Below are positions 1 to 46,415 of a stretch of DNA of 46,415 nt, one piece after another. Where the stretch lies: positions 1 to 46,415 of the forward strand of contig MHTK01000006.1 of the NCBI GenBank assembly GCA_001824825.1. The letters run 5' to 3'. How positions within the stretch are numbered: position 1 is the first letter of the stretch; the number at the start of each line of letters is the position of its first letter. This stretch comes from Candidatus Vogelbacteria bacterium RIFOXYD1_FULL_46_19 (lineage in GTDB: Bacteria; Patescibacteriota; Minisyncoccia; Phycocordibacterales; XYD1-FULL-46-19). The position numbers and the translations under genes are program-made. The notes under the pieces are model-generated. The model worked only from the letters and a program-made list of their open reading frames with translations, was not told the origin of the DNA and searched no databases.

Positions 1-607
1 AGAAAGTCAAATCGCTTCTTCCACCGTCTTATCATCATTAGTGACAGGAGGCTCCATCACTTCCGCCTATTGGACCCTAGACGAAACTACGGGCCGTATC
101 AAACCCTTTGCTCTCCTAGACTTAAATGGTCAGGATATTATTAATATTAAATCCCTCGCCTCGCTGTCTGGTAAATGGAGTTTGAGTGAGGCTGGGGTGC
201 TTGAGGTGGAGGAGGTGGTAACGAAGCGCTTGACTAGCAAAAAGGGTGTGACCACAGAAGATAAAACGACGGGTGAATTTTACTGTATTTATGTTGATGG
301 AGGACAATTAAAAACAGAAGAGGGTCGTTGTGAAGATTTAGTAGATATTGAAAGTGAAAAAGTAGATGAATTTGTACTACCACCTGAAGAAGAATCTCCA
401 GAGCTTGAACCAACAACTTCAACCACTACTCCAATTGAAGAAATTCAATCACCTACAGAAGTTGCAGTAGGGGAGACAGTAGAGGATTTTCCACTTGAAG
501 AAGAAGTTCCAAAACCTGAAGTAGAAGCTCCACCAACTCCTGAACCTGAAGCAGAAATTTTATCAGTTGAAGAACCTACTGTAGATGAACCGTCGCCAAG
601 TATTTAG
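1..607 (+). CDS. C-terminal part of a large secreted/surface protein with an acidic Pro/Glu/Thr-rich tail (5' end outside the window)
   Basis: The frame of the ORF at 41 stays open to position 2 (ESQIASSTVLSSL...). 'TGEFYCIYVDGGQLKTEEGRC' followed by an E/P/T-rich tail resembles the ends of CPR surface repeat proteins. Confidence 0.55.
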   Translation, partial: ESQIASSTVLSSLVTGGSITSAYWTLDETTGRIKPFALLDLNGQDIINIKSLASLSGKWSLSEAGVLEVEEVVTKRLTSKKGVTTEDKTTGEFYCIYVDGGQLKTEEGRCEDLVDIESEKVDEFVLPPEEESPELEPTTSTTTPIEEIQSPTEVAVGETVEDFPLEEEVPKPEVEAPPTPEPEAEILSVEEPTVDEPSPSI

Positions 608-696
608 AGATTAAGTTTTATTAAAAGTAAATTAATTAAAAACCTATACTGTTGTAAGTGCCTAGTGGTAGGAAGAAGGGTACGACATAAATAGAA

Positions 697-729
697 AATA
701 CCCGAATGTCGAAAGACAGACGGGCATTT
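697..729 (-). terminator. Rho-independent terminator for the minus-strand gene 749-1300
   Basis: Inverted repeat AATACCCG...CGGGCATT; on the minus strand it is followed by a T-rich run. Confidence 0.55.
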
Positions 730-748
730 ACTACACTTGGAAGGGGTA

Positions 749-1300
749 TTATCTTTTGGCCAGCTTTAGATCGTCCAGCGGCTGGCACGAAGCGATGTGG
801 TGCTCATGAATTTTTCCGTAGGCTTCGCCGGTCCGGCGATTAACCGGTGTGGAGACAACCTGGTACACCCATAGGGAATCCCCACCACGGATGCGCTCGC
901 TGTCCTTGATCGCTACTTCAGCCATAACTTCCGCCATGATGGGGGTTGCACTCGGGTTGTTGAGTACAACCTTAACGCTTTGAGGGAACTGCCCAAGGGC
1001 GTCCCGAGCGTTAAGGGCAAGTGGCCCGAACACAACACGACCTTTCCCGATAAACTTGAAACTCGGAGAGCTAATTTCTTGGGCGAAAAATTCTGTTGCC
1101 GGTTTGGTCTTGAGAGCCAAGTCCGTCGCTTCCCACGCCGTCGCTTTTTTGACGGTTTCGGCCCGTACTTGTTGGTCTTCCATGTGCAGTTGGCTCATGG
1201 CCACACCAAAAGTAGCGATGCCAATACCTAAAGCTAGAGTGATATAGGAAAGCTGGGCTTTCCACGTCTTAGTATTCATAAGAATCCCTTTCCAGCGCAT
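749..1300 (-). CDS. Hypothetical secreted or membrane-anchored protein (start may be internal, MNTKTWK)
   Basis: 183-aa ORF with N-terminal hydrophobic segment (YITLALGIGIATFGVAM); GGAAAGGG-like RBS upstream of the internal ATG; own terminator. Confidence 0.6.
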   Translation of the reverse strand: MRWKGILMNTKTWKAQLSYITLALGIGIATFGVAMSQLHMEDQQVRAETVKKATAWEATDLALKTKPATEFFAQEISSPSFKFIGKGRVVFGPLALNARDALGQFPQSVKVVLNNPSATPIMAEVMAEVAIKDSERIRGGDSLWVYQVVSTPVNRRTGEAYGKIHEHHIASCQPLDDLKLAKR

Positions 1301-1440
1301 AAAGCACTTTGTCGAAGATCTAATGACTCGAACAATTACTGATCAAATAATAAGCAACTAAATCAATTTTGTCAATTAGGAGATTGGTGTTTTATCCACA
1401 GTATCAGTTTCTTTCGGTTTAAATATTTTAAATAAGAAAA

Positions 1441-1470
1441 CGCCGATGCTGGTCAGGGCCAGCATCGGCG
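1441..1470 (-). terminator. Rho-independent terminator of gene 1478-1984
   Basis: Perfect stem CGCCGATGCTGG/CCAGCATCGGCG; minus strand continues GTTTTCTTATTT. Confidence 0.75.
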
Positions 1471-1477
1471 TCATTTG

Positions 1478-1984
1478 TTAGGGACGGACAAAATATAGCC
1501 AGTCTCCATTCCTTTTGAACCTGCTTACAGGGACCTCTTCGCCTGTCCAAACCTTTTCGATCAGACTGGGCGCGAGAGCAACAATACCGGCGGATTGATC
1601 CGCCGCCCGGCGTGCGAAGACGAAGTGGTTTCGCAAAGGAGCTCCTTCTATGTATAAGGCAAAACTCTTAACTCCTTTAGAAATTATTTTCGCGGTCCCG
1701 GCCGGCTGGGATCTATCGAAATCTTGTTTGAATAAAAGTCGATAGTAATCCTCAGCCGGCATAGTTCCTTCGCGGTCCCATTCCACTCTCTCTTTTTTTT
1801 CACTTTCGGCTTTAGCCGCCAGGTAGCGCTCTCGCTGTGTCAACGACATCATCGCGAGTGCATCGTGTTCACACATTCCCACCACCGTCCGCGCAGATTC
1901 CTTCTGGATACGATATTGGCTCCACTTGGGGTGGAGGACAGCGATGATCAAAATTACCACGGTCAGAATTCCTATTTTCTTCAT
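1478..1984 (-). CDS. Hypothetical protein with N-terminal membrane/signal segment
   Basis: 168-aa ORF; MKKIGILTVVILIIAVLHPKW signal-anchor; AAAGGACT RBS; hairpin terminator. Confidence 0.6.
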   Translation of the reverse strand: MKKIGILTVVILIIAVLHPKWSQYRIQKESARTVVGMCEHDALAMMSLTQRERYLAAKAESEKKERVEWDREGTMPAEDYYRLLFKQDFDRSQPAGTAKIISKGVKSFALYIEGAPLRNHFVFARRAADQSAGIVALAPSLIEKVWTGEEVPVSRFKRNGDWLYFVRP

Positions 1985-2129
1985 GGCGGAGTCCTTTCTA
2001 TGTTTTTGGCTCTAATATCATTCTACTATAAAAGGAATTAATTGTCAAGCTAAAGCGAGCTGGGGTTGTCTTTATGATAGTGTCTAAGTTTTAGAATTCT
2101 TATTTTTTCTTTAAATATAAATAGAAAAA

Positions 2130-2153
2130 CCGGTGGCTGTGTACAGCCACCGG
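2130..2153 (-). terminator. Rho-independent terminator downstream of the pseudopilin gene
   Basis: Perfect stem CCGGTGGCTG-TGTA-CAGCCACCGG followed on the minus strand by TTTTTC. Confidence 0.75.
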
Positions 2154-2173
2154 GTGGAGGAGGATTCTCGTGA

Positions 2174-3103
2174 TCACCCAATCGCACGACCAAGAAGAGC
2201 CATTATGGGATTACACGGGAATTCCGCGGGATATTTGATGAACTCAACATGACCATCCATGTACAGCACATTGGCACCGCCGGGCACGTGATGGAAGTCT
2301 TTGACGTTGTCGTTGACCTGATCCCACATCACAGGAATGGTGCTTTGCGCTTGAGCGCTACCGGCAGGATTGTTGATATCTGTGATCAGAAATCGTTCAA
2401 CCCCTTCTTTAAGACGGAAGATGGTGTTTCCGCCGGCATTGCCTTGGACAATAATGTCTCCGGCCGCGTACCCGTTAGCAACCAGGTATGCGTCAGCTTG
2501 TCCCTGAAGAACAGTGGCGGTCAAGGGGGTGTTGAACTCGATGTCACCGTCAGCATATTCATCGTAAGCTTGGGGTGTTCCAATAAGTCCCACCCCGTCG
2601 CTCACGGCCGCGTGGACAATGAAACTTCCGAATTCGTTGGTATTAGAAGCCAACCAACCGTAATACATGTACCCGCGGTCGTCGAATTCTTTTGCATCGA
2701 GCTTCTCAAAATTGGGGCTACTTGCGGTTTGGGTGCACCACGAACCAGACGGGCAAACCAGAAATTCGTCAGGATCGGAGGCGGCATCGGATGGGCAGAA
2801 GTAGACTTTCATGTCTGACAAATATTCCGGATAAATGGCTGGTCCGTTTGGTGTTGCCACCCAACCCTCGCCGGTTGGCGAATCGGCGTTCCATTCTGAC
2901 CCGCAAGGCGGGAACTTGCTACCAGGTGACTCCCCGGCGTACATCTTCAGGACGATACCCCACTGCTTCAGATTGTTCTGACAGCTGGCTCGCCTTGCCG
3001 CCTCCCGCGCCCGCGCTAGGGCGGGCAGGAGAATGGCGGCGAGAATACCGATGATAGCGATGACAACCAACAGTTCGATGAGTGTAAACCCTCTCTTCTT
3101 CAT
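2174..3103 (-). CDS. Type IV prepilin-like protein with N-terminal methylation motif, DUF1559-like
   Basis: [49 protein letters not shown]..., C-terminal '[14 protein letters not shown]'; strong SD AAAGGAGGT upstream. Confidence 0.85.
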
Positions 3104-3543
3104 AATGAGACCTCCTTTTAAGGTGCTAGTCTTGCACTCAAGCTAAAAACATTTCAGCTCAAGATAACTGCAAGATAATTAAGCCAAATTTATCCTGTAC
3201 TTATTGAGAGTTTTTGTCAATCAATCAGGACTTTTCAAATTTCGAAATCAACAATTTTCTCTCTATTCCCAACTAGGAGACGACCGTCGTAAAGGTTGGA
3301 ACTTAAAATAAAAATAATATTACATAGGTTGGACCTTGGGGTATGAAATTGTGGGGGGTGGGTAATTAATTTCGGCCTTGTCATAGTTTAGATTTCATTT
3401 TTTAAATTTTAATTTACGGCTTGAGATGTAAGATCGTCTCAACCTTTTTCGTTAGTAGATTAACGTGGTCGAGATTTTAATAGTAGTAGTGATCGACCCT
3501 TGGTCGATAGTAAAAAATTACTAAACATAATCTATTAAGTACT

Positions 3544-3732
3544 ATGGCTCAAAACGATAAAAATGGCGGACGGGGGTTCGCCAGTATGGATGAAGAAAAA
3601 CGCCGACAAATAGCTAGCAAAGGTGGCAAAGCAGCCCATGCTAGCGGCCGGGCTCATGAATTTACCTCGGAAGAAGCTCGCGCCGCTGGTCGCAAGGGTG
3701 GACAAAGCCGTCGCCAGAACAACAATGAATAG
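3544..3732 (+). CDS. KGG-repeat stress-induced small protein (YciG/GsiB-like)
   Basis: Repeated 'ASKGGKAAHASG' / 'AGRKGGQSRR' motifs in a 62-aa hydrophilic ORF. Confidence 0.8.
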   Translation: MAQNDKNGGRGFASMDEEKRRQIASKGGKAAHASGRAHEFTSEEARAAGRKGGQSRRQNNNE

Positions 3733-3790
3733 AGTATTCTCGGCAGCCAATAGAGACGGTCCAAAAAAAGCTTAGGTTTTGTTAGCTTTT

Positions 3791-3812
3791 CCTCCCAAGC
3801 GGGAGGTTTTTT
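3791..3812 (+). terminator. Rho-independent terminator
   Basis: CCTCCcaagcGGGAGG followed by TTTTTT. Confidence 0.7.
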
Positions 3813-3914
3813 GATGTGAGGGGATACTCGTAGAGTTATCCACCTTATGGTTCTGCTTGCTTTACGTAGCTTAATTTCTATAATAACAAAGATTCCACAC
3901 CCCCTTCTTTCTTA

Positions 3915-4499
3915 ATGAAAACCCTATCTTCAAAAAAACTCCAAATTCACTCTGTTGCCCGCAGTGATTTTTTTGTGGCTAAGCCGGAGCGAATGATGGA
4001 GTGGTTGGGCGGAGTAAACTATGAAAATTTGCAAAAAATTTTGTCCGAGATGAAAGGGATGATGCTAAGCGAGCCCAAAGAAGAAATTCAACTCCTAGTC
4101 AACTCCTTTGGTGGGGCTACCGGGATTGGGATGAGCTTTTACGATGCGGTGACGACGTGGCTTAAACCCGACTTGTGTACGATCGGCTCGGGTGATGTGG
4201 ACTCGTCAGGAATTATTATCTTTCTAGCTGGTAAAAGACGCTTCCTGACTCCCAATACGACCATGCTTTTTCACTTGGCCGGTCGAACTTTGGGTAATGA
4301 TCAGCGTTTCTCAACAGCGGATATGGGGAGTATGTTAAAAGAGGACAAGTTGAAAGATTATCAGTACGCTGGGGTGGTCTCGGAGCGGACCGGCGGCCAG
4401 TATTCTCGGGAAGCCGTGTTGGAACTAATGGCCGGCAATACCATTGTCACAGCCGAGGAAGCGGTGGTGATGGGTTTAGCTGATCAAGTTTTAATCTAG
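3915..4499 (+). CDS. ClpP/crotonase-fold serine protease-like protein
   Basis: 'LLVNSFGGATGIGMSFYDAV', 'GDVDSSGIIIFLAGKRRFLTPNTTMLFHLAG', 'ELMAGNTIVTAEEAVVMGLADQVL' match the ClpP layout. Confidence 0.75.
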   Translation: MKTLSSKKLQIHSVARSDFFVAKPERMMEWLGGVNYENLQKILSEMKGMMLSEPKEEIQLLVNSFGGATGIGMSFYDAVTTWLKPDLCTIGSGDVDSSGIIIFLAGKRRFLTPNTTMLFHLAGRTLGNDQRFSTADMGSMLKEDKLKDYQYAGVVSERTGGQYSREAVLELMAGNTIVTAEEAVVMGLADQVLI

Positions 4500-4580
4500 T
4501 TTCTTACTGGTTTATCTCGCCTCAGGGCAAAAAAAAGTTATAATGATAAACAATTATTACTCATTTTAACTAAACTATAT

Positions 4581-4982
4581 ATGAGAGGATATATTTCTAA
4601 TATTGAACAAGATACTATTAATAATGACAGTTTCCGTAAGGTACTGTACACCGCGAAGCATAGTCAGCTGGTTTTAATGAGTCTGCAGCCAGGGGAGGAT
4701 ATTGGGAGCGAGACGCATGACCTCGATCAATTTTTCCGAATTGAAGCGGGGAGTGGCCAAGCTGTTTTAAACGGGGCAGAGGTACCGGTTAGTGACGGCT
4801 CGGCGGTAGTGGTACCCGCCGGCACCGAACATAATATTATCAACACTTCCACGACCGAAGCCTTAAAACTTTATACTATTTACTCGCCACCGGAGCACCG
4901 AGACGGGGTGGAGTATAAGACTAAAGCGGAGGCGGAAGCGGCCGAAGAGCATTTTGACGGTCAGACGTCGGTTGCTGACTAA
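4581..4982 (+). CDS. Cupin domain protein
   Basis: 'GEDIGSETHDLDQFFRIEAGSGQAVLNG...VVVPAGTEHNIINTS', double-stranded beta-helix cupin motifs. Confidence 0.85.
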   Translation: MRGYISNIEQDTINNDSFRKVLYTAKHSQLVLMSLQPGEDIGSETHDLDQFFRIEAGSGQAVLNGAEVPVSDGSAVVVPAGTEHNIINTSTTEALKLYTIYSPPEHRDGVEYKTKAEAEAAEEHFDGQTSVAD

Positions 4983-4996
4983 CTTAATACTTGGTA

Positions 4997-5614
4997 ATGA
5001 AAAAAGATCAAACCAAGAAGCTAACGGGCTTTTTATTTGAGATTGGTAATTTACGGAAAGTTTTGCGGGCGCATCAGCAGATGCTTCTATCTTACGACTT
5101 AACCGACACTATTGCTTCGCACTCTTTCCGCGTGGCTTTTATTGGTTATTTTTTAGCCAAAGAATTGGGGGCCGATGCCGATAAGGTGCTAAAGATGTGC
5201 TTATTGCACGATTTGGAAGAATCCCGCTCGATGGACCACCACTGGGTGAGCAAGAAGTATGTCAAAATTTATTCGGAGGAAATTAAGAAGGATCAGTTTG
5301 ACGGTTTACCGCACGGCTTGGATTTGGTCGCAATATTAAATGAATACGAAGAGCGGAAGACACTGGAGTCTAAGGTGGCGAAAGATGCTGACCTGTTGGA
5401 TCAGAGTTTTCTACTGAGGGAGTATGAGTGGCAAGGTAACAAAGAGGCCGCTAACTGGCTCGCTGGCCGGGCCGGCAAGGGCAAAGGTGGTAAGGGGCTT
5501 AGTAACCAAGAGCGCTTGATGCATACCGACTTGGCTAAAAGCATTGCCAAGGAAATTAAAAGTCAGGCACCAAGCGACTGGTGGGCTAAAGCCTGGACCC
5601 CCGATCGGCGGTAA
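4997..5614 (+). CDS. HD-domain hydrolase (YfbR/5'-deoxynucleotidase-like)
   Basis: 'IASHSFRVAFIGYFLA...LLHDLEE...KDADLLDQ' HD-domain motifs; the supplied ORF starts at 4991 and the ATG at 4997 fits as well. Confidence 0.75.
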   Translation: MKKDQTKKLTGFLFEIGNLRKVLRAHQQMLLSYDLTDTIASHSFRVAFIGYFLAKELGADADKVLKMCLLHDLEESRSMDHHWVSKKYVKIYSEEIKKDQFDGLPHGLDLVAILNEYEERKTLESKVAKDADLLDQSFLLREYEWQGNKEAANWLAGRAGKGKGGKGLSNQERLMHTDLAKSIAKEIKSQAPSDWWAKAWTPDRR

Positions 5615-5701
5615 TGGATACCATTTTTGACACCAGCTGTATTTCCTGTTAGAAATTAGATCGGGTTGATTTGATCGCAAACAAAACAGGGAGGTAATGG
5701 T

Positions 5702-6109
5702 ATGTCTAACTTGTTGCTGTCGCCAGATACTAAATCAGAAGTAATTAACGTGGATCTGGCGACTGTGCCCAAAAGTTTTTTCCAGAAGACTGAATTGCCC
5801 GACGGATCAGAATATTTAGGTGTAGTGGCCAGTACCACGACGCGTCGCTTGTGGGTGTACCTGCAAAAGGAACAACGCCGGTTGGCGAAACTAGTGAACC
5901 AGCTCACACCCGGAGACCCTGCGGCAATAAAGAGTCCGGAAAAACGAAGTCGGGTCCAAGCCGAGATTGAGGTTATGCAAAGCCGAATGAAGGCTCTGGA
6001 AACAGAATTTGATCGGAGACTCAAAGCTGAACTTCCCCAATTTTCACCCGGCAGAGACGTAGCCTACGTTTTGCCACGGTGGGAAGTTTACACCTGCCGT
6101 ATGAATTAG
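5702..6109 (+). CDS. Hypothetical protein (135 aa)
   Basis: Intact ORF with SD GGGAGGTAAT and a strong terminator directly downstream. Confidence 0.65.
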   Translation: MSNLLLSPDTKSEVINVDLATVPKSFFQKTELPDGSEYLGVVASTTTRRLWVYLQKEQRRLAKLVNQLTPGDPAAIKSPEKRSRVQAEIEVMQSRMKALETEFDRRLKAELPQFSPGRDVAYVLPRWEVYTCRMN

Positions 6110-6118
6110 TAGTTTTGA

Positions 6119-6156
6119 CCCCGTCGCAACCGAAGGTTGCGACGGGGTTTGTCTTT
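6119..6156 (+). terminator. Rho-independent terminator
   Basis: Perfect 13-bp stem CCCCGTCGCAACC-gaa-GGTTGCGACGGGG followed by TTTGTCTTTT. Confidence 0.85.
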
Positions 6157-6259
6157 TCTGTAACTCGTCCAGGTAAGAATTTTTTTTCACTACCGTCTCT
6201 TATAGTAAGGAAAGACCGCCGAGGGTGATATATCCCTCGGCCCTTTCCCGCCCAAAAAT

Positions 6260-6352
6260 ATGATTATCAACAAACAACAATCAAAACGCCTAGCGGCCAA
6301 AGCCCGAGCTCGCTTGCAGCAACGTCTTATTATCTATGGCATGCTCTGGTAA
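6260..6352 (+). CDS. Possible 30-aa small basic ORF (MIINKQQSKRLAAKARARLQQRLIIYGMLW)
   Basis: ATG-TAA small ORF directly after a strong hairpin (6209-6248). No RBS or homology evidence. Confidence 0.25.
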   Translation: MIINKQQSKRLAAKARARLQQRLIIYGMLW

Positions 6353-6516
6353 CATTTCTGATGCAAGCATATTTATTGCAACACCATATGGTCACTATGG
6401 CGGATATTTTTTGGTGCGTTTTTTACAAATTTACATGGATACTCAATATTTATAACACACCTGGGTCTGCCCCGAAGTTAAACTTCGGGGAAGGGGTGAG
6501 TGTGGTGTAATGAGGT

Positions 6517-6795
6517 TTAGCTAGAGGAAATTATTTTATAAGAGTGATTGGGTCTACTTTCCGGATCTTGCTCTTGGTATTCGAATGTTAAATTATGCTG
6601 ATCAAAATAAGTGAAAAATTCATCCCAGCTTATAGCTTTCAAGTTTTCATCCTGAACACCAAAGTCGATGCGCAATAAACCACTATTTTTACTAGGATTC
6701 GTGGTGGCTACTTTGGCTGGCTGGCCACCTCTAGCTAGAGTCCAAGCTTTAATAATATGGGGATCAGTTGTTGAGGTGATCAGACGGTGGTTCAT
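6517..6795 (-). CDS. Small conserved protein of the type often mis-annotated '1,4-alpha-glucan branching enzyme'
   Basis: 'TLARGGQPAKVATTN...GLLRIDFGVQDENLKAISWDEFFTYFDQHNLTFEYQ' recalls the 'RGGKPA...GVLRIDFPG...EISWDEFFEKFDENNLAFLYQ' family. Confidence 0.65.
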   Translation of the reverse strand: MNHRLITSTTDPHIIKAWTLARGGQPAKVATTNPSKNSGLLRIDFGVQDENLKAISWDEFFTYFDQHNLTFEYQEQDPESRPNHSYKIISSS

Positions 6796-6985
6796 AGGTA
6801 AGAAGGTTAGATAATGTTAAAAAGTATTAAACCTCTGCCCTGCGGTTGGAAATTGATGAAAAATTATTCTTGGATTAATTCTAATACTTCAGTCAGATGG
6901 TAATTGTTAGCTTGGAATTTTCGTGTGGGTTTACTAACGAAACGAGCGGGGTATTCTTGCAGGTAAAAATCACTATAATGTAGCA

Positions 6986-8140
6986 ATGGAACCTCTAGCG
7001 GCGCGGTTGCGACCTAAAAACCTAAAGGAATTTATTGGCCAAAATCACCTAGTGGGGCCGGGCAAACCTTTGCGAGCGGCTATTTTAAAGCGACATGTCT
7101 TCTCCTTTATCTTATGGGGTCCGCCGGGGGTGGGTAAAACTACCTTAGCTCGAATTTATGCTCGCTCAGTTGGTCTGCCTATGTATGAGTTATCGGCCGT
7201 GTCGGCCGGTAAGGAGGATATTCGGCGAGTCTTAAGCGGAGTGTTTGAACAAACGGTTATCTTATTCTTAGATGAAATTCATCGCTTTAATAAGGCTCAG
7301 CAAGATTTTCTCCTACCTTACGTGGAAAAAGGTCAGTTGGTTTTGATTGGGGCGACCACGGAAAATCCTAGCTTCGAAGTGATACCAGCTCTGCTTTCTC
7401 GGTGTCGAGTATTTGTCCTTAATAATTTAAGTGAAACCGAACTAAAGAAGATTATGGTCCGAACGGGATTTAAGCTGGATTCAGAATCATTAAACTGGCT
7501 GGTGGCAGCCGCCGGTGGGGACGCTCGTCAAGCGTTGTCAATTTTGGAAAATACCTCACATTTATATAAAGAAATCAACTTGAAAAATTTGCTAGCGAGC
7601 CTGCAGGATAAAAAGTTGCGCTATGATAAAGGTGGTGAGGAACACTACAATGTTATTAGTGCCTTTATAAAAAGTTTACGGGCCGGTAGTCCTGACGCCG
7701 CTTTATATTATTTGGCTCGGATGGTGGAAGGTGGCGAAGATCCAAAGTTTATTGCTCGCCGGATGGTTATTTTTGCCTCGGAGGATGTGGGTCTCTCTCA
7801 ACCGACGGCCTTGGTGGTCGCTAATGAAGTGTTCCGAGCGGTGGAAACTGTGGGTTTGCCGGAGGCGGGTTTGAACTTGGCTCAAGGAGCGGTGTACTTG
7901 GCCACGGCCGGGAAAGATCGGCGAGTTTATGATGGCTGGCAGCAGGCCCTTGCGGACGTGAAGAAGTATGGCAATTTACCGATTCCCAAAAAAATTTTAA
8001 ATGCTCCGACCGCCTTGTTAAAAAAGTTGGGTTATGGGGCCGGTTATAAGCAGTACGAGACTGAGGGCTTATTGCCGGAAACCTTGACGGACCGACATTA
8101 TTGGTTGAACAATGAAACTAAACCGACCAAGAAAAAATGA
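6986..8140 (+). CDS. rarA: Replication-associated recombination protein A (AAA+ ATPase)
   Basis: 'MEPLAARLRPKNLKEFIGQNHLVG...LWGPPGVGKTTLARI...FLDEIHRFNKAQQDFLLPYVE...IGATTENPSFE'. Confidence 0.95.
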   Translation: MEPLAARLRPKNLKEFIGQNHLVGPGKPLRAAILKRHVFSFILWGPPGVGKTTLARIYARSVGLPMYELSAVSAGKEDIRRVLSGVFEQTVILFLDEIHRFNKAQQDFLLPYVEKGQLVLIGATTENPSFEVIPALLSRCRVFVLNNLSETELKKIMVRTGFKLDSESLNWLVAAAGGDARQALSILENTSHLYKEINLKNLLASLQDKKLRYDKGGEEHYNVISAFIKSLRAGSPDAALYYLARMVEGGEDPKFIARRMVIFASEDVGLSQPTALVVANEVFRAVETVGLPEAGLNLAQGAVYLATAGKDRRVYDGWQQALADVKKYGNLPIPKKILNAPTALLKKLGYGAGYKQYETEGLLPETLTDRHYWLNNETKPTKKK

Positions 8141-8154
8141 GATATCATTTCTGA

Positions 8155-8195
8155 GATTAAAAAATCACTGTCCTTAAGACAGTGATTTTTTAATC
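8155..8195. terminator. Bidirectional terminator between rarA and the DUF378 gene
   Basis: Perfect 18-bp stem GATTAAAAAATCACTGTC-cttaa-GACAGTGATTTTTTAATC. Confidence 0.85.
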
Positions 8196-8203
8196 TAAAA
8201 TTA

Positions 8204-8431
8204 TTAGACGCGACAATTTTTACAGCCACAGGTAAAAATAGCCACTAAGCCGGAGATACCAACCACAAGGTAGACTAGGTTCTCGGCCATCGGCCAGCTA
8301 CCCAGAAGCAGGGAAACCAAGTTCCAGTCGCCCCCCATAAGATAACCTAAACCAACTAGGCCCCAGTTGAGAGCGCCCACGATAACCAAAACCCAAGCCA
8401 CCAAAGCGAGAGATTTATTGTTCGATGTCAT
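8204..8431 (-). CDS. DUF378 (YuzA-like) membrane protein
   Basis: 'LVAWVLVIVGALNWGLVGL...LVYLVVGISGLVAIFT'. Confidence 0.85.
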   Translation of the reverse strand: MTSNNKSLALVAWVLVIVGALNWGLVGLGYLMGGDWNLVSLLLGSWPMAENLVYLVVGISGLVAIFTCGCKNCRV

Positions 8432-8531
8432 TAAATTATTTATTAAATTAATAATGGTCGACCAAGACTTTCTTATAAGTTATTATAGTACGAAGTTTAA
8501 TAGGTCAGCATTTAATTTATACACAACAACT

Positions 8532-9221
8532 ATGTCTAGAACAATACCTATTCTAATATTAGTCTTAATTATTTTGGTTGGATTAATATGGTTTATTTGG
8601 CCAAAGACGAACGAGCCTGTTGAAGAGTCACCGATTACCACTGAAAATTCAGCCCCGGCCGCCGTGCCAGCTGATGGTGAATATAATTTTGTGGCGAGTG
8701 AAAGTAAGGTCGGGTGGCGGGGGAGCAAGACCCTGATTGCTTCCTATGAAGATTTAGGTCAAGTGGAAATAGAACAGGGATCATTTAGGGTTTCAGGCGG
8801 GACAATATCCGAAGGATCGGTAGTTTTTGATATGAACAGCTTAAGTGCCGATAATACCTCTAACACTCGCTTGGGGGTTGACGCTCTGGTTCGCCATTTA
8901 AAATCAGAGGATTTTTTGGAAGTCGAGGCCTATCCGACCGCAAGTTTCACCATGAGTGAGCCGGCGGTAATTGGAGCCGGCGGAGCGACGACCCTAGTGG
9001 GAGATTTGATGATTAAAGGCCAGACCAATTCAGTTACGATTCCCACTCGGGTGACTAAAATGGCGGACGGGACGGTGGCTATCACCGGGGACCTGTCGAT
9101 CGACCGAACCAACTGGAGGATTCGCTATAATTCGTCTCGGTTTTTCCAGGACTTGGGTGATAATGTGATAGATGATGAAGTGCAAATTAAGATTGAAGCC
9201 GTGGCCGAACCAACGAGTTAG
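8532..9221 (+). CDS. YceI-family (polyisoprenoid-binding-like) protein with N-terminal TM anchor
   Basis: 'SKVGWRGSKT...GSVVFDMNSLSADN...HLKSEDFLEVEAYPTASF...GDLSIDRTNWRIRYNSSRFFQDLGDNVIDDEVQI'. Start taken at the internal ATG 8532. Confidence 0.88.
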   Translation: MSRTIPILILVLIILVGLIWFIWPKTNEPVEESPITTENSAPAAVPADGEYNFVASESKVGWRGSKTLIASYEDLGQVEIEQGSFRVSGGTISEGSVVFDMNSLSADNTSNTRLGVDALVRHLKSEDFLEVEAYPTASFTMSEPAVIGAGGATTLVGDLMIKGQTNSVTIPTRVTKMADGTVAITGDLSIDRTNWRIRYNSSRFFQDLGDNVIDDEVQIKIEAVAEPTS

Positions 9222-9294
9222 AGCTAACTTGTAGTAAGGTAATACGCGGGGACAACTGGATACATTTTTTATAGCGGTCTGTTATAATAAAATT

Positions 9295-9642
9295 ATGGAA
9301 ACATTTATCTCATCACCTATATTTGTTCTTGTGACTGGATTAGCAGAAATTTTGATCGTTATTTTTGGGGCTATTATTTTGGCTTATGTCGTGGTGATAG
9401 TTCATAATGTGAATCGGATGTCTAAGATTGCGAGGACAGAAGCTGAAAATATTGCAGCTGATATCGAACGAGCTCGCGTGGATCTTAAAGATGGAGTAGA
9501 GGTGGTAAAAAAGCGAGTTAAATTGGCTGTTGGTGCCATGTCGGCCAAAAAGATATTTGATATGCTGTTAGCAGGAGCGGGTCGAGTAACGGCTCGTCAA
9601 AAAAGTAAACGGCGATCAAGCCGGAAGTCGAGTGATGATTAA
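9295..9642 (+). CDS. Hypothetical single-TM protein
   Basis: 115-aa ORF with N-terminal TM helix; TATAAT 6 nt upstream of ATG. Confidence 0.6.
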   Translation: METFISSPIFVLVTGLAEILIVIFGAIILAYVVVIVHNVNRMSKIARTEAENIAADIERARVDLKDGVEVVKKRVKLAVGAMSAKKIFDMLLAGAGRVTARQKSKRRSSRKSSDD

Positions 9643-9665
9643 TTAATTATTATAGGAATATTGTT

Positions 9666-10082
9666 ATGGCAAATAAAATGAACAAAAACAGTAAGGATGG
9701 TAATTTTGGAGCTGGGTTGGCTCTGGGGGCGTCAGTGGTGGCCGCGATGGCTGGCGGCTATTTCCTTTATGGTCCCCACGGTCGAGAAAACCGTAAGAAG
9801 GTAAGAGCTTGGACTATTAAAGCTAGAGGAGAGATTTTGGCTGAATTGGAAAAAATGAAGGAAGTGACCGCTGAAAAATATGATCAAGCCGTGGAAAAAG
9901 TTACCGCCAAGTACGCGAAAATGAAAGACGTCTCCGCCGATGAGATTGGAGATTTAAAAAAGGATATGAAAAAGTATTGGCGGCAGATTAACGCTGATCT
10001 GAAAGCTAAAACCGGGATGGTCAAAAAAAAGACTAATCAAACCCGGCGCTTGATTGCTAAAAAGGTTGACCCTGATCGTTAA
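9666..10082 (+). CDS. YtxH-like protein
   Basis: Gly-rich TM 'GAGLALGASVVAAMAGGYFLYGPHGRENRKKVRAW' followed by a Lys-rich helical region. Confidence 0.6.
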   Translation: MANKMNKNSKDGNFGAGLALGASVVAAMAGGYFLYGPHGRENRKKVRAWTIKARGEILAELEKMKEVTAEKYDQAVEKVTAKYAKMKDVSADEIGDLKKDMKKYWRQINADLKAKTGMVKKKTNQTRRLIAKKVDPDR

Positions 10083-10127
10083 TTAAAAATTGTTTTACCC
10101 GCCTCCACAGGGGCGGGTAAAATTGTT

Positions 10128-10676
10128 ATGATTGAAGTTGTAGATTTAAAAGTGATGACATGGATGGAGGCTTGGCGGTCTCCTGTATTAAATGATTTCT
10201 TCTTGCTCTTTACGCGTTTAGGAGATTTTGAGGTAGTGCTATTTCTAACAATCGTACTGCTGGCTTCGATTTGGTTCGGTGGAAAATTCAAACCTTGGTT
10301 ACCCGTCTTTTCACTCCTGACTATAGCTTTAGCTTGGGCAGTGAATTTTTTACTCAAGTTATTTATGGCTCGTAGCCGCCCTCTAGTCCCCGAGGCTTTA
10401 GTATCAGCTGGTGGCTTTGCTTGGCCCAGTGGTCACGCTTTAGTGGGAACAGTGCTCTACGGGCTTATAGTTTGGCTGATTATTAGTAGTCGACCAAGAT
10501 CAGGTAGAGTTAAGAGGGTGATTTTATTGGCTGGTGGTTTGGTTATTTTTTTAGTTGGATTGTCGCGGGTATACCTCGGAGTGCACTGGTTTTCCGATGT
10601 GGTAGCTGGATGGATTTTGGGGGCACTGATTTTAATCTTATTTAATTGGTTAGTTAAAGAGTATCAACAAACATAA
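10128..10676 (+). CDS. PAP2-family phosphatase
   Basis: 'KLFMARSRPLVP...FAWPSGHALVGTVLYGL...LSRVYLGVHWFSDVVAGWILG' phosphatase motifs. Confidence 0.92.
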   Translation: MIEVVDLKVMTWMEAWRSPVLNDFFLLFTRLGDFEVVLFLTIVLLASIWFGGKFKPWLPVFSLLTIALAWAVNFLLKLFMARSRPLVPEALVSAGGFAWPSGHALVGTVLYGLIVWLIISSRPRSGRVKRVILLAGGLVIFLVGLSRVYLGVHWFSDVVAGWILGALILILFNWLVKEYQQT

Positions 10677-10686
10677 TTTAACAACT

Positions 10687-11550
10687 ATGTCTTCACTAAT
10701 TAATTTTGGACAGCAGCTAGCGCGACACCTAAAGGGTGACAGTGTGTCTTTGTATGCGGCGGCCATTGCTTACTATACGGTATTCTCTTTGGTGCCCACG
10801 TTAGTTATAGCGACTGTGATCGCTAGTTTGACTTTAGGTCGTGAGCGAGGATCTGGGGCGCTGTCAGAGTTAGTGGAAACCTATTTTGGTCAGTCTGGTC
10901 TAACTTTTTTTAATAAGGCAGCCGAGTCATTGGCGACAGCTCAGTTAGGGGGGATTTTAACTGTGGTGGGAATTTTAGTGCTTATTTATGGGGCCGTTAA
11001 TTTGTTTAAGCATTTACAACACGCCTTTAGTTTAATTTTTAACTTTACCACGGAAACTGAAGAAGATTTAGTTCAGGCTGTAATAAATCGCCATAGTCGT
11101 TCTGTTATTTATCTAGCTATTTTGTTGCTACTCATTTTAGTATTGGCAATTGTTAATGTGACGGCTAATGTTTTAGTTCACTGGTTTGTTGACTGGTTGT
11201 GGTTTAACCTGCCACCGATCACCTTGTCTATTGTCAACTATCTAATTATGACGTTGGTGGCGATTTTCATTTTGACTTTCATCTATCGTCTGACTTCCTT
11301 AAAGCGCTTGACTTGGAAGAATGCTTGGTGCGGCGGGACTGTGGGGGGTATATTGTTTGCTCTCATAAATAGTATATTGGGTTGGTATATTTCTATCAGT
11401 ATTGTGGTACCGATATATGGCGCAGCTAGTTTTCTGGTAATCTTTCTGTTGTGGTCATACTACATGGCTCTATCTATTCTAATTGGGGCGGAAGTGGGTA
11501 AAATTTTAGAGTGTCGCTACCCTAAGCATCGGCAAAAAGTTTGCCTGTAA
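10687..11550 (+). CDS. YihY/BrkB-family membrane protein
   Basis: 'DSVSLYAAAIAYYTVFSLVPTLVIA...WKNAWCGGTVGGILF...YGAASFLVIFLLWSYYMALSILIGAE'. Confidence 0.88.
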   Translation: MSSLINFGQQLARHLKGDSVSLYAAAIAYYTVFSLVPTLVIATVIASLTLGRERGSGALSELVETYFGQSGLTFFNKAAESLATAQLGGILTVVGILVLIYGAVNLFKHLQHAFSLIFNFTTETEEDLVQAVINRHSRSVIYLAILLLLILVLAIVNVTANVLVHWFVDWLWFNLPPITLSIVNYLIMTLVAIFILTFIYRLTSLKRLTWKNAWCGGTVGGILFALINSILGWYISISIVVPIYGAASFLVIFLLWSYYMALSILIGAEVGKILECRYPKHRQKVCL

Positions 11551-11581
11551 TATTACCAAATCAAGTGTTATAATTTTTATT

Positions 11582-12649
11582 ATGGACTATTCAATGATCA
11601 AAAAACAGAATTTGCAACTTTACTTTTTCTTACTGATATTTATCGTGGTGGCGATTTTGTCAATGATGGTGCTTTTTCCTTTTATTAACGCCATTGCCTT
11701 AGCTTTTGTGCTAGCGATAGCTTTTAAGCCTTTATACTACTGGTTTAATCGTCACTTAAAGAGCTGGCCCGCGCTCTCTTCAATTTTAACCATTTTGGTT
11801 ATCTTTCTACTCATTATCATTCCGCTGACTTTAGTTTTTGGACAGATTGTGCGGGAGACCAGAGACATTGCCCTGTCTTTAATGGGGGCGGATTCATCAC
11901 TTTTACTGTCCGGGTGGATGACTAAGATTAATGAATTAGTCGGCTCATTTCTACCCGGAGCTGGTTTTGACTTGGCTAGCTACACCGGGCGGATTGCCGA
12001 AGGTTTGATCCAAGGGGTGTGGGAAAATTTCTCTTTCGTCACCAGTAGTACCTTAAGTTTATTGGGGCTAATCCTCGACGCTTTTATTGTGGCCATTACC
12101 TTATTCTTTTTACTTAAAGATGGACCAGCTTTTAAAAGATCTTTAATTCACTTTAGCCCTTTAGATGACGACTTAGACCGGCAGATTATGGCTAAACTGG
12201 AAAATACCATCAACGCCGTGGTGCGGAGCGCGTTTGTGGTGGCCTTGATTAAGGGTGGTTTGACCGCTTTGGGGTTAGTTATTTTTGATGTGCCCAATGT
12301 AGCCCTGTGGTCTTTGGCGGCTGGGCTAGCCTCGATGATTCCGGGTGTCGGCACGGCCTTAGTATTTGTACCTATTATCATTTACATGTTTTTTACCGGT
12401 GGGATAATACCAGCACTAGGGCTTTTGATTTGGGCGGCCTTGATTGTTGGTTTAGCTGATAATATTTTGGTACCTTACTTTTATTCACGGGGGGTTAAAA
12501 TCCATCCGGTTTTAATCTTACTATCAGTGTTAGGTGGATTGGCGATGTTTGGGGGTTTAGGCTTTGTTTTTGGGCCTTTAATTCTTAGTCTCTTCTTTAC
12601 TTTGTTGGATTTGCAGCGCTTATTCGTTACGAAAGAGGAAGCCAGTTAG
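11582..12649 (+). CDS. AI-2E family transporter (PerM-like)
   Basis: 'ALVFVPIIIYMFFTG...GLADNILVPYFYSRGVKIHPVLILLSVLGGLAMFGGLGFVFGPLI'. Confidence 0.9.
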   Translation: MDYSMIKKQNLQLYFFLLIFIVVAILSMMVLFPFINAIALAFVLAIAFKPLYYWFNRHLKSWPALSSILTILVIFLLIIIPLTLVFGQIVRETRDIALSLMGADSSLLLSGWMTKINELVGSFLPGAGFDLASYTGRIAEGLIQGVWENFSFVTSSTLSLLGLILDAFIVAITLFFLLKDGPAFKRSLIHFSPLDDDLDRQIMAKLENTINAVVRSAFVVALIKGGLTALGLVIFDVPNVALWSLAAGLASMIPGVGTALVFVPIIIYMFFTGGIIPALGLLIWAALIVGLADNILVPYFYSRGVKIHPVLILLSVLGGLAMFGGLGFVFGPLILSLFFTLLDLQRLFVTKEEAS

Positions 12650-12723
12650 AGCTGGTAGAGTTGGTGGTGAAGACGCTTGATCGCGAGAGGATAAAATTAC
12701 GAATTTAATCATTTATATTACCT

Positions 12724-13464
12724 ATGTCTAAAATTTTTCTAGGAATCGTCATTGTTCTGGTGTTGATAGCTGGGGGCTGGTGGTATTACAATAATCAAGC
12801 GGGGGTAGATTCGCCCGCTCGAGGGGAGGGAGAGACCACCCTGGAAACATTTATGGTCAATGAAACAGATCGAGAGTTTGTGGCGACCGGCTCTAATTTA
12901 GCCCGCGTGGAAGTTTGGTCTAAAAGTGAGTTAGAGGCGGAGGGCGAGCGTTTGGGTGAAATGAGCTTAAGATTAGAAGAAGCAGGTGTTCAAACCTGGA
13001 CTTGGCCTATTCCCAAATATCCACTAGCCACCGTGGAGATATATGCTCTCGGTTTTGACGACGCCGGACAAGAAATTGGTCCCGTTAGTTTACCTTTTCA
13101 AGGTTCAGAAGAATTATACAATGCCTTGTGGCTACAGATTCCGTTTGAAGAAGCTGAGCTGTCCTTGGGTGAAACTTATACCTCGGGAGATTTTAGTTTG
13201 AAATTGGTTGATATTGCCGAAGATAGTCGTTGTCCGGAAGGGGTGGAGTGTATTCAAGCGGGGCGAGTGACGGCCGATTTGGAGATTGGATTAGAAGGGC
13301 GAACTGAAACCATTAGTTTGCGTAGTGATGAAGGGGAAAGACAAATTGGAGACTATTATATCAACTTGATAGCCATTGACCCCTTGGCTCGTGAAGGGGT
13401 CACCTTATCAGCGGCCGACTACACGCTAACCTTTTACATTACTAAAGAGTTATCTAAGCTTTAA
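12724..13464 (+). CDS. Hypothetical membrane-anchored protein
   Basis: 246-aa ORF, N-terminal TM; 'LVDIAEDSRCPEGVECIQAGRVTADLEI' motif common in secreted bacterial proteins. Confidence 0.65.
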   Translation: MSKIFLGIVIVLVLIAGGWWYYNNQAGVDSPARGEGETTLETFMVNETDREFVATGSNLARVEVWSKSELEAEGERLGEMSLRLEEAGVQTWTWPIPKYPLATVEIYALGFDDAGQEIGPVSLPFQGSEELYNALWLQIPFEEAELSLGETYTSGDFSLKLVDIAEDSRCPEGVECIQAGRVTADLEIGLEGRTETISLRSDEGERQIGDYYINLIAIDPLAREGVTLSAADYTLTFYITKELSKL

Positions 13465-13736
13465 AATTATAAATAATCGTGCTTAAAAAGTCGTTTGGCT
13501 GACTGGTGACGGTTGGTTTTATCGGCTTTGTTCTTTATGTTTAGTTCACCAGTGGTAGTGATTTTGACTTCAAAAATTTGTCCCGTTTGGTGAACGAATC
13601 ACACTATACATAAGCTAAGCCTATGTATTTAGAAGATGTGATGTAATGTGGTGGTTAAGGAGTGGATGGTTTGGGGAATGGGGAAATAGGAAGAGGCCGG
13701 CTACATTTGGGGCGAGGTTTGCTATAATGCGAACTA

Positions 13737-15362
13737 ATGAAACAAACTGAAGCCCTCGACCTCTTAAAAATGGGTCATAATATTTTTCTCACCGGCCCGG
13801 CCGGCAGTGGTAAAACTTATGTGCTGGGAGAATATATAAAATATTTAAAACGGCAAAATATACCAGTGGCTATCACGGCTTCCACGGGCATAGCCGCGAC
13901 TCTTTTAGGCGGAGTGACAGTGCATTCTTGGACGGGACTCGGGGTGCGCGATGGTTTGGATGCCTATGGCGTGGAGCAATTGAAGGAAAAAAAATACCTA
14001 TGGGATCGTTTTAAGAAGTATCAAGTTTTAATCATTGATGAAATATCCATGCTGTCGCGCCGACAGCTGGATGCGATTGATGCTTTGGGGCGCGCCTTTC
14101 GTGATGAGCGTCTACCTTTTGGTGGTCTACAAGTGGTAATGTCTGGCGATTTTTTTCAATTACCACCTATTAGTCAAACTGGTCGCGGGTCCCTGTGGGC
14201 CTATTTAGCCGAGAGTTGGGGCCGGTCGGCTGTGAAAGTTTGTTATCTCGAGGAGCAGTTTCGACAGCGGGAAGATCAGGATTACTTCACGGTTTTGCAA
14301 GCTATCCGTAATAATGAGGTGAGTGAGTCAGTTAAGAAATTAATCACGGAACGTTTTAATCAGCCACCGAAGTTAGATGTCATGCCGACCAGGTTGTACA
14401 CCCATAATGTGGATGTAGATGTTATTAATGGGCGAGAGCTCGCGAATTTAGACGGCACTCAGAAGGAATATCAAATGGCGGTCAAGGGTAATAAAAAAAT
14501 GGCCGAAGGTTTGAAACGGGGACTCTTAGCCCCGGAAATTTTATACTTAAAACCGGGCGCTCGGGTAATGTTTGTACGGAATAATTTTGACGCTGGCTTT
14601 GTTAATGGCACCTTAGGGGTGGTAAAAAAGTTTAGTCGACGAGGCTTACCGGAGGTGCGATTATCAAGCGGGGAAGTGATAGAGGTGGAACCGGAAACCT
14701 GGGTTTTAGAAGAAGATGGAAAAATTAAAGCGGAAGTTAGACAGTTGCCGCTCCGCCTGGCTTGGGCCATTACTGTCCATAAGAGCCAAGGGATGAGTTT
14801 GGATGCCATGGAGGTGGATTTGTCGAAAGCCTTTGTGGCCGGTATGGGTTATGTGGCCTTGTCACGCGTCCGGTCGCTTCGGGGCTTAAATATATTGGGG
14901 ATTAATGAGTTGGCTTTAACTGTTGATCAGGAAATTGCCGAGCAAGATCAGCGTTTTCAAGCTTTATCTCGAAACTTAGGTGCTGGCCTCAACTGCTTAA
15001 CCGCTGGTGATAAAAAACGGCTGATTGATAAATTTTCCAATGAAACCAAAGTGGCCGCTCCCCCACCTAAAGTTTCGACTTATGAGGCGACTAAGCAGCT
15101 GGTCCTGACCGGGCTGATGTTAAGGGAGATGGCCAGTCGCCGGCAGATGACAGAAGAAACGATTATTGCTCACCTGGAAAAGCTTCAAGCGGCCGGCGAA
15201 GATTTAAACCTCGACTACTTGAAGCCGGCACCTAATCGTTTTAAGCGTATCAAAGAAGCTTTTATAAAAACCGGTGATCGGAAACTCTCGCCCGTGAAAA
15301 ATTTGTTACCAGAGAGTTTTACTTTTAGAGAGCTACGCCTGGCCCGCTTGTTTTTGGATTAG
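13737..15362 (+). CDS. PIF1-like DNA helicase
   Basis: 'NIFLTGPAGSGKTYVLGEYIKYL...ITASTGIAATLLGGVTVHSWTGLG...LIIDEISMLSRRQLDAIDALGRAFR...AWAITVHKSQGMSLD...YVALSRVRSL'. Confidence 0.93.
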   Translation: MKQTEALDLLKMGHNIFLTGPAGSGKTYVLGEYIKYLKRQNIPVAITASTGIAATLLGGVTVHSWTGLGVRDGLDAYGVEQLKEKKYLWDRFKKYQVLIIDEISMLSRRQLDAIDALGRAFRDERLPFGGLQVVMSGDFFQLPPISQTGRGSLWAYLAESWGRSAVKVCYLEEQFRQREDQDYFTVLQAIRNNEVSESVKKLITERFNQPPKLDVMPTRLYTHNVDVDVINGRELANLDGTQKEYQMAVKGNKKMAEGLKRGLLAPEILYLKPGARVMFVRNNFDAGFVNGTLGVVKKFSRRGLPEVRLSSGEVIEVEPETWVLEEDGKIKAEVRQLPLRLAWAITVHKSQGMSLDAMEVDLSKAFVAGMGYVALSRVRSLRGLNILGINELALTVDQEIAEQDQRFQALSRNLGAGLNCLTAGDKKRLIDKFSNETKVAAPPPKVSTYEATKQLVLTGLMLREMASRRQMTEETIIAHLEKLQAAGEDLNLDYLKPAPNRFKRIKEAFIKTGDRKLSPVKNLLPESFTFRELRLARLFLD

Positions 15363-15429
15363 CAAATCAACCACTTACTAATTTCTTAAGTCATTCTATC
15401 TTGACCGGACCATGATATAATAGTTTTTT

Positions 15430-16398
15430 ATGATCACTAATAGTCAATTTCCACAACTAAAACAAATCCTCAACTGGCCGAACAATCACAACCGGTGGCT
15501 CAAGATATTAATGGTAGTAGTTTTTATTTTTTTAGTTATTCTGGTAGTCATTTTAACTATTATTACCCAAGAGCAATCCTTGGCCCGGGAACGAATTAAT
15601 TTATTGGCTAGCGAACTTGATCTGATTAAGACACAATTTAATCAAAACCAAGAGGTGTTGACGGCTCTGGTGGACGGTAATAGTGAGTTAGCCACCTCTC
15701 TTCAACTTGAGCAGACTACCAGGTTGGCGGCGGAGGTAGAAGCCGAAGCATCTAGAAAACAACTCTTAGCTTTGGAAAAGGAAGTGACGACGCAAAAAGT
15801 GGCATTGGAAGCGTCTGATATTACGAAAGTCATTCGAGAGTGGAGTCCCCGGGTGGTGCGACTTACTTGCGAAACAGAACTTAGTGAGGGCGGATCTAGA
15901 GTGGCTAAAGCTTCGGCGGTGGCCGATCTGACCTCGGGTGAATTGCGTTTTATGACCAATAAGCACGTGGTGGAAGAAAAAGGCGTCATGGCTGATGAGT
16001 GTGAATTAACGCTCTTTGACGGAGACTCGACTGTTAAGGTGGCCAAAAACGACATAGACGCCCGGCCCGATCGCGACCTCGCCTATTTGAAACCCAGCCA
16101 GGGAGTGTCTCTACCGACCAGTGTTGGTCCCTTGCCGATTTGTGCTACTCGCCCCGACATTGGAGATGGGGTGGTGATCTTGGGCTACCCGAGTGTTGGT
16201 TCTAAGGTTGGCATCACCGCTACGGAAGGAATCATTGCTGGTTTTGATGAGGATTATTACATAACCTCAGCGAAGATTGAACGGGGTAACTCTGGTGGGG
16301 CCGCCATTTTAGTGTCAGATAATTGTTTTGTTGGTTTACCCACCCTCACGGTCGCTGGCCGGACGGAATCATTAGCTCGAATTTTACCGATTATTTAA
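15430..16398 (+). CDS. Trypsin-like serine protease with N-terminal TM and coiled coil
   Basis: 'FMTNKHVVEEKG...RDLAYLK...IERGNSGGAAILV' (His/Asp/Ser triad context). Confidence 0.8.
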   Translation: MITNSQFPQLKQILNWPNNHNRWLKILMVVVFIFLVILVVILTIITQEQSLARERINLLASELDLIKTQFNQNQEVLTALVDGNSELATSLQLEQTTRLAAEVEAEASRKQLLALEKEVTTQKVALEASDITKVIREWSPRVVRLTCETELSEGGSRVAKASAVADLTSGELRFMTNKHVVEEKGVMADECELTLFDGDSTVKVAKNDIDARPDRDLAYLKPSQGVSLPTSVGPLPICATRPDIGDGVVILGYPSVGSKVGITATEGIIAGFDEDYYITSAKIERGNSGGAAILVSDNCFVGLPTLTVAGRTESLARILPII

Positions 16399-16455
16399 TG
16401 CAGGGCCGGTGAGAATAAGTGGACAAAAGATCTAATTTTCCTTAAGGTGGGGACT

Positions 16456-17292
16456 ATGACCAAAGATAAATACACGGCGGTGTGGGTATCACACTCGTCT
16501 TTAGGTGACTTCCTAAAGTGTCCCCGAGCTTATTATTTGCATAATGTCTATAAGGATCCAAAGACAGGTCATAAGCTAAACGTGGTGAGTCCGGCCCTGT
16601 CGCTGGGGAGCGCGGTGCATGAAGTGGTGGAAGGCTTGCTCCAGTACCCAGCGGAGGCTAGAGCTAAGCAACCTCTATTTTCCCATTACGAGTTGGCTTG
16701 GCAAAAAGTGTCTGGCCACCGGGGCGGTTTTAAATCGACTGAGGAAGAACGGGCGAGTAAAGAGAGGGGGCGAAAAATGATTGAGCGAGTGATGGCTCAC
16801 CCTGGACCACTTTTAAATAAGGCGGTTAAGTTGCCCGAACATGAAAACAATATGCCGCCCAATTATTTTTTATCGGAAGAAGATAATATTATTTTGTGTG
16901 GCAAAATCGATTGGTTGGAGTATCTTCCAGAGAATGACAGCTTGCACATTATCGATTTTAAAACCGGTCGACATGAAGAAAATGATGACTCACTACAGTT
17001 GCCTATTTATCTACTTCTACTATCCAACTTACAAAAACGGAAAGTTAACCGAGCTAGTTACTGGTATTTAGAAACTGACAACGAACCCAAGTCCAAGTGG
17101 TTGCCCACTATCGATGAGGCTTATGAAAGAGTCATTGAGGTGGCCAGGCGGGTTAAAGAAGCTCGCGAGCTGGGGGAATTTGCCTGCCCGCACGGAGGGT
17201 GTATGGCTTGCCAGCCGTTTGAAAAAATTTTAGCCGGGGAAGCCGAGTTTGTGGGCGTGGGTGGCTATGGCCAGGATTTATATTTAGCCTAA
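16456..17292 (+). CDS. PD-(D/E)XK nuclease family protein (RecB/Cas4-like)
   Basis: 'VSHSSLGDFLKCPRAYYL...LCGKIDWLEYLPENDSLHIIDFKTGR...LPIYLLLL...CPHGGCMACQPFE'. Confidence 0.88.
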   Translation: MTKDKYTAVWVSHSSLGDFLKCPRAYYLHNVYKDPKTGHKLNVVSPALSLGSAVHEVVEGLLQYPAEARAKQPLFSHYELAWQKVSGHRGGFKSTEEERASKERGRKMIERVMAHPGPLLNKAVKLPEHENNMPPNYFLSEEDNIILCGKIDWLEYLPENDSLHIIDFKTGRHEENDDSLQLPIYLLLLSNLQKRKVNRASYWYLETDNEPKSKWLPTIDEAYERVIEVARRVKEARELGEFACPHGGCMACQPFEKILAGEAEFVGVGGYGQDLYLA

Positions 17293-17384
17293 GGACGTCT
17301 ATTTGTTTTCTAGGCATGGTATAATTAAATAGTAGTAAAACTTAAACTGGTTAAAGGCTAGTTTTTATTTTTGTATGATTTTGT

Positions 17385-17867
17385 ATGAATGAATTTACGG
17401 CTAAAAAATTAGGTGAGGTCTACGCTTTTATTAAAGTTGGCGGCGATCAGTTTAAGAGAAGTCGAGCGGCTTTGGCCTCAGTGATGGCGGAAGTGGAATT
17501 AGAACGAGTCACCCAAACTTACGTCGAACACTTACAAGGTATGGGAGAAGTGCTTCAGACCGCCCCCTTAACAGCTATTATTACGGCTACGGCGGAAGTC
17601 ACTGGCGATAAACTATTGGCGATGGCGCAAGTTTATATGAACAAAGAATCCGATTGGGATGATACTTCAGAAGTACTAGAGTGGTTGGGATTTTTTGAAG
17701 GAGGGGCCATTATTCACCTGGCTCTAGTAGAATCTGCGGCACGGGAGTTGGAGCTGGGAGAGCTGTCAACTTTAGTGGGGGCCGCCGCTGACTTTCATCG
17801 TAGTTTATTGGCCGAAATAGAAATTGCGATCGCGGCGTTGGTTCGATCTAAAGCGTTGACAAGTTAG
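17385..17867 (+). CDS. Hypothetical protein
   Basis: 160-aa intact ORF, mostly helical; no family recognised. Confidence 0.55.
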   Translation: MNEFTAKKLGEVYAFIKVGGDQFKRSRAALASVMAEVELERVTQTYVEHLQGMGEVLQTAPLTAIITATAEVTGDKLLAMAQVYMNKESDWDDTSEVLEWLGFFEGGAIIHLALVESAARELELGELSTLVGAAADFHRSLLAEIEIAIAALVRSKALTS

Positions 17868-17893
17868 CCAAGTTGATAACAATAATTTATTAA

Positions 17894-18367
17894 ATGACTT
17901 TAAAACCTGCCTACATAGTTTTCCCGGCTTTGGTGATAACAATGGCTATAGCTGGGGCTTGGGCTACGGGCATAGGTTTAGATTCCGGTTGGTATGAGTC
18001 TTTAAATAAACCCGTTTTAGTACCACTCAATTATGTTTTTGGGCCGGTTTGGACTTTTATTTACATTCTGCTCTCGGTGGCCCTCATTTCGACCTGGTCT
18101 AAGCGTGGTGACTTGCGCTGGCCGAAGCTGGTAGCGGTAATTTTTATTTATAATGCCGTGGTCAATGTCTTATGGAGCTGGGCGTTTTTTGGCTGGGGGG
18201 CTTTAGGCTTGGCCTTGTGGCTGGCTACGGAAATATGGGCTTCGGTTTTAGTGTTGATAATATTATTATGGCAAACCAATCGGCGGGCGGCCTACTGCCT
18301 TTGGCCCTATCTACTGTGGGTGACGCTCGCTGTCTATTTAAACTATGCTATTTGGCTTCTCAATTGA
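17894..18367 (+). CDS. TspO/MBR family protein
   Basis: 'WYESLNKPVLVPLNYVFGPVWTFIYILLSVALISTW...NVLWSWAFFGWGALGLALW...LLWVTLAVYLNYAIWLLN'. Confidence 0.93.
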   Translation: MTLKPAYIVFPALVITMAIAGAWATGIGLDSGWYESLNKPVLVPLNYVFGPVWTFIYILLSVALISTWSKRGDLRWPKLVAVIFIYNAVVNVLWSWAFFGWGALGLALWLATEIWASVLVLIILLWQTNRRAAYCLWPYLLWVTLAVYLNYAIWLLN

Positions 18368-18815
18368 TTTAATCGGGCTGTTTATAATGTTGGCCGGTTT
18401 TGTGATTGGGCAGGGAGCGGTCACGGTGATCGACTGGCATGGCTTCTTAGGGCGGAAGTCGGGTTACTGGACCGAGGCTACCACTAGAACGCATAAGGTA
18501 ACTAAACCTTTAATTTGGCTAGGGTTAATATTGGCTGTTAGTGGAGGGATTATTTTATATCGAGAGGAAACTTTAAGGGGTATTCCTTTAATCCATTTAA
18601 TGTTGGCCGGGGGCCTAGTTTTAAACGGCTGTTGGTTGTCTTTTAAAGTTAGTCCTTATTTACTAAAACGAGAAAGTGCCGGTCAGGCGGCCGAGTTGCT
18701 ACCCCAGGCCTGGCAAAGAAAAATTATGCTTAGTTTTTTTGTTTCCGTATTTGGTTGGTGGGGTAGTTTGTTTTTACTTGCTTACTATTTGATAGAAATT
18801 TATCCGGTTGGGTAA
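18345..18815 (+). CDS. Hypothetical four-TM membrane protein
   Basis: 156-aa hydrophobic ORF overlapping the tspO 3' end. Confidence 0.6.
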   Translation: MLFGFSIDLIGLFIMLAGFVIGQGAVTVIDWHGFLGRKSGYWTEATTRTHKVTKPLIWLGLILAVSGGIILYREETLRGIPLIHLMLAGGLVLNGCWLSFKVSPYLLKRESAGQAAELLPQAWQRKIMLSFFVSVFGWWGSLFLLAYYLIEIYPVG

Positions 18816-18870
18816 CCGCTTGATGTGACCCCTTTTTTCTGTTACAAAGTAACAATCTTTTTATATTTCT

Positions 18871-19395
18871 ATGAAAATTACTATTTATGGTTTACCAGGG
18901 ACCGGCACCAGTACGGTGGGGTGCTTACTGGCGGCTAAACTCGGCTATGAATTTAAGTATAGTGGAGCCATGTTTCGCCAGAAGGCTGAAGCCTTAAGTC
19001 TAACTTTAAACGAATTAGAGAGTTTGGCTCAAACTGACCCGAGCTATGATTTAGAGTTGGACCAAACTGTAACCGCTTACGGCCAAAAGCATACTAACTT
19101 TGTTTTTGATAGCCGGTTGGCTTGGCACTTTATTCCGGATTCCTTCAAAATAAAATTTGACTGCAGTGAACCGGTTAGAATAGCTCGGATCGCTCGGCGG
19201 GAAAATAAATCCTTAGCCCAAGCTCGGGCCGAAACCAACGATCGAATGGAAAAAATATTTGAGCGTTACGCCCGATACTATGGAATAACCAATTGCACCT
19301 GCGAGGCTAACTTTGACTTTTCTATTAATACTACCTCTATTAGTCCCAGTGAAGTTTGTGCTCGTTTGGAGACGGTTATTAAAGACTTAAAATAA
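18871..19395 (+). CDS. Cytidylate-kinase-like P-loop kinase
   Basis: 'ITIYGLPGTGTSTVGCLLAAKLGYEFKYSGAMFR...FVFDSRLAWHFIPDSFKIKFDC...RIARRENKSLAQA'. Confidence 0.75.
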   Translation: MKITIYGLPGTGTSTVGCLLAAKLGYEFKYSGAMFRQKAEALSLTLNELESLAQTDPSYDLELDQTVTAYGQKHTNFVFDSRLAWHFIPDSFKIKFDCSEPVRIARIARRENKSLAQARAETNDRMEKIFERYARYYGITNCTCEANFDFSINTTSISPSEVCARLETVIKDLK

Positions 19396-19397
19396 TA

Positions 19398-20600
19398 ATG
19401 AATCCTATAAATTTTCAAGTTGCTAAGACCACGGGCCGACTAGCTCGAGCGGGGGTACTAGCGACGCCTCATGGTGAGATGTTAACCCCAACTTTAACGG
19501 TGGTGGGTACTAAAGGGACGGTTAAAGCCCTCACTCCGGAGCAACTGAGAGCGGTGGGGGTTCAAGCGGTTTTAGCTAATACTTATCACTTATACTTAGA
19601 GCCCGGTGACGAGCAGGTGGCGGCGGCCGGCGGCTTGCATCAGTTTATGAATTGGGCCGGACCCATTTACACCGACTCGGGTGGCTTTCAAGTTTTTTCT
19701 TTAGGGGCGGCCTATGGCGAGGGTGGAGTGACCAAGTTTGCGGCGACGGGCGAGCAAAATGCTAAAACAATGGCTGCCGAAGGGGTGGTTAAACTAGCTC
19801 GGATCGATGATGACGGGGTGACGTTTAAGTCACATTTAGATGGATCGGAACATCGTTTGACTCCGGAAAAATCAATTGCTATTCAGCATAACTTAAAAGC
19901 CGACGTAATTTTTGCTTTTGATGAGTGTACTTCCCCTCAGGCTGATTACCGGTATCAAGTCGAGGCGTTGGAGCGGACTCACTCTTGGGCTAAGCGTTCT
20001 TTGGCTTACCACCAAGCGTCGTCCCCAGCCGAAGAGCAAGGGCTATTTGGGATTATTCAAGGCGGGCGGTTTGAAGATTTGCGGCGTCGGTCGGCGGAAA
20101 CTCTGAGCGCGATGACCGGGTTGGCCGGGTTTGGAATCGGGGGGTCATTTTCTAAAGCCGATTTAGGGGCATCGATAGAGATAGTTAGTGAAATTTTACC
20201 TCGGGATAAACCGCGCCATTTGTTAGGGATTGGGGAACCGGAAGATTTGCTAGCCGGAGTAGCGGCGGGGATTGATACTTTCGACTGTGTCGCTCCAACC
20301 AGAATGGCGAGAAATGGTACTTTGTATACCAGACAGGGTAAAATTAATATTTTTAACAATCGCTATCGGTCGGCCCTGCGGCCAATTGAGGAAGAGTGTG
20401 ATTGCTATACCTGCCGACATTATACTCAAGCCTACCTGGCTCATCTTTTTAGGAGTAAAGAGATGCTCGCGGCCACTCTCGCCTCCATTCATAACTTACG
20501 TTTTATTGTCCGACTCTTGGAAGAAATCAGACAAGCCATCTTAGATAATAATTTTTCTACTTTTCAGACGGCTTTTTTGACGGATTATTGCCGTCACTAA
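19398..20600 (+). CDS. tgt: Queuine tRNA-ribosyltransferase
   Basis: 'ANTYHLYLEPGDEQV...YTDSGGFQVFSL...FAFDECTSP...GIIQGG...GFGIGG...IDTFDCVAPTRMARNGTLYT...CDCYTCRHYTQAYLAHLF'. Confidence 0.95.
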   Translation: MNPINFQVAKTTGRLARAGVLATPHGEMLTPTLTVVGTKGTVKALTPEQLRAVGVQAVLANTYHLYLEPGDEQVAAAGGLHQFMNWAGPIYTDSGGFQVFSLGAAYGEGGVTKFAATGEQNAKTMAAEGVVKLARIDDDGVTFKSHLDGSEHRLTPEKSIAIQHNLKADVIFAFDECTSPQADYRYQVEALERTHSWAKRSLAYHQASSPAEEQGLFGIIQGGRFEDLRRRSAETLSAMTGLAGFGIGGSFSKADLGASIEIVSEILPRDKPRHLLGIGEPEDLLAGVAAGIDTFDCVAPTRMARNGTLYTRQGKINIFNNRYRSALRPIEEECDCYTCRHYTQAYLAHLFRSKEMLAATLASIHNLRFIVRLLEEIRQAILDNNFSTFQTAFLTDYCRH

Positions 20601-20679
20601 TTGGGTGATAAAATAATTTAACTGTGTTATGCTGGCGGCTGATCAATATGATGTGAAAAATAGGAAAGGAGTTTAAGCT

Positions 20680-20955
20680 ATGTCTTCATTGGAAGTGAGT
20701 GAGGAGTCAGAACAAGTTTATCAAGTTCCAGCCTCAACTTTTGAAGCCGCTTTAGGGCGGTTACTCAAAAAGATCGAGGGTTCTAAAGCTTCTTACAACC
20801 CGACTATGGAAGAAATTTCCCATTACGTCATAGCTCGGCGGCATTTTCCTTATTTATGCCAGGCTATCGATGAGGTGGTCTTGCTCTGTCCTGGTGGAGG
20901 TCCGACTTTTATGAAAAAGCCTTATGATCCCACGGAAACCAAGCGGGTCATCTAG
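20680..20955 (+). CDS. Hypothetical small protein
   Basis: 91-aa ORF with SD AAAGGAG and a downstream terminator. Confidence 0.6.
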   Translation: MSSLEVSEESEQVYQVPASTFEAALGRLLKKIEGSKASYNPTMEEISHYVIARRHFPYLCQAIDEVVLLCPGGGPTFMKKPYDPTETKRVI

Positions 20956-20993
20956 TAGGACACGATTGTTTTATCTTTTTATCGTTTTCATTT

Positions 20994-21034
20994 AACGCCT
21001 CAGTGAAGAAATTCATTTAGGCGTTTCCTTTTTT
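20994..21034 (+). terminator. Rho-independent terminator
   Basis: AACGCCT...AGGCGTT stem with TTCCTTTTTTC tail. Confidence 0.65.
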
Positions 21035-21061
21035 CTGTGAGGTCTGTTAAATTAAGCCAAT

Positions 21062-23086
21062 ATGAATGGTTTTAATTTAAGTACCGAATACACCCCCAAG
21101 GGTGACCAACCGAAGGCGATTGAAGCGCTGGTCAAGGGTCTAGAGTCTGGCCTGGCTGATCAAACCCTTTTGGGCGTGACCGGCTCGGGTAAAACTTATA
21201 CCGCAGCTAATGTGATAGCGAGGGTCAACAAGCCAACTTTGGTTATTGCCCACAACAAAACCTTAGCGGCCCAACTGGCTCAAGAGTATCGCGATTTCTT
21301 TCCCAACAATGCGGTGCATTATTTTGTGTCTTATTACGACTATTACCAGCCGGAAGCCTACTTGCCGGTGACTGATACTTATATTGAAAAGGATGCCGCC
21401 ATTAACGAGGAAATTGAGCGTTTGCGTCACGCCTCCACCCAGGCCCTGCTATCACGGTCGGATGTTATTATTGTGGCATCAGTATCTTGTATATACGGCT
21501 TGGGTAGTCCAGCTGAATATGAGCGGGAACACATGCGGATTTTGGTTGATCAAACCATATCGAGAGAGTCTTTTATGAAAGAGTTGATCGCTCGCTTTTT
21601 TGAACGGACGAATGCTGATCTGACACCCGGGACTTTTCGGTCGATTGGTAACTCGATAGAAATAATGCCGGCTTCAGAAAAAGAAATTTACAATATTAAA
21701 ATTTCGGGTGGGGCGATTACAGAAATTCTGCGTCTGGATGCGGTCAGTCGATCGGTGGTCGCAGAATTAAACGATTTTTATTTATTTCCGGCCAAACACT
21801 TTGTGACCACCGAAGCTGAACGACGGCGAGCGATAGGCAGTATTTCGGCCGAACTGGAAGATCAGCTTAAAAAATTAGCCAAACAAGGGAAGGTGTTGGA
21901 GGTGGAGCGTTTGAAAAGGCGGACCCGCTATGACTTGGCTTTGATTGCAGAAATTGGCTATTGTAACGGCATCGAAAATTATTCGAGACATTTATCGGGC
22001 CGGCCCGCCGGCGAAGCACCAGACACGCTTTTGTCCTATTTTCCGAAAACCACCGATGGTCGACCAGACTTTTTAACTATTATCGACGAGTCTCATGTGA
22101 GCGTGTCGCAAATCGGGGGGATGTACGCCGGTGATCGGAGCCGGAAAGAAACTTTGGTCGAGTATGGTTTTCGTTTACCTAGTGCTTTGGATAACCGGCC
22201 CCTTAAATTTTCCGAATTTCGGGAGCGAGTGGGTCCGATAATTTATACCAGTGCCACTCCGGGGTCTTACGAGTTGGAGTATAGCGAGCCGCCGGCGGGG
22301 AAAATAGTAGAGCAAATTATCCGTCCGACCGGCCTCTTAGACCCCCAGCTTGAGATTCGGCCGGTGGTGGGGAGGGCTAGTTATTCGGGCCAAGTTCAAG
22401 ATTTTATTACCGAAGCTAAAAAAGAAATTAAAAAAGGTTACCGTGCCATAGCGACCACCCTGACCAAGAAAATGGCCGAAGACCTGAGTGAGTTCCTAAA
22501 AGCGGCCGGGATTAAGGCTGAGTATTTGCACAGCGAAATTAAAACTTTGGATCGAATTATGATCCTTAGTAATTTTCGTAAAGGGGAGTTTGATGTTTTG
22601 GTGGGGGTGAACCTGTTGCGGGAAGGTTTGGATTTACCCGAGGTGTCGTTTATCGGCATTTTGGATGCGGATAAGGAAGGATTTTTACGCTCGGAAACTT
22701 CACTGGTCCAAACTATTGGTCGGGCGGCTCGTAATGTAGACGGCCGGGTAATTCTCTACGCGGATGTCGTGACTGGCTCCATGAAGCGGGCAATAGACGA
22801 GACCAACCGGCGACGAAGTATTCAGCTTGAGTATAACAAGAAGCATAGCATCACTCCGCAGTCGATCAAAAAAAATATTAAGAATATTACGGACAGTATT
22901 ATGTCGGAACGGGAGAAGACTGTGCGTCGTCTGATCGAACTTGACCAAGCCACCGTGGGTACAGATAAAAAGGCCCTAAAAAAGCTAATCAAAGATAAAG
23001 AAAGGCAAATGTCGGAAGCGGTCAAACTTCTGGACTTCGAAACCGCGGCCATTTTGCGGGATGAGATTAAAGTATTAACTAATTAA
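21062..23086 (+). CDS. uvrB: Excinuclease ABC subunit B
   Basis: 'YTPKGDQPKAIEALV...LLGVTGSGKTYTAANVI...VHYFVSYYDYYQPEAYLPVTDTYIEKDAAIN...VGVNLLREGLDLPEVSFIGILDADKEGFLRSETSLVQTIGRAARN', C-terminal UVR motif. Confidence 0.97.
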   Translation: MNGFNLSTEYTPKGDQPKAIEALVKGLESGLADQTLLGVTGSGKTYTAANVIARVNKPTLVIAHNKTLAAQLAQEYRDFFPNNAVHYFVSYYDYYQPEAYLPVTDTYIEKDAAINEEIERLRHASTQALLSRSDVIIVASVSCIYGLGSPAEYEREHMRILVDQTISRESFMKELIARFFERTNADLTPGTFRSIGNSIEIMPASEKEIYNIKISGGAITEILRLDAVSRSVVAELNDFYLFPAKHFVTTEAERRRAIGSISAELEDQLKKLAKQGKVLEVERLKRRTRYDLALIAEIGYCNGIENYSRHLSGRPAGEAPDTLLSYFPKTTDGRPDFLTIIDESHVSVSQIGGMYAGDRSRKETLVEYGFRLPSALDNRPLKFSEFRERVGPIIYTSATPGSYELEYSEPPAGKIVEQIIRPTGLLDPQLEIRPVVGRASYSGQVQDFITEAKKEIKKGYRAIATTLTKKMAEDLSEFLKAAGIKAEYLHSEIKTLDRIMILSNFRKGEFDVLVGVNLLREGLDLPEVSFIGILDADKEGFLRSETSLVQTIGRAARNVDGRVILYADVVTGSMKRAIDETNRRRSIQLEYNKKHSITPQSIKKNIKNITDSIMSEREKTVRRLIELDQATVGTDKKALKKLIKDKERQMSEAVKLLDFETAAILRDEIKVLTN

Positions 23087-23177
23087 AATAGTACTCTCTA
23101 AGGGGAGGCCTTAGAGAGTTGGGGATAACTTCGTTCATATCCCTTGACAACATAATTCTATCTGCTAAGCTGTAGGT

Positions 23178-24041
23178 ATGTCCAGAGATACTAAATACTC
23201 AATCAAGAACCTACAGAAAGACTTTCCTACCGACGAAGCCTGTCTCGCCTTTATCTTCGATACTCTACATAGCCACAAGTGCTCTTGTGGGGGCGAATAC
23301 CGACCGGTAAAGGGACGTAAGCAGTTCCAGTGTTCTAAGTGCCGTTTCCAGATCGCTCCAGCCTCTGGTACGATATTTCATAAGTCTGATACCCCTCTTA
23401 CCCTCTGGTTCCACGCTATCTGGATATTCTCTAATGCTAAGTCTGGTATCTCGGCCAAGGAAATGGAGCGACAGCTAGGAGTCACCTACAAGTGCGCTTG
23501 GCGGATTCTTTCTCTGATCCGTAAGGCTCTTAAAGATGAAAACAAGGACAAGTTGGGCGGTGATGTAGAGATAGACACTGGTTTCTTGGGTGGCCGACAC
23601 TATGCGGGTCGCAATAACGAGAAGTTAAGTGAATCTATTGCTAAGAAAGCAGTGGTTAATGTTGCCTACGAACGAGGTGGCCGAATCGTGGCAGAAATTG
23701 CTACTGATAATTCATCAGAATCTATGCGGGGGTTTGTGGAAAAGTATGTCTCACAAAATGCTCGGATGTATACCGACAGTAGTCGTGTCTATCATCAGTT
23801 TAACGAGCGGGATATTGAAAAGGTAAACCACAATAAGCGGGAGTTTTCTCGTGGGACAGTGCATATCAATACTGTAGAGACGTTTTTTGCCCACCTAAAA
23901 CGGAGTATGCGGGGTACCTATAAAGTGCTATCTAAGAAGCACCTACAGTCTTACCTTGACCTTTTTGTCTGGCACTACAACAATCGACACAACGACAGGG
24001 AGAGGTTTGCGGTTTTGCTCGGTACCGTATTGCATGCTTAA
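23178..24041 (+). CDS. IS1595-family (ISXO2-like) transposase
   Basis: N-terminal zinc ribbon 'CSCGGEYRPVKGRKQFQCSKCRFQIAPASGTIFHKSDTPLTLWFHAIW', 'GGDVEIDTGFLGGRHYAGR', 'YTDSSRVYHQF', 'TVETFFAHLKRSMRGTYKVLSKKHLQSYLDLFVWHYNNR'. Confidence 0.92.
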   Translation: MSRDTKYSIKNLQKDFPTDEACLAFIFDTLHSHKCSCGGEYRPVKGRKQFQCSKCRFQIAPASGTIFHKSDTPLTLWFHAIWIFSNAKSGISAKEMERQLGVTYKCAWRILSLIRKALKDENKDKLGGDVEIDTGFLGGRHYAGRNNEKLSESIAKKAVVNVAYERGGRIVAEIATDNSSESMRGFVEKYVSQNARMYTDSSRVYHQFNERDIEKVNHNKREFSRGTVHINTVETFFAHLKRSMRGTYKVLSKKHLQSYLDLFVWHYNNRHNDRERFAVLLGTVLHA

Positions 24042-24049
24042 GTACAGAT

Positions 24050-24706
24050 ATGAAAAACTTTTTAGAAACAATCATATTGAAGTTGAATAAAATAAGTAAG
24101 TACGACCATATTACCTTTTTTAAAAAAACTTGGAAACTGGCTACTGGTTTTTACCAAAGGTTAGTGAAACCACATACTTTAATCGTGCTTATAACTATCT
24201 GTAGCATTTTATCAATAGTATTGAGTTCCACTCTATTTTACTTTGACAACAAAAAAGATACATCTTTTTTCTCCTCTCTATACGTTAACGATCTTACTAA
24301 CCGATTTGTAGCCAAAAACGACATCCTACGCCTAAATCATATTATAAGCCAAATCCATTTTTGCTCGACCAGCGGAAACGGTGAAAGTAAGTGCGCATTT
24401 GTACCTCTCGAACCTTCATTCATGCAGCAAGCATATATGGCCCACGAGGCCATGAAGGGTAAGATGTTTGTGAGTACTAGCTTTTTACAAAGTATTGATA
24501 CTCCTAAGGAGTATTATGATGCTATCGATCAGCAAGCTATAAATAACGCAAACGCCCATGTTTTCCAAAACGTCTACGAACTTAATAAAATCGAAATAAC
24601 GGAGAATAAAGTTTTTTGGTTTTTATCGCTTGTTCAAATACTAAACGCTTTCTTTGCAATAACGCTTTTCTATCAAGAGAGAAAAGAGAGAACAGCCAAG
24701 CAATAG
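24050..24706 (+). CDS. Hypothetical two-TM passenger protein inside the IS
   Basis: 218-aa ORF 8 bp after the transposase stop and inside the right inverted end; TM segments 'LIVLITICSILSIVLSSTLFYF' and 'VFWFLSLVQILNAFFAITLFY'. Confidence 0.65.
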   Translation: MKNFLETIILKLNKISKYDHITFFKKTWKLATGFYQRLVKPHTLIVLITICSILSIVLSSTLFYFDNKKDTSFFSSLYVNDLTNRFVAKNDILRLNHIISQIHFCSTSGNGESKCAFVPLEPSFMQQAYMAHEAMKGKMFVSTSFLQSIDTPKEYYDAIDQQAINNANAHVFQNVYELNKIEITENKVFWFLSLVQILNAFFAITLFYQERKERTAKQ

Positions 24707-24858
24707 GTATATACCGAAGCTAAGTAAAGTAAGTTTATAGGCCAGTTTTTCATTTTATATAATTATGTTGTTAAGGGACACGAGTGGATAACTTGGCTTG
24801 CCGGTGAACGCTCGTTCACCTATAATAAATTTATTACCACTAAGTCATTTATATCCTA

Positions 24859-25052
24859 TGAACTACCTCCAATACAAAAAATCTATCAGCTTAGAACTCG
24901 CCACTCTAAACGCTCAGATTGATCGAAAGATTTTGCGCGGCCAGTCTTACTACCGCGAAGCTTTGCGTCATAAAATTTTAACGCGACAGCTGAACCGACT
25001 AGCCGGCAAGACTTACTTCTCCCGCTTGATGTCCAACCTGGCCCTGTTCTAG
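24859..25052 (+). CDS. Small hypothetical protein upstream of the lexA-like gene
   Basis: MNYLQYKKSISLELATLNAQIDRKILRG..., basic helical 64-aa ORF 14 nt before the lexA-like gene. Confidence 0.5.
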
Positions 25053-25065
25053 TAATATTTTTTAT

Positions 25066-25635
25066 ATGATTACACTTCAATATCAAAAGCTCATGGCCTT
25101 CTATAGCCGAGAAGGGCGAATGCCGACTTATACGGAAATGATGAGTTTGTTTAACTTTCGCTCTAAAAATGCTGTTTATAAATTGGTCAACAAACTGGTG
25201 GAGGCCGACTTGGTGCTAAAAGATCGCCTGGGTCGCTTGCAACCCAGTAAAGCGGCGACCGAGGTACCTTTCTTGGGCTTGGTGACGGCTGGCTTACCAG
25301 CGGCGGTGGACGCGCTGGACCATTTTGATACTTTAAACTTAAATGACTTCTTGATTGATAAAAAAGATAAAACTTTTATCTTGGAAGTGGACGGCGACTC
25401 CATGATCGAAGCCCATATTGACGATGGCGACCTGGTGATTGCTGAAAAAACCGACACTGCTCGCGATGGTGACATTGTGATTGCTAAAGTTGATGGTGAA
25501 TTTACGATGAAATATTTTAGGCGGAAGGGGACTAAGGTTTGGCTGGACCCAGCCAACAAGCGCTACGAGCCCATTTACCCGGAAATGGAGTTGGAGGTGG
25601 TGGCTCTCGTCAAAGGGGTGATTAGAAAGTATTAG
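25066..25635 (+). CDS. lexA: LexA-like SOS repressor / S24 autopeptidase
   Basis: N-terminal HTH-like region, Ala-Gly cleavage context 'LVTAGLPAA', 'VDGDSMIEAHIDDGDLVI' Ser and 'DGEFTMKYF' Lys motifs. Confidence 0.82.
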   Translation: MITLQYQKLMAFYSREGRMPTYTEMMSLFNFRSKNAVYKLVNKLVEADLVLKDRLGRLQPSKAATEVPFLGLVTAGLPAAVDALDHFDTLNLNDFLIDKKDKTFILEVDGDSMIEAHIDDGDLVIAEKTDTARDGDIVIAKVDGEFTMKYFRRKGTKVWLDPANKRYEPIYPEMELEVVALVKGVIRKY

Positions 25636-25780
25636 GTCCGGGGACCACTAAAGAGTTGCTAGTTTAAAACACTGGTGATCTGTGTTAGAGTGCACTGACC
25701 CCTATAGACCACTGGCCGGGGTTTTTGGCGTCGGGAGACTCACTCTAAAAGGTGAGTCATAACAATCATTGCGACCAACT

Positions 25781-28432
25781 ATGAAAGAATCAGACAAAAA
25801 AATAAAAATTAAAGGGGCCCGCACCCACAATTTAAAAAACATTGACTTAGAGATCCCCCGCGACCAGCTAGTGGTTTTTACCGGTTTGTCGGGTTCGGGT
25901 AAGTCGTCACTGGCTTTTGATACTATCTTTGCTGAGGGTCAGCGACGTTATGTGGAGTCGCTCTCTTCTTACGCGCGGCAGTTTTTGCGGCAAATGCAAA
26001 AGCCGGACGTGGACGAAATTACCGGCTTATCACCGGCTATTTCTATTGACCAAAAATCGCGCTCGCAAAATCCTCGCTCGACTGTAGCCACTATCACCGA
26101 AATTTATGACTACTTACGAGTCTTATTTGCGCGAGTGGGCCGGCCACACTGCCTGGTTTGTGGGGAAGCTATCGTTAAGTTGTCGCACGATGAGATTGTG
26201 GGTTTGGCTTTAAAAAAAGTCAGATCTTTACTGAAAAAATCCGCTGGGGTCGATAGCTTGCAGATTTACGCCCCCTTGATCAGAGGGCGAAAAGGCGAGT
26301 ATTACCAAATGCTATATGACCTGATTGATAAGGGGTATAGCGAAGTTTTGATTGACGATATTCGGTACAACTTGCGCGAGCGGATTGAATTGGGTCGAAT
26401 GAAAAAGCATGATATTGACGTCTTAGTGGATGAAATTGATTTGGTCGACTTTAAACCGCTACCTAAAGGTAAAGAGCTTAAAAACGAAGTGGGGAAGGCT
26501 GTTTATGACAATGCTTATGGTCGGCTAACCGAAGCTGTGGAGCGAGCTCTAAAGGAAGCCGACGGTTTAGTGCGAGTGGTGATCGGTTCACCTAAAACTA
26601 AGAAAAAAGTTTTAGCGGAGGCCAGTGAACAATCGATTTTATCGGCCAAATTTGCCTGCCCCCGCGACGGGTTCTCTTTTCCGGAAATTGAGCCTCGGCT
26701 TTTTTCCTTTAACTCACCCTACGGGGCTTGTCCGGAGTGTCATGGCTTAGGGACCAAGCACTTATATAGTGATAAACCTTGCCCGGTGTGCAAAGGCTCC
26801 CGTCTGCGTCAAGAATCGCTCCACGTTTTATTGGAGTCTGATGTTAAAACTTTGCCTAAGGCTAAAAATATTGTGGAATTAGCAGCCCTGTCCATTCGAG
26901 AAGCGGATGAGTTCTTCAAAAACATTAAGTTAACAGCCAAGGAAAAGCAGATTGCCGAAATGGTGCTAAGAGAGATTGAGTCTCGGCTTAAATTTTTACT
27001 CGACGTGGGTTTGGACTATATTTCTTTGGATCGGCGAGCTAATACTTTATCGGGCGGTGAAGCTCAGCGGATCCGTTTGGCCTCGCAGCTTGGTTCACGG
27101 TTGGTTGGAACTTTATATGTTTTAGACGAACCGACCATAGGACTGCACTCGCGCGATAATGATTTACTGATTAAAACTTTGCTCGATTTGCGTGACCTGG
27201 GCAACACTATCGTAGTGGTAGAACATGATGAAGATACTATTTATGCTTCGGATTTTTTAGTGGATATTGGGCCAGGAGCCGGGGTACATGGGGGTAATAT
27301 TGTGGTGGCCGCTCCGACGGAAAATTTACTAACCGCTAAGACTAATGATTTTAATTCGCTGACAGTGGACTATTTGCGGGGCGAAAAATCGGTGCCGATA
27401 CCACTGAAACGTCGAACTAGTGACAAGGGTCACATCCGCATTCGGGGGGGAGAAGTTTTTAATATTAAACATTTAAACATTGATATTCCACTCGGAAAAT
27501 TAGTTAGCATTACAGGGGTCTCTGGTTCTGGTAAGTCTAGTTTTGTTTACGAGATTTTGCACAAAAATCTAAAGGCGCGCTTTGATCGGAAGTACCGATC
27601 TAACGAGTTATTTAACTGCCGGGAATTTACCGGCAGCGAGTACATTGGCCGGGAAATTATGATTGACCAGTCGCCTATTGGTCGGACCCCACGGTCTAAC
27701 CCGGCCACTTATACCGGAGCTTTTACCTGGATTAGAGATCTCTTTGCTTCGACCGAGTACGCCCGCTTGCGCGGTTGGAAGCCGGGGCGGTTTTCATTCA
27801 ATGTTAAAGGGGGCCGCTGTGAAGCCTGTCAAGGTAATGGTTTACTAGCGGTGGAAATGCATTTTTTGCCGACTGTCTATGTTACTTGTGATATCTGTAG
27901 TGGTACTCGTTACGAACAAGAAACCTTGGAAGCTAAGTATAAGGGTAAGAATATAAATGAGGTGTTGCATATGACCATTGAAGAGGCCTCCAGCTTTTTT
28001 CGTGACTATCCGGCGATAGCCGATCGTTTGCGTACTTTAAACGAAGTGGGTTTGGGCTATTTGGAACTAGGTCAGTCGGCCACCACTTTATCGGGTGGTG
28101 AAGCTCAAAGAGTAAAAATATCATCCGAACTGTATCGGCCGTTTGTCCAAAAGTCCATTTATATTTTAGACGAGCCGACGGTTGGTTTACATTATGAAGA
28201 TGTTAAAAATTTGGTCGATATACTACACAAGTTGGTCGAGCGAGGTAATACTGTGGTAGTCATCGAACATAATTTAGATGTGATTAAAAATGCCGATTAT
28301 GTGATTGACTTAGGGCCGGACGGGGGCTCTGGTGGCGGAGATTTGGTAGCCAAAGGGACACCGGAAGAAGTGGCCGCCACCGATACCCACACTGGACGCT
28401 ACTTGCGTAAGCATTTACGGAAAACCAAATAA
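25781..28432 (+). CDS. uvrA: Excinuclease ABC subunit A
   Basis: '[58 protein letters not shown]', zinc-binding CxxC modules, '[17 protein letters not shown]', '[14 protein letters not shown]'. Start at ATG 25781. Confidence 0.97.
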
Positions 28433-28446
28433 GTCGAAATAAAAAA

Positions 28447-28570
28447 GACCCCTCAGGTGAAGGAGTGAACAAACACCTAAGGGGTTCCGGAAGGTGACGT
28501 TTCGGTAGCCAGGTCTGCCCAAGGCAAGCCCTAGGCAGTTGGTGAGGCTAAGCGAAACAACAGGACCGGA
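28447..28570 (-). ncRNA. Candidate minus-strand small RNA 2 (long irregular hairpin plus terminator)
   Basis: Nested pairs CCGG 28487-28490/28566-28569, GTTTCG 28499-28504/CGAAAC 28553-28558, AGCC/GGCT, CTGCC/GGCAG; minus-strand terminator stem 28448-28459/28474-28485 with T6; TTGACA (28602-28607, minus) and a TATAAA-like -10 upstream. Confidence 0.55.
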
Positions 28571-28617
28571 TATTTATGAATTTATATGATGGATTAATAT
28601 TTGTCAACTTTAGCTAT

Positions 28618-28850
28618 AAAAATTTGCCCCCTCACATTGCTGTAGAGGGGGCAGACGGAACGGAGAGGACCTGCTTGGGAAAGACTTGGGTCTAAGTACT
28701 CACTTGCGGTTGTTACCACAAGCTGACTGCGGTCGCGCAGTGAGTACGAAACTAGGAAACCAGCTTGGGTTGGAATACTATTGCAGGCCCCCAAAACTGC
28801 TGGTTTCGACCCCATCCGAATTTGTGTGGATCCTCGGGTTCTCGTCTAAT
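28618..28850 (-). ncRNA. Candidate minus-strand small RNA 1 (multi-hairpin, terminated)
   Basis: Minus promoter TTGACT-N17-TAAACT (28878-28883, 28855-28860); perfect stems GTACTCACT/AGTGAGTAC and GAAACCAGC/GCTGGTTTC; terminator TGCCCCCTC...GAGGGGGCA followed by AATTTTTAT. No plausible ORF. Confidence 0.55.
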
Positions 28851-28907
28851 TGTTAGTTTAATCTATCACTAGACAGGAGTCAAGGGATAACATTACACTA
28901 CTAGTCT

Positions 28908-30131
28908 ATGGACTTATCCGATTTTAAAAAAACCAAATTAGCTGATCAGCCGGGTGTCTACTTTTTTAAAAAAGGTCGGCAGATTTTATATATTGGTAAG
29001 GCGACTTCTTTGTACGACCGAGTGCGAAGCTATTTCAGTCAAGATTTAAATGAGACCAGGGGTCCACTCTTGGTGAAAATGCTAAGTGAGGCGACGACTC
29101 TTAATTTTCAACAGACAGATTCAGTTTTAGAAGCTTTAATTTTAGAAGCGGCTTTAATTAGACGACACCGGCCTCTTTATAATACGCGGGCCAAAGACGA
29201 TAAAAGTTATTGGCATATCATTATTACCAAAGAAGTGTGGCCGCGGGTTTTGATGGTGCGGGGAAAAGATTTGATTGAAACTATCGAGCCGGCCAGTGTT
29301 AAGTACACTTTCGGCCCTTTTCCCCAAGCGGCGGAACTTAAAGTAGCCTTAAAAATTATTCGTAAAATTTTTCCTTTTCGTGACAAGTGTCAGCCGGCCG
29401 AAGCTAAAGGTGGGGGGCGACCGTGTTTTTCGGCTCAGCTAGGACTTTGTCCCGGGGTGTGCAGTGGCTCGATTAGCCAGACCGAATATGCTCGCTTGGT
29501 CAATCACTTACGGTTATTTTTTGAAGGTAAGAAAGTTATTCTGTTAAAAAAGTTGGAGCAAGAAATGAAGCAACTGTCACGACAAGAAAAATTTGAAGAG
29601 GCGCTCGTCCGGCGGAATCAAATTTTTGCCCTGCAGCATATAAACGATATTGCCCTCTTAAAAGCCAGTCCGAGCAGTAGCCGCTTGCGAATCGAAGCCT
29701 ATGATATTGCTCACTTGGCTGGGCGGCATACGGTCGGGGTGATGACGGTAATTTTGGGCGGAGTACCGGAAAAAAATGCTTACCGTAAATTTGGACTGAG
29801 GGGTCTGGCCTCGGATAAAGTGAATGACATTGCCAACTTACAAGAAGTTTTGGAGAGACGCTTAAATCATCCCGAATGGCCCTGGCCGGAGCTGGTGGTG
29901 GTAGATGGAGGAAAAGCTCAACTAAAAGTAGCTAAAGCTATTTTGGATAAGTTCGGCCTAACAGTACCAGTGGTGGCAGTGGTGAAAAATGAGAAACATC
30001 AACCACGAGAAATTTTAGGTGATAAAAGACTGGCCCGGGAATATGAAAGCGAAATTCTACTGGCAAATAGTGAAGCTCATCGTTTTGCTATTTCTTATCA
30101 CCGAACCAAGAGTCGCCGTGGATTACGCTAG
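28908..30131 (+). CDS. uvrC: Excinuclease ABC subunit C, short form
   Basis: GIY-YIG N-terminus 'GVYFFKKGRQILYIGKATSLYDRVRSYF', UVR motif, 'EAYDIAHLAGRHTVGVMTV...VVVDGGKAQLKVAKAIL', ends '...FAISYHRTKSRRGLR' without a C-terminal HhH. Confidence 0.93.
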   Translation: MDLSDFKKTKLADQPGVYFFKKGRQILYIGKATSLYDRVRSYFSQDLNETRGPLLVKMLSEATTLNFQQTDSVLEALILEAALIRRHRPLYNTRAKDDKSYWHIIITKEVWPRVLMVRGKDLIETIEPASVKYTFGPFPQAAELKVALKIIRKIFPFRDKCQPAEAKGGGRPCFSAQLGLCPGVCSGSISQTEYARLVNHLRLFFEGKKVILLKKLEQEMKQLSRQEKFEEALVRRNQIFALQHINDIALLKASPSSSRLRIEAYDIAHLAGRHTVGVMTVILGGVPEKNAYRKFGLRGLASDKVNDIANLQEVLERRLNHPEWPWPELVVVDGGKAQLKVAKAILDKFGLTVPVVAVVKNEKHQPREILGDKRLAREYESEILLANSEAHRFAISYHRTKSRRGLR

Positions 30132-30165
30132 CGACACACCTCTGGCTGAGTGTTATAATTTCTAA

Positions 30166-31662
30166 ATGTTAACCCGTGCGGACAGCTTACGTTTGGAACT
30201 GGCTGGCCGGTTGATTTTTATCCGTTTGGCTTTAATTTTGGCGGCTATCTTTATAGTCGGTTTTTTAGCTTATCAGGCGGACAAAATAGTGCTCGGCAAG
30301 TTAAGTGGAGACGGTTTGATTCTGGCCATTCTTTTTTTGGTCGGCTTGCTTAATATTTTATTCTTTGTAGCTTGGCAGGGAGTCCGTCAGAGCCAGAATC
30401 GTTTTTGGTTGAATGGATTGGTGTTTTGGCAAGTCATGATTGATTTCCTAGCCATTTTAATAGTCATTATTTCATGGCCGGATGGGGACGGAGCACTGTT
30501 TTTGCTTTTTTTGTGGCCCTTATTGGAGGGAGTATTACTTTTTAGTTCAGTTGGATCATTACTCCTCTCGGCCGTGGCTGGGGGAAGTTTGATTACTGTT
30601 TTATATCTCGATGAGCAAAATATTGTTCTCTTAGGTCAATCTATCAACTTTGATTGGATCGACGGTTTTATGACTCAAACTTCTCTCGACGAGCTGTTAG
30701 GTTGGTCGGTGGTTTATCTGGTTTTTACTTTGGTTTTATCATATTGCTTTAGTATATTAACCAGTTTTAGTGGACGAGAATCACTGCAGGATAAACTGAA
30801 TCAGAAGGAAGCTGAGTTGGAGCATGATCAGATGCAGTGGGTGCGCCAATATAGTCAGAAGATGGATGAGAATAACCGCTTATTAAAAACCAAGGAACTG
30901 GAATTATCTCTAGCTAAGCAGCAACTGGAAATGCTGGAGAATGCTAAGTCCGAATTTGTGTCTGTTACTACGCACCAACTGCGAACGCCCCTGTCGGCTA
31001 TTAAGTGGACTTTTAACATGATTTTGTCCGAGCAACTAGGACCTTTAAATCAAGATCAAAAAACTTTTCTCGATAAAGGCTATCAGAGTGCCTTGAGGAT
31101 GATTAACATTGTTAATAGTTTGGTTCACATTGATCACGCGACAGCCAAAAAAGAAGACTACAATTTAGCTCCTACTGATTTAACTAAACTGATTGAGAAT
31201 ATTAAATTTGAATTTGTCAATCAAGCCGAAAGCAAGAAGATTGGTTTGGAATTTAAAATGACCTCAGAGTCTCTACCACTGGTGACTGTGGATGAAAACA
31301 AAATCAGAATGGTGGTGGAAAATTTAATCGACAATGCTATAAAGTATACTCACGAGGGAGGGATGATAACCGTGCTTTTAAGTGATCTGCGACTTAATAC
31401 TGCTCATCCGGCCGTGGAAATTTCGGTTCGGGATACGGGAGTTGGTATACCCCTGGCTGAACAGAAGAAAATCTTTCATAAATTTTTCCGGGCTTCAAAT
31501 GCGAGAAGGGAAGAACCGGATGGCAGTGGCATCGGCCTTTATATTGCTAAAGATATAGTGGAAAGGCATCAGGGGGCAATGTGGTTCGAGACTGAAGAGG
31601 GTAAGGGGACAACCTTCTTCTTTACCCTACCGATTAATCAAAAGTTGAAAAATGAGATATAA
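30166..31662 (+). CDS. Membrane sensor histidine kinase
   Basis: Several N-terminal TMs, coiled coil, HisKA 'FVSVTTHQLRTPLSAIKW', HATPase 'NLIDNAIKYT', 'VRDTGVGIP', 'GSGIGLYIAKDIV'. Confidence 0.95.
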   Translation: MLTRADSLRLELAGRLIFIRLALILAAIFIVGFLAYQADKIVLGKLSGDGLILAILFLVGLLNILFFVAWQGVRQSQNRFWLNGLVFWQVMIDFLAILIVIISWPDGDGALFLLFLWPLLEGVLLFSSVGSLLLSAVAGGSLITVLYLDEQNIVLLGQSINFDWIDGFMTQTSLDELLGWSVVYLVFTLVLSYCFSILTSFSGRESLQDKLNQKEAELEHDQMQWVRQYSQKMDENNRLLKTKELELSLAKQQLEMLENAKSEFVSVTTHQLRTPLSAIKWTFNMILSEQLGPLNQDQKTFLDKGYQSALRMINIVNSLVHIDHATAKKEDYNLAPTDLTKLIENIKFEFVNQAESKKIGLEFKMTSESLPLVTVDENKIRMVVENLIDNAIKYTHEGGMITVLLSDLRLNTAHPAVEISVRDTGVGIPLAEQKKIFHKFFRASNARREEPDGSGIGLYIAKDIVERHQGAMWFETEEGKGTTFFFTLPINQKLKNEI

Positions 31663-31702
31663 TACTTTTATCTAAATTATTTGTTAATTTGCTTTATTAC
31701 CT

Positions 31703-32071
31703 ATGAGTGATTCTATGATGAAAAAAGTTTTAATAGTTGAGGATGATGAATTCTTAAGATCTTTAACAGTTAAAAGGTTGGAAAAAGAAAACTACCAAAT
31801 TATTATTGCGGCCGATGGTGAGCAGGCCTTGAAAATGATTGACAGCGATACTCCGGATTTGATTTTATTGGATTTATTGTTGCCTGGGGTAGATGGTTTT
31901 GAGGTTTTGGAAAAAATGAAAAAAAGTATACCAGTGGTGGTTTTCTCTAACTTGGGTCAAAGAGAAGATATTGAAAAAGCCAAAAAATTGGGAGCGGACG
32001 ACTTTTTGATCAAAGCTAACTTTACTTTGGACGATGTCGTGGCCAAGGTCAGTGAGCATTTGTCTAAATAA
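31703..32071 (+). CDS. Receiver-only response regulator
   Basis: 'KVLIVEDDEFLRSLTVKRLEKE...PDLILLDLLLPGVDGFEVLEKM...VVVFSNLGQ...DDFLIKANF'; no output domain. Confidence 0.93.
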   Translation: MSDSMMKKVLIVEDDEFLRSLTVKRLEKENYQIIIAADGEQALKMIDSDTPDLILLDLLLPGVDGFEVLEKMKKSIPVVVFSNLGQREDIEKAKKLGADDFLIKANFTLDDVVAKVSEHLSK

Positions 32072-32076
32072 ACCCT

Positions 32077-33039
32077 ATGCTTAAGACTCGGGTGGGTGTG
32101 ATACGAGGTGGGCCGGGACACGAATACGAAGTGTCTTTGAAAAGCGGTGCTAGCGTGCTCTCTAATTTGCCGGAAAAATATGAAGCACGAGACATTTTTA
32201 TTTCTCGCGAAGGAGAGTGGCATTTGGCAGGTCTAACAATTAAGCCGGAGGAAATTGTCCGGCATGTAGACGTGGTTTTTAATGCATTACACGGGGAGTT
32301 TGGTGAAGATGGGGGTTTGCAGGCTATCTTGGATAATTTAAATATACCCTATACTGGCAGTGGTCGTTTGGCGTCCGCTGTTGGTATTAATAAAGAATCG
32401 GTTAAAGCCATTTGTCGAGCCCACGGTATAAAAGTGCCTTATGGGCTCACACTAGCAGATAATTTTGATCTTCACCAAGCTAGCCAACAAGTCTTTTTAA
32501 AAATTCCCCCGCCGTGGGTGATTAAGCCCTTGGATAAAGGTTCCTCCGTCGGCTTATTTTTTGCTCGGTCCCACAGTGAGTTGGAGGCGGCTTTAGCTAA
32601 AGCTGCTACAGTTAGCGACAATTTACTGATCGAGGAGTACATTAAAGGCAAAGAGGCCACTTGTGGAGTGATTAATAATTTTAGACAAGAAAGGATATAT
32701 AAACTGTTGCCCATTGAAATTAGGCGACCTAGCACTTGCCCAGTGTGGAATTATGAGGATAAATATTCCGGGGTGACGGAAGAAATTTGTCCTGGCTGCT
32801 TTTCCGCCGAGGAAAGTGCGGAGATTCAAACGATCGCCGCTAAAATGCACGAGATTTTAGGTCTCCGTCACTATTCGCGTAGCGACTTCATTGTTTCGTC
32901 GCGTGGGATTTACGCTTTAGAGGTAAACACTTTACCGGGCCTTACCACCGAGTCGCTCTTGCCGAAGGCTCTCGCCGCCATTGGCTGCTCCTACGCTGAC
33001 TTTTTAGACCACACTATAACTCTTGCTTTAAGCTCATAA
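32077..33039 (+). CDS. ddl: D-alanine--D-alanine ligase family
   Basis: 'GGPGHEYEVSLKSGASVL...NALHGEFGEDGGLQAILDNLNIPYTGSG...WVIKPLDKGSSVGL...LEVNTLPGLTTESLLPKA'. Confidence 0.93.
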   Translation: MLKTRVGVIRGGPGHEYEVSLKSGASVLSNLPEKYEARDIFISREGEWHLAGLTIKPEEIVRHVDVVFNALHGEFGEDGGLQAILDNLNIPYTGSGRLASAVGINKESVKAICRAHGIKVPYGLTLADNFDLHQASQQVFLKIPPPWVIKPLDKGSSVGLFFARSHSELEAALAKAATVSDNLLIEEYIKGKEATCGVINNFRQERIYKLLPIEIRRPSTCPVWNYEDKYSGVTEEICPGCFSAEESAEIQTIAAKMHEILGLRHYSRSDFIVSSRGIYALEVNTLPGLTTESLLPKALAAIGCSYADFLDHTITLALSS

Positions 33040-33091
33040 ATCATTATTATTAGCCAGTAATAATTACTAGGCCTAAACGTCTATAGAGCTT

Positions 33092-33406
33092 ATGAATACA
33101 AATCGTAATTTAATAATTTCCATCGTAATTTTGGCCGTTCTATTTGTAGGTGGGATATTTTGGTGGTGGCAGGTGTCCGGTGAGCCGACCGATATTGTAG
33201 GCCAGATTGAGCAGGATTTAGCCAAATACCAGCAAATAGTTAATGAGTGTCAGGGAGTAACCGATGAGAAAGATCAAGTAGAGTGTACGGAGCAATTGGC
33301 CGAGATTGAAGAAAAGTTAGAAGAGTATGAAAATGATCTGCAAAATATTGAAGTCGAGACAGATACCAGTGAAGAGGCTACGACCACTATTCAAGCTGAA
33401 TCATAA
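33092..33406 (+). CDS. Hypothetical membrane-anchored acidic coiled-coil protein
   Basis: N-terminal TM then Glu/Asp-rich helix. Confidence 0.6.
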   Translation: MNTNRNLIISIVILAVLFVGGIFWWWQVSGEPTDIVGQIEQDLAKYQQIVNECQGVTDEKDQVECTEQLAEIEEKLEEYENDLQNIEVETDTSEEATTTIQAES

Positions 33407-33431
33407 AATTTAAAGACTTGAAAGGTAGAGT

Positions 33432-33456
33432 AAAGGCTCCACTTGGGGGAGCTTTT
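33432..33456 (+). terminator. Rho-independent terminator
   Basis: AAAGGCTCC-acttgg-GGGAGCTTTTATT. Confidence 0.65.
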
Positions 33457-33609
33457 ATTGTTTGAATTAGTCGGGCTGCCGACTCAATTGAATTTTCGTC
33501 ACAGTTTAGATTGAGACCTTGCTCGCTAACGATCCGGTAGCGGGCCAATTTTGTGCCGGTCGATTTATTTGGTGTTACTCTTCGACCGGAATATCGGTCT
33601 CAGAGTCCT

Positions 33610-33643
33610 ACAAAAATATAGTCGCTGCGCTTCTTATTTTTGT
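33610..33643 (-). terminator. Terminator-like hairpin downstream of the tRNA-like element
   Basis: ACAAAAATA...TATTTTTGT 9-bp stem; T-rich 3' arm on the minus strand. Confidence 0.4.
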
Positions 33644-33696
33644 GGACCTAGCGAGAATCGAACTCGCGTTTCGACAATGTTCACCCTGTTAAATCC
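33643..33696 (-). tRNA. Truncated tRNA-like element (T-arm plus acceptor-like stem; no complete cloverleaf)
   Basis: Minus strand: GCGAG-TTCGATT-CTCGC T-arm, then TAGGTCC-A, which can pair (with G-U) to GGATTTA 46 nt upstream. D-arm and anticodon arm not recognisable. TATAAT at 33717-33722 upstream. Confidence 0.35.
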
Positions 33697-33761
33697 AAAA
33701 TGTTACTAGTGGTGTCATTATATCATTTGCTCGAACTTTTTTTGAGCGAGAATGAATCGTC

Positions 33762-33907
33762 CCGCCACTGCCTCGTAGAGCCTCGGCAACCCCAAAAGAA
33801 AAACACTCCTTGCATTTCTGATTTGGCGGGAGTGAAATTTCTTTTGAAAAAGGAAAGGGTGTTTTTCTTTCGGGGTTCTGCCCTCCAAGTATTCAGGCAG
33901 GTGGCGG
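33762..33907. repeat. Large imperfect hairpin adjacent to the island's left end
   Basis: CCGCCACTGCCT pairs with AGGCAGGTGGCGG; AACCCCAAAAGAAAAACACTCCTT (33788-33811) pairs with AAGGGTGTTTTTCTTTCGGGGTT (33855-33877). Confidence 0.6.
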
Positions 33908-33994
33908 AACAATGCGGACGAAGTTTTGGCAAAACTATTTTTTGGAGAAAGGATTTGGCAAAACTTCGGCTCATTCGTTTTTGAATTCGGATGT

Positions 33995-34166
33995 CGCAAA
34001 TGGAAAAGGAGGGTGAGAAGCGAATGCTTGGAGCTTCGCAAGGCCGGAGCGCGACGGCGCGAGGAGGGGTAGCGGAATTTTCCAGCAGAAAAATATCCGT
34101 GACTTGGGGAGGAATTTTCCATTTGCTCCTCTTTTTGTTTTTGAAAAATTGGGGGCGGACAGAAAA
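33995..34166. repeat. Left terminal inverted repeat of the 12.4-kb island (contains a 37-nt insertion, 34084-34120)
   Basis: 33995-34083 and 34121-34166 are the reverse complement of 46327-46415 and 46281-46326, with no mismatch seen over 135 nt. Confidence 0.92.
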
Positions 34167-34168
34167 AA

Positions 34169-34243
34169 TTGAGAAAAAGTGTTATTCATGTTAGTATAGT
34201 TGTGAGGGTTAGTTTCAACGCTCATACTTATACTATCATACTA
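34169..34243 (+). promoter_or_regulatory. Promoter/operator region of the island operon
   Basis: TTGAGA (34169-34174)-N17-TAGTAT (34192-34197); a second TATACT (34229-34234) 8 nt before ATG 34243; TAGTATAGT and ATACTAT/CATACTAT repeats suit XRE autoregulation. Confidence 0.5.
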
Positions 34244-34455
34244 TGGAAAGCAAACAAAATAGACAAATTGGGGATAAAATAAAAGTCTTTCGAGCAAAGC
34301 AAGGATTGACACAGGACGCTCTTGCGAGAAAGTGCGATATTCCCTATACAACGCTGACTAAGATTGAATCGAATGTGATAACAAAGCCGTCAATCCAAAC
34401 AGTTACCAAAATTGCCGAAGGGTTGGGAATAACCATTGATGATTTGATTAAATAA
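34243..34455 (+). CDS. XRE-family HTH transcriptional regulator
   Basis: 'IGDKIKVFRAKQGLTQDALARKCDIPYTTLTKIESN...PSIQTVTKIAEGLGITIDDLIK'. Confidence 0.92.
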   Translation: MESKQNRQIGDKIKVFRAKQGLTQDALARKCDIPYTTLTKIESNVITKPSIQTVTKIAEGLGITIDDLIK

Positions 34456-34461
34456 ATTTAT

Positions 34462-36252
34462 ATGCAATCACGAGAAATACGAAAAAAGTTTTTAGATTTT
34501 TTTAAGGAACGAGGACATATAATAGTACCCTCGTCGCCACTTGTGCCAGAGAATGATCCGTCAGTACTTTTCAATACTGCTGGCATGCAACCACTCGTTC
34601 CATATCTCATGGGTTTGCAACATCCGTCAGGATCAAAGCGTATCGCTAATGTGCAAAAATGTGTACGTACTAGTGATATTGATGAGGTTGGGGACAATAC
34701 CCATCTTACTTTCTTCGAGATGCTTGGTAACTGGTCACTTGGTGATTATTTCAAAAAAGACGCGATACAGTGGAGTTTTGAATTCTTAACATCAAAAAAT
34801 AGTGGCTTGGGGCTAGACCCACGACGTCTTTATGTAACGGTCTTTGAAGGTGACGAAAACGCGCCATGCGATAACGATGCACATAGTGTTTGGAAAGAAG
34901 TATTTGAAAATGAAGGCATGGATCCTCAAAAAAGAATCTTTTTCATGGATGCTGCTTCGAACTGGTGGAGCCCGGGAGATAATGGTCCATGTGGACCAGA
35001 TAGTGAGATGTTTTACGATGTGACGGGTGGATTGACTGAGGGCTTGACTAAAGAAGAATTTATCGCAGCTGACAAAAACCAACATGTGGTTGAAATATGG
35101 AATGACGTGTTCATGGAGTATCAAAAGAGTGATGGCAAAATTAGTGGCAAACTCAAAAACCAAAATGTTGATACTGGTTCAGGACTAGAGCGCGTTACTT
35201 GTGTGGTACAAGGGAAAGAAAATGTTTTTGACACTGATTTATTCAAACCCGTCATTAACAAAATATCGTTACTTGCGCAACAGGGTGATGAGCGGTCCAA
35301 GCGTATAATTGCCGACCATATTCGCGCTTCAGTCTTCCTCATTGCTGATGGTATAACTCCTTCAAATACTGAACAGGGTTATGTTTTGCGTCGATTGCTT
35401 CGTCGCGCGATAAGACATGCAGATAAAATTGATATAAAACAAGATTCACTCGTCTCGCTCGTGCCAATAATTGTTGAGGAATACAAAGAAGCCTACCCGA
35501 ATATCTTGGAAAAGCAGGCATTCATGGAACAAGAAGTTCTGAAGGAGGAAATGAAGTTTAGAAAAACCCTTGCTGTTGGTATCAAAGAGTTCGAAAAAAT
35601 AAACACTCCTATTATTTCTGGACATGATGCGTTTATCCTTTTTTCAACATACGGCTTTCCTTTTGAACTGACTTTGGAGCTTGCCGATGAAAAAGGATTG
35701 AAAGTGAATAAGGACGAGTTTCAGATAGAAATGGAAAAACATCAAAACCTTTCACGGACAAGTACATCAGGAAAATTTAAGGGAGGGTTGGCTAACACTA
35801 ATGAGACAACAACGATGCTCCACACAGCAACACACATTATGCTTGCAGGGTTGCGAAAATATTTAGGTGACAGTGTCCATCAGGCAGGCTCTAATATTAC
35901 TGAAGAACGTACACGATTTGATTTTACGTATGAGGGAAAAGTAGAAAGGGAGACGCTTGATCGGGTGGAAAAATATGTGAATGAAGCTATCAGCAAGAAG
36001 TGTAGCGTGGTAACAGAAATCATGGAGAAAGAAACCGCAATGAATGCGGGAGTGGAGGGAAGTTTTTGGGAGAAATACCCAGATAAAGTTACCGTGTATA
36101 CGGTAAGGTGTAGTGACGGTACAGTATATTCACAAGAGCTTTGCGGAGGCCCACATGTTGCTAATACCGGAGATGTTAAAGGAACATTTAAAATTATAAA
36201 AGAAGAAGCGTCGTCCGCTGGTGTTCGACGCATTAAGGGAGTCTTGGAATAA
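34462..36252 (+). CDS. alaS: Alanyl-tRNA synthetase, short form (catalytic plus editing domains, no C-Ala)
   Basis: 'REIRKKFLDFFKERGHIIVPSSPLVPENDPSVLFNTAGMQPLVPYLMG', 'THLTFFEMLGNWSLGDYFK', 'GPCGPDSEM', 'VEIWNDVFMEY', 'DTGSGLERV', editing motifs 'HTATHIML' and 'CGGPHVANTGDV'. Confidence 0.93.
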   Translation: MQSREIRKKFLDFFKERGHIIVPSSPLVPENDPSVLFNTAGMQPLVPYLMGLQHPSGSKRIANVQKCVRTSDIDEVGDNTHLTFFEMLGNWSLGDYFKKDAIQWSFEFLTSKNSGLGLDPRRLYVTVFEGDENAPCDNDAHSVWKEVFENEGMDPQKRIFFMDAASNWWSPGDNGPCGPDSEMFYDVTGGLTEGLTKEEFIAADKNQHVVEIWNDVFMEYQKSDGKISGKLKNQNVDTGSGLERVTCVVQGKENVFDTDLFKPVINKISLLAQQGDERSKRIIADHIRASVFLIADGITPSNTEQGYVLRRLLRRAIRHADKIDIKQDSLVSLVPIIVEEYKEAYPNILEKQAFMEQEVLKEEMKFRKTLAVGIKEFEKINTPIISGHDAFILFSTYGFPFELTLELADEKGLKVNKDEFQIEMEKHQNLSRTSTSGKFKGGLANTNETTTMLHTATHIMLAGLRKYLGDSVHQAGSNITEERTRFDFTYEGKVERETLDRVEKYVNEAISKKCSVVTEIMEKETAMNAGVEGSFWEKYPDKVTVYTVRCSDGTVYSQELCGGPHVANTGDVKGTFKIIKEEASSAGVRRIKGVLE

Positions 36253-36266
36253 AGAATATTAATTTT

Positions 36267-37292
36267 ATGAACAAACAAAAATTAACTTTCATCTGTATAG
36301 GAATAATTGTTTTAGCAAGTCTTTCTTTGGTGTTGTTGAGAGACAAAGATTTGACGAGCTCTGTCGTGCCAGAATTAGCACATGTCCGCATTGGTTGGCA
36401 GACTCCATGGGCTACGCAAGGCCAATTGACTCAGATTTTAAAATATACAGATATATTGAAGAATAACGAAATTGAAGGAGACTTCAAAGGATTTACTTAT
36501 GGTGGTCCGTTAAACGAGGCGGCGCTTGCAGGTGAGGTTGATATTATCTTTACAGCAGACCAACCAGCGGCCACTCTGCTCGCAAAGGATGAAAAGTGGA
36601 CTATCATTGGAAGGCTTATGTATAACAGAGTTTCACTCTATGTGCCACCCATGTCTCCTATAACTACATTAGCTGATCTGAAAGGAAAGACCGTAGCAAT
36701 GCCTTTTGGAGCAGCTGCACAACGTGTGGCCTTGAAAGCCGAGCAAGATGCAGGTCTTGATCCTAAAGTGGATGTAAATAACATTAATCTTGGTATTTAT
36801 GAGCAGAGCGATCTTGTTCGTGATCCCAATGCAAAAAAATGGGGCACCATAGATGCAATGGCGGGGTTTGACCCAACACCAGCGATCTTTGAAGAAAAAG
36901 GATTGGTAAAAAACCTACATGTAGGCAAAGTCGTATCGGTGATTGTAGTTTCAAATGATTTTATTAACCGCAACCCCGATTCAGTCAGTCGTTTCCTTAA
37001 ATCGTTTAACGAAGCATATGATTACTACCGAAACAACATATCGCAAGCCGACACATGGTTTGTTGCAGAGTCAGGACTTGATATTACACCGCGTGCATTA
37101 GAGATAGCGGCAGATGTAGAACCAAATCTTAAAGTAACTTCAAAAAATGAAATTCGTATTGGCTTCAATGACGAAGATTATAAGATAATGCAAGAGGCGG
37201 CTGATTTTATTTTTGATCAAGGGTTAGTAAAGAAACGAGTAATTATGAGAGAGCATGTAGACACTTCGTTTCTAGAAGAGATAGCTAAATAA
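36267..37292 (+). CDS. SsuA/NMT1-type ABC transporter substrate-binding protein
   Basis: N-terminal signal-anchor; 'VRIGWQTPWATQGQLTQILKY...GPLNEAALAGEVDIIFTADQPAATLLAK...TLADLKGKTVAMPFGAAAQRVALKAEQDAGL...FDPTPAIFEEKGL'. Confidence 0.85.
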   Translation: MNKQKLTFICIGIIVLASLSLVLLRDKDLTSSVVPELAHVRIGWQTPWATQGQLTQILKYTDILKNNEIEGDFKGFTYGGPLNEAALAGEVDIIFTADQPAATLLAKDEKWTIIGRLMYNRVSLYVPPMSPITTLADLKGKTVAMPFGAAAQRVALKAEQDAGLDPKVDVNNINLGIYEQSDLVRDPNAKKWGTIDAMAGFDPTPAIFEEKGLVKNLHVGKVVSVIVVSNDFINRNPDSVSRFLKSFNEAYDYYRNNISQADTWFVAESGLDITPRALEIAADVEPNLKVTSKNEIRIGFNDEDYKIMQEAADFIFDQGLVKKRVIMREHVDTSFLEEIAK

Positions 37293-37299
37293 TCACATT

Positions 37300-38442
37300 A
37301 TGCAAAAGAAAAAGAATCTTATTTTTGTTTCATTGGATACGGTACGGGCAGATGTTGCGTACAGTGGAAAATTCGAAGCGATAGAAAAATTAAGAAATGT
37401 AGGTGTTACATTTTTAAATACTATTTCTTCTTCTCCACTTACACCAGTCAGTCACTCTACTGTTTTTACCGGGCTACAACCGTTTAATCACGGTGTCCGT
37501 CACCTTTTTAAAGAGCAAATTAATAAAAATGTTCCGGTTTTAGCAGAGATACTAAAATCAGAGGGATACAAAACCGGAGCAATTGTGTCTTGTCCAGGGA
37601 TGAATAGGTGGTATGGATTCTCACGCGGATTCGACCACTATGATGATGAGATACCGCTTTTAGCTGACGGGAGTGATCCGCTTCAAACGGTTGATGTAAA
37701 AAAACGAGGTACGGCGCTTAAACGAGCTGAGGTTGTTATTGACAGAGCAATACAGTGGATTTCAAAAAATAAAGATGAACAGCCTTTCTTTGCCTTCCTA
37801 CACTTTTTTGATGCTCACTGGCCATATGAAGCGCCTAAGAAATTTGCAGGCGATAACATATACGAAGAGGAGGTTGCATATTCAGCTCATCATTTCGGTT
37901 TATTTATGAAAGAAATGGAAGAAATGAATCTTCTATCAAACACAACAGTTGTTTGTTTTTCTGATCATGGTGAGGATCTTGATGGTATGTATCCGAATGA
38001 CAAGGGTGGTGAAAAACTTGGACATCCCGAAGAATTAGGACATGGATGTTTGCTTTACGATCAGACGCAGAAGGTTGTTTTGATCATAAAAGATCCCTCG
38101 TTAAAAGAAGGAATAAATATTGAAGAGCAAGTAAGATTGGTTGACATCATGCCGACAACACTTGAATTATTAAACATCAAGAAAAGAGTTTTCTCTTTTG
38201 ACGGCATATCTATATTACCTGCAATTAGCGGTGAAAAGTTAAATCTTCCTGCATACTCTGAGACTTTCTATCCGGAAGAGCAAACAGTTGCTACTGGAGG
38301 GAAGTTTTTAGAAACATGTAACAAGAAGTCAATACGTCTCAAAAACTCCGAAAAGATTATTACCCATCTCAACAGTGATTACATTGAGGTTTATGATCTG
38401 AAGCAAGATCCTAATGAGATGAAAAACCTTTCAAAAAATTAA
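37300..38442 (+). CDS. Sulfatase/alkaline-phosphatase-superfamily hydrolase 1
   Basis: 'NLIFVSLDTVRADVAYSG...SSSPLTPVSHSTVFTGLQP...FAFLHFFDAHWPY...TTVVCFSDHGEDL...LGHGCLLYDQ'. Confidence 0.85.
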   Translation: MQKKKNLIFVSLDTVRADVAYSGKFEAIEKLRNVGVTFLNTISSSPLTPVSHSTVFTGLQPFNHGVRHLFKEQINKNVPVLAEILKSEGYKTGAIVSCPGMNRWYGFSRGFDHYDDEIPLLADGSDPLQTVDVKKRGTALKRAEVVIDRAIQWISKNKDEQPFFAFLHFFDAHWPYEAPKKFAGDNIYEEEVAYSAHHFGLFMKEMEEMNLLSNTTVVCFSDHGEDLDGMYPNDKGGEKLGHPEELGHGCLLYDQTQKVVLIIKDPSLKEGINIEEQVRLVDIMPTTLELLNIKKRVFSFDGISILPAISGEKLNLPAYSETFYPEEQTVATGGKFLETCNKKSIRLKNSEKIITHLNSDYIEVYDLKQDPNEMKNLSKN

Positions 38443-38452
38443 TAATAAAAAT

Positions 38453-39841
38453 ATGGGAAATATAAATAAAGTCATTATGATTTGCGTAGATACTTTGAGA
38501 GCCGACACTCTTTTTAACCGTGAGGATTTTTACTTAAAATATAATATCAAACAAAAACTTAATACACCAAATCTTGACTGGTTGGTAAGAGAATCAACTC
38601 TCTTAAAAAATTGTATTACGACATCACCGTATACTACAGCATCCCATGCTTCTTATTTTACTGGCTACTGGCCAAAACATCACTCCGTAATGGATTTTTT
38701 CAAGAATAAATTATCTAAACCAACTATTTATAATTTATTAAATAAAAAAGGTTATAAAACTTTCTTTTGCAATGACTTTCCTTTTATTCTTGGAGACTAT
38801 CTTGGTTTCAAAGAAGGCGTAGATCGTTACTATATTGAAAGTGAATTGGAATGCCTAAAGGATTTTCATAACACAGATGGTAACAAATTTGCGTTCTTCC
38901 ATTTTGCTGATGTCCATTGGCCATATGGATACCACAAGCTAAAAAGTAATAATGAATTTGACTCATTAGAAAATTTTTTAATGGAACAATCGAAAATAAC
39001 AGGGGTTCCTCTCAGTAAAAAAATAAAACCGGGGCCGATAGAAGCGATAAAGGAAGATAAAGAATTATTGCTTGAGCAAAATTATCGAATGATAATAGAC
39101 TATTACTGCAATAAAAAAGATTACAACACAGTAATGCAGTGGTATGCGGATGGAATTTCTCGTTTTGACAACAGTCGCTTCGATGAATTCATAAGGTCGT
39201 TAAAAGATTATGGACTTTTTGATGATCCAAATACATTAATAGTAATATTTGGTGATCATGGTGAGAATTGGTCGGACGAATCATACGGACATTTTAATTC
39301 ATGTGATTATAGTGTAATCAATGTTCCAGTTTTACTTCATAGCAAAAGCATTCCTCGTAAAATAATTAATGAAATAACGAGAACTATAGATATTGTACCT
39401 TCAATAATTAATTTTTTAAATGTCGATATAAAAAATGATTTTGATGGGGTTGATTTATATAGTAAAGCTCCAGATCATTCAGTCACACAATCATGGGTAT
39501 CAGATTTCAAAGAGCTGGTTGGTTTTTTTCAAGAAACAAAAAATAAAAATGAATTTATAGATGGAAAGATAAAAAGTTTTCTTCTAAAAGAAGCGGTAAT
39601 AAAAGACAACAAAAAGCTTGAGTTTAAGTATACCAATTCAGGCGAGGTTGAATATTCAAAATCTTCAATTATTAAAAATGGGCTGGAAATAAACACTGAT
39701 TTGAATTTTCAAGAGGAATTAGGAGAATACTTACGGCGTTATAATCATGATCTCGTAAATAGGTCAGATCAAAACGTAGCAATTGAGGATAAAATTTTGA
39801 ATGAGTTTAAGAATTTAGGATACTATGGTGGAGAACAATAA
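38453..39841 (+). CDS. Sulfatase/alkaline-phosphatase-superfamily hydrolase 2
   Basis: 'KVIMICVDTLRADTLF...TTSPYTTASHASYFTGYWPKHH...FFHFADVHWPYG...NTLIVIFGDHGENWSDES'. Confidence 0.85.
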   Translation: MGNINKVIMICVDTLRADTLFNREDFYLKYNIKQKLNTPNLDWLVRESTLLKNCITTSPYTTASHASYFTGYWPKHHSVMDFFKNKLSKPTIYNLLNKKGYKTFFCNDFPFILGDYLGFKEGVDRYYIESELECLKDFHNTDGNKFAFFHFADVHWPYGYHKLKSNNEFDSLENFLMEQSKITGVPLSKKIKPGPIEAIKEDKELLLEQNYRMIIDYYCNKKDYNTVMQWYADGISRFDNSRFDEFIRSLKDYGLFDDPNTLIVIFGDHGENWSDESYGHFNSCDYSVINVPVLLHSKSIPRKIINEITRTIDIVPSIINFLNVDIKNDFDGVDLYSKAPDHSVTQSWVSDFKELVGFFQETKNKNEFIDGKIKSFLLKEAVIKDNKKLEFKYTNSGEVEYSKSSIIKNGLEINTDLNFQEELGEYLRRYNHDLVNRSDQNVAIEDKILNEFKNLGYYGGEQ

Positions 39842-40535
39842 AAAAAATGAATTAAAAATGATTTGTCTCGAAGAGATTTTGAGACAAAAGACAATCATCT
39901 TTAACGAGTGTGTTATGTTTGACCAACACACAACCATTAATGGTGCGGGGATAGATTTAAGGCCTATTACCTATATTGATTTGCCTGTTTCCTCTCCTCG
40001 TTACTTAGACGCAGTAGGAGAATATATATATGGATTGCAGAAAGTCGTTAATTATCGTTCTTTATGTGGTATAGCTACGCAGGGTCTTTCTTACACATAT
40101 AGCACATCTATAAAATATAACATCCCCGCAATCTACTTTAGGAAGGAACCACAAAAATATGGCACAAATTCTCATCTTGCCGGAAAATTGACACGGGACC
40201 AAACTCCTACACTAATAATTGACAATTTGATCTACTCGGGTAAAACACTCAATTTAGCAGTATCCAAGTTAAAAGAGTCGGATATCTCGATCGCCGGTCT
40301 ATTCACTGTTGTTAAGTTTGAAACTTCTTTTAGTGAGCTCATTGTTGATAATAAATTATTTTATCTCTTAACAGTCAAAGAGATCTATGATTATTTAATT
40401 CAAAATAACTATTTTCCAAAAAATATTGAAAAATACATTAAGCTTTTTTTAAAGGATCAAACCTTATTTCATTCAAAATCAGAGATTTATCTACAATATT
40501 TATCAGAATTAAAGAAGTCAAAAACTAGCTTTTGA
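39825..40535 (+). CDS. Phosphoribosyltransferase-fold protein (OPRT-like)
   Basis: 'RSLCGIATQGLSYTYSTSIKYNIPAIYFRKEPQKYG...PTLIIDNLIYSGKTLNLAVSKLKES' PRPP-loop-like motif; overlaps the preceding ORF by 17 nt. Confidence 0.75.
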   Translation: MVENNKKNELKMICLEEILRQKTIIFNECVMFDQHTTINGAGIDLRPITYIDLPVSSPRYLDAVGEYIYGLQKVVNYRSLCGIATQGLSYTYSTSIKYNIPAIYFRKEPQKYGTNSHLAGKLTRDQTPTLIIDNLIYSGKTLNLAVSKLKESDISIAGLFTVVKFETSFSELIVDNKLFYLLTVKEIYDYLIQNNYFPKNIEKYIKLFLKDQTLFHSKSEIYLQYLSELKKSKTSF

Positions 40536-40548
40536 CTATATCGATTAT

Positions 40549-41280
40549 ATGTCACAGTCAAAAATTAGCGTAGTAGCAATTGAAGGTTTACATAATTCAG
40601 GGAAAAGTACCCAGATTGCAGATTTATATTCTAATTTGAAAAAAGAAGGAATTTTTGTTGTGGTTTTAAGAGGCCACGGATTTCGTTCAGGCACAGGCTT
40701 AGATATTAATGATCCTGTTTCTTCGTGGTGGCAAAAACATTACCCCTTATTTATGGAAGCAGGACAAAAGGGAAGAGAATCTTTTATGGAGGCAGAAGCT
40801 AGAGCGACAAATAAATTGTACCAAGAGTTATTTGATATTAAAAATAATCTGCTTGAGAAAATGAAGAAAAATAAGTTCGGTAGAGCTGTGATTCTTTTAG
40901 ATAGATCTATAGTGTCTCGTCTCTTTATCTGGCACGGACATTCAAAGAACCCAAACTTTAAAGATTTACTTTCATTTACATACAAAAATACACATAACAA
41001 AGAAACAAAGATAATGCCTATTCCGGACTTATTAATTGTTCTCAATGTTTCTCAAAAGTTATTGCTAAAAAGAAATAAAAACAAGTCTGAGAGAAAAGAT
41101 AAAATTCTTCTTAATAAGAAAATTATATTGAGTCGTTACCAAGATTATATTAAACTAATTAATAATCTCCCAAAAAATATTAAAGAACGGACTTTTATTA
41201 TTAATGCAGGAAGGTCAAAAACTGCTGTTCAAAAAGAAATCCTGAAATTAATTAACAGCCAGTTATATTTTAAAAAATAA
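40549..41280 (+). CDS. Thymidylate-kinase-like P-loop kinase
   Basis: 'VVAIEGLHNSGKSTQIADLYSNLKKEGIFVVVLRGHG...AVILLDRSIVSRLFIW...PIPDLLIVLNVSQKLLLKR'. Confidence 0.8.
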   Translation: MSQSKISVVAIEGLHNSGKSTQIADLYSNLKKEGIFVVVLRGHGFRSGTGLDINDPVSSWWQKHYPLFMEAGQKGRESFMEAEARATNKLYQELFDIKNNLLEKMKKNKFGRAVILLDRSIVSRLFIWHGHSKNPNFKDLLSFTYKNTHNKETKIMPIPDLLIVLNVSQKLLLKRNKNKSERKDKILLNKKIILSRYQDYIKLINNLPKNIKERTFIINAGRSKTAVQKEILKLINSQLYFKK

Positions 41281-41283
41281 ATT

Positions 41284-41991
41284 ATGCAACATTTAGAAAT
41301 TCTGCCAAATCTAAAAGGAAAGACCGCCGTTATTTATGAGAGAATTTGGTTATTAGAGGAACTTGAATACTTGAAAGAATCAGAATCTGATCATGTTCTG
41401 GCTATTGATAGAAGGATCTACTTGAAAGACGACCATGTTTTTACTGCGATGCAAGGTTCATCAATGATTGCATCGCTAGCCGAACGACTTATACAAGCTG
41501 GGGTTAAAAGAATTATTAGGATAGGAACAACCGGAAGTCTTCACGACGAACACAAGCTATTTGAAATAATTATTCCGATGGCAGTATATAAAGATGAAGG
41601 GACAAGTAATCAATATATTGATAGCATTTTCCCTTGTTTGTGTGATTTTGAATTATCTTCTAAGATTTGTAATCTTTTGCATGTAGCTGGGCACACTCAT
41701 TATCGAGGAGTCACATGGACTACTGACGGACGATGGGTTGAATCTTTAGACAAGATGCACAAATTAAAGAAATGGGGCGTTCTTTCGGTTGACATGGAAA
41801 CATCTGCACTTTATACCGTTTGCTTATTTAATAAAATACCATGCATCGCTTTAAATTTTGTCTCTGATTTTCCAATGAAATCAGAAAAAAATGGCTTAAG
41901 AGGAATACCAGATGATTACGAAATATATAAAAAGGAACTTTTAATAAATGTGGATAAAGTAACTCAGCTAATAGTTAAAGGGAAAATATAG
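41284..41991 (+). CDS. Nucleoside phosphorylase superfamily (PNP/UDP) protein
   Basis: 'MQGSSMIASLAERLIQAGVKRIIRIGTTGSLH...GVTWTTDGRW...GVLSVDMETSALYTVCLFNKIPCIALNFVSD'. Confidence 0.85.
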   Translation: MQHLEILPNLKGKTAVIYERIWLLEELEYLKESESDHVLAIDRRIYLKDDHVFTAMQGSSMIASLAERLIQAGVKRIIRIGTTGSLHDEHKLFEIIIPMAVYKDEGTSNQYIDSIFPCLCDFELSSKICNLLHVAGHTHYRGVTWTTDGRWVESLDKMHKLKKWGVLSVDMETSALYTVCLFNKIPCIALNFVSDFPMKSEKNGLRGIPDDYEIYKKELLINVDKVTQLIVKGKI

Positions 41992-41994
41992 GCC

Positions 41995-42726
41995 ATGAAA
42001 TTTGATACTTCCTTTGAAAAATTTGCGAATGAGTATGATAATGTCATGGGTGATAATGGGGATTATACTCACTTAAAAACTATCACACCGGCACTTTTTG
42101 ATCTTATTAAAAACCCAAAAGGTCTTAAAATTTATGATGTTGGTTGTGGTAACGGATATATTGCTCGTCGTCTTATGCGAGAAGGAGCAAAAGAAGTTTT
42201 TGCGTCTGATATTTCAGAAACCATGATTCATATTGCAAAATCTCGATATCCTATACATTCTATTATTTATTCTATAAGAGATATGTCGGACTTTTCTGGA
42301 TTTAAGGAGGGCTATTTTGACTTAGTTGTTATGAATATGTCGATTTCTTACTCATCAAATATTAAAAAATTAGCAAAGGAAATTGCACGAATTTTAAAAA
42401 CTGGAGGGCGATTTGTTTTTACACTTGATCATCCATTAAAATATTCAGCATATAAGGTGTTTGGTAGGACTGATTTCGATATTACTTTGAAGGACAGCGA
42501 TTATCTTAACGAGAAAGAAAAAACTACTTATAATCATTGGACAAAGCAACAAAATGCTTTAAGGATATACACTCGACCATTGGGATCTTATATTAACGCT
42601 TTAGGAGAATATGGGCTTTTTGTAAAATTTATTAGAGAACCACAATCAAAAGCTGAGTATAAAGATAAAAAAGTAAAAACTAGTATTCCGTTTAAAATTG
42701 CTGTAGAGGTTGTTAAGGTGGTATAA
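41995..42726 (+). CDS. Class I SAM-dependent methyltransferase
   Basis: 'LKIYDVGCGNGYIARRLMREGAKEVFASDISETMIHIAKSRYP...FDLVVMNMSISY...EIARILKTGGRFVFTLDHP'. Confidence 0.9.
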   Translation: MKFDTSFEKFANEYDNVMGDNGDYTHLKTITPALFDLIKNPKGLKIYDVGCGNGYIARRLMREGAKEVFASDISETMIHIAKSRYPIHSIIYSIRDMSDFSGFKEGYFDLVVMNMSISYSSNIKKLAKEIARILKTGGRFVFTLDHPLKYSAYKVFGRTDFDITLKDSDYLNEKEKTTYNHWTKQQNALRIYTRPLGSYINALGEYGLFVKFIREPQSKAEYKDKKVKTSIPFKIAVEVVKVV

Positions 42727-42731
42727 GTAAT

Positions 42732-43763
42732 ATGAGAAAAATATCAAAAATAAAAAAAGGTGCGAAAGTAGCAATTCTCTCTCCGTCCTTTGCGGCACCG
42801 GGTAAATGGCCTGCTGTATATGAATTCGGCCTTAAACGACTTCGGGAAAACTTTGGGTTAATTCCCGTGGAGTTTCCGGCAACTAAAAAAATTGGTGCTT
42901 CAAAGGAAGAAAGATCTAAAGATTTAATTAACGCATTCGAAAACAAAAATATAAGTGCGATTATTACTTCTCTCGGGGGTAATGATCAAGTGACTTATAT
43001 TAAGAATCTTCCCAAAGAACCTTTTATTAAAAACCCTAAAGCATTTTTTGGTTATAGCGACAATACTCACTTTATGAACTTTCTTTGGCTCTGTGGTATA
43101 CCATCGTATTATGGCGGAGCAGTGTTAACACAGTTTGCTATGAATGGAGATATGGATGAATTTACTATGCGTTATTTAAAGTACGCACTTTTTGAATCTG
43201 GAGAAAAGGAACTCAAAGTAAGCGAAGTTTTTAATGATGTTGGATTAGATTGGGGCGATAAAAATCTACTGGACAAAAAGCGCATGTATGAAAAAAATGA
43301 TGGGTGGTTTTGGGATGGAAATAATGACGCTAAAGGAATAAGTTGGGGTGGTTGTGTTGAATCTATTGATGAGATATTACGTCATGGAATAAAGATGCCA
43401 ACACTCGAACAGTTTGAACAATGTATTTTATTCATGGAAACTTCAGAGGAAATTCCGTCATCCGATTATGTATTTCGAGTATACCGTGCACTTGGTGAAC
43501 GGGGCATACTAGAGCGTGTAAAAGGCATATTAATTGGACGGCCAAAAGCTTGGGAGTTTAACAAACAGCAATCATTGGAAGAAAGAAAAGCATACCGCGC
43601 AAAACAAAGAGAAATAACACTTGATGTTATCCGCCGGTACAATAAAACTGCGCCAGTAATTCAAAACATGGATTTCGGACACACTGACCCGCAAATTTGC
43701 TTGCCATATGGAAAGTCTGTGCGAATTAATTCTTCTGCAAAAAAGATTTTTGCAGAATTTTAA
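42732..43763 (+). CDS. S66-family peptidase, MccF/LD-carboxypeptidase-like
   Basis: 'KVAILSPSFAAPGKWPAVYEFGLKRL', 'FFGYSDNTHFMNFLW' nucleophile elbow, 'GISWGGCVESIDEIL', 'ILFMETSEE', 'NMDFGHTDPQICLPYG' His motif. Confidence 0.92.
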   Translation: MRKISKIKKGAKVAILSPSFAAPGKWPAVYEFGLKRLRENFGLIPVEFPATKKIGASKEERSKDLINAFENKNISAIITSLGGNDQVTYIKNLPKEPFIKNPKAFFGYSDNTHFMNFLWLCGIPSYYGGAVLTQFAMNGDMDEFTMRYLKYALFESGEKELKVSEVFNDVGLDWGDKNLLDKKRMYEKNDGWFWDGNNDAKGISWGGCVESIDEILRHGIKMPTLEQFEQCILFMETSEEIPSSDYVFRVYRALGERGILERVKGILIGRPKAWEFNKQQSLEERKAYRAKQREITLDVIRRYNKTAPVIQNMDFGHTDPQICLPYGKSVRINSSAKKIFAEF

Positions 43764-43765
43764 AT

Positions 43766-44239
43766 ATGAACAATGAACATAAAAAACATATGGCAGAAGC
43801 GATTGCTCTTTCAAAAGAATCCATTTCTTCTGGCGGAGGACCATTCGGAACAGTGATAGTAAAGGACGGGAAAGTTGTTGGTCGTGGTATAAATCGCGTC
43901 ACAGCATGGAATGACCCCACGGCGCATGGAGAAGTTGTTGCTATTCGTGAAGCATGTAAAAATCTAAACTCATTTCAGCTTGATGACTGTATTATTTATA
44001 CAAGTTGTGAGCCTTGCCCTATGTGTCTTGGGGCAATTTATTGGTCTCGTCCGAAAGCAATTTATTTTGCAAATACAAGGGAGGACGCCGCCTCTATTGG
44101 TTTTGATGATGCTCTTATTTACGCAGAAATTAATGTTCTTTATTTGAATCGGAAGAGACCATTTCATCAGATAATGCGAGAAGAAGCGATTACCGTATTT
44201 CAATCGTGGGCTGAGAAAGAAGGCAAAATCGAGTATTGA
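43766..44239 (+). CDS. Guanine-deaminase-like CDA-superfamily nucleobase deaminase
   Basis: 'GGPFGTVIVKDGKVVGRGINRVTAWNDPTAHGEVVAIREACKNLNSFQLDDCIIYTSCEPCPMCLGAIYWSRPKAIYFA...GFDDALIYAEI' resembles B. subtilis GuaD closely. Confidence 0.9.
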   Translation: MNNEHKKHMAEAIALSKESISSGGGPFGTVIVKDGKVVGRGINRVTAWNDPTAHGEVVAIREACKNLNSFQLDDCIIYTSCEPCPMCLGAIYWSRPKAIYFANTREDAASIGFDDALIYAEINVLYLNRKRPFHQIMREEAITVFQSWAEKEGKIEY

Positions 44240-44250
44240 TTATTATAAAA

Positions 44251-44991
44251 ATGCAAAATATATTAAAAAAATTAATAGTTTTGGTGGTGATACTTTTTTT
44301 GTGGCAATTACTATCGTCCAGTATCCACACGATCATTCCTTCTCCTATTGAGGTTTTTACTGCATTATACAATCTTTCGGTCCAGGGGGATATTTTTATA
44401 CATATTTTTGCTAGCTTAAAGAGGGTTGTTGTTGGTTTTTTGATTGCTACATTTCTTGGGGTAGGACTTGCTTTAATAACTGGGTATTACAAAAAGATTG
44501 ACGTATTTCTTAAGCCACTTGTTGAATTTCTACGTCCAATTCCCCCAATAGCATGGATACCTATTGCAATATTAATTTTTGGTCTTGGTGACATGTCGGC
44601 ATATTTTATTGTTTTTATCGGAGCTTTTTTCCCAATATTTACCAATAGTTTTTTTGGTGTCAGCTCCCTGCCTGTTATTTATGAAAATATTGCACACTCA
44701 TTTGAAATAAAAAATTTTATTTTTGTGAAAGATATACTCTTTAAGTTTTCCTTGCCATATATTTTCACAGGTTTAAAAATAGGTATTGGTATGGCATGGA
44801 TGAGTGTTATAGCGGCGGAACTTATCGGAGCACAATCAGGTTTAGGATATTTTATACAGCTCAACAGACTTTTATTGAGAACTGATAATGTTATCGCGGG
44901 AATGATTTTGATCGGGTTTATTGGATATATGCTAAGTTTGCTTTTACTTACAGTGGAAAAAATAATCATTCCGTGGAGTATTAAGAAATAA
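44251..44991 (+). CDS. SsuC/TauC-type ABC transporter permease
   Basis: 'PSPIEVFTALYNL...SLKRVVVGFLIATFLGVGLALITGYYKKIDVFLKPLVEFLRPIPPIAWIPIAILIFGLGDMSAYFIVFIGAFFPIFTNSF...WMSVIAAELIGAQSGLGYFI'; alternative ORF start at 44236. Confidence 0.92.
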   Translation: MQNILKKLIVLVVILFLWQLLSSSIHTIIPSPIEVFTALYNLSVQGDIFIHIFASLKRVVVGFLIATFLGVGLALITGYYKKIDVFLKPLVEFLRPIPPIAWIPIAILIFGLGDMSAYFIVFIGAFFPIFTNSFFGVSSLPVIYENIAHSFEIKNFIFVKDILFKFSLPYIFTGLKIGIGMAWMSVIAAELIGAQSGLGYFIQLNRLLLRTDNVIAGMILIGFIGYMLSLLLLTVEKIIIPWSIKK

Positions 44992-44994
44992 TTT

Positions 44995-45717
44995 ATGTTG
45001 GAACTAAAGAACATCTCCCATTACTATAGGAATCAATCACGAAATACCGAAATTTCGGTGTTTGAAAACTTTAATCTTTTGATTGGAGAAGGAGAAATTG
45101 TCTCCCTCGTGGGAAAATCTGGTTGCGGAAAAACAACATTGGTAAATATTATCGCTGGATATACAGAACCAACCAGCGGTAGTGTTTTTATGAATGGAGA
45201 GAAAGTCGTTGCTCCTGGCAAGGACAGAATTGTAATCAATCAAATACACGATCTTTTTGATTGGATGACGGTATATCAAAATATGAGACTTGTGAGTAAT
45301 GATGATAATGATATTAATAAGTATCTTTCAATGACAAGGCTCAGTGAGTTTGCTGATGCATATCCATACGAACTTTCGGGTGGCATGAAGAAGAGATTAT
45401 CCCTTGCCAGGGCACTGGTTGTTGACCCAAAATTTATTATAATGGATGAACCCTTTAATTCTCTCGATTATCAATTGAGAGAAAAATTCCAAGAAGAATT
45501 ATTAGATATTGTTAGAAAATCTAAAAAAACTATTTTGTTTGTTACGCATGACATAGAAGAAGCAGTATTTTTATCTGATAAAGTTATCATACTCTCAGGC
45601 AGACCAACACAAATAAAAAAAGAAATTGTGATTTCATTTTCAAAAAACAAAGTTGACTCAATAAGAGACACGGAAGATTTCATATTTCTTAAAAAGAAAA
45701 TAAAAGAAGAAATGTAA
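44995..45717 (+). CDS. SsuB/TauB-type ABC transporter ATPase
   Basis: Walker A 'GKSGCGKTT', signature 'LSGGMKKRLSLARAL', Walker B 'FIIMDEPFNSLD', 'THDIEEAV'. Confidence 0.95.
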   Translation: MLELKNISHYYRNQSRNTEISVFENFNLLIGEGEIVSLVGKSGCGKTTLVNIIAGYTEPTSGSVFMNGEKVVAPGKDRIVINQIHDLFDWMTVYQNMRLVSNDDNDINKYLSMTRLSEFADAYPYELSGGMKKRLSLARALVVDPKFIIMDEPFNSLDYQLREKFQEELLDIVRKSKKTILFVTHDIEEAVFLSDKVIILSGRPTQIKKEIVISFSKNKVDSIRDTEDFIFLKKKIKEEM

Positions 45718-45743
45718 TTCAAAAGCTTAAGTTTGCAGGGAGC

Positions 45744-45779
45744 ATCCCCGCCGTCTCCTCTTTTTCCCACGGCGGGGAT
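45744..45779 (+). terminator. Strong hairpin after the operon (terminator or first stem of the noncoding tail)
   Basis: ATCCCCGCCGT-ctcctctttttccc-ACGGCGGGGAT perfect 11-bp stem; no T-run after it on the plus strand. Confidence 0.45.
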
Positions 45780-45827
45780 ATTGAGCGCGAACGGGAGGGT
45801 GGGTCAAGCGCATTTGTATTTGAGCCT

Positions 45828-46190
45828 CGGACATTTCCGCTAGGGCGTCCTGACTCACGGATGAGCGCCGCCGTTATCTTGCAATGCAGAAATCCCAAGC
45901 GAAAGCGATACCACATACAGTCGATATGAAAACGAGAAGGGGGGTTGTGCGAGGGCGGACTCCGAAGGCACGCTAAACGAAGCCAGAAAGCTCTAAATGA
46001 CCGCTAAACTCTCTAAAGTACTGAATACTCTAGCAAACCACTGCGAGGGGAGGAGACCGAAGCTGGGGGAAGGATTCCTTCCTTCCCCCAAATAGCATGG
46101 CGCCCGAGCTCCCGCTCTGCAGAGCGGGAGTGCGAGGAAAAGCGCCAAACCTAGACATCTAGGCGCGAGTAGCCCTAGCGGAAATGTCCG
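45828..46190. ncRNA. Candidate large structured noncoding RNA in the island's right end
   Basis: Closed by the perfect 19-nt inverted repeat CGGACATTTCCGCTAGGGC (45828-45846) / GCCCTAGCGGAAATGTCCG (46172-46190). Internal hairpins TGGGGGAAGGA/TCCTTCCCCCA, CTCCCGCTCTGCAGAGCGGGAG, CCTAG-acat-CTAGG and a GCGAAAGC (GNRA) loop. No credible ORF. Confidence 0.5.
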
Positions 46191-46280
46191 AAGCGAATGC
46201 CGAGGATGGACTCCGTAGTCAAGGACGAACACTAGCAGAGAAATGACCGAGACAATACTGAAATTGAATTTGTTTTTCTG

Positions 46281-46415
46281 TTTTCTGTCCGCCCCCAATT
46301 TTTCAAAAACAAAAAGAGGAGCAAATGGAAAATTCCGCTACCCCTCCTCGCGCCGTCGCGCTCCGGCCTTGCGAAGCTCCAAGCATTCGCTTCTCACCCT
46401 CCTTTTCCATTTGCG
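46281..46415. repeat. Right terminal inverted repeat (truncated by the window end)
   Basis: Reverse complement matches 33995-34083 and 34121-34166. Confidence 0.92.

Follow-up and report, generated by a model that had tools for sequence, protein, structure and literature searches.

The window analysed here, a stretch of 46,415 nucleotides, contains an island of 12.8 kb. The island's genes begin with an HTH (Xre/Cro-type) regulator that is common to many such islands (34243–34455, + strand as for all genes given here, PF01381), followed by a second, horizontally acquired copy of alanyl-tRNA synthetase (AlaRS, 34462–36252, NF002436), an SsuA/NMT1-like ABC substrate-binding protein (36267–37292), two enzymes of the sulfatase/alkaline-phosphatase superfamily (37300–38442 and 38453–39841, both PF00884), and a PyrE-like phosphoribosyltransferase that falls under the family cut-offs (39825–40535). 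Further along lie a thymidylate-kinase-like kinase (40549–41280, PF02223), a nucleoside phosphorylase/nucleosidase-like enzyme (41284–41991, PF01048), a class I methyltransferase (41995–42726, PF08241), an S66 LD-carboxypeptidase-like peptidase (42732–43763, PF02016 and PF17676), a cytidine/deoxycytidylate deaminase-like (TadA-like) enzyme (43766–44239, PF00383), a TauC/NrtB-like ABC permease (44236–44991, PF00528) and an SaoA/NrtCD-like ABC ATPase (44995–45717, PF00005). The combination of AlaRS, an ABC importer and nucleotide and phosphoester enzymes probably serves in scavenging. The native AlaRS gene of this genome lies at C6:64 kb and shows an apparent frame break. A search with the S66 peptidase for like cargo elsewhere returned scattered homologues, with no adjacent cargo gene in the short stretches around the matches.

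Pfam scans of the island genes revealed no transposase or integrase, as the first-pass annotation had said, and no tyrosine recombinase. The annotation had also described a shift from a GC-richer backbone to AT-rich genes; this shift is real at 38–43 kb (GC ~0.31–0.34) but partial, with values of ~0.40–0.42 at 34–37 kb and ~0.45 in the backbone.

BLAST of the window against itself aligned 34166–33995 with 46281–46415 in inverted orientation (E = 2e-43). All 135 aligned nt (89 + 46) are identical, bearing out the perfect repeat noted at first reading, and the sole difference between the two copies is a 37-nt surplus in the left one (34084–34120, + strand), flanked by GGAATTTTCC direct repeats. 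The repeat coordinates given at that stage are correct inside the window, but the right copy (the right P arm, 46281–46415, − strand) is clipped by the window end. On the contig (C6, 326 kb), positions 46416–46431 are a run of 16 Ns, and the repeat continues past this gap to C6:46481, so that BLAST with the additional sequence gives inverted arms at 33948–34166 (+ strand) and C6:46281–46481. Set against the arms of relatives, the left arm reaches outward to ~33706, and the full-length left terminal inverted repeat is placed at 33706–34166 (+ strand) by homology to the 373-bp arms of the related genome G028 and the 314-bp arm of G042. Within the left arm lies a REP-like interspersed module (34012–34103, + strand), most of whose length is also found in the right arm, and which is missing from the G028 and G042 arms. 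Because this module holds the same place in both arms, the arms appear to exchange sequence. Arm identity within elements is mostly 92–100%.

In relatives, the flanking genes are present at the same locus without the island, and on this comparison the island is an insertion. A search for the repeat in related CPR genomes, proposed in the first-pass annotation, recovered the same ends around unrelated cargo in many genomes, other families included, with restriction-modification systems frequent in the cargo of these other islands. The HTH gene shows 90–94% DNA identity across families, whereas the Ddl protein of the genome under study is 48% identical to that of G028. A tRNA 3′ end is found no more than 700 nt upstream of the HTH gene in 23 of 47 loci, compared with 3.2 expected.

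The repeat ends in many CPR genomes often adjoin a large serine recombinase (LSR) of ~510 aa, which lies beside a tRNA 3′ end within an inverted-repeat unit of its own. Inverted arms starting from a tRNA 3′ end were present at six of nine list-drawn loci of the G161-like LSR subfamily, against none of 11 generic LSRs. The order tRNA, LSR, cargo occurs in the single-contig genome G083 and in contigs of Harrisonbacteria and Ryanbacteria, and the cores match at every junction. The junctions of the single-contig genome and of a 602-kb contig give the plan tRNA·core·[P′-LSR-P′]·core·[P-cargo-P]·core·B′, and every junction in complete relatives contains the same few-nt core, derived from the tRNA 3′ end. 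These junctions show a putative attL (tRNA·P′) and attR (P·B′), together with a complete, inverted predicted attP between the LSR and cargo modules. In all 14 relatives compared (0.55 expected), a tRNA-T-loop-like motif is set back from the core by 4–6 bp more in P than it is in the tRNA. The shifts include 4 and 6 besides 5, and are close to the 5-bp offset of the motif between attP and attB of LSRs (PMC3783163). The presence of an LSR was also considered as an order-wide correlate and proved undiscriminating, with 281 of 399 genomes containing one.

At the right end of the island, beyond the window, the 3′ end of a tRNA-Ala(CGC) (C6:46530–46605, − strand) abuts the island. The LSR unit is gone from this genome: the tRNA is followed by a putative P′-like remnant of ~50 nt, assigned by eye between C6:46481 and the tRNA, and then by the truncated right P arm. 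A PF07508 profile search of the whole genome detected no LSR. The left end retains P·core·flank, with a putative attR consisting of a P half-site and core (CACC) beside the chromosomal flank (33705–33735, − strand), located by by-eye alignment to the P ends of relatives. By eye, the spacing between the core and a TTCGA T-loop-like motif in this putative attR is of the P type. A shared core is found at both boundaries, as the tRNA-Ala(CGC) 3′ end GGTCCACC on the right and P·CACC on the left, and likewise in relatives.

A tRNA-Ala(GGC) gene is split in two: its 3′ half sits in the B′-side flank (33640–33675, − strand), and its 5′ half outside the window, past tRNA-Ala(CGC) as seen from the island. 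Joined, the halves fold in ARAGORN as a perfect 72-nt tRNA-Ala(ggc), which was missed by the standard and intron modes of the program. A tmRNA was rejected as the target: the weak Rfam match at 33640–33686 corresponds to this tRNA-Ala(GGC) 3′ half, and the real tmRNA is on contig C5. A scan for tRNAs nested in tRNAs gave four matches, at least three of which resemble tRNA-array artefacts.

Comparative sequence evidence makes it likely that the island is the cargo part of an integrative element docked at a tRNA, with attachment-site arms of an LSR for its ends. The LSR would read the conserved tRNA T-arm as one attB half and the P arm, in which the T-loop-like motif lies a few bp further out, as attP. 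A circular element would be inserted by the LSR at the tRNA 3′ end, leaving the tRNA intact, and excision would proceed by attL × attR, given a directionality factor. Gene conversion or inversion between the arms may maintain their near-identity. Because the genome has no LSR and the right end is truncated, the membership of this island in the family rests on its arms, HTH gene, tRNA and left end. These points count against the interpretation, as do the motif shifts of 4 and 6 bp besides 5. An inverted internal attP is also unexpected for a canonical LSR element, and two attP sites used equally would not give the uniform orientation of the LSR gene seen in every unit examined.

A classical non-autonomous DDE transposon, with long terminal inverted repeats (TIRs), moved by cut-and-paste with a transposase acting in trans and leaving target site duplications (TSDs), would also account for near-identical long inverted ends, internal cargo and several related copies across genomes. 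We consider it improbable, because the insertions recur at tRNA 3′ ends, the linked unit encodes a serine recombinase, and the scanned cargo genes, a few of whose ORFs lack a Pfam match, contain no transposase domain. Reading of the junctions for TSDs outside the repeats, a check suggested in the first-pass annotation, found none, and the outer ends share only the tRNA-derived core. That annotation's proposal of a non-autonomous cargo element mobilised in trans is apt as to kind, given the absence of the island from relatives, the unrelated cargo between such ends in other genomes and the lack of an LSR in the genome, but the implied TIR/TSD mechanism is not supported. The island is probably no transposon, and can at most be a non-autonomous derivative of an LSR-type element, dependent on an LSR provided in trans.

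The inverted att sites ending each module, the mostly 92–100% arm identity and the matching position of the REP-like module would also fit a phase-variable invertible segment, in which the arms recombine through LSR or RecA, turning the cargo round and switching its expression, mobility being secondary or lost. This reading is just as doubtful as the transposon, since LSR gene orientation is constant, the cargo is wholly different between genomes, relatives are entirely without the island, and tRNA docking is left unexplained. An assembly artefact, either a fold-back or a chimeric join at the scaffold gap, is very improbable: the 16-N gap does lie inside the repeat, and many related contigs do terminate in their arms, but there is unique flank beyond both arms with the same flanking genes in relatives, the arrangement runs unbroken through G083 and through long contigs, and such breaks are normal, because short reads fail at long inverted repeats. 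A contig-end fold-back, raised at first reading, is ruled out by the unique flank past the gap, which relatives also possess; these relatives exhibit the synteny without the island, rather than the island without repeats.

The LSR-based integrative element favored here was compared with known systems. The ssrA-specific islands of Dehalococcoides contain DsiB, a CcrB-like serine recombinase (PMC3146451). They are alike in having the LSR where the island meets the RNA gene, the 3′ end of the recombinase gene overlapping attL, in forming tandem islands, in having cargo whose history is unlike that of the integration module, and in that many lack this module and were proposed to be cis-mobilizable by accretion (PMC3146451). 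They differ in having a tmRNA target, a 20-bp direct repeat and a six-gene integration module (PMC3146451), whereas the CPR islands have many tRNA targets, a one-gene module, long inverted arms on each module and an inverted attP between them. Cis-mobilizable elements (CIMEs) are att-bounded islands without their own recombinase, the enzyme being supplied in trans (PMC5704250; the term is also used in PMC3146451). The island may be of a similar kind: it has no recombinase, P·core on the left, and a short P′-like remnant and truncated arm on the right. However, CIMEs are described as decayed ICEs/IMEs (PMC5704250), whereas in the island no conjugation genes were seen, and its boundaries are long inverted repeats. 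The A118/LI integrase is similar in its pseudo-palindromic attP, with a zinc-ribbon motif that is displaced outward by 5 bp in attP compared with attB (PMC3783163). In the CPR islands, by comparison, one attB half is apparently a tRNA T-arm, and the arms far exceed the ~25-bp half-sites. Tycheposons of Prochlorococcus are tRNA-docked cargo islands of streamlined bacteria that use tyrosine recombinases. They are not known to have the long inverted arms or the serine recombinase of the CPR islands, where the recombinases encoded by the linked units of relatives are of the serine type.

LSR islands and cis-mobilizable elements are thus already known. No account of the bipartite architecture came up in a literature search that covered only a minority of subscription papers and preprints, and nothing there joined serine recombinases, CPR/Parcubacteria, and tRNA or inverted repeats. 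More tentatively, and with the odds against it, the CPR islands may constitute a two-cassette system, in which P′-LSR-P′ and P-cargo-P cassettes, each enclosed by inverted att arms and with an inverted attP between them, are swapped, stacked or trimmed at tRNA 3′ ends, one LSR serving a common stock of cargo for defence and metabolism. If true, such a system would be integron-like in function, and built on serine recombination.

CPR bacteria have tiny genomes, yet variable defence and metabolic genes, and to our knowledge few CPR mobile elements have been described. The island family would provide a concrete gene vehicle for these bacteria, with recognisable ends beside tRNA genes, and with cargo that is often restriction-modification and sometimes includes essential genes such as aminoacyl-tRNA synthetases. 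Its long repeats would also account for the breaks of many CPR contigs at these sites. The prediction that the tRNA T-arm acts as an attB half may lead to LSRs with tRNA genes in general as their targets. A scan of viral contigs with the LSR alignment returned 13 loci.

The first-pass annotation had reported an apparently perfect inverted repeat around the island, and the repeat was confirmed as claimed, with all 135 aligned bases identical and a single 37-nt length difference (E = 2e-43). The window covers C6:1-46415 of a 707,755-bp genome in 8 contigs (G000) and is cut off by a 16-N scaffold gap (C6:46416-46431), past which the repeat resumes to give arms at 33948-34166 and 46281-46481. The gap is bordered by ...CCATTTGCG on one side and GCGACATCC... 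on the other, and because the same letters form one unbroken string in the left arm, the gap is probably a mere assembler break within a repeat. The sequence beyond either arm is unique.

The island is an insertion. Three genomes of the same family (G013, G008, G009) keep the island-free order UvrC-kinase-regulator-Ddl, together with tRNA-Ala/MscL or the next downstream genes. The corresponding interval in the window's genome runs from the end of Ddl at 33039 to the start of MscL near C6:47759 and measures 14.7 kb.

Islands with unrelated cargo have these ends in common. Across 61 genomes searched, the repeat proved to be modular. Its outer part (33940-34013) and inner part (34104-34166) co-occur, inverted, around other segments, and the middle 90-bp piece of the arm is a separate interspersed repeat; arm-region matches were present in 29 of the 61 genomes, with up to 14 per genome. 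The REP-like ~90-bp repeat (window 34012-34103) also occurs alone in many genomes of the order. When the inner repeat part and the HTH regulator gene were used to probe 399 genomes of the order, they revealed paired inverted copies around segments of ~2-10 kb in about ten further genomes. The island in G028 contains Mrr, DnaJ and TPR genes within 373-bp arms of 97.9% identity, and that in G042 carries MsrA/B and DsbD-like genes. Other islands carry type II restriction systems (BsaWI, NgoPII, AlwI or DpnII), and further cargo includes a type I system, GmrSD, Z1 or an AAA_5 ATPase, and acyl-activating enzymes.

In several genomes, the cargo island adjoins a second inverted-repeat unit whose only gene encodes a ~510-aa large serine recombinase (LSR), and this unit begins a few bases within a tRNA 3′ end. 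Docking was checked at 20 LSR loci drawn from the order-wide list, split at a threshold of at least 30% identity to the G161 enzyme. Inverted repeats of 137-169 bp, whose starts fall 4-8 nt within the 3′ end of a tRNA, were present at 6 of 9 G161-like loci (tRNA-Leu, Ala, Thr, Gly, Thr and Arg), and tRNA-docked inverted repeats at none of the 11 generic LSR loci in this sample. All four LSRs found beside cargo islands had tRNA-docked inverted repeats. A search with the HTH gene alone gave 80 loci, nearly all in CPR. A tRNA 3′ end lay no more than 700 nt upstream of this gene at 23 of 47 testable loci (3.2 expected), and an inverted repeat spanned it at 31 of the 80, with many others cut by a contig end. 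The LSR frame terminates within an opposite-strand tRNA gene in L097 (1403-1415), L134 (2506-2624) and other LSR units, so that the C-terminus would change upon excision; a matching arrangement is reported for dsiB of Dehalococcoides (PMC3146451).

The single-contig genome G083 (locus L134) contains, in order, tRNA-Ala, the LSR within its arms (2620-2743/4241-4364, 124 bp, 100% identity) and cargo within its arms (4360-4651/9558-9850, 293 bp, 97% identity). With P and P′ denoting the arms of the cargo and LSR units, its junctions read tRNA-CCACC-P′, inverted P-CCACC-P′ and P-CCACC-flank. The same plan is present in a 602-kb Harrisonbacteria contig (L151), and at tRNA-Gln in a Ryanbacteria contig (L158). 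From these junction sequences, we infer that the repeats are attachment-site arms, with attL being tRNA·P′, attR being P·B′ (B′, the chromosomal flank half-site), and the two modules separated by a complete attP in inverted orientation. L158 also has a second tandem inverted-repeat unit (13660-16640), with a small hairpin before it where the LSR unit would be. In 14 of 14 elements, P carries a TTC motif that matches the T-loop of the tRNA and lies 4-6 bp farther from the core than its tRNA counterpart, compared with 0.55 of the 14 expected by shuffling. A shift of this kind, of 5 bp, separates the zinc-ribbon motif positions of attP and attB in structural work on a Listeria integrase (PMC3783163).

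The left end of the window's island is a full P arm, in which AGTGGTGTCATTATATCATTTGCTCGAAC, compared by eye with the tRNA, shows the P-type spacing of the motif. The right end consists of tRNA-Ala(CGC), ~50 nt resembling the start of P′ and the inner part of the P arm, in that order. It lacks the LSR unit and the outer right arm, and the window's genome has no LSR. Among other LSR-less forms, G118 has tRNA-Ser joined straight to P, and G028, G083 (tRNA-Asn) and L158 have just a short hairpin in front of the P arm that follows, which looks like removal of the LSR from between its P′ arms. The natural reading of these ends is that the window's island is a putative cis-mobilizable derivative.

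In the closest cases, all from other families, the HTH gene shows 90-94% DNA identity (protein mostly 96-99%), whereas the Ddl proteins of the window's genome and G028 share 48% identity, which amounts to horizontal movement. Some HTH relatives (L168, L170, L179, L180 and others) come from MAGs that are labelled as Gammaproteobacteria, Bacteroidota, Flavobacteriaceae and Nitrospirae, and could reflect transfer or binning contamination. A 2.3-kb stretch through the LSR unit is 93.7% identical in DNA between G083 and G361, which belong to different families, but the cargo behind it differs (a DpnII system versus an N6_N4 methylase and Z1 set); this supports cargo exchange behind a shared recombinase. 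Arms within one element are mostly 92-100% identical (one, 86%), compared with a median of 84% for arms of different elements, aligned over shorter stretches; the figure of 76% for the window's arms is due to the 37-nt and N gaps. The greater part of the interspersed 90-bp module lies at an equal position in both window arms, which is hard to explain unless arms exchange sequence with each other.

The cargo of the window's island comprises 13 genes, all in one direction: HTH, alanyl-tRNA synthetase (AlaRS), SsuA-like binding protein, two phosphatase/sulfatase-superfamily enzymes, PyrE-like transferase, kinase, nucleoside phosphorylase-like enzyme, methyltransferase, S66 peptidase, deaminase, ABC permease and ABC ATPase. 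Of the AlaRS sequences compared, those of other families are closest to the island copy (63-65% identity), followed by those of its own family (52-55%) and the native copy (44%). The island AlaRS is intact. The native AlaRS (G000:C6:64018-65875) has a frame break at a seven-G run and a long branch, raising the possibility that this essential enzyme is now supplied by the island copy; the frame break itself is possibly a sequencing error. A Trp/Tyr-type tRNA synthetase is the first gene of another HTH island (L093, G063:C62, 296-1477), and islands with extra aminoacyl-tRNA synthetases may recur.

Serine-recombinase islands at RNA genes, and neighbouring integrase-less islands, are already known, for example the Dehalococcoides ssrA islands (PMC3146451). 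Long inverted arms for each module and an inverted internal attP had no match in the literature searched, and are what differs from these known islands. A less certain possibility is that the elements form a cassette-exchange system.

A tRNA-Ala(GGC) is split in the anticodon loop, with halves at G000:C6 ~46626-46660 (-) and window 33640-33675 (-). The halves, when joined, fold as a perfect 72-nt tRNA, and a second, intact tRNA-Ala(GGC) is present at C6:49482-49553. The insert in the split gene consists of tRNA-Ala(CGC) and the entire island, with pairing between the two ends of the insert (CCTGTTAAAT/ATTTAACAGG). In the Ddl-MscL interval of G013:C3 (L232), an apparent 5′ half of a tRNA-Ala runs into sequence resembling the REP-like repeat, an arrangement which suggests that the Ddl-MscL spot is a repeated target.

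Follow-up and report, generated by a model that had tools for sequence, protein, structure and literature searches.

Layout and borders of the cluster

The window, that is, the whole stretch of 46,415 nucleotides analysed here, comes from a tiny CPR bacterium of the symbiont type and contains a co-oriented run of about 12 kb, in which thirteen plus-strand open reading frames (ORFs) can be read between positions 34243 and 45717 (Table 1). The initial annotation had described them as closely packed genes behind one promoter and an XRE regulator, and this description is confirmed: all thirteen ORFs are intact, the spacings between them range from -17 to +14 nt, and a single XRE gene with a promoter-like site and a palindrome heads them all. 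The 23-nt imperfect palindrome has its arms at 34188-34210 and 34217-34239. Taken alone, the promoter scan performed no better than shuffled sequences (48 found versus 44.1 expected). Gene families were checked against Pfam, NCBIfam and PDB sequences.

Table 1. Features of the cluster and its borders (window positions).
Feature	Position	Strand	Basis or remark
Left inverted-repeat arm	33948..34166	.	Reverse complement at contig C6:46281-46482
Promoter-like site TTGAGA-17-TAGTAT with overlapping imperfect palindrome, candidate XRE operator	34169..34239	+	Upstream of XRE
XRE/Cro-type regulator, 70 aa	34243..34455	+	46% identical to the XRE heading the four-gene operon of G412
Second alanyl-tRNA synthetase (AlaRS), 596 aa	34462..36252	+	Canonical catalytic core and editing motifs
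NMT1/SsuA-family substrate-binding protein (SBP)	36267..37292	+	42-44% identity to G412 SBP
SulfA, alkaline-phosphatase/sulfatase-superfamily hydrolase, Thr at nucleophile position	37300..38442	+	Superfamily match; no N-terminal signal evident
SulfB, second alkaline-phosphatase/sulfatase-superfamily hydrolase	38453..39841	+	Superfamily match; Thr at nucleophile position
PRT, orotate-phosphoribosyltransferase (OPRT)-like, divergent PRPP loop (LIIDNLIYSGKT)	39825..40535	+	Family comparison
KIN, thymidylate-kinase (TMPK)-like P-loop kinase	40549..41280	+	Additional to canonical Tmk
PNP, nucleoside phosphorylase/AMP-nucleosidase family	41284..41991	+	Family match
MT, class I SAM-dependent methyltransferase (UbiE/BioC-like)	41995..42726	+	Family match
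S66 (LD-carboxypeptidase/MccF fold) protein of a CPR-wide family	42732..43763	+	Gln at Ser nucleophile position
GuaD-type guanine deaminase	43766..44239	+	Best PDB match 1wkq, E 2.8e-54
ABC permease, TTG start, SaoP/NtrB/TauC-like below cut-offs	44236..44991	+	46% identity to G412
ABC ATPase, SaoA/NtrCD-like below cut-offs	44995..45717	+	41% identity to G412
Right inverted-repeat arm, as far as window end	46281..46415	.	Repeat comparison

The cluster stands out from its surroundings by a GC content of 30-41% versus 44.5%, and inverted repeats of about 200 bp each lie on both sides of it. The two arms are identical except for a 37-nt indel and a scaffold gap of 16 N (C6:46416-46431), which falls inside the right arm; the left border is continuous sequence. 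Further partial copies of the repeat occur in the same genome, one of them adjoining a tRNA. A tRNA gene suspected near the left border was not recovered, as ARAGORN found none in the window; three tRNA-Ala genes lie to the right of the cluster.

The importer operon and its insertions

Judged from its sequence, the cluster is a mosaic: a small importer operon is interrupted first by an AlaRS gene and then by a block of eight genes. That operon exists in compact form in G412, a genome of the same order but a different family, where homologues of the XRE, SBP, permease and ATPase genes (46, 44, 46 and 41% identity, respectively) follow each other in the same order with no genes between them (locus L108). 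Palindromes precede both XRE genes, and the TTAGTAT half-site recurs upstream of the one in G412. Locus L108 differs in having neither AlaRS nor nucleotide block, and the genes downstream of it resemble LexA and restriction-modification genes. Control by a riboswitch was discarded, as Rfam gave no match of any kind in the window or at L108.

The thirteen genes had been proposed as a candidate undescribed system. No other sampled genome showed this composition, which seems peculiar to the present one, but the genes are not one conserved unit: when we searched genomes sampled from the phylum and the order, only the XRE, SBP, permease and ATPase genes recurred together, the others being unlinked or absent, and these neighbourhood searches led us to reject a conserved thirteen-gene system. 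For KIN, SulfB and PRT, 207-380 sampled genomes yielded no close relative. Since the genes of the block are not consistently linked in the other sampled genomes, co-occurrence gives no support for a function shared by its genes. We also discarded the idea that the block came from a phage or plasmid, because no close relatives turned up in phages, plasmids or viral contigs and PHROG matches were generic. A defence system was rejected too, since PADLOC yielded nothing beyond generic matches to HTH, methyltransferase and ATPase models.

SBP, permease and ATPase are of matching families and make up an NMT1/SsuA-type importer, with eight genes separating the first from the other two. SsuABC/TauABC/NrtABC/ThiXYZ-type importers, built around an NMT1-family SBP, share these families and the single permease; unlike them, the window importer is XRE-controlled, split by the block and unaccompanied by sulfonate-using enzymes. 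It falls under the NCBIfam cut-off for every named subtype (TIGR01728, 109 versus 163.5 bits; SaoP, 168 versus 295; SaoA, 209 versus 360). By sequence the SBP is nearest to SsuA, which serves sulfonates, and SsuA was also the best Foldseek match of a low-confidence model (pLDDT 56). We dropped ligand inference from a model this poor, the fold search merely repeating the SsuA kinship.

The block comprises two phosphoesterase-fold enzymes, an OPRT-like and a TMPK-like protein, a nucleoside phosphorylase, a methyltransferase, the S66 protein and a guanine deaminase, so that six or seven of its eight genes encode, by family, enzymes for nucleotides, bases or phosphate esters. SulfA and SulfB had been proposed as phosphohydrolase/sulfatase-fold enzymes; the fold superfamily stands, but a sulfatase assignment does not, as both match at superfamily level only, lack the formylglycine-sulfatase motif C/S-x-P-x-R and carry Thr at the position of the nucleophile, in regions that read TPVSHSTVFTG and TTASHASYFTG. 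Both are probably cytoplasmic, since no signal peptide is evident. The proposed phosphoribosyltransferase has no Pfam match and is no more than OPRT-like, and KIN is an extra copy, a canonical Tmk being encoded at C2:3347-3862. Both PRT and KIN are divergent, and the reactions that their names suggest may not be the ones they catalyse. The deaminase resembles Bacillus subtilis GuaD (1wkq) along its full length (residues 5-157), sharing zinc motifs of the HAE and PCxxC types (HGE and PCPMC in the window protein), but its gene lies in an apparent operon with phosphorylase, phosphoribosyltransferase and kinase instead of a nitrogen-use locus.

The two alanyl-tRNA synthetases and the S66 protein

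The island AlaRS passes the NF002436 equivalog cut-off (703 versus 529 bits), contains HTATH and CGGPH and has none of 71 conserved positions of its class II catalytic core changed. It had been called short; its length is normal for the phylum. It clades with AlaRS from other families of the same order. The native AlaRS gene, which lies at the conserved mnmA-alaS-pilM position, carries a frameshift in the assembly and encodes 12 active-site departures; it contains a seven-G tract. Because of the frameshift, no AlaRS gene but the island one is intact in the genome as assembled, and the island AlaRS is maybe the sole working one, apparently displacing an active-site-divergent native enzyme. To that extent the initial annotation's own reservation, that a gene might turn out to be the only genomic copy of a housekeeping function, may partly apply.

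The S66 protein had been described as an MccF-like peptidase. Its match to the fold is full length and Glu and His are retained, but the Ser-Glu-His triad is incomplete: Gln replaces the nucleophile Ser in 12/12 sequences, the window protein and 11 CPR homologues. Elsewhere among CPR genomes the gene occurs apart from the other members of the cluster, and its neighbours there include no constant partner. Of 11 CPR loci, one has the homologue beside an S51 peptidase and another beside a GNAT gene, both families that also act against microcin C. A CPR-wide S66 family without the catalytic serine is, as a side result, testable, and so is the apparent displacement of the native AlaRS by a canonical one.

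Competing explanations and the favoured reading

The initial annotation had proposed resistance to a Trojan-horse aminoacyl-nucleotide, in which the importer takes the toxin up, the S66 protein destroys it and AlaRS is the insensitive target. There are precedents: MccF-type S66 enzymes cleave aminoacyl nucleotides (PMC9239234), extra AlaRS copies can serve as self-resistance genes, as does AcmD in the ascamycin cluster (PMC12945691), and the S51 and GNAT neighbours would suit such a role. However, this explanation loses both its props, because the S66 nucleophile is missing and the island AlaRS, the supposed insensitive target, has the canonical active site while the departures are in the native one; an importer of its own would also be unexpected in a resistance module. 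We consider it unlikely. The other proposal, biosynthesis of an ascamycin-like alanyl-nucleoside antibiotic with self-immunity, rests on the same peptidase and AlaRS. The acm cluster of Streptomyces does hold parallel gene kinds, namely an extra AlaRS, two sulfatase-like proteins, a UbiE-like methyltransferase and a phosphoribosyltransferase (PMC4257720). Yet among the thirteen proteins we found no sulfotransferase or sulfate-activation gene (of the acmA, B, K and W kinds), no radical SAM enzyme or amidinotransferase, no exporter and no AcmF-like truncated AlaRS transferase, the sole AlaRS-like ORF being full length and canonical; the transporter is an importer, and CPR cells have small biosynthetic capacity. 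All this makes such a pathway very unlikely. An island for alanyl-nucleotide resistance or production could be rescued by supposing two AlaRS types, the native one possibly drug-insensitive and its seven-G tract perhaps a phase-variable switch, together with a new non-serine class of MccF-like proteins acting on aminoacyl nucleotides, a proposition that we find improbable.

The main rival to the favoured reading is that an insertion-prone locus gathered unrelated genes, which share a promoter through insertion only and have no joint function. The core operon exists without the inserts, these differ in GC, and host-type repeats lie at the borders; kinship differs too, the S66 gene being CPR-wide and unlinked, AlaRS coming from within the order and the block genes being divergent from all that was sampled. 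Against such neutral cargo, the block is more coherent in its enzyme families than random cargo would be, and all ORFs are intact, tightly spaced and in one orientation. Accumulation of this kind is a real possibility, if a doubtful one. A chimeric assembly, with a 12-kb piece from another organism joined through the inverted repeats, would account for the scaffold gap within the right repeat and for the GC difference, but the left border is continuous, partial repeat copies occur elsewhere in the same genome, the island AlaRS clades within the host's own order and the core operon has a homologue in that order. An artefact therefore seems highly improbable.

We tentatively favour, with a probability of about 0.4, a laterally assembled, XRE-controlled island for uptake and nucleobase or nucleotide processing, with AlaRS as a replacement or a passenger; we hold this more likely than an antibiotic-resistance system. 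It is supported by the compact G412 operon and the shared half-site palindromes, by low GC and inverted repeats at both borders, by the nucleotide-metabolism families of the block (above all the strong GuaD match, with KIN as an extra copy), by the probable cytoplasmic location of SulfA and SulfB, and by the contrast between a frameshifted native AlaRS and a canonical island one. Of the functions first suggested, uptake and salvage of a base or nucleoside thus fits best, although not as the task of a conserved thirteen-gene unit. The backbone would be an operon of four genes, with a small XRE protein regulating both its own promoter and an ABC importer of the SsuA/NMT1 type. A canonical AlaRS gene of the CPR type would have been inserted after the XRE gene, and the eight-gene block would have come to separate the SBP gene from the permease gene. 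A single promoter would then drive the import of a small organic substrate, presumably a base, nucleoside or related anion, and its processing in the cytoplasm, in whichever direction the pathway may run: SulfA/B would cleave or transfer phosphate esters, PNP would carry out phosphorolysis, GuaD deamination, PRT phosphoribosyl transfer, KIN phosphorylation and MT methylation. The island AlaRS, possibly the only intact one of the cell, would supply Ala-tRNA. The SsuA kinship of the SBP counts against salvage, and the S66 gene and the methyltransferase have no evident place in such a route.

Much of nucleotide synthesis is missing from CPR bacteria, and their ways of acquiring bases and nucleosides are poorly known. 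The joining of nucleotide enzymes to an XRE-controlled importer operon would offer a testable candidate for such an uptake route, and the island illustrates how CPR cells may gain functions through the insertion of genes into an existing operon.

Gene content of the cluster

The cluster is real and unusual. All 13 ORFs of the initial annotation were found on the plus strand where it had placed them, and the tight spacing it claimed holds, with intergenic distances of -17 to +14 nt. Checks against Pfam, NCBIfam and PDB sequences verified most of the listed families, except that the PRTase is just orotate-PRTase-like and the S66 protein lacks the MccF-type triad. Both sulfatase-fold proteins, as read from sequence, have Thr at the nucleophile position, no formylglycine motif, and a metal-binding motif at their very start; together with their superfamily, this suggests that they are probably cytoplasmic phosphate-ester enzymes. 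KIN is an additional copy, a canonical Tmk being encoded on contig C2. The closest kin of SBP is SsuA, both in sequence and in a Foldseek search with a structural model of low confidence, a kinship that would leave its substrate assignment wide.

Immediately 5' of the XRE gene come a promoter-like site and a 23-nt palindrome, and an inverted repeat with a TTAGTAT half-site is found upstream of both this gene and its counterpart in G412, a genome of another family of the same order. Since the promoter scan overall gave no excess over shuffled sequence, the palindrome and its G412 counterpart are the better evidence for a candidate control site.

Features of the island, its surroundings and the comparison loci
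Feature	Position	Description
Cluster	34243-45717	13 genes
XRE		XRE family
AlaRS		NF002436 equivalog, 703 vs 529-bit cut-off
SBP		NMT1/SsuA-type
SulfA, SulfB		sulfatase/alkaline-phosphatase superfamily
PRT		orotate-PRTase-like
KIN		thymidylate-kinase-like
PNP		nucleoside phosphorylase/AMP nucleosidase relative
MT		class I methyltransferase
S66 protein	42732-43763	
GuaD		guanine deaminase; 1wkq, E 2.8e-54
ABC permease, ATPase		one gene each
Flanking repeats	33948-34166; C6:46281-46482	inverted
tRNA 3'-half-like fragment	33640-33716	minus strand; T-arm and acceptor end only
Transposase ORF	23178-24041	IS1595/ISXO2-like
Native AlaRS	C6:64018-65875	L002; L008 from 18393
tRNA-Ala x3	L008:931-3954	CGC, TGC, GGC
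G412 ORFs	L108:3341-7328	3' of importer operon
G232 GuaD homologue; AlaRS	L083:4220-4690; L083:1495-3261	
S66 homologue	L013:10001-11943	DUF3977 gene and S51 peptidase immediately after it
S66 homologue	L016:4037-5708	GNAT acetyltransferase immediately after it

A probable mosaic island and its borders

We consider the structure of the cluster to be mosaic, with a probability of roughly 0.8, and the cluster is probably mobile. Relatives were sought separately for individual genes, and the proposal of one linked 13-gene system did not survive the neighbourhood search, in which XRE, SBP, permease and ATPase alone recur, in G412. SBP has no relatives in 287 genomes of the phylum and one strong match, G412, in 297 genomes of the order. 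The four G412 genes follow one another in that order with none between, their products being 46, 44, 46 and 41% identical to the window proteins. S66 homologues in CPR MAGs (46-69% identity) have no other specific cluster genes nearby, the weak XRE or ATPase matches at two loci being judged generic. The PRTase gave weak OPRT-like matches only (26 other genomes of 380), SulfB weak matches only among 287 genomes, and KIN had no match among 207 genomes from the order.

The simplest history would start from a self-regulated importer operon of four genes, which would later have gained the AlaRS gene behind XRE and the eight-gene block, SulfA to GuaD, between SBP and permease. The reverse, loss of nine genes by G412 from an older 13-gene set, is possible with two genomes compared, but it requires a set of which the genomes searched hold no further trace. 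On the 3' side of the G412 operon, ORFs of restriction type and one that fuses a LexA-like part to a DNA methyltransferase, identified by eye, suggest that this region is also mobile. In another genome, G232, AlaRS is preceded at a distance of about 1 kb by a GuaD homologue (48%) read in the same direction, one opposite-strand ORF separating them.

The window makes up the opening 46,415 bases of contig C6, which goes on past an N16 gap, in a genome of 707,755 bases (99% complete) whose size and kinship fit a CPR/Patescibacteria member. On either side of the cluster stand inverted repeats of about 200 bp, which differ by a 37-nt indel and the gap and are otherwise identical. This gap falls within the right arm, its flanking sequences overlapping by CGC. 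The repeats could permit inversion of the island. Further partial copies occur elsewhere in the genome, one adjoining a tRNA-Asn gene, which argues that the borders are part of this genome. GC content is 30-41% for the cluster genes and 44.5% for the opening 33.5 kb of the window. Three tRNA-Ala genes lie less than 4 kb to the right of the AlaRS-bearing island; to its left are a tRNA-like fragment seen by eye, at which ARAGORN called no tRNA, and, 10 kb upstream, a transposase ORF also recognized by eye.

AlaRS, the S66 protein and possible functions

A second AlaRS gene is, from its mnmA and pilM-like neighbours, arranged as in several family members, the positional native copy. As assembled, its reading frame shifts by one base at a stretch of seven G, a shift that may be an assembly error. 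In trees, the island AlaRS clusters with enzymes from other families of the order, G255 (64%) being nearest; the native one clusters with G040, from another family. In the catalytic core, 71 alignment columns are conserved among 24 relatives; at these the island enzyme shows no departures, the native one 12 and G040 13, nine positions being common to the latter two, whose shared divergent core carries the segments GEPGGPDSE, VDFGGGLER and FRSGD. If either copy were drug-insensitive, the native one would be the more likely.

Resistance to a Trojan-horse compound, with the S66 protein destroying the toxin and the island AlaRS as insensitive target, is accordingly weakened on the second count by the unchanged core and on the first by the S66 protein itself: where Bacillus MccF-like structures read GGQDSIR, it reads GGNDQVT. 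Gln stands at the Ser nucleophile position in 12 of 12 sequences of this CPR-wide family (the window protein and 11 fully aligned CPR homologues, L010-L020), the Glu- and His-bearing segments (ETSEE, GHT) being kept, so that by the defining triad it is not an MccF-type serine peptidase; a different activity is possible. An S51 or GNAT gene, from families known from microcin C resistance, adjoins S66 in two of 11 loci, the remaining loci examined having neither. We regard such resistance as unlikely. Antibiotic synthesis is more improbable still. The ascamycin cluster does include an extra AlaRS, AcmD, more ascamycin-resistant than the canonical enzyme (PMC12945691), besides AcmF, a transferase resembling AlaRS, and sulfatase-like proteins, a methyltransferase and a PRTase (PMC12945691; PMC4257720), and a functional likeness is possible. 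However, the likeness is one of gene kinds, and the window has no genes for sulfate activation, a sulfotransferase, an AcmF or an exporter, for which reason we rejected it as an ascamycin-type cluster.

That the genes are neutral cargo is a possibility we take seriously and still rather doubt. Uptake and salvage of nucleobases or nucleotides is the role we tentatively favor for the island, at somewhat under even odds.
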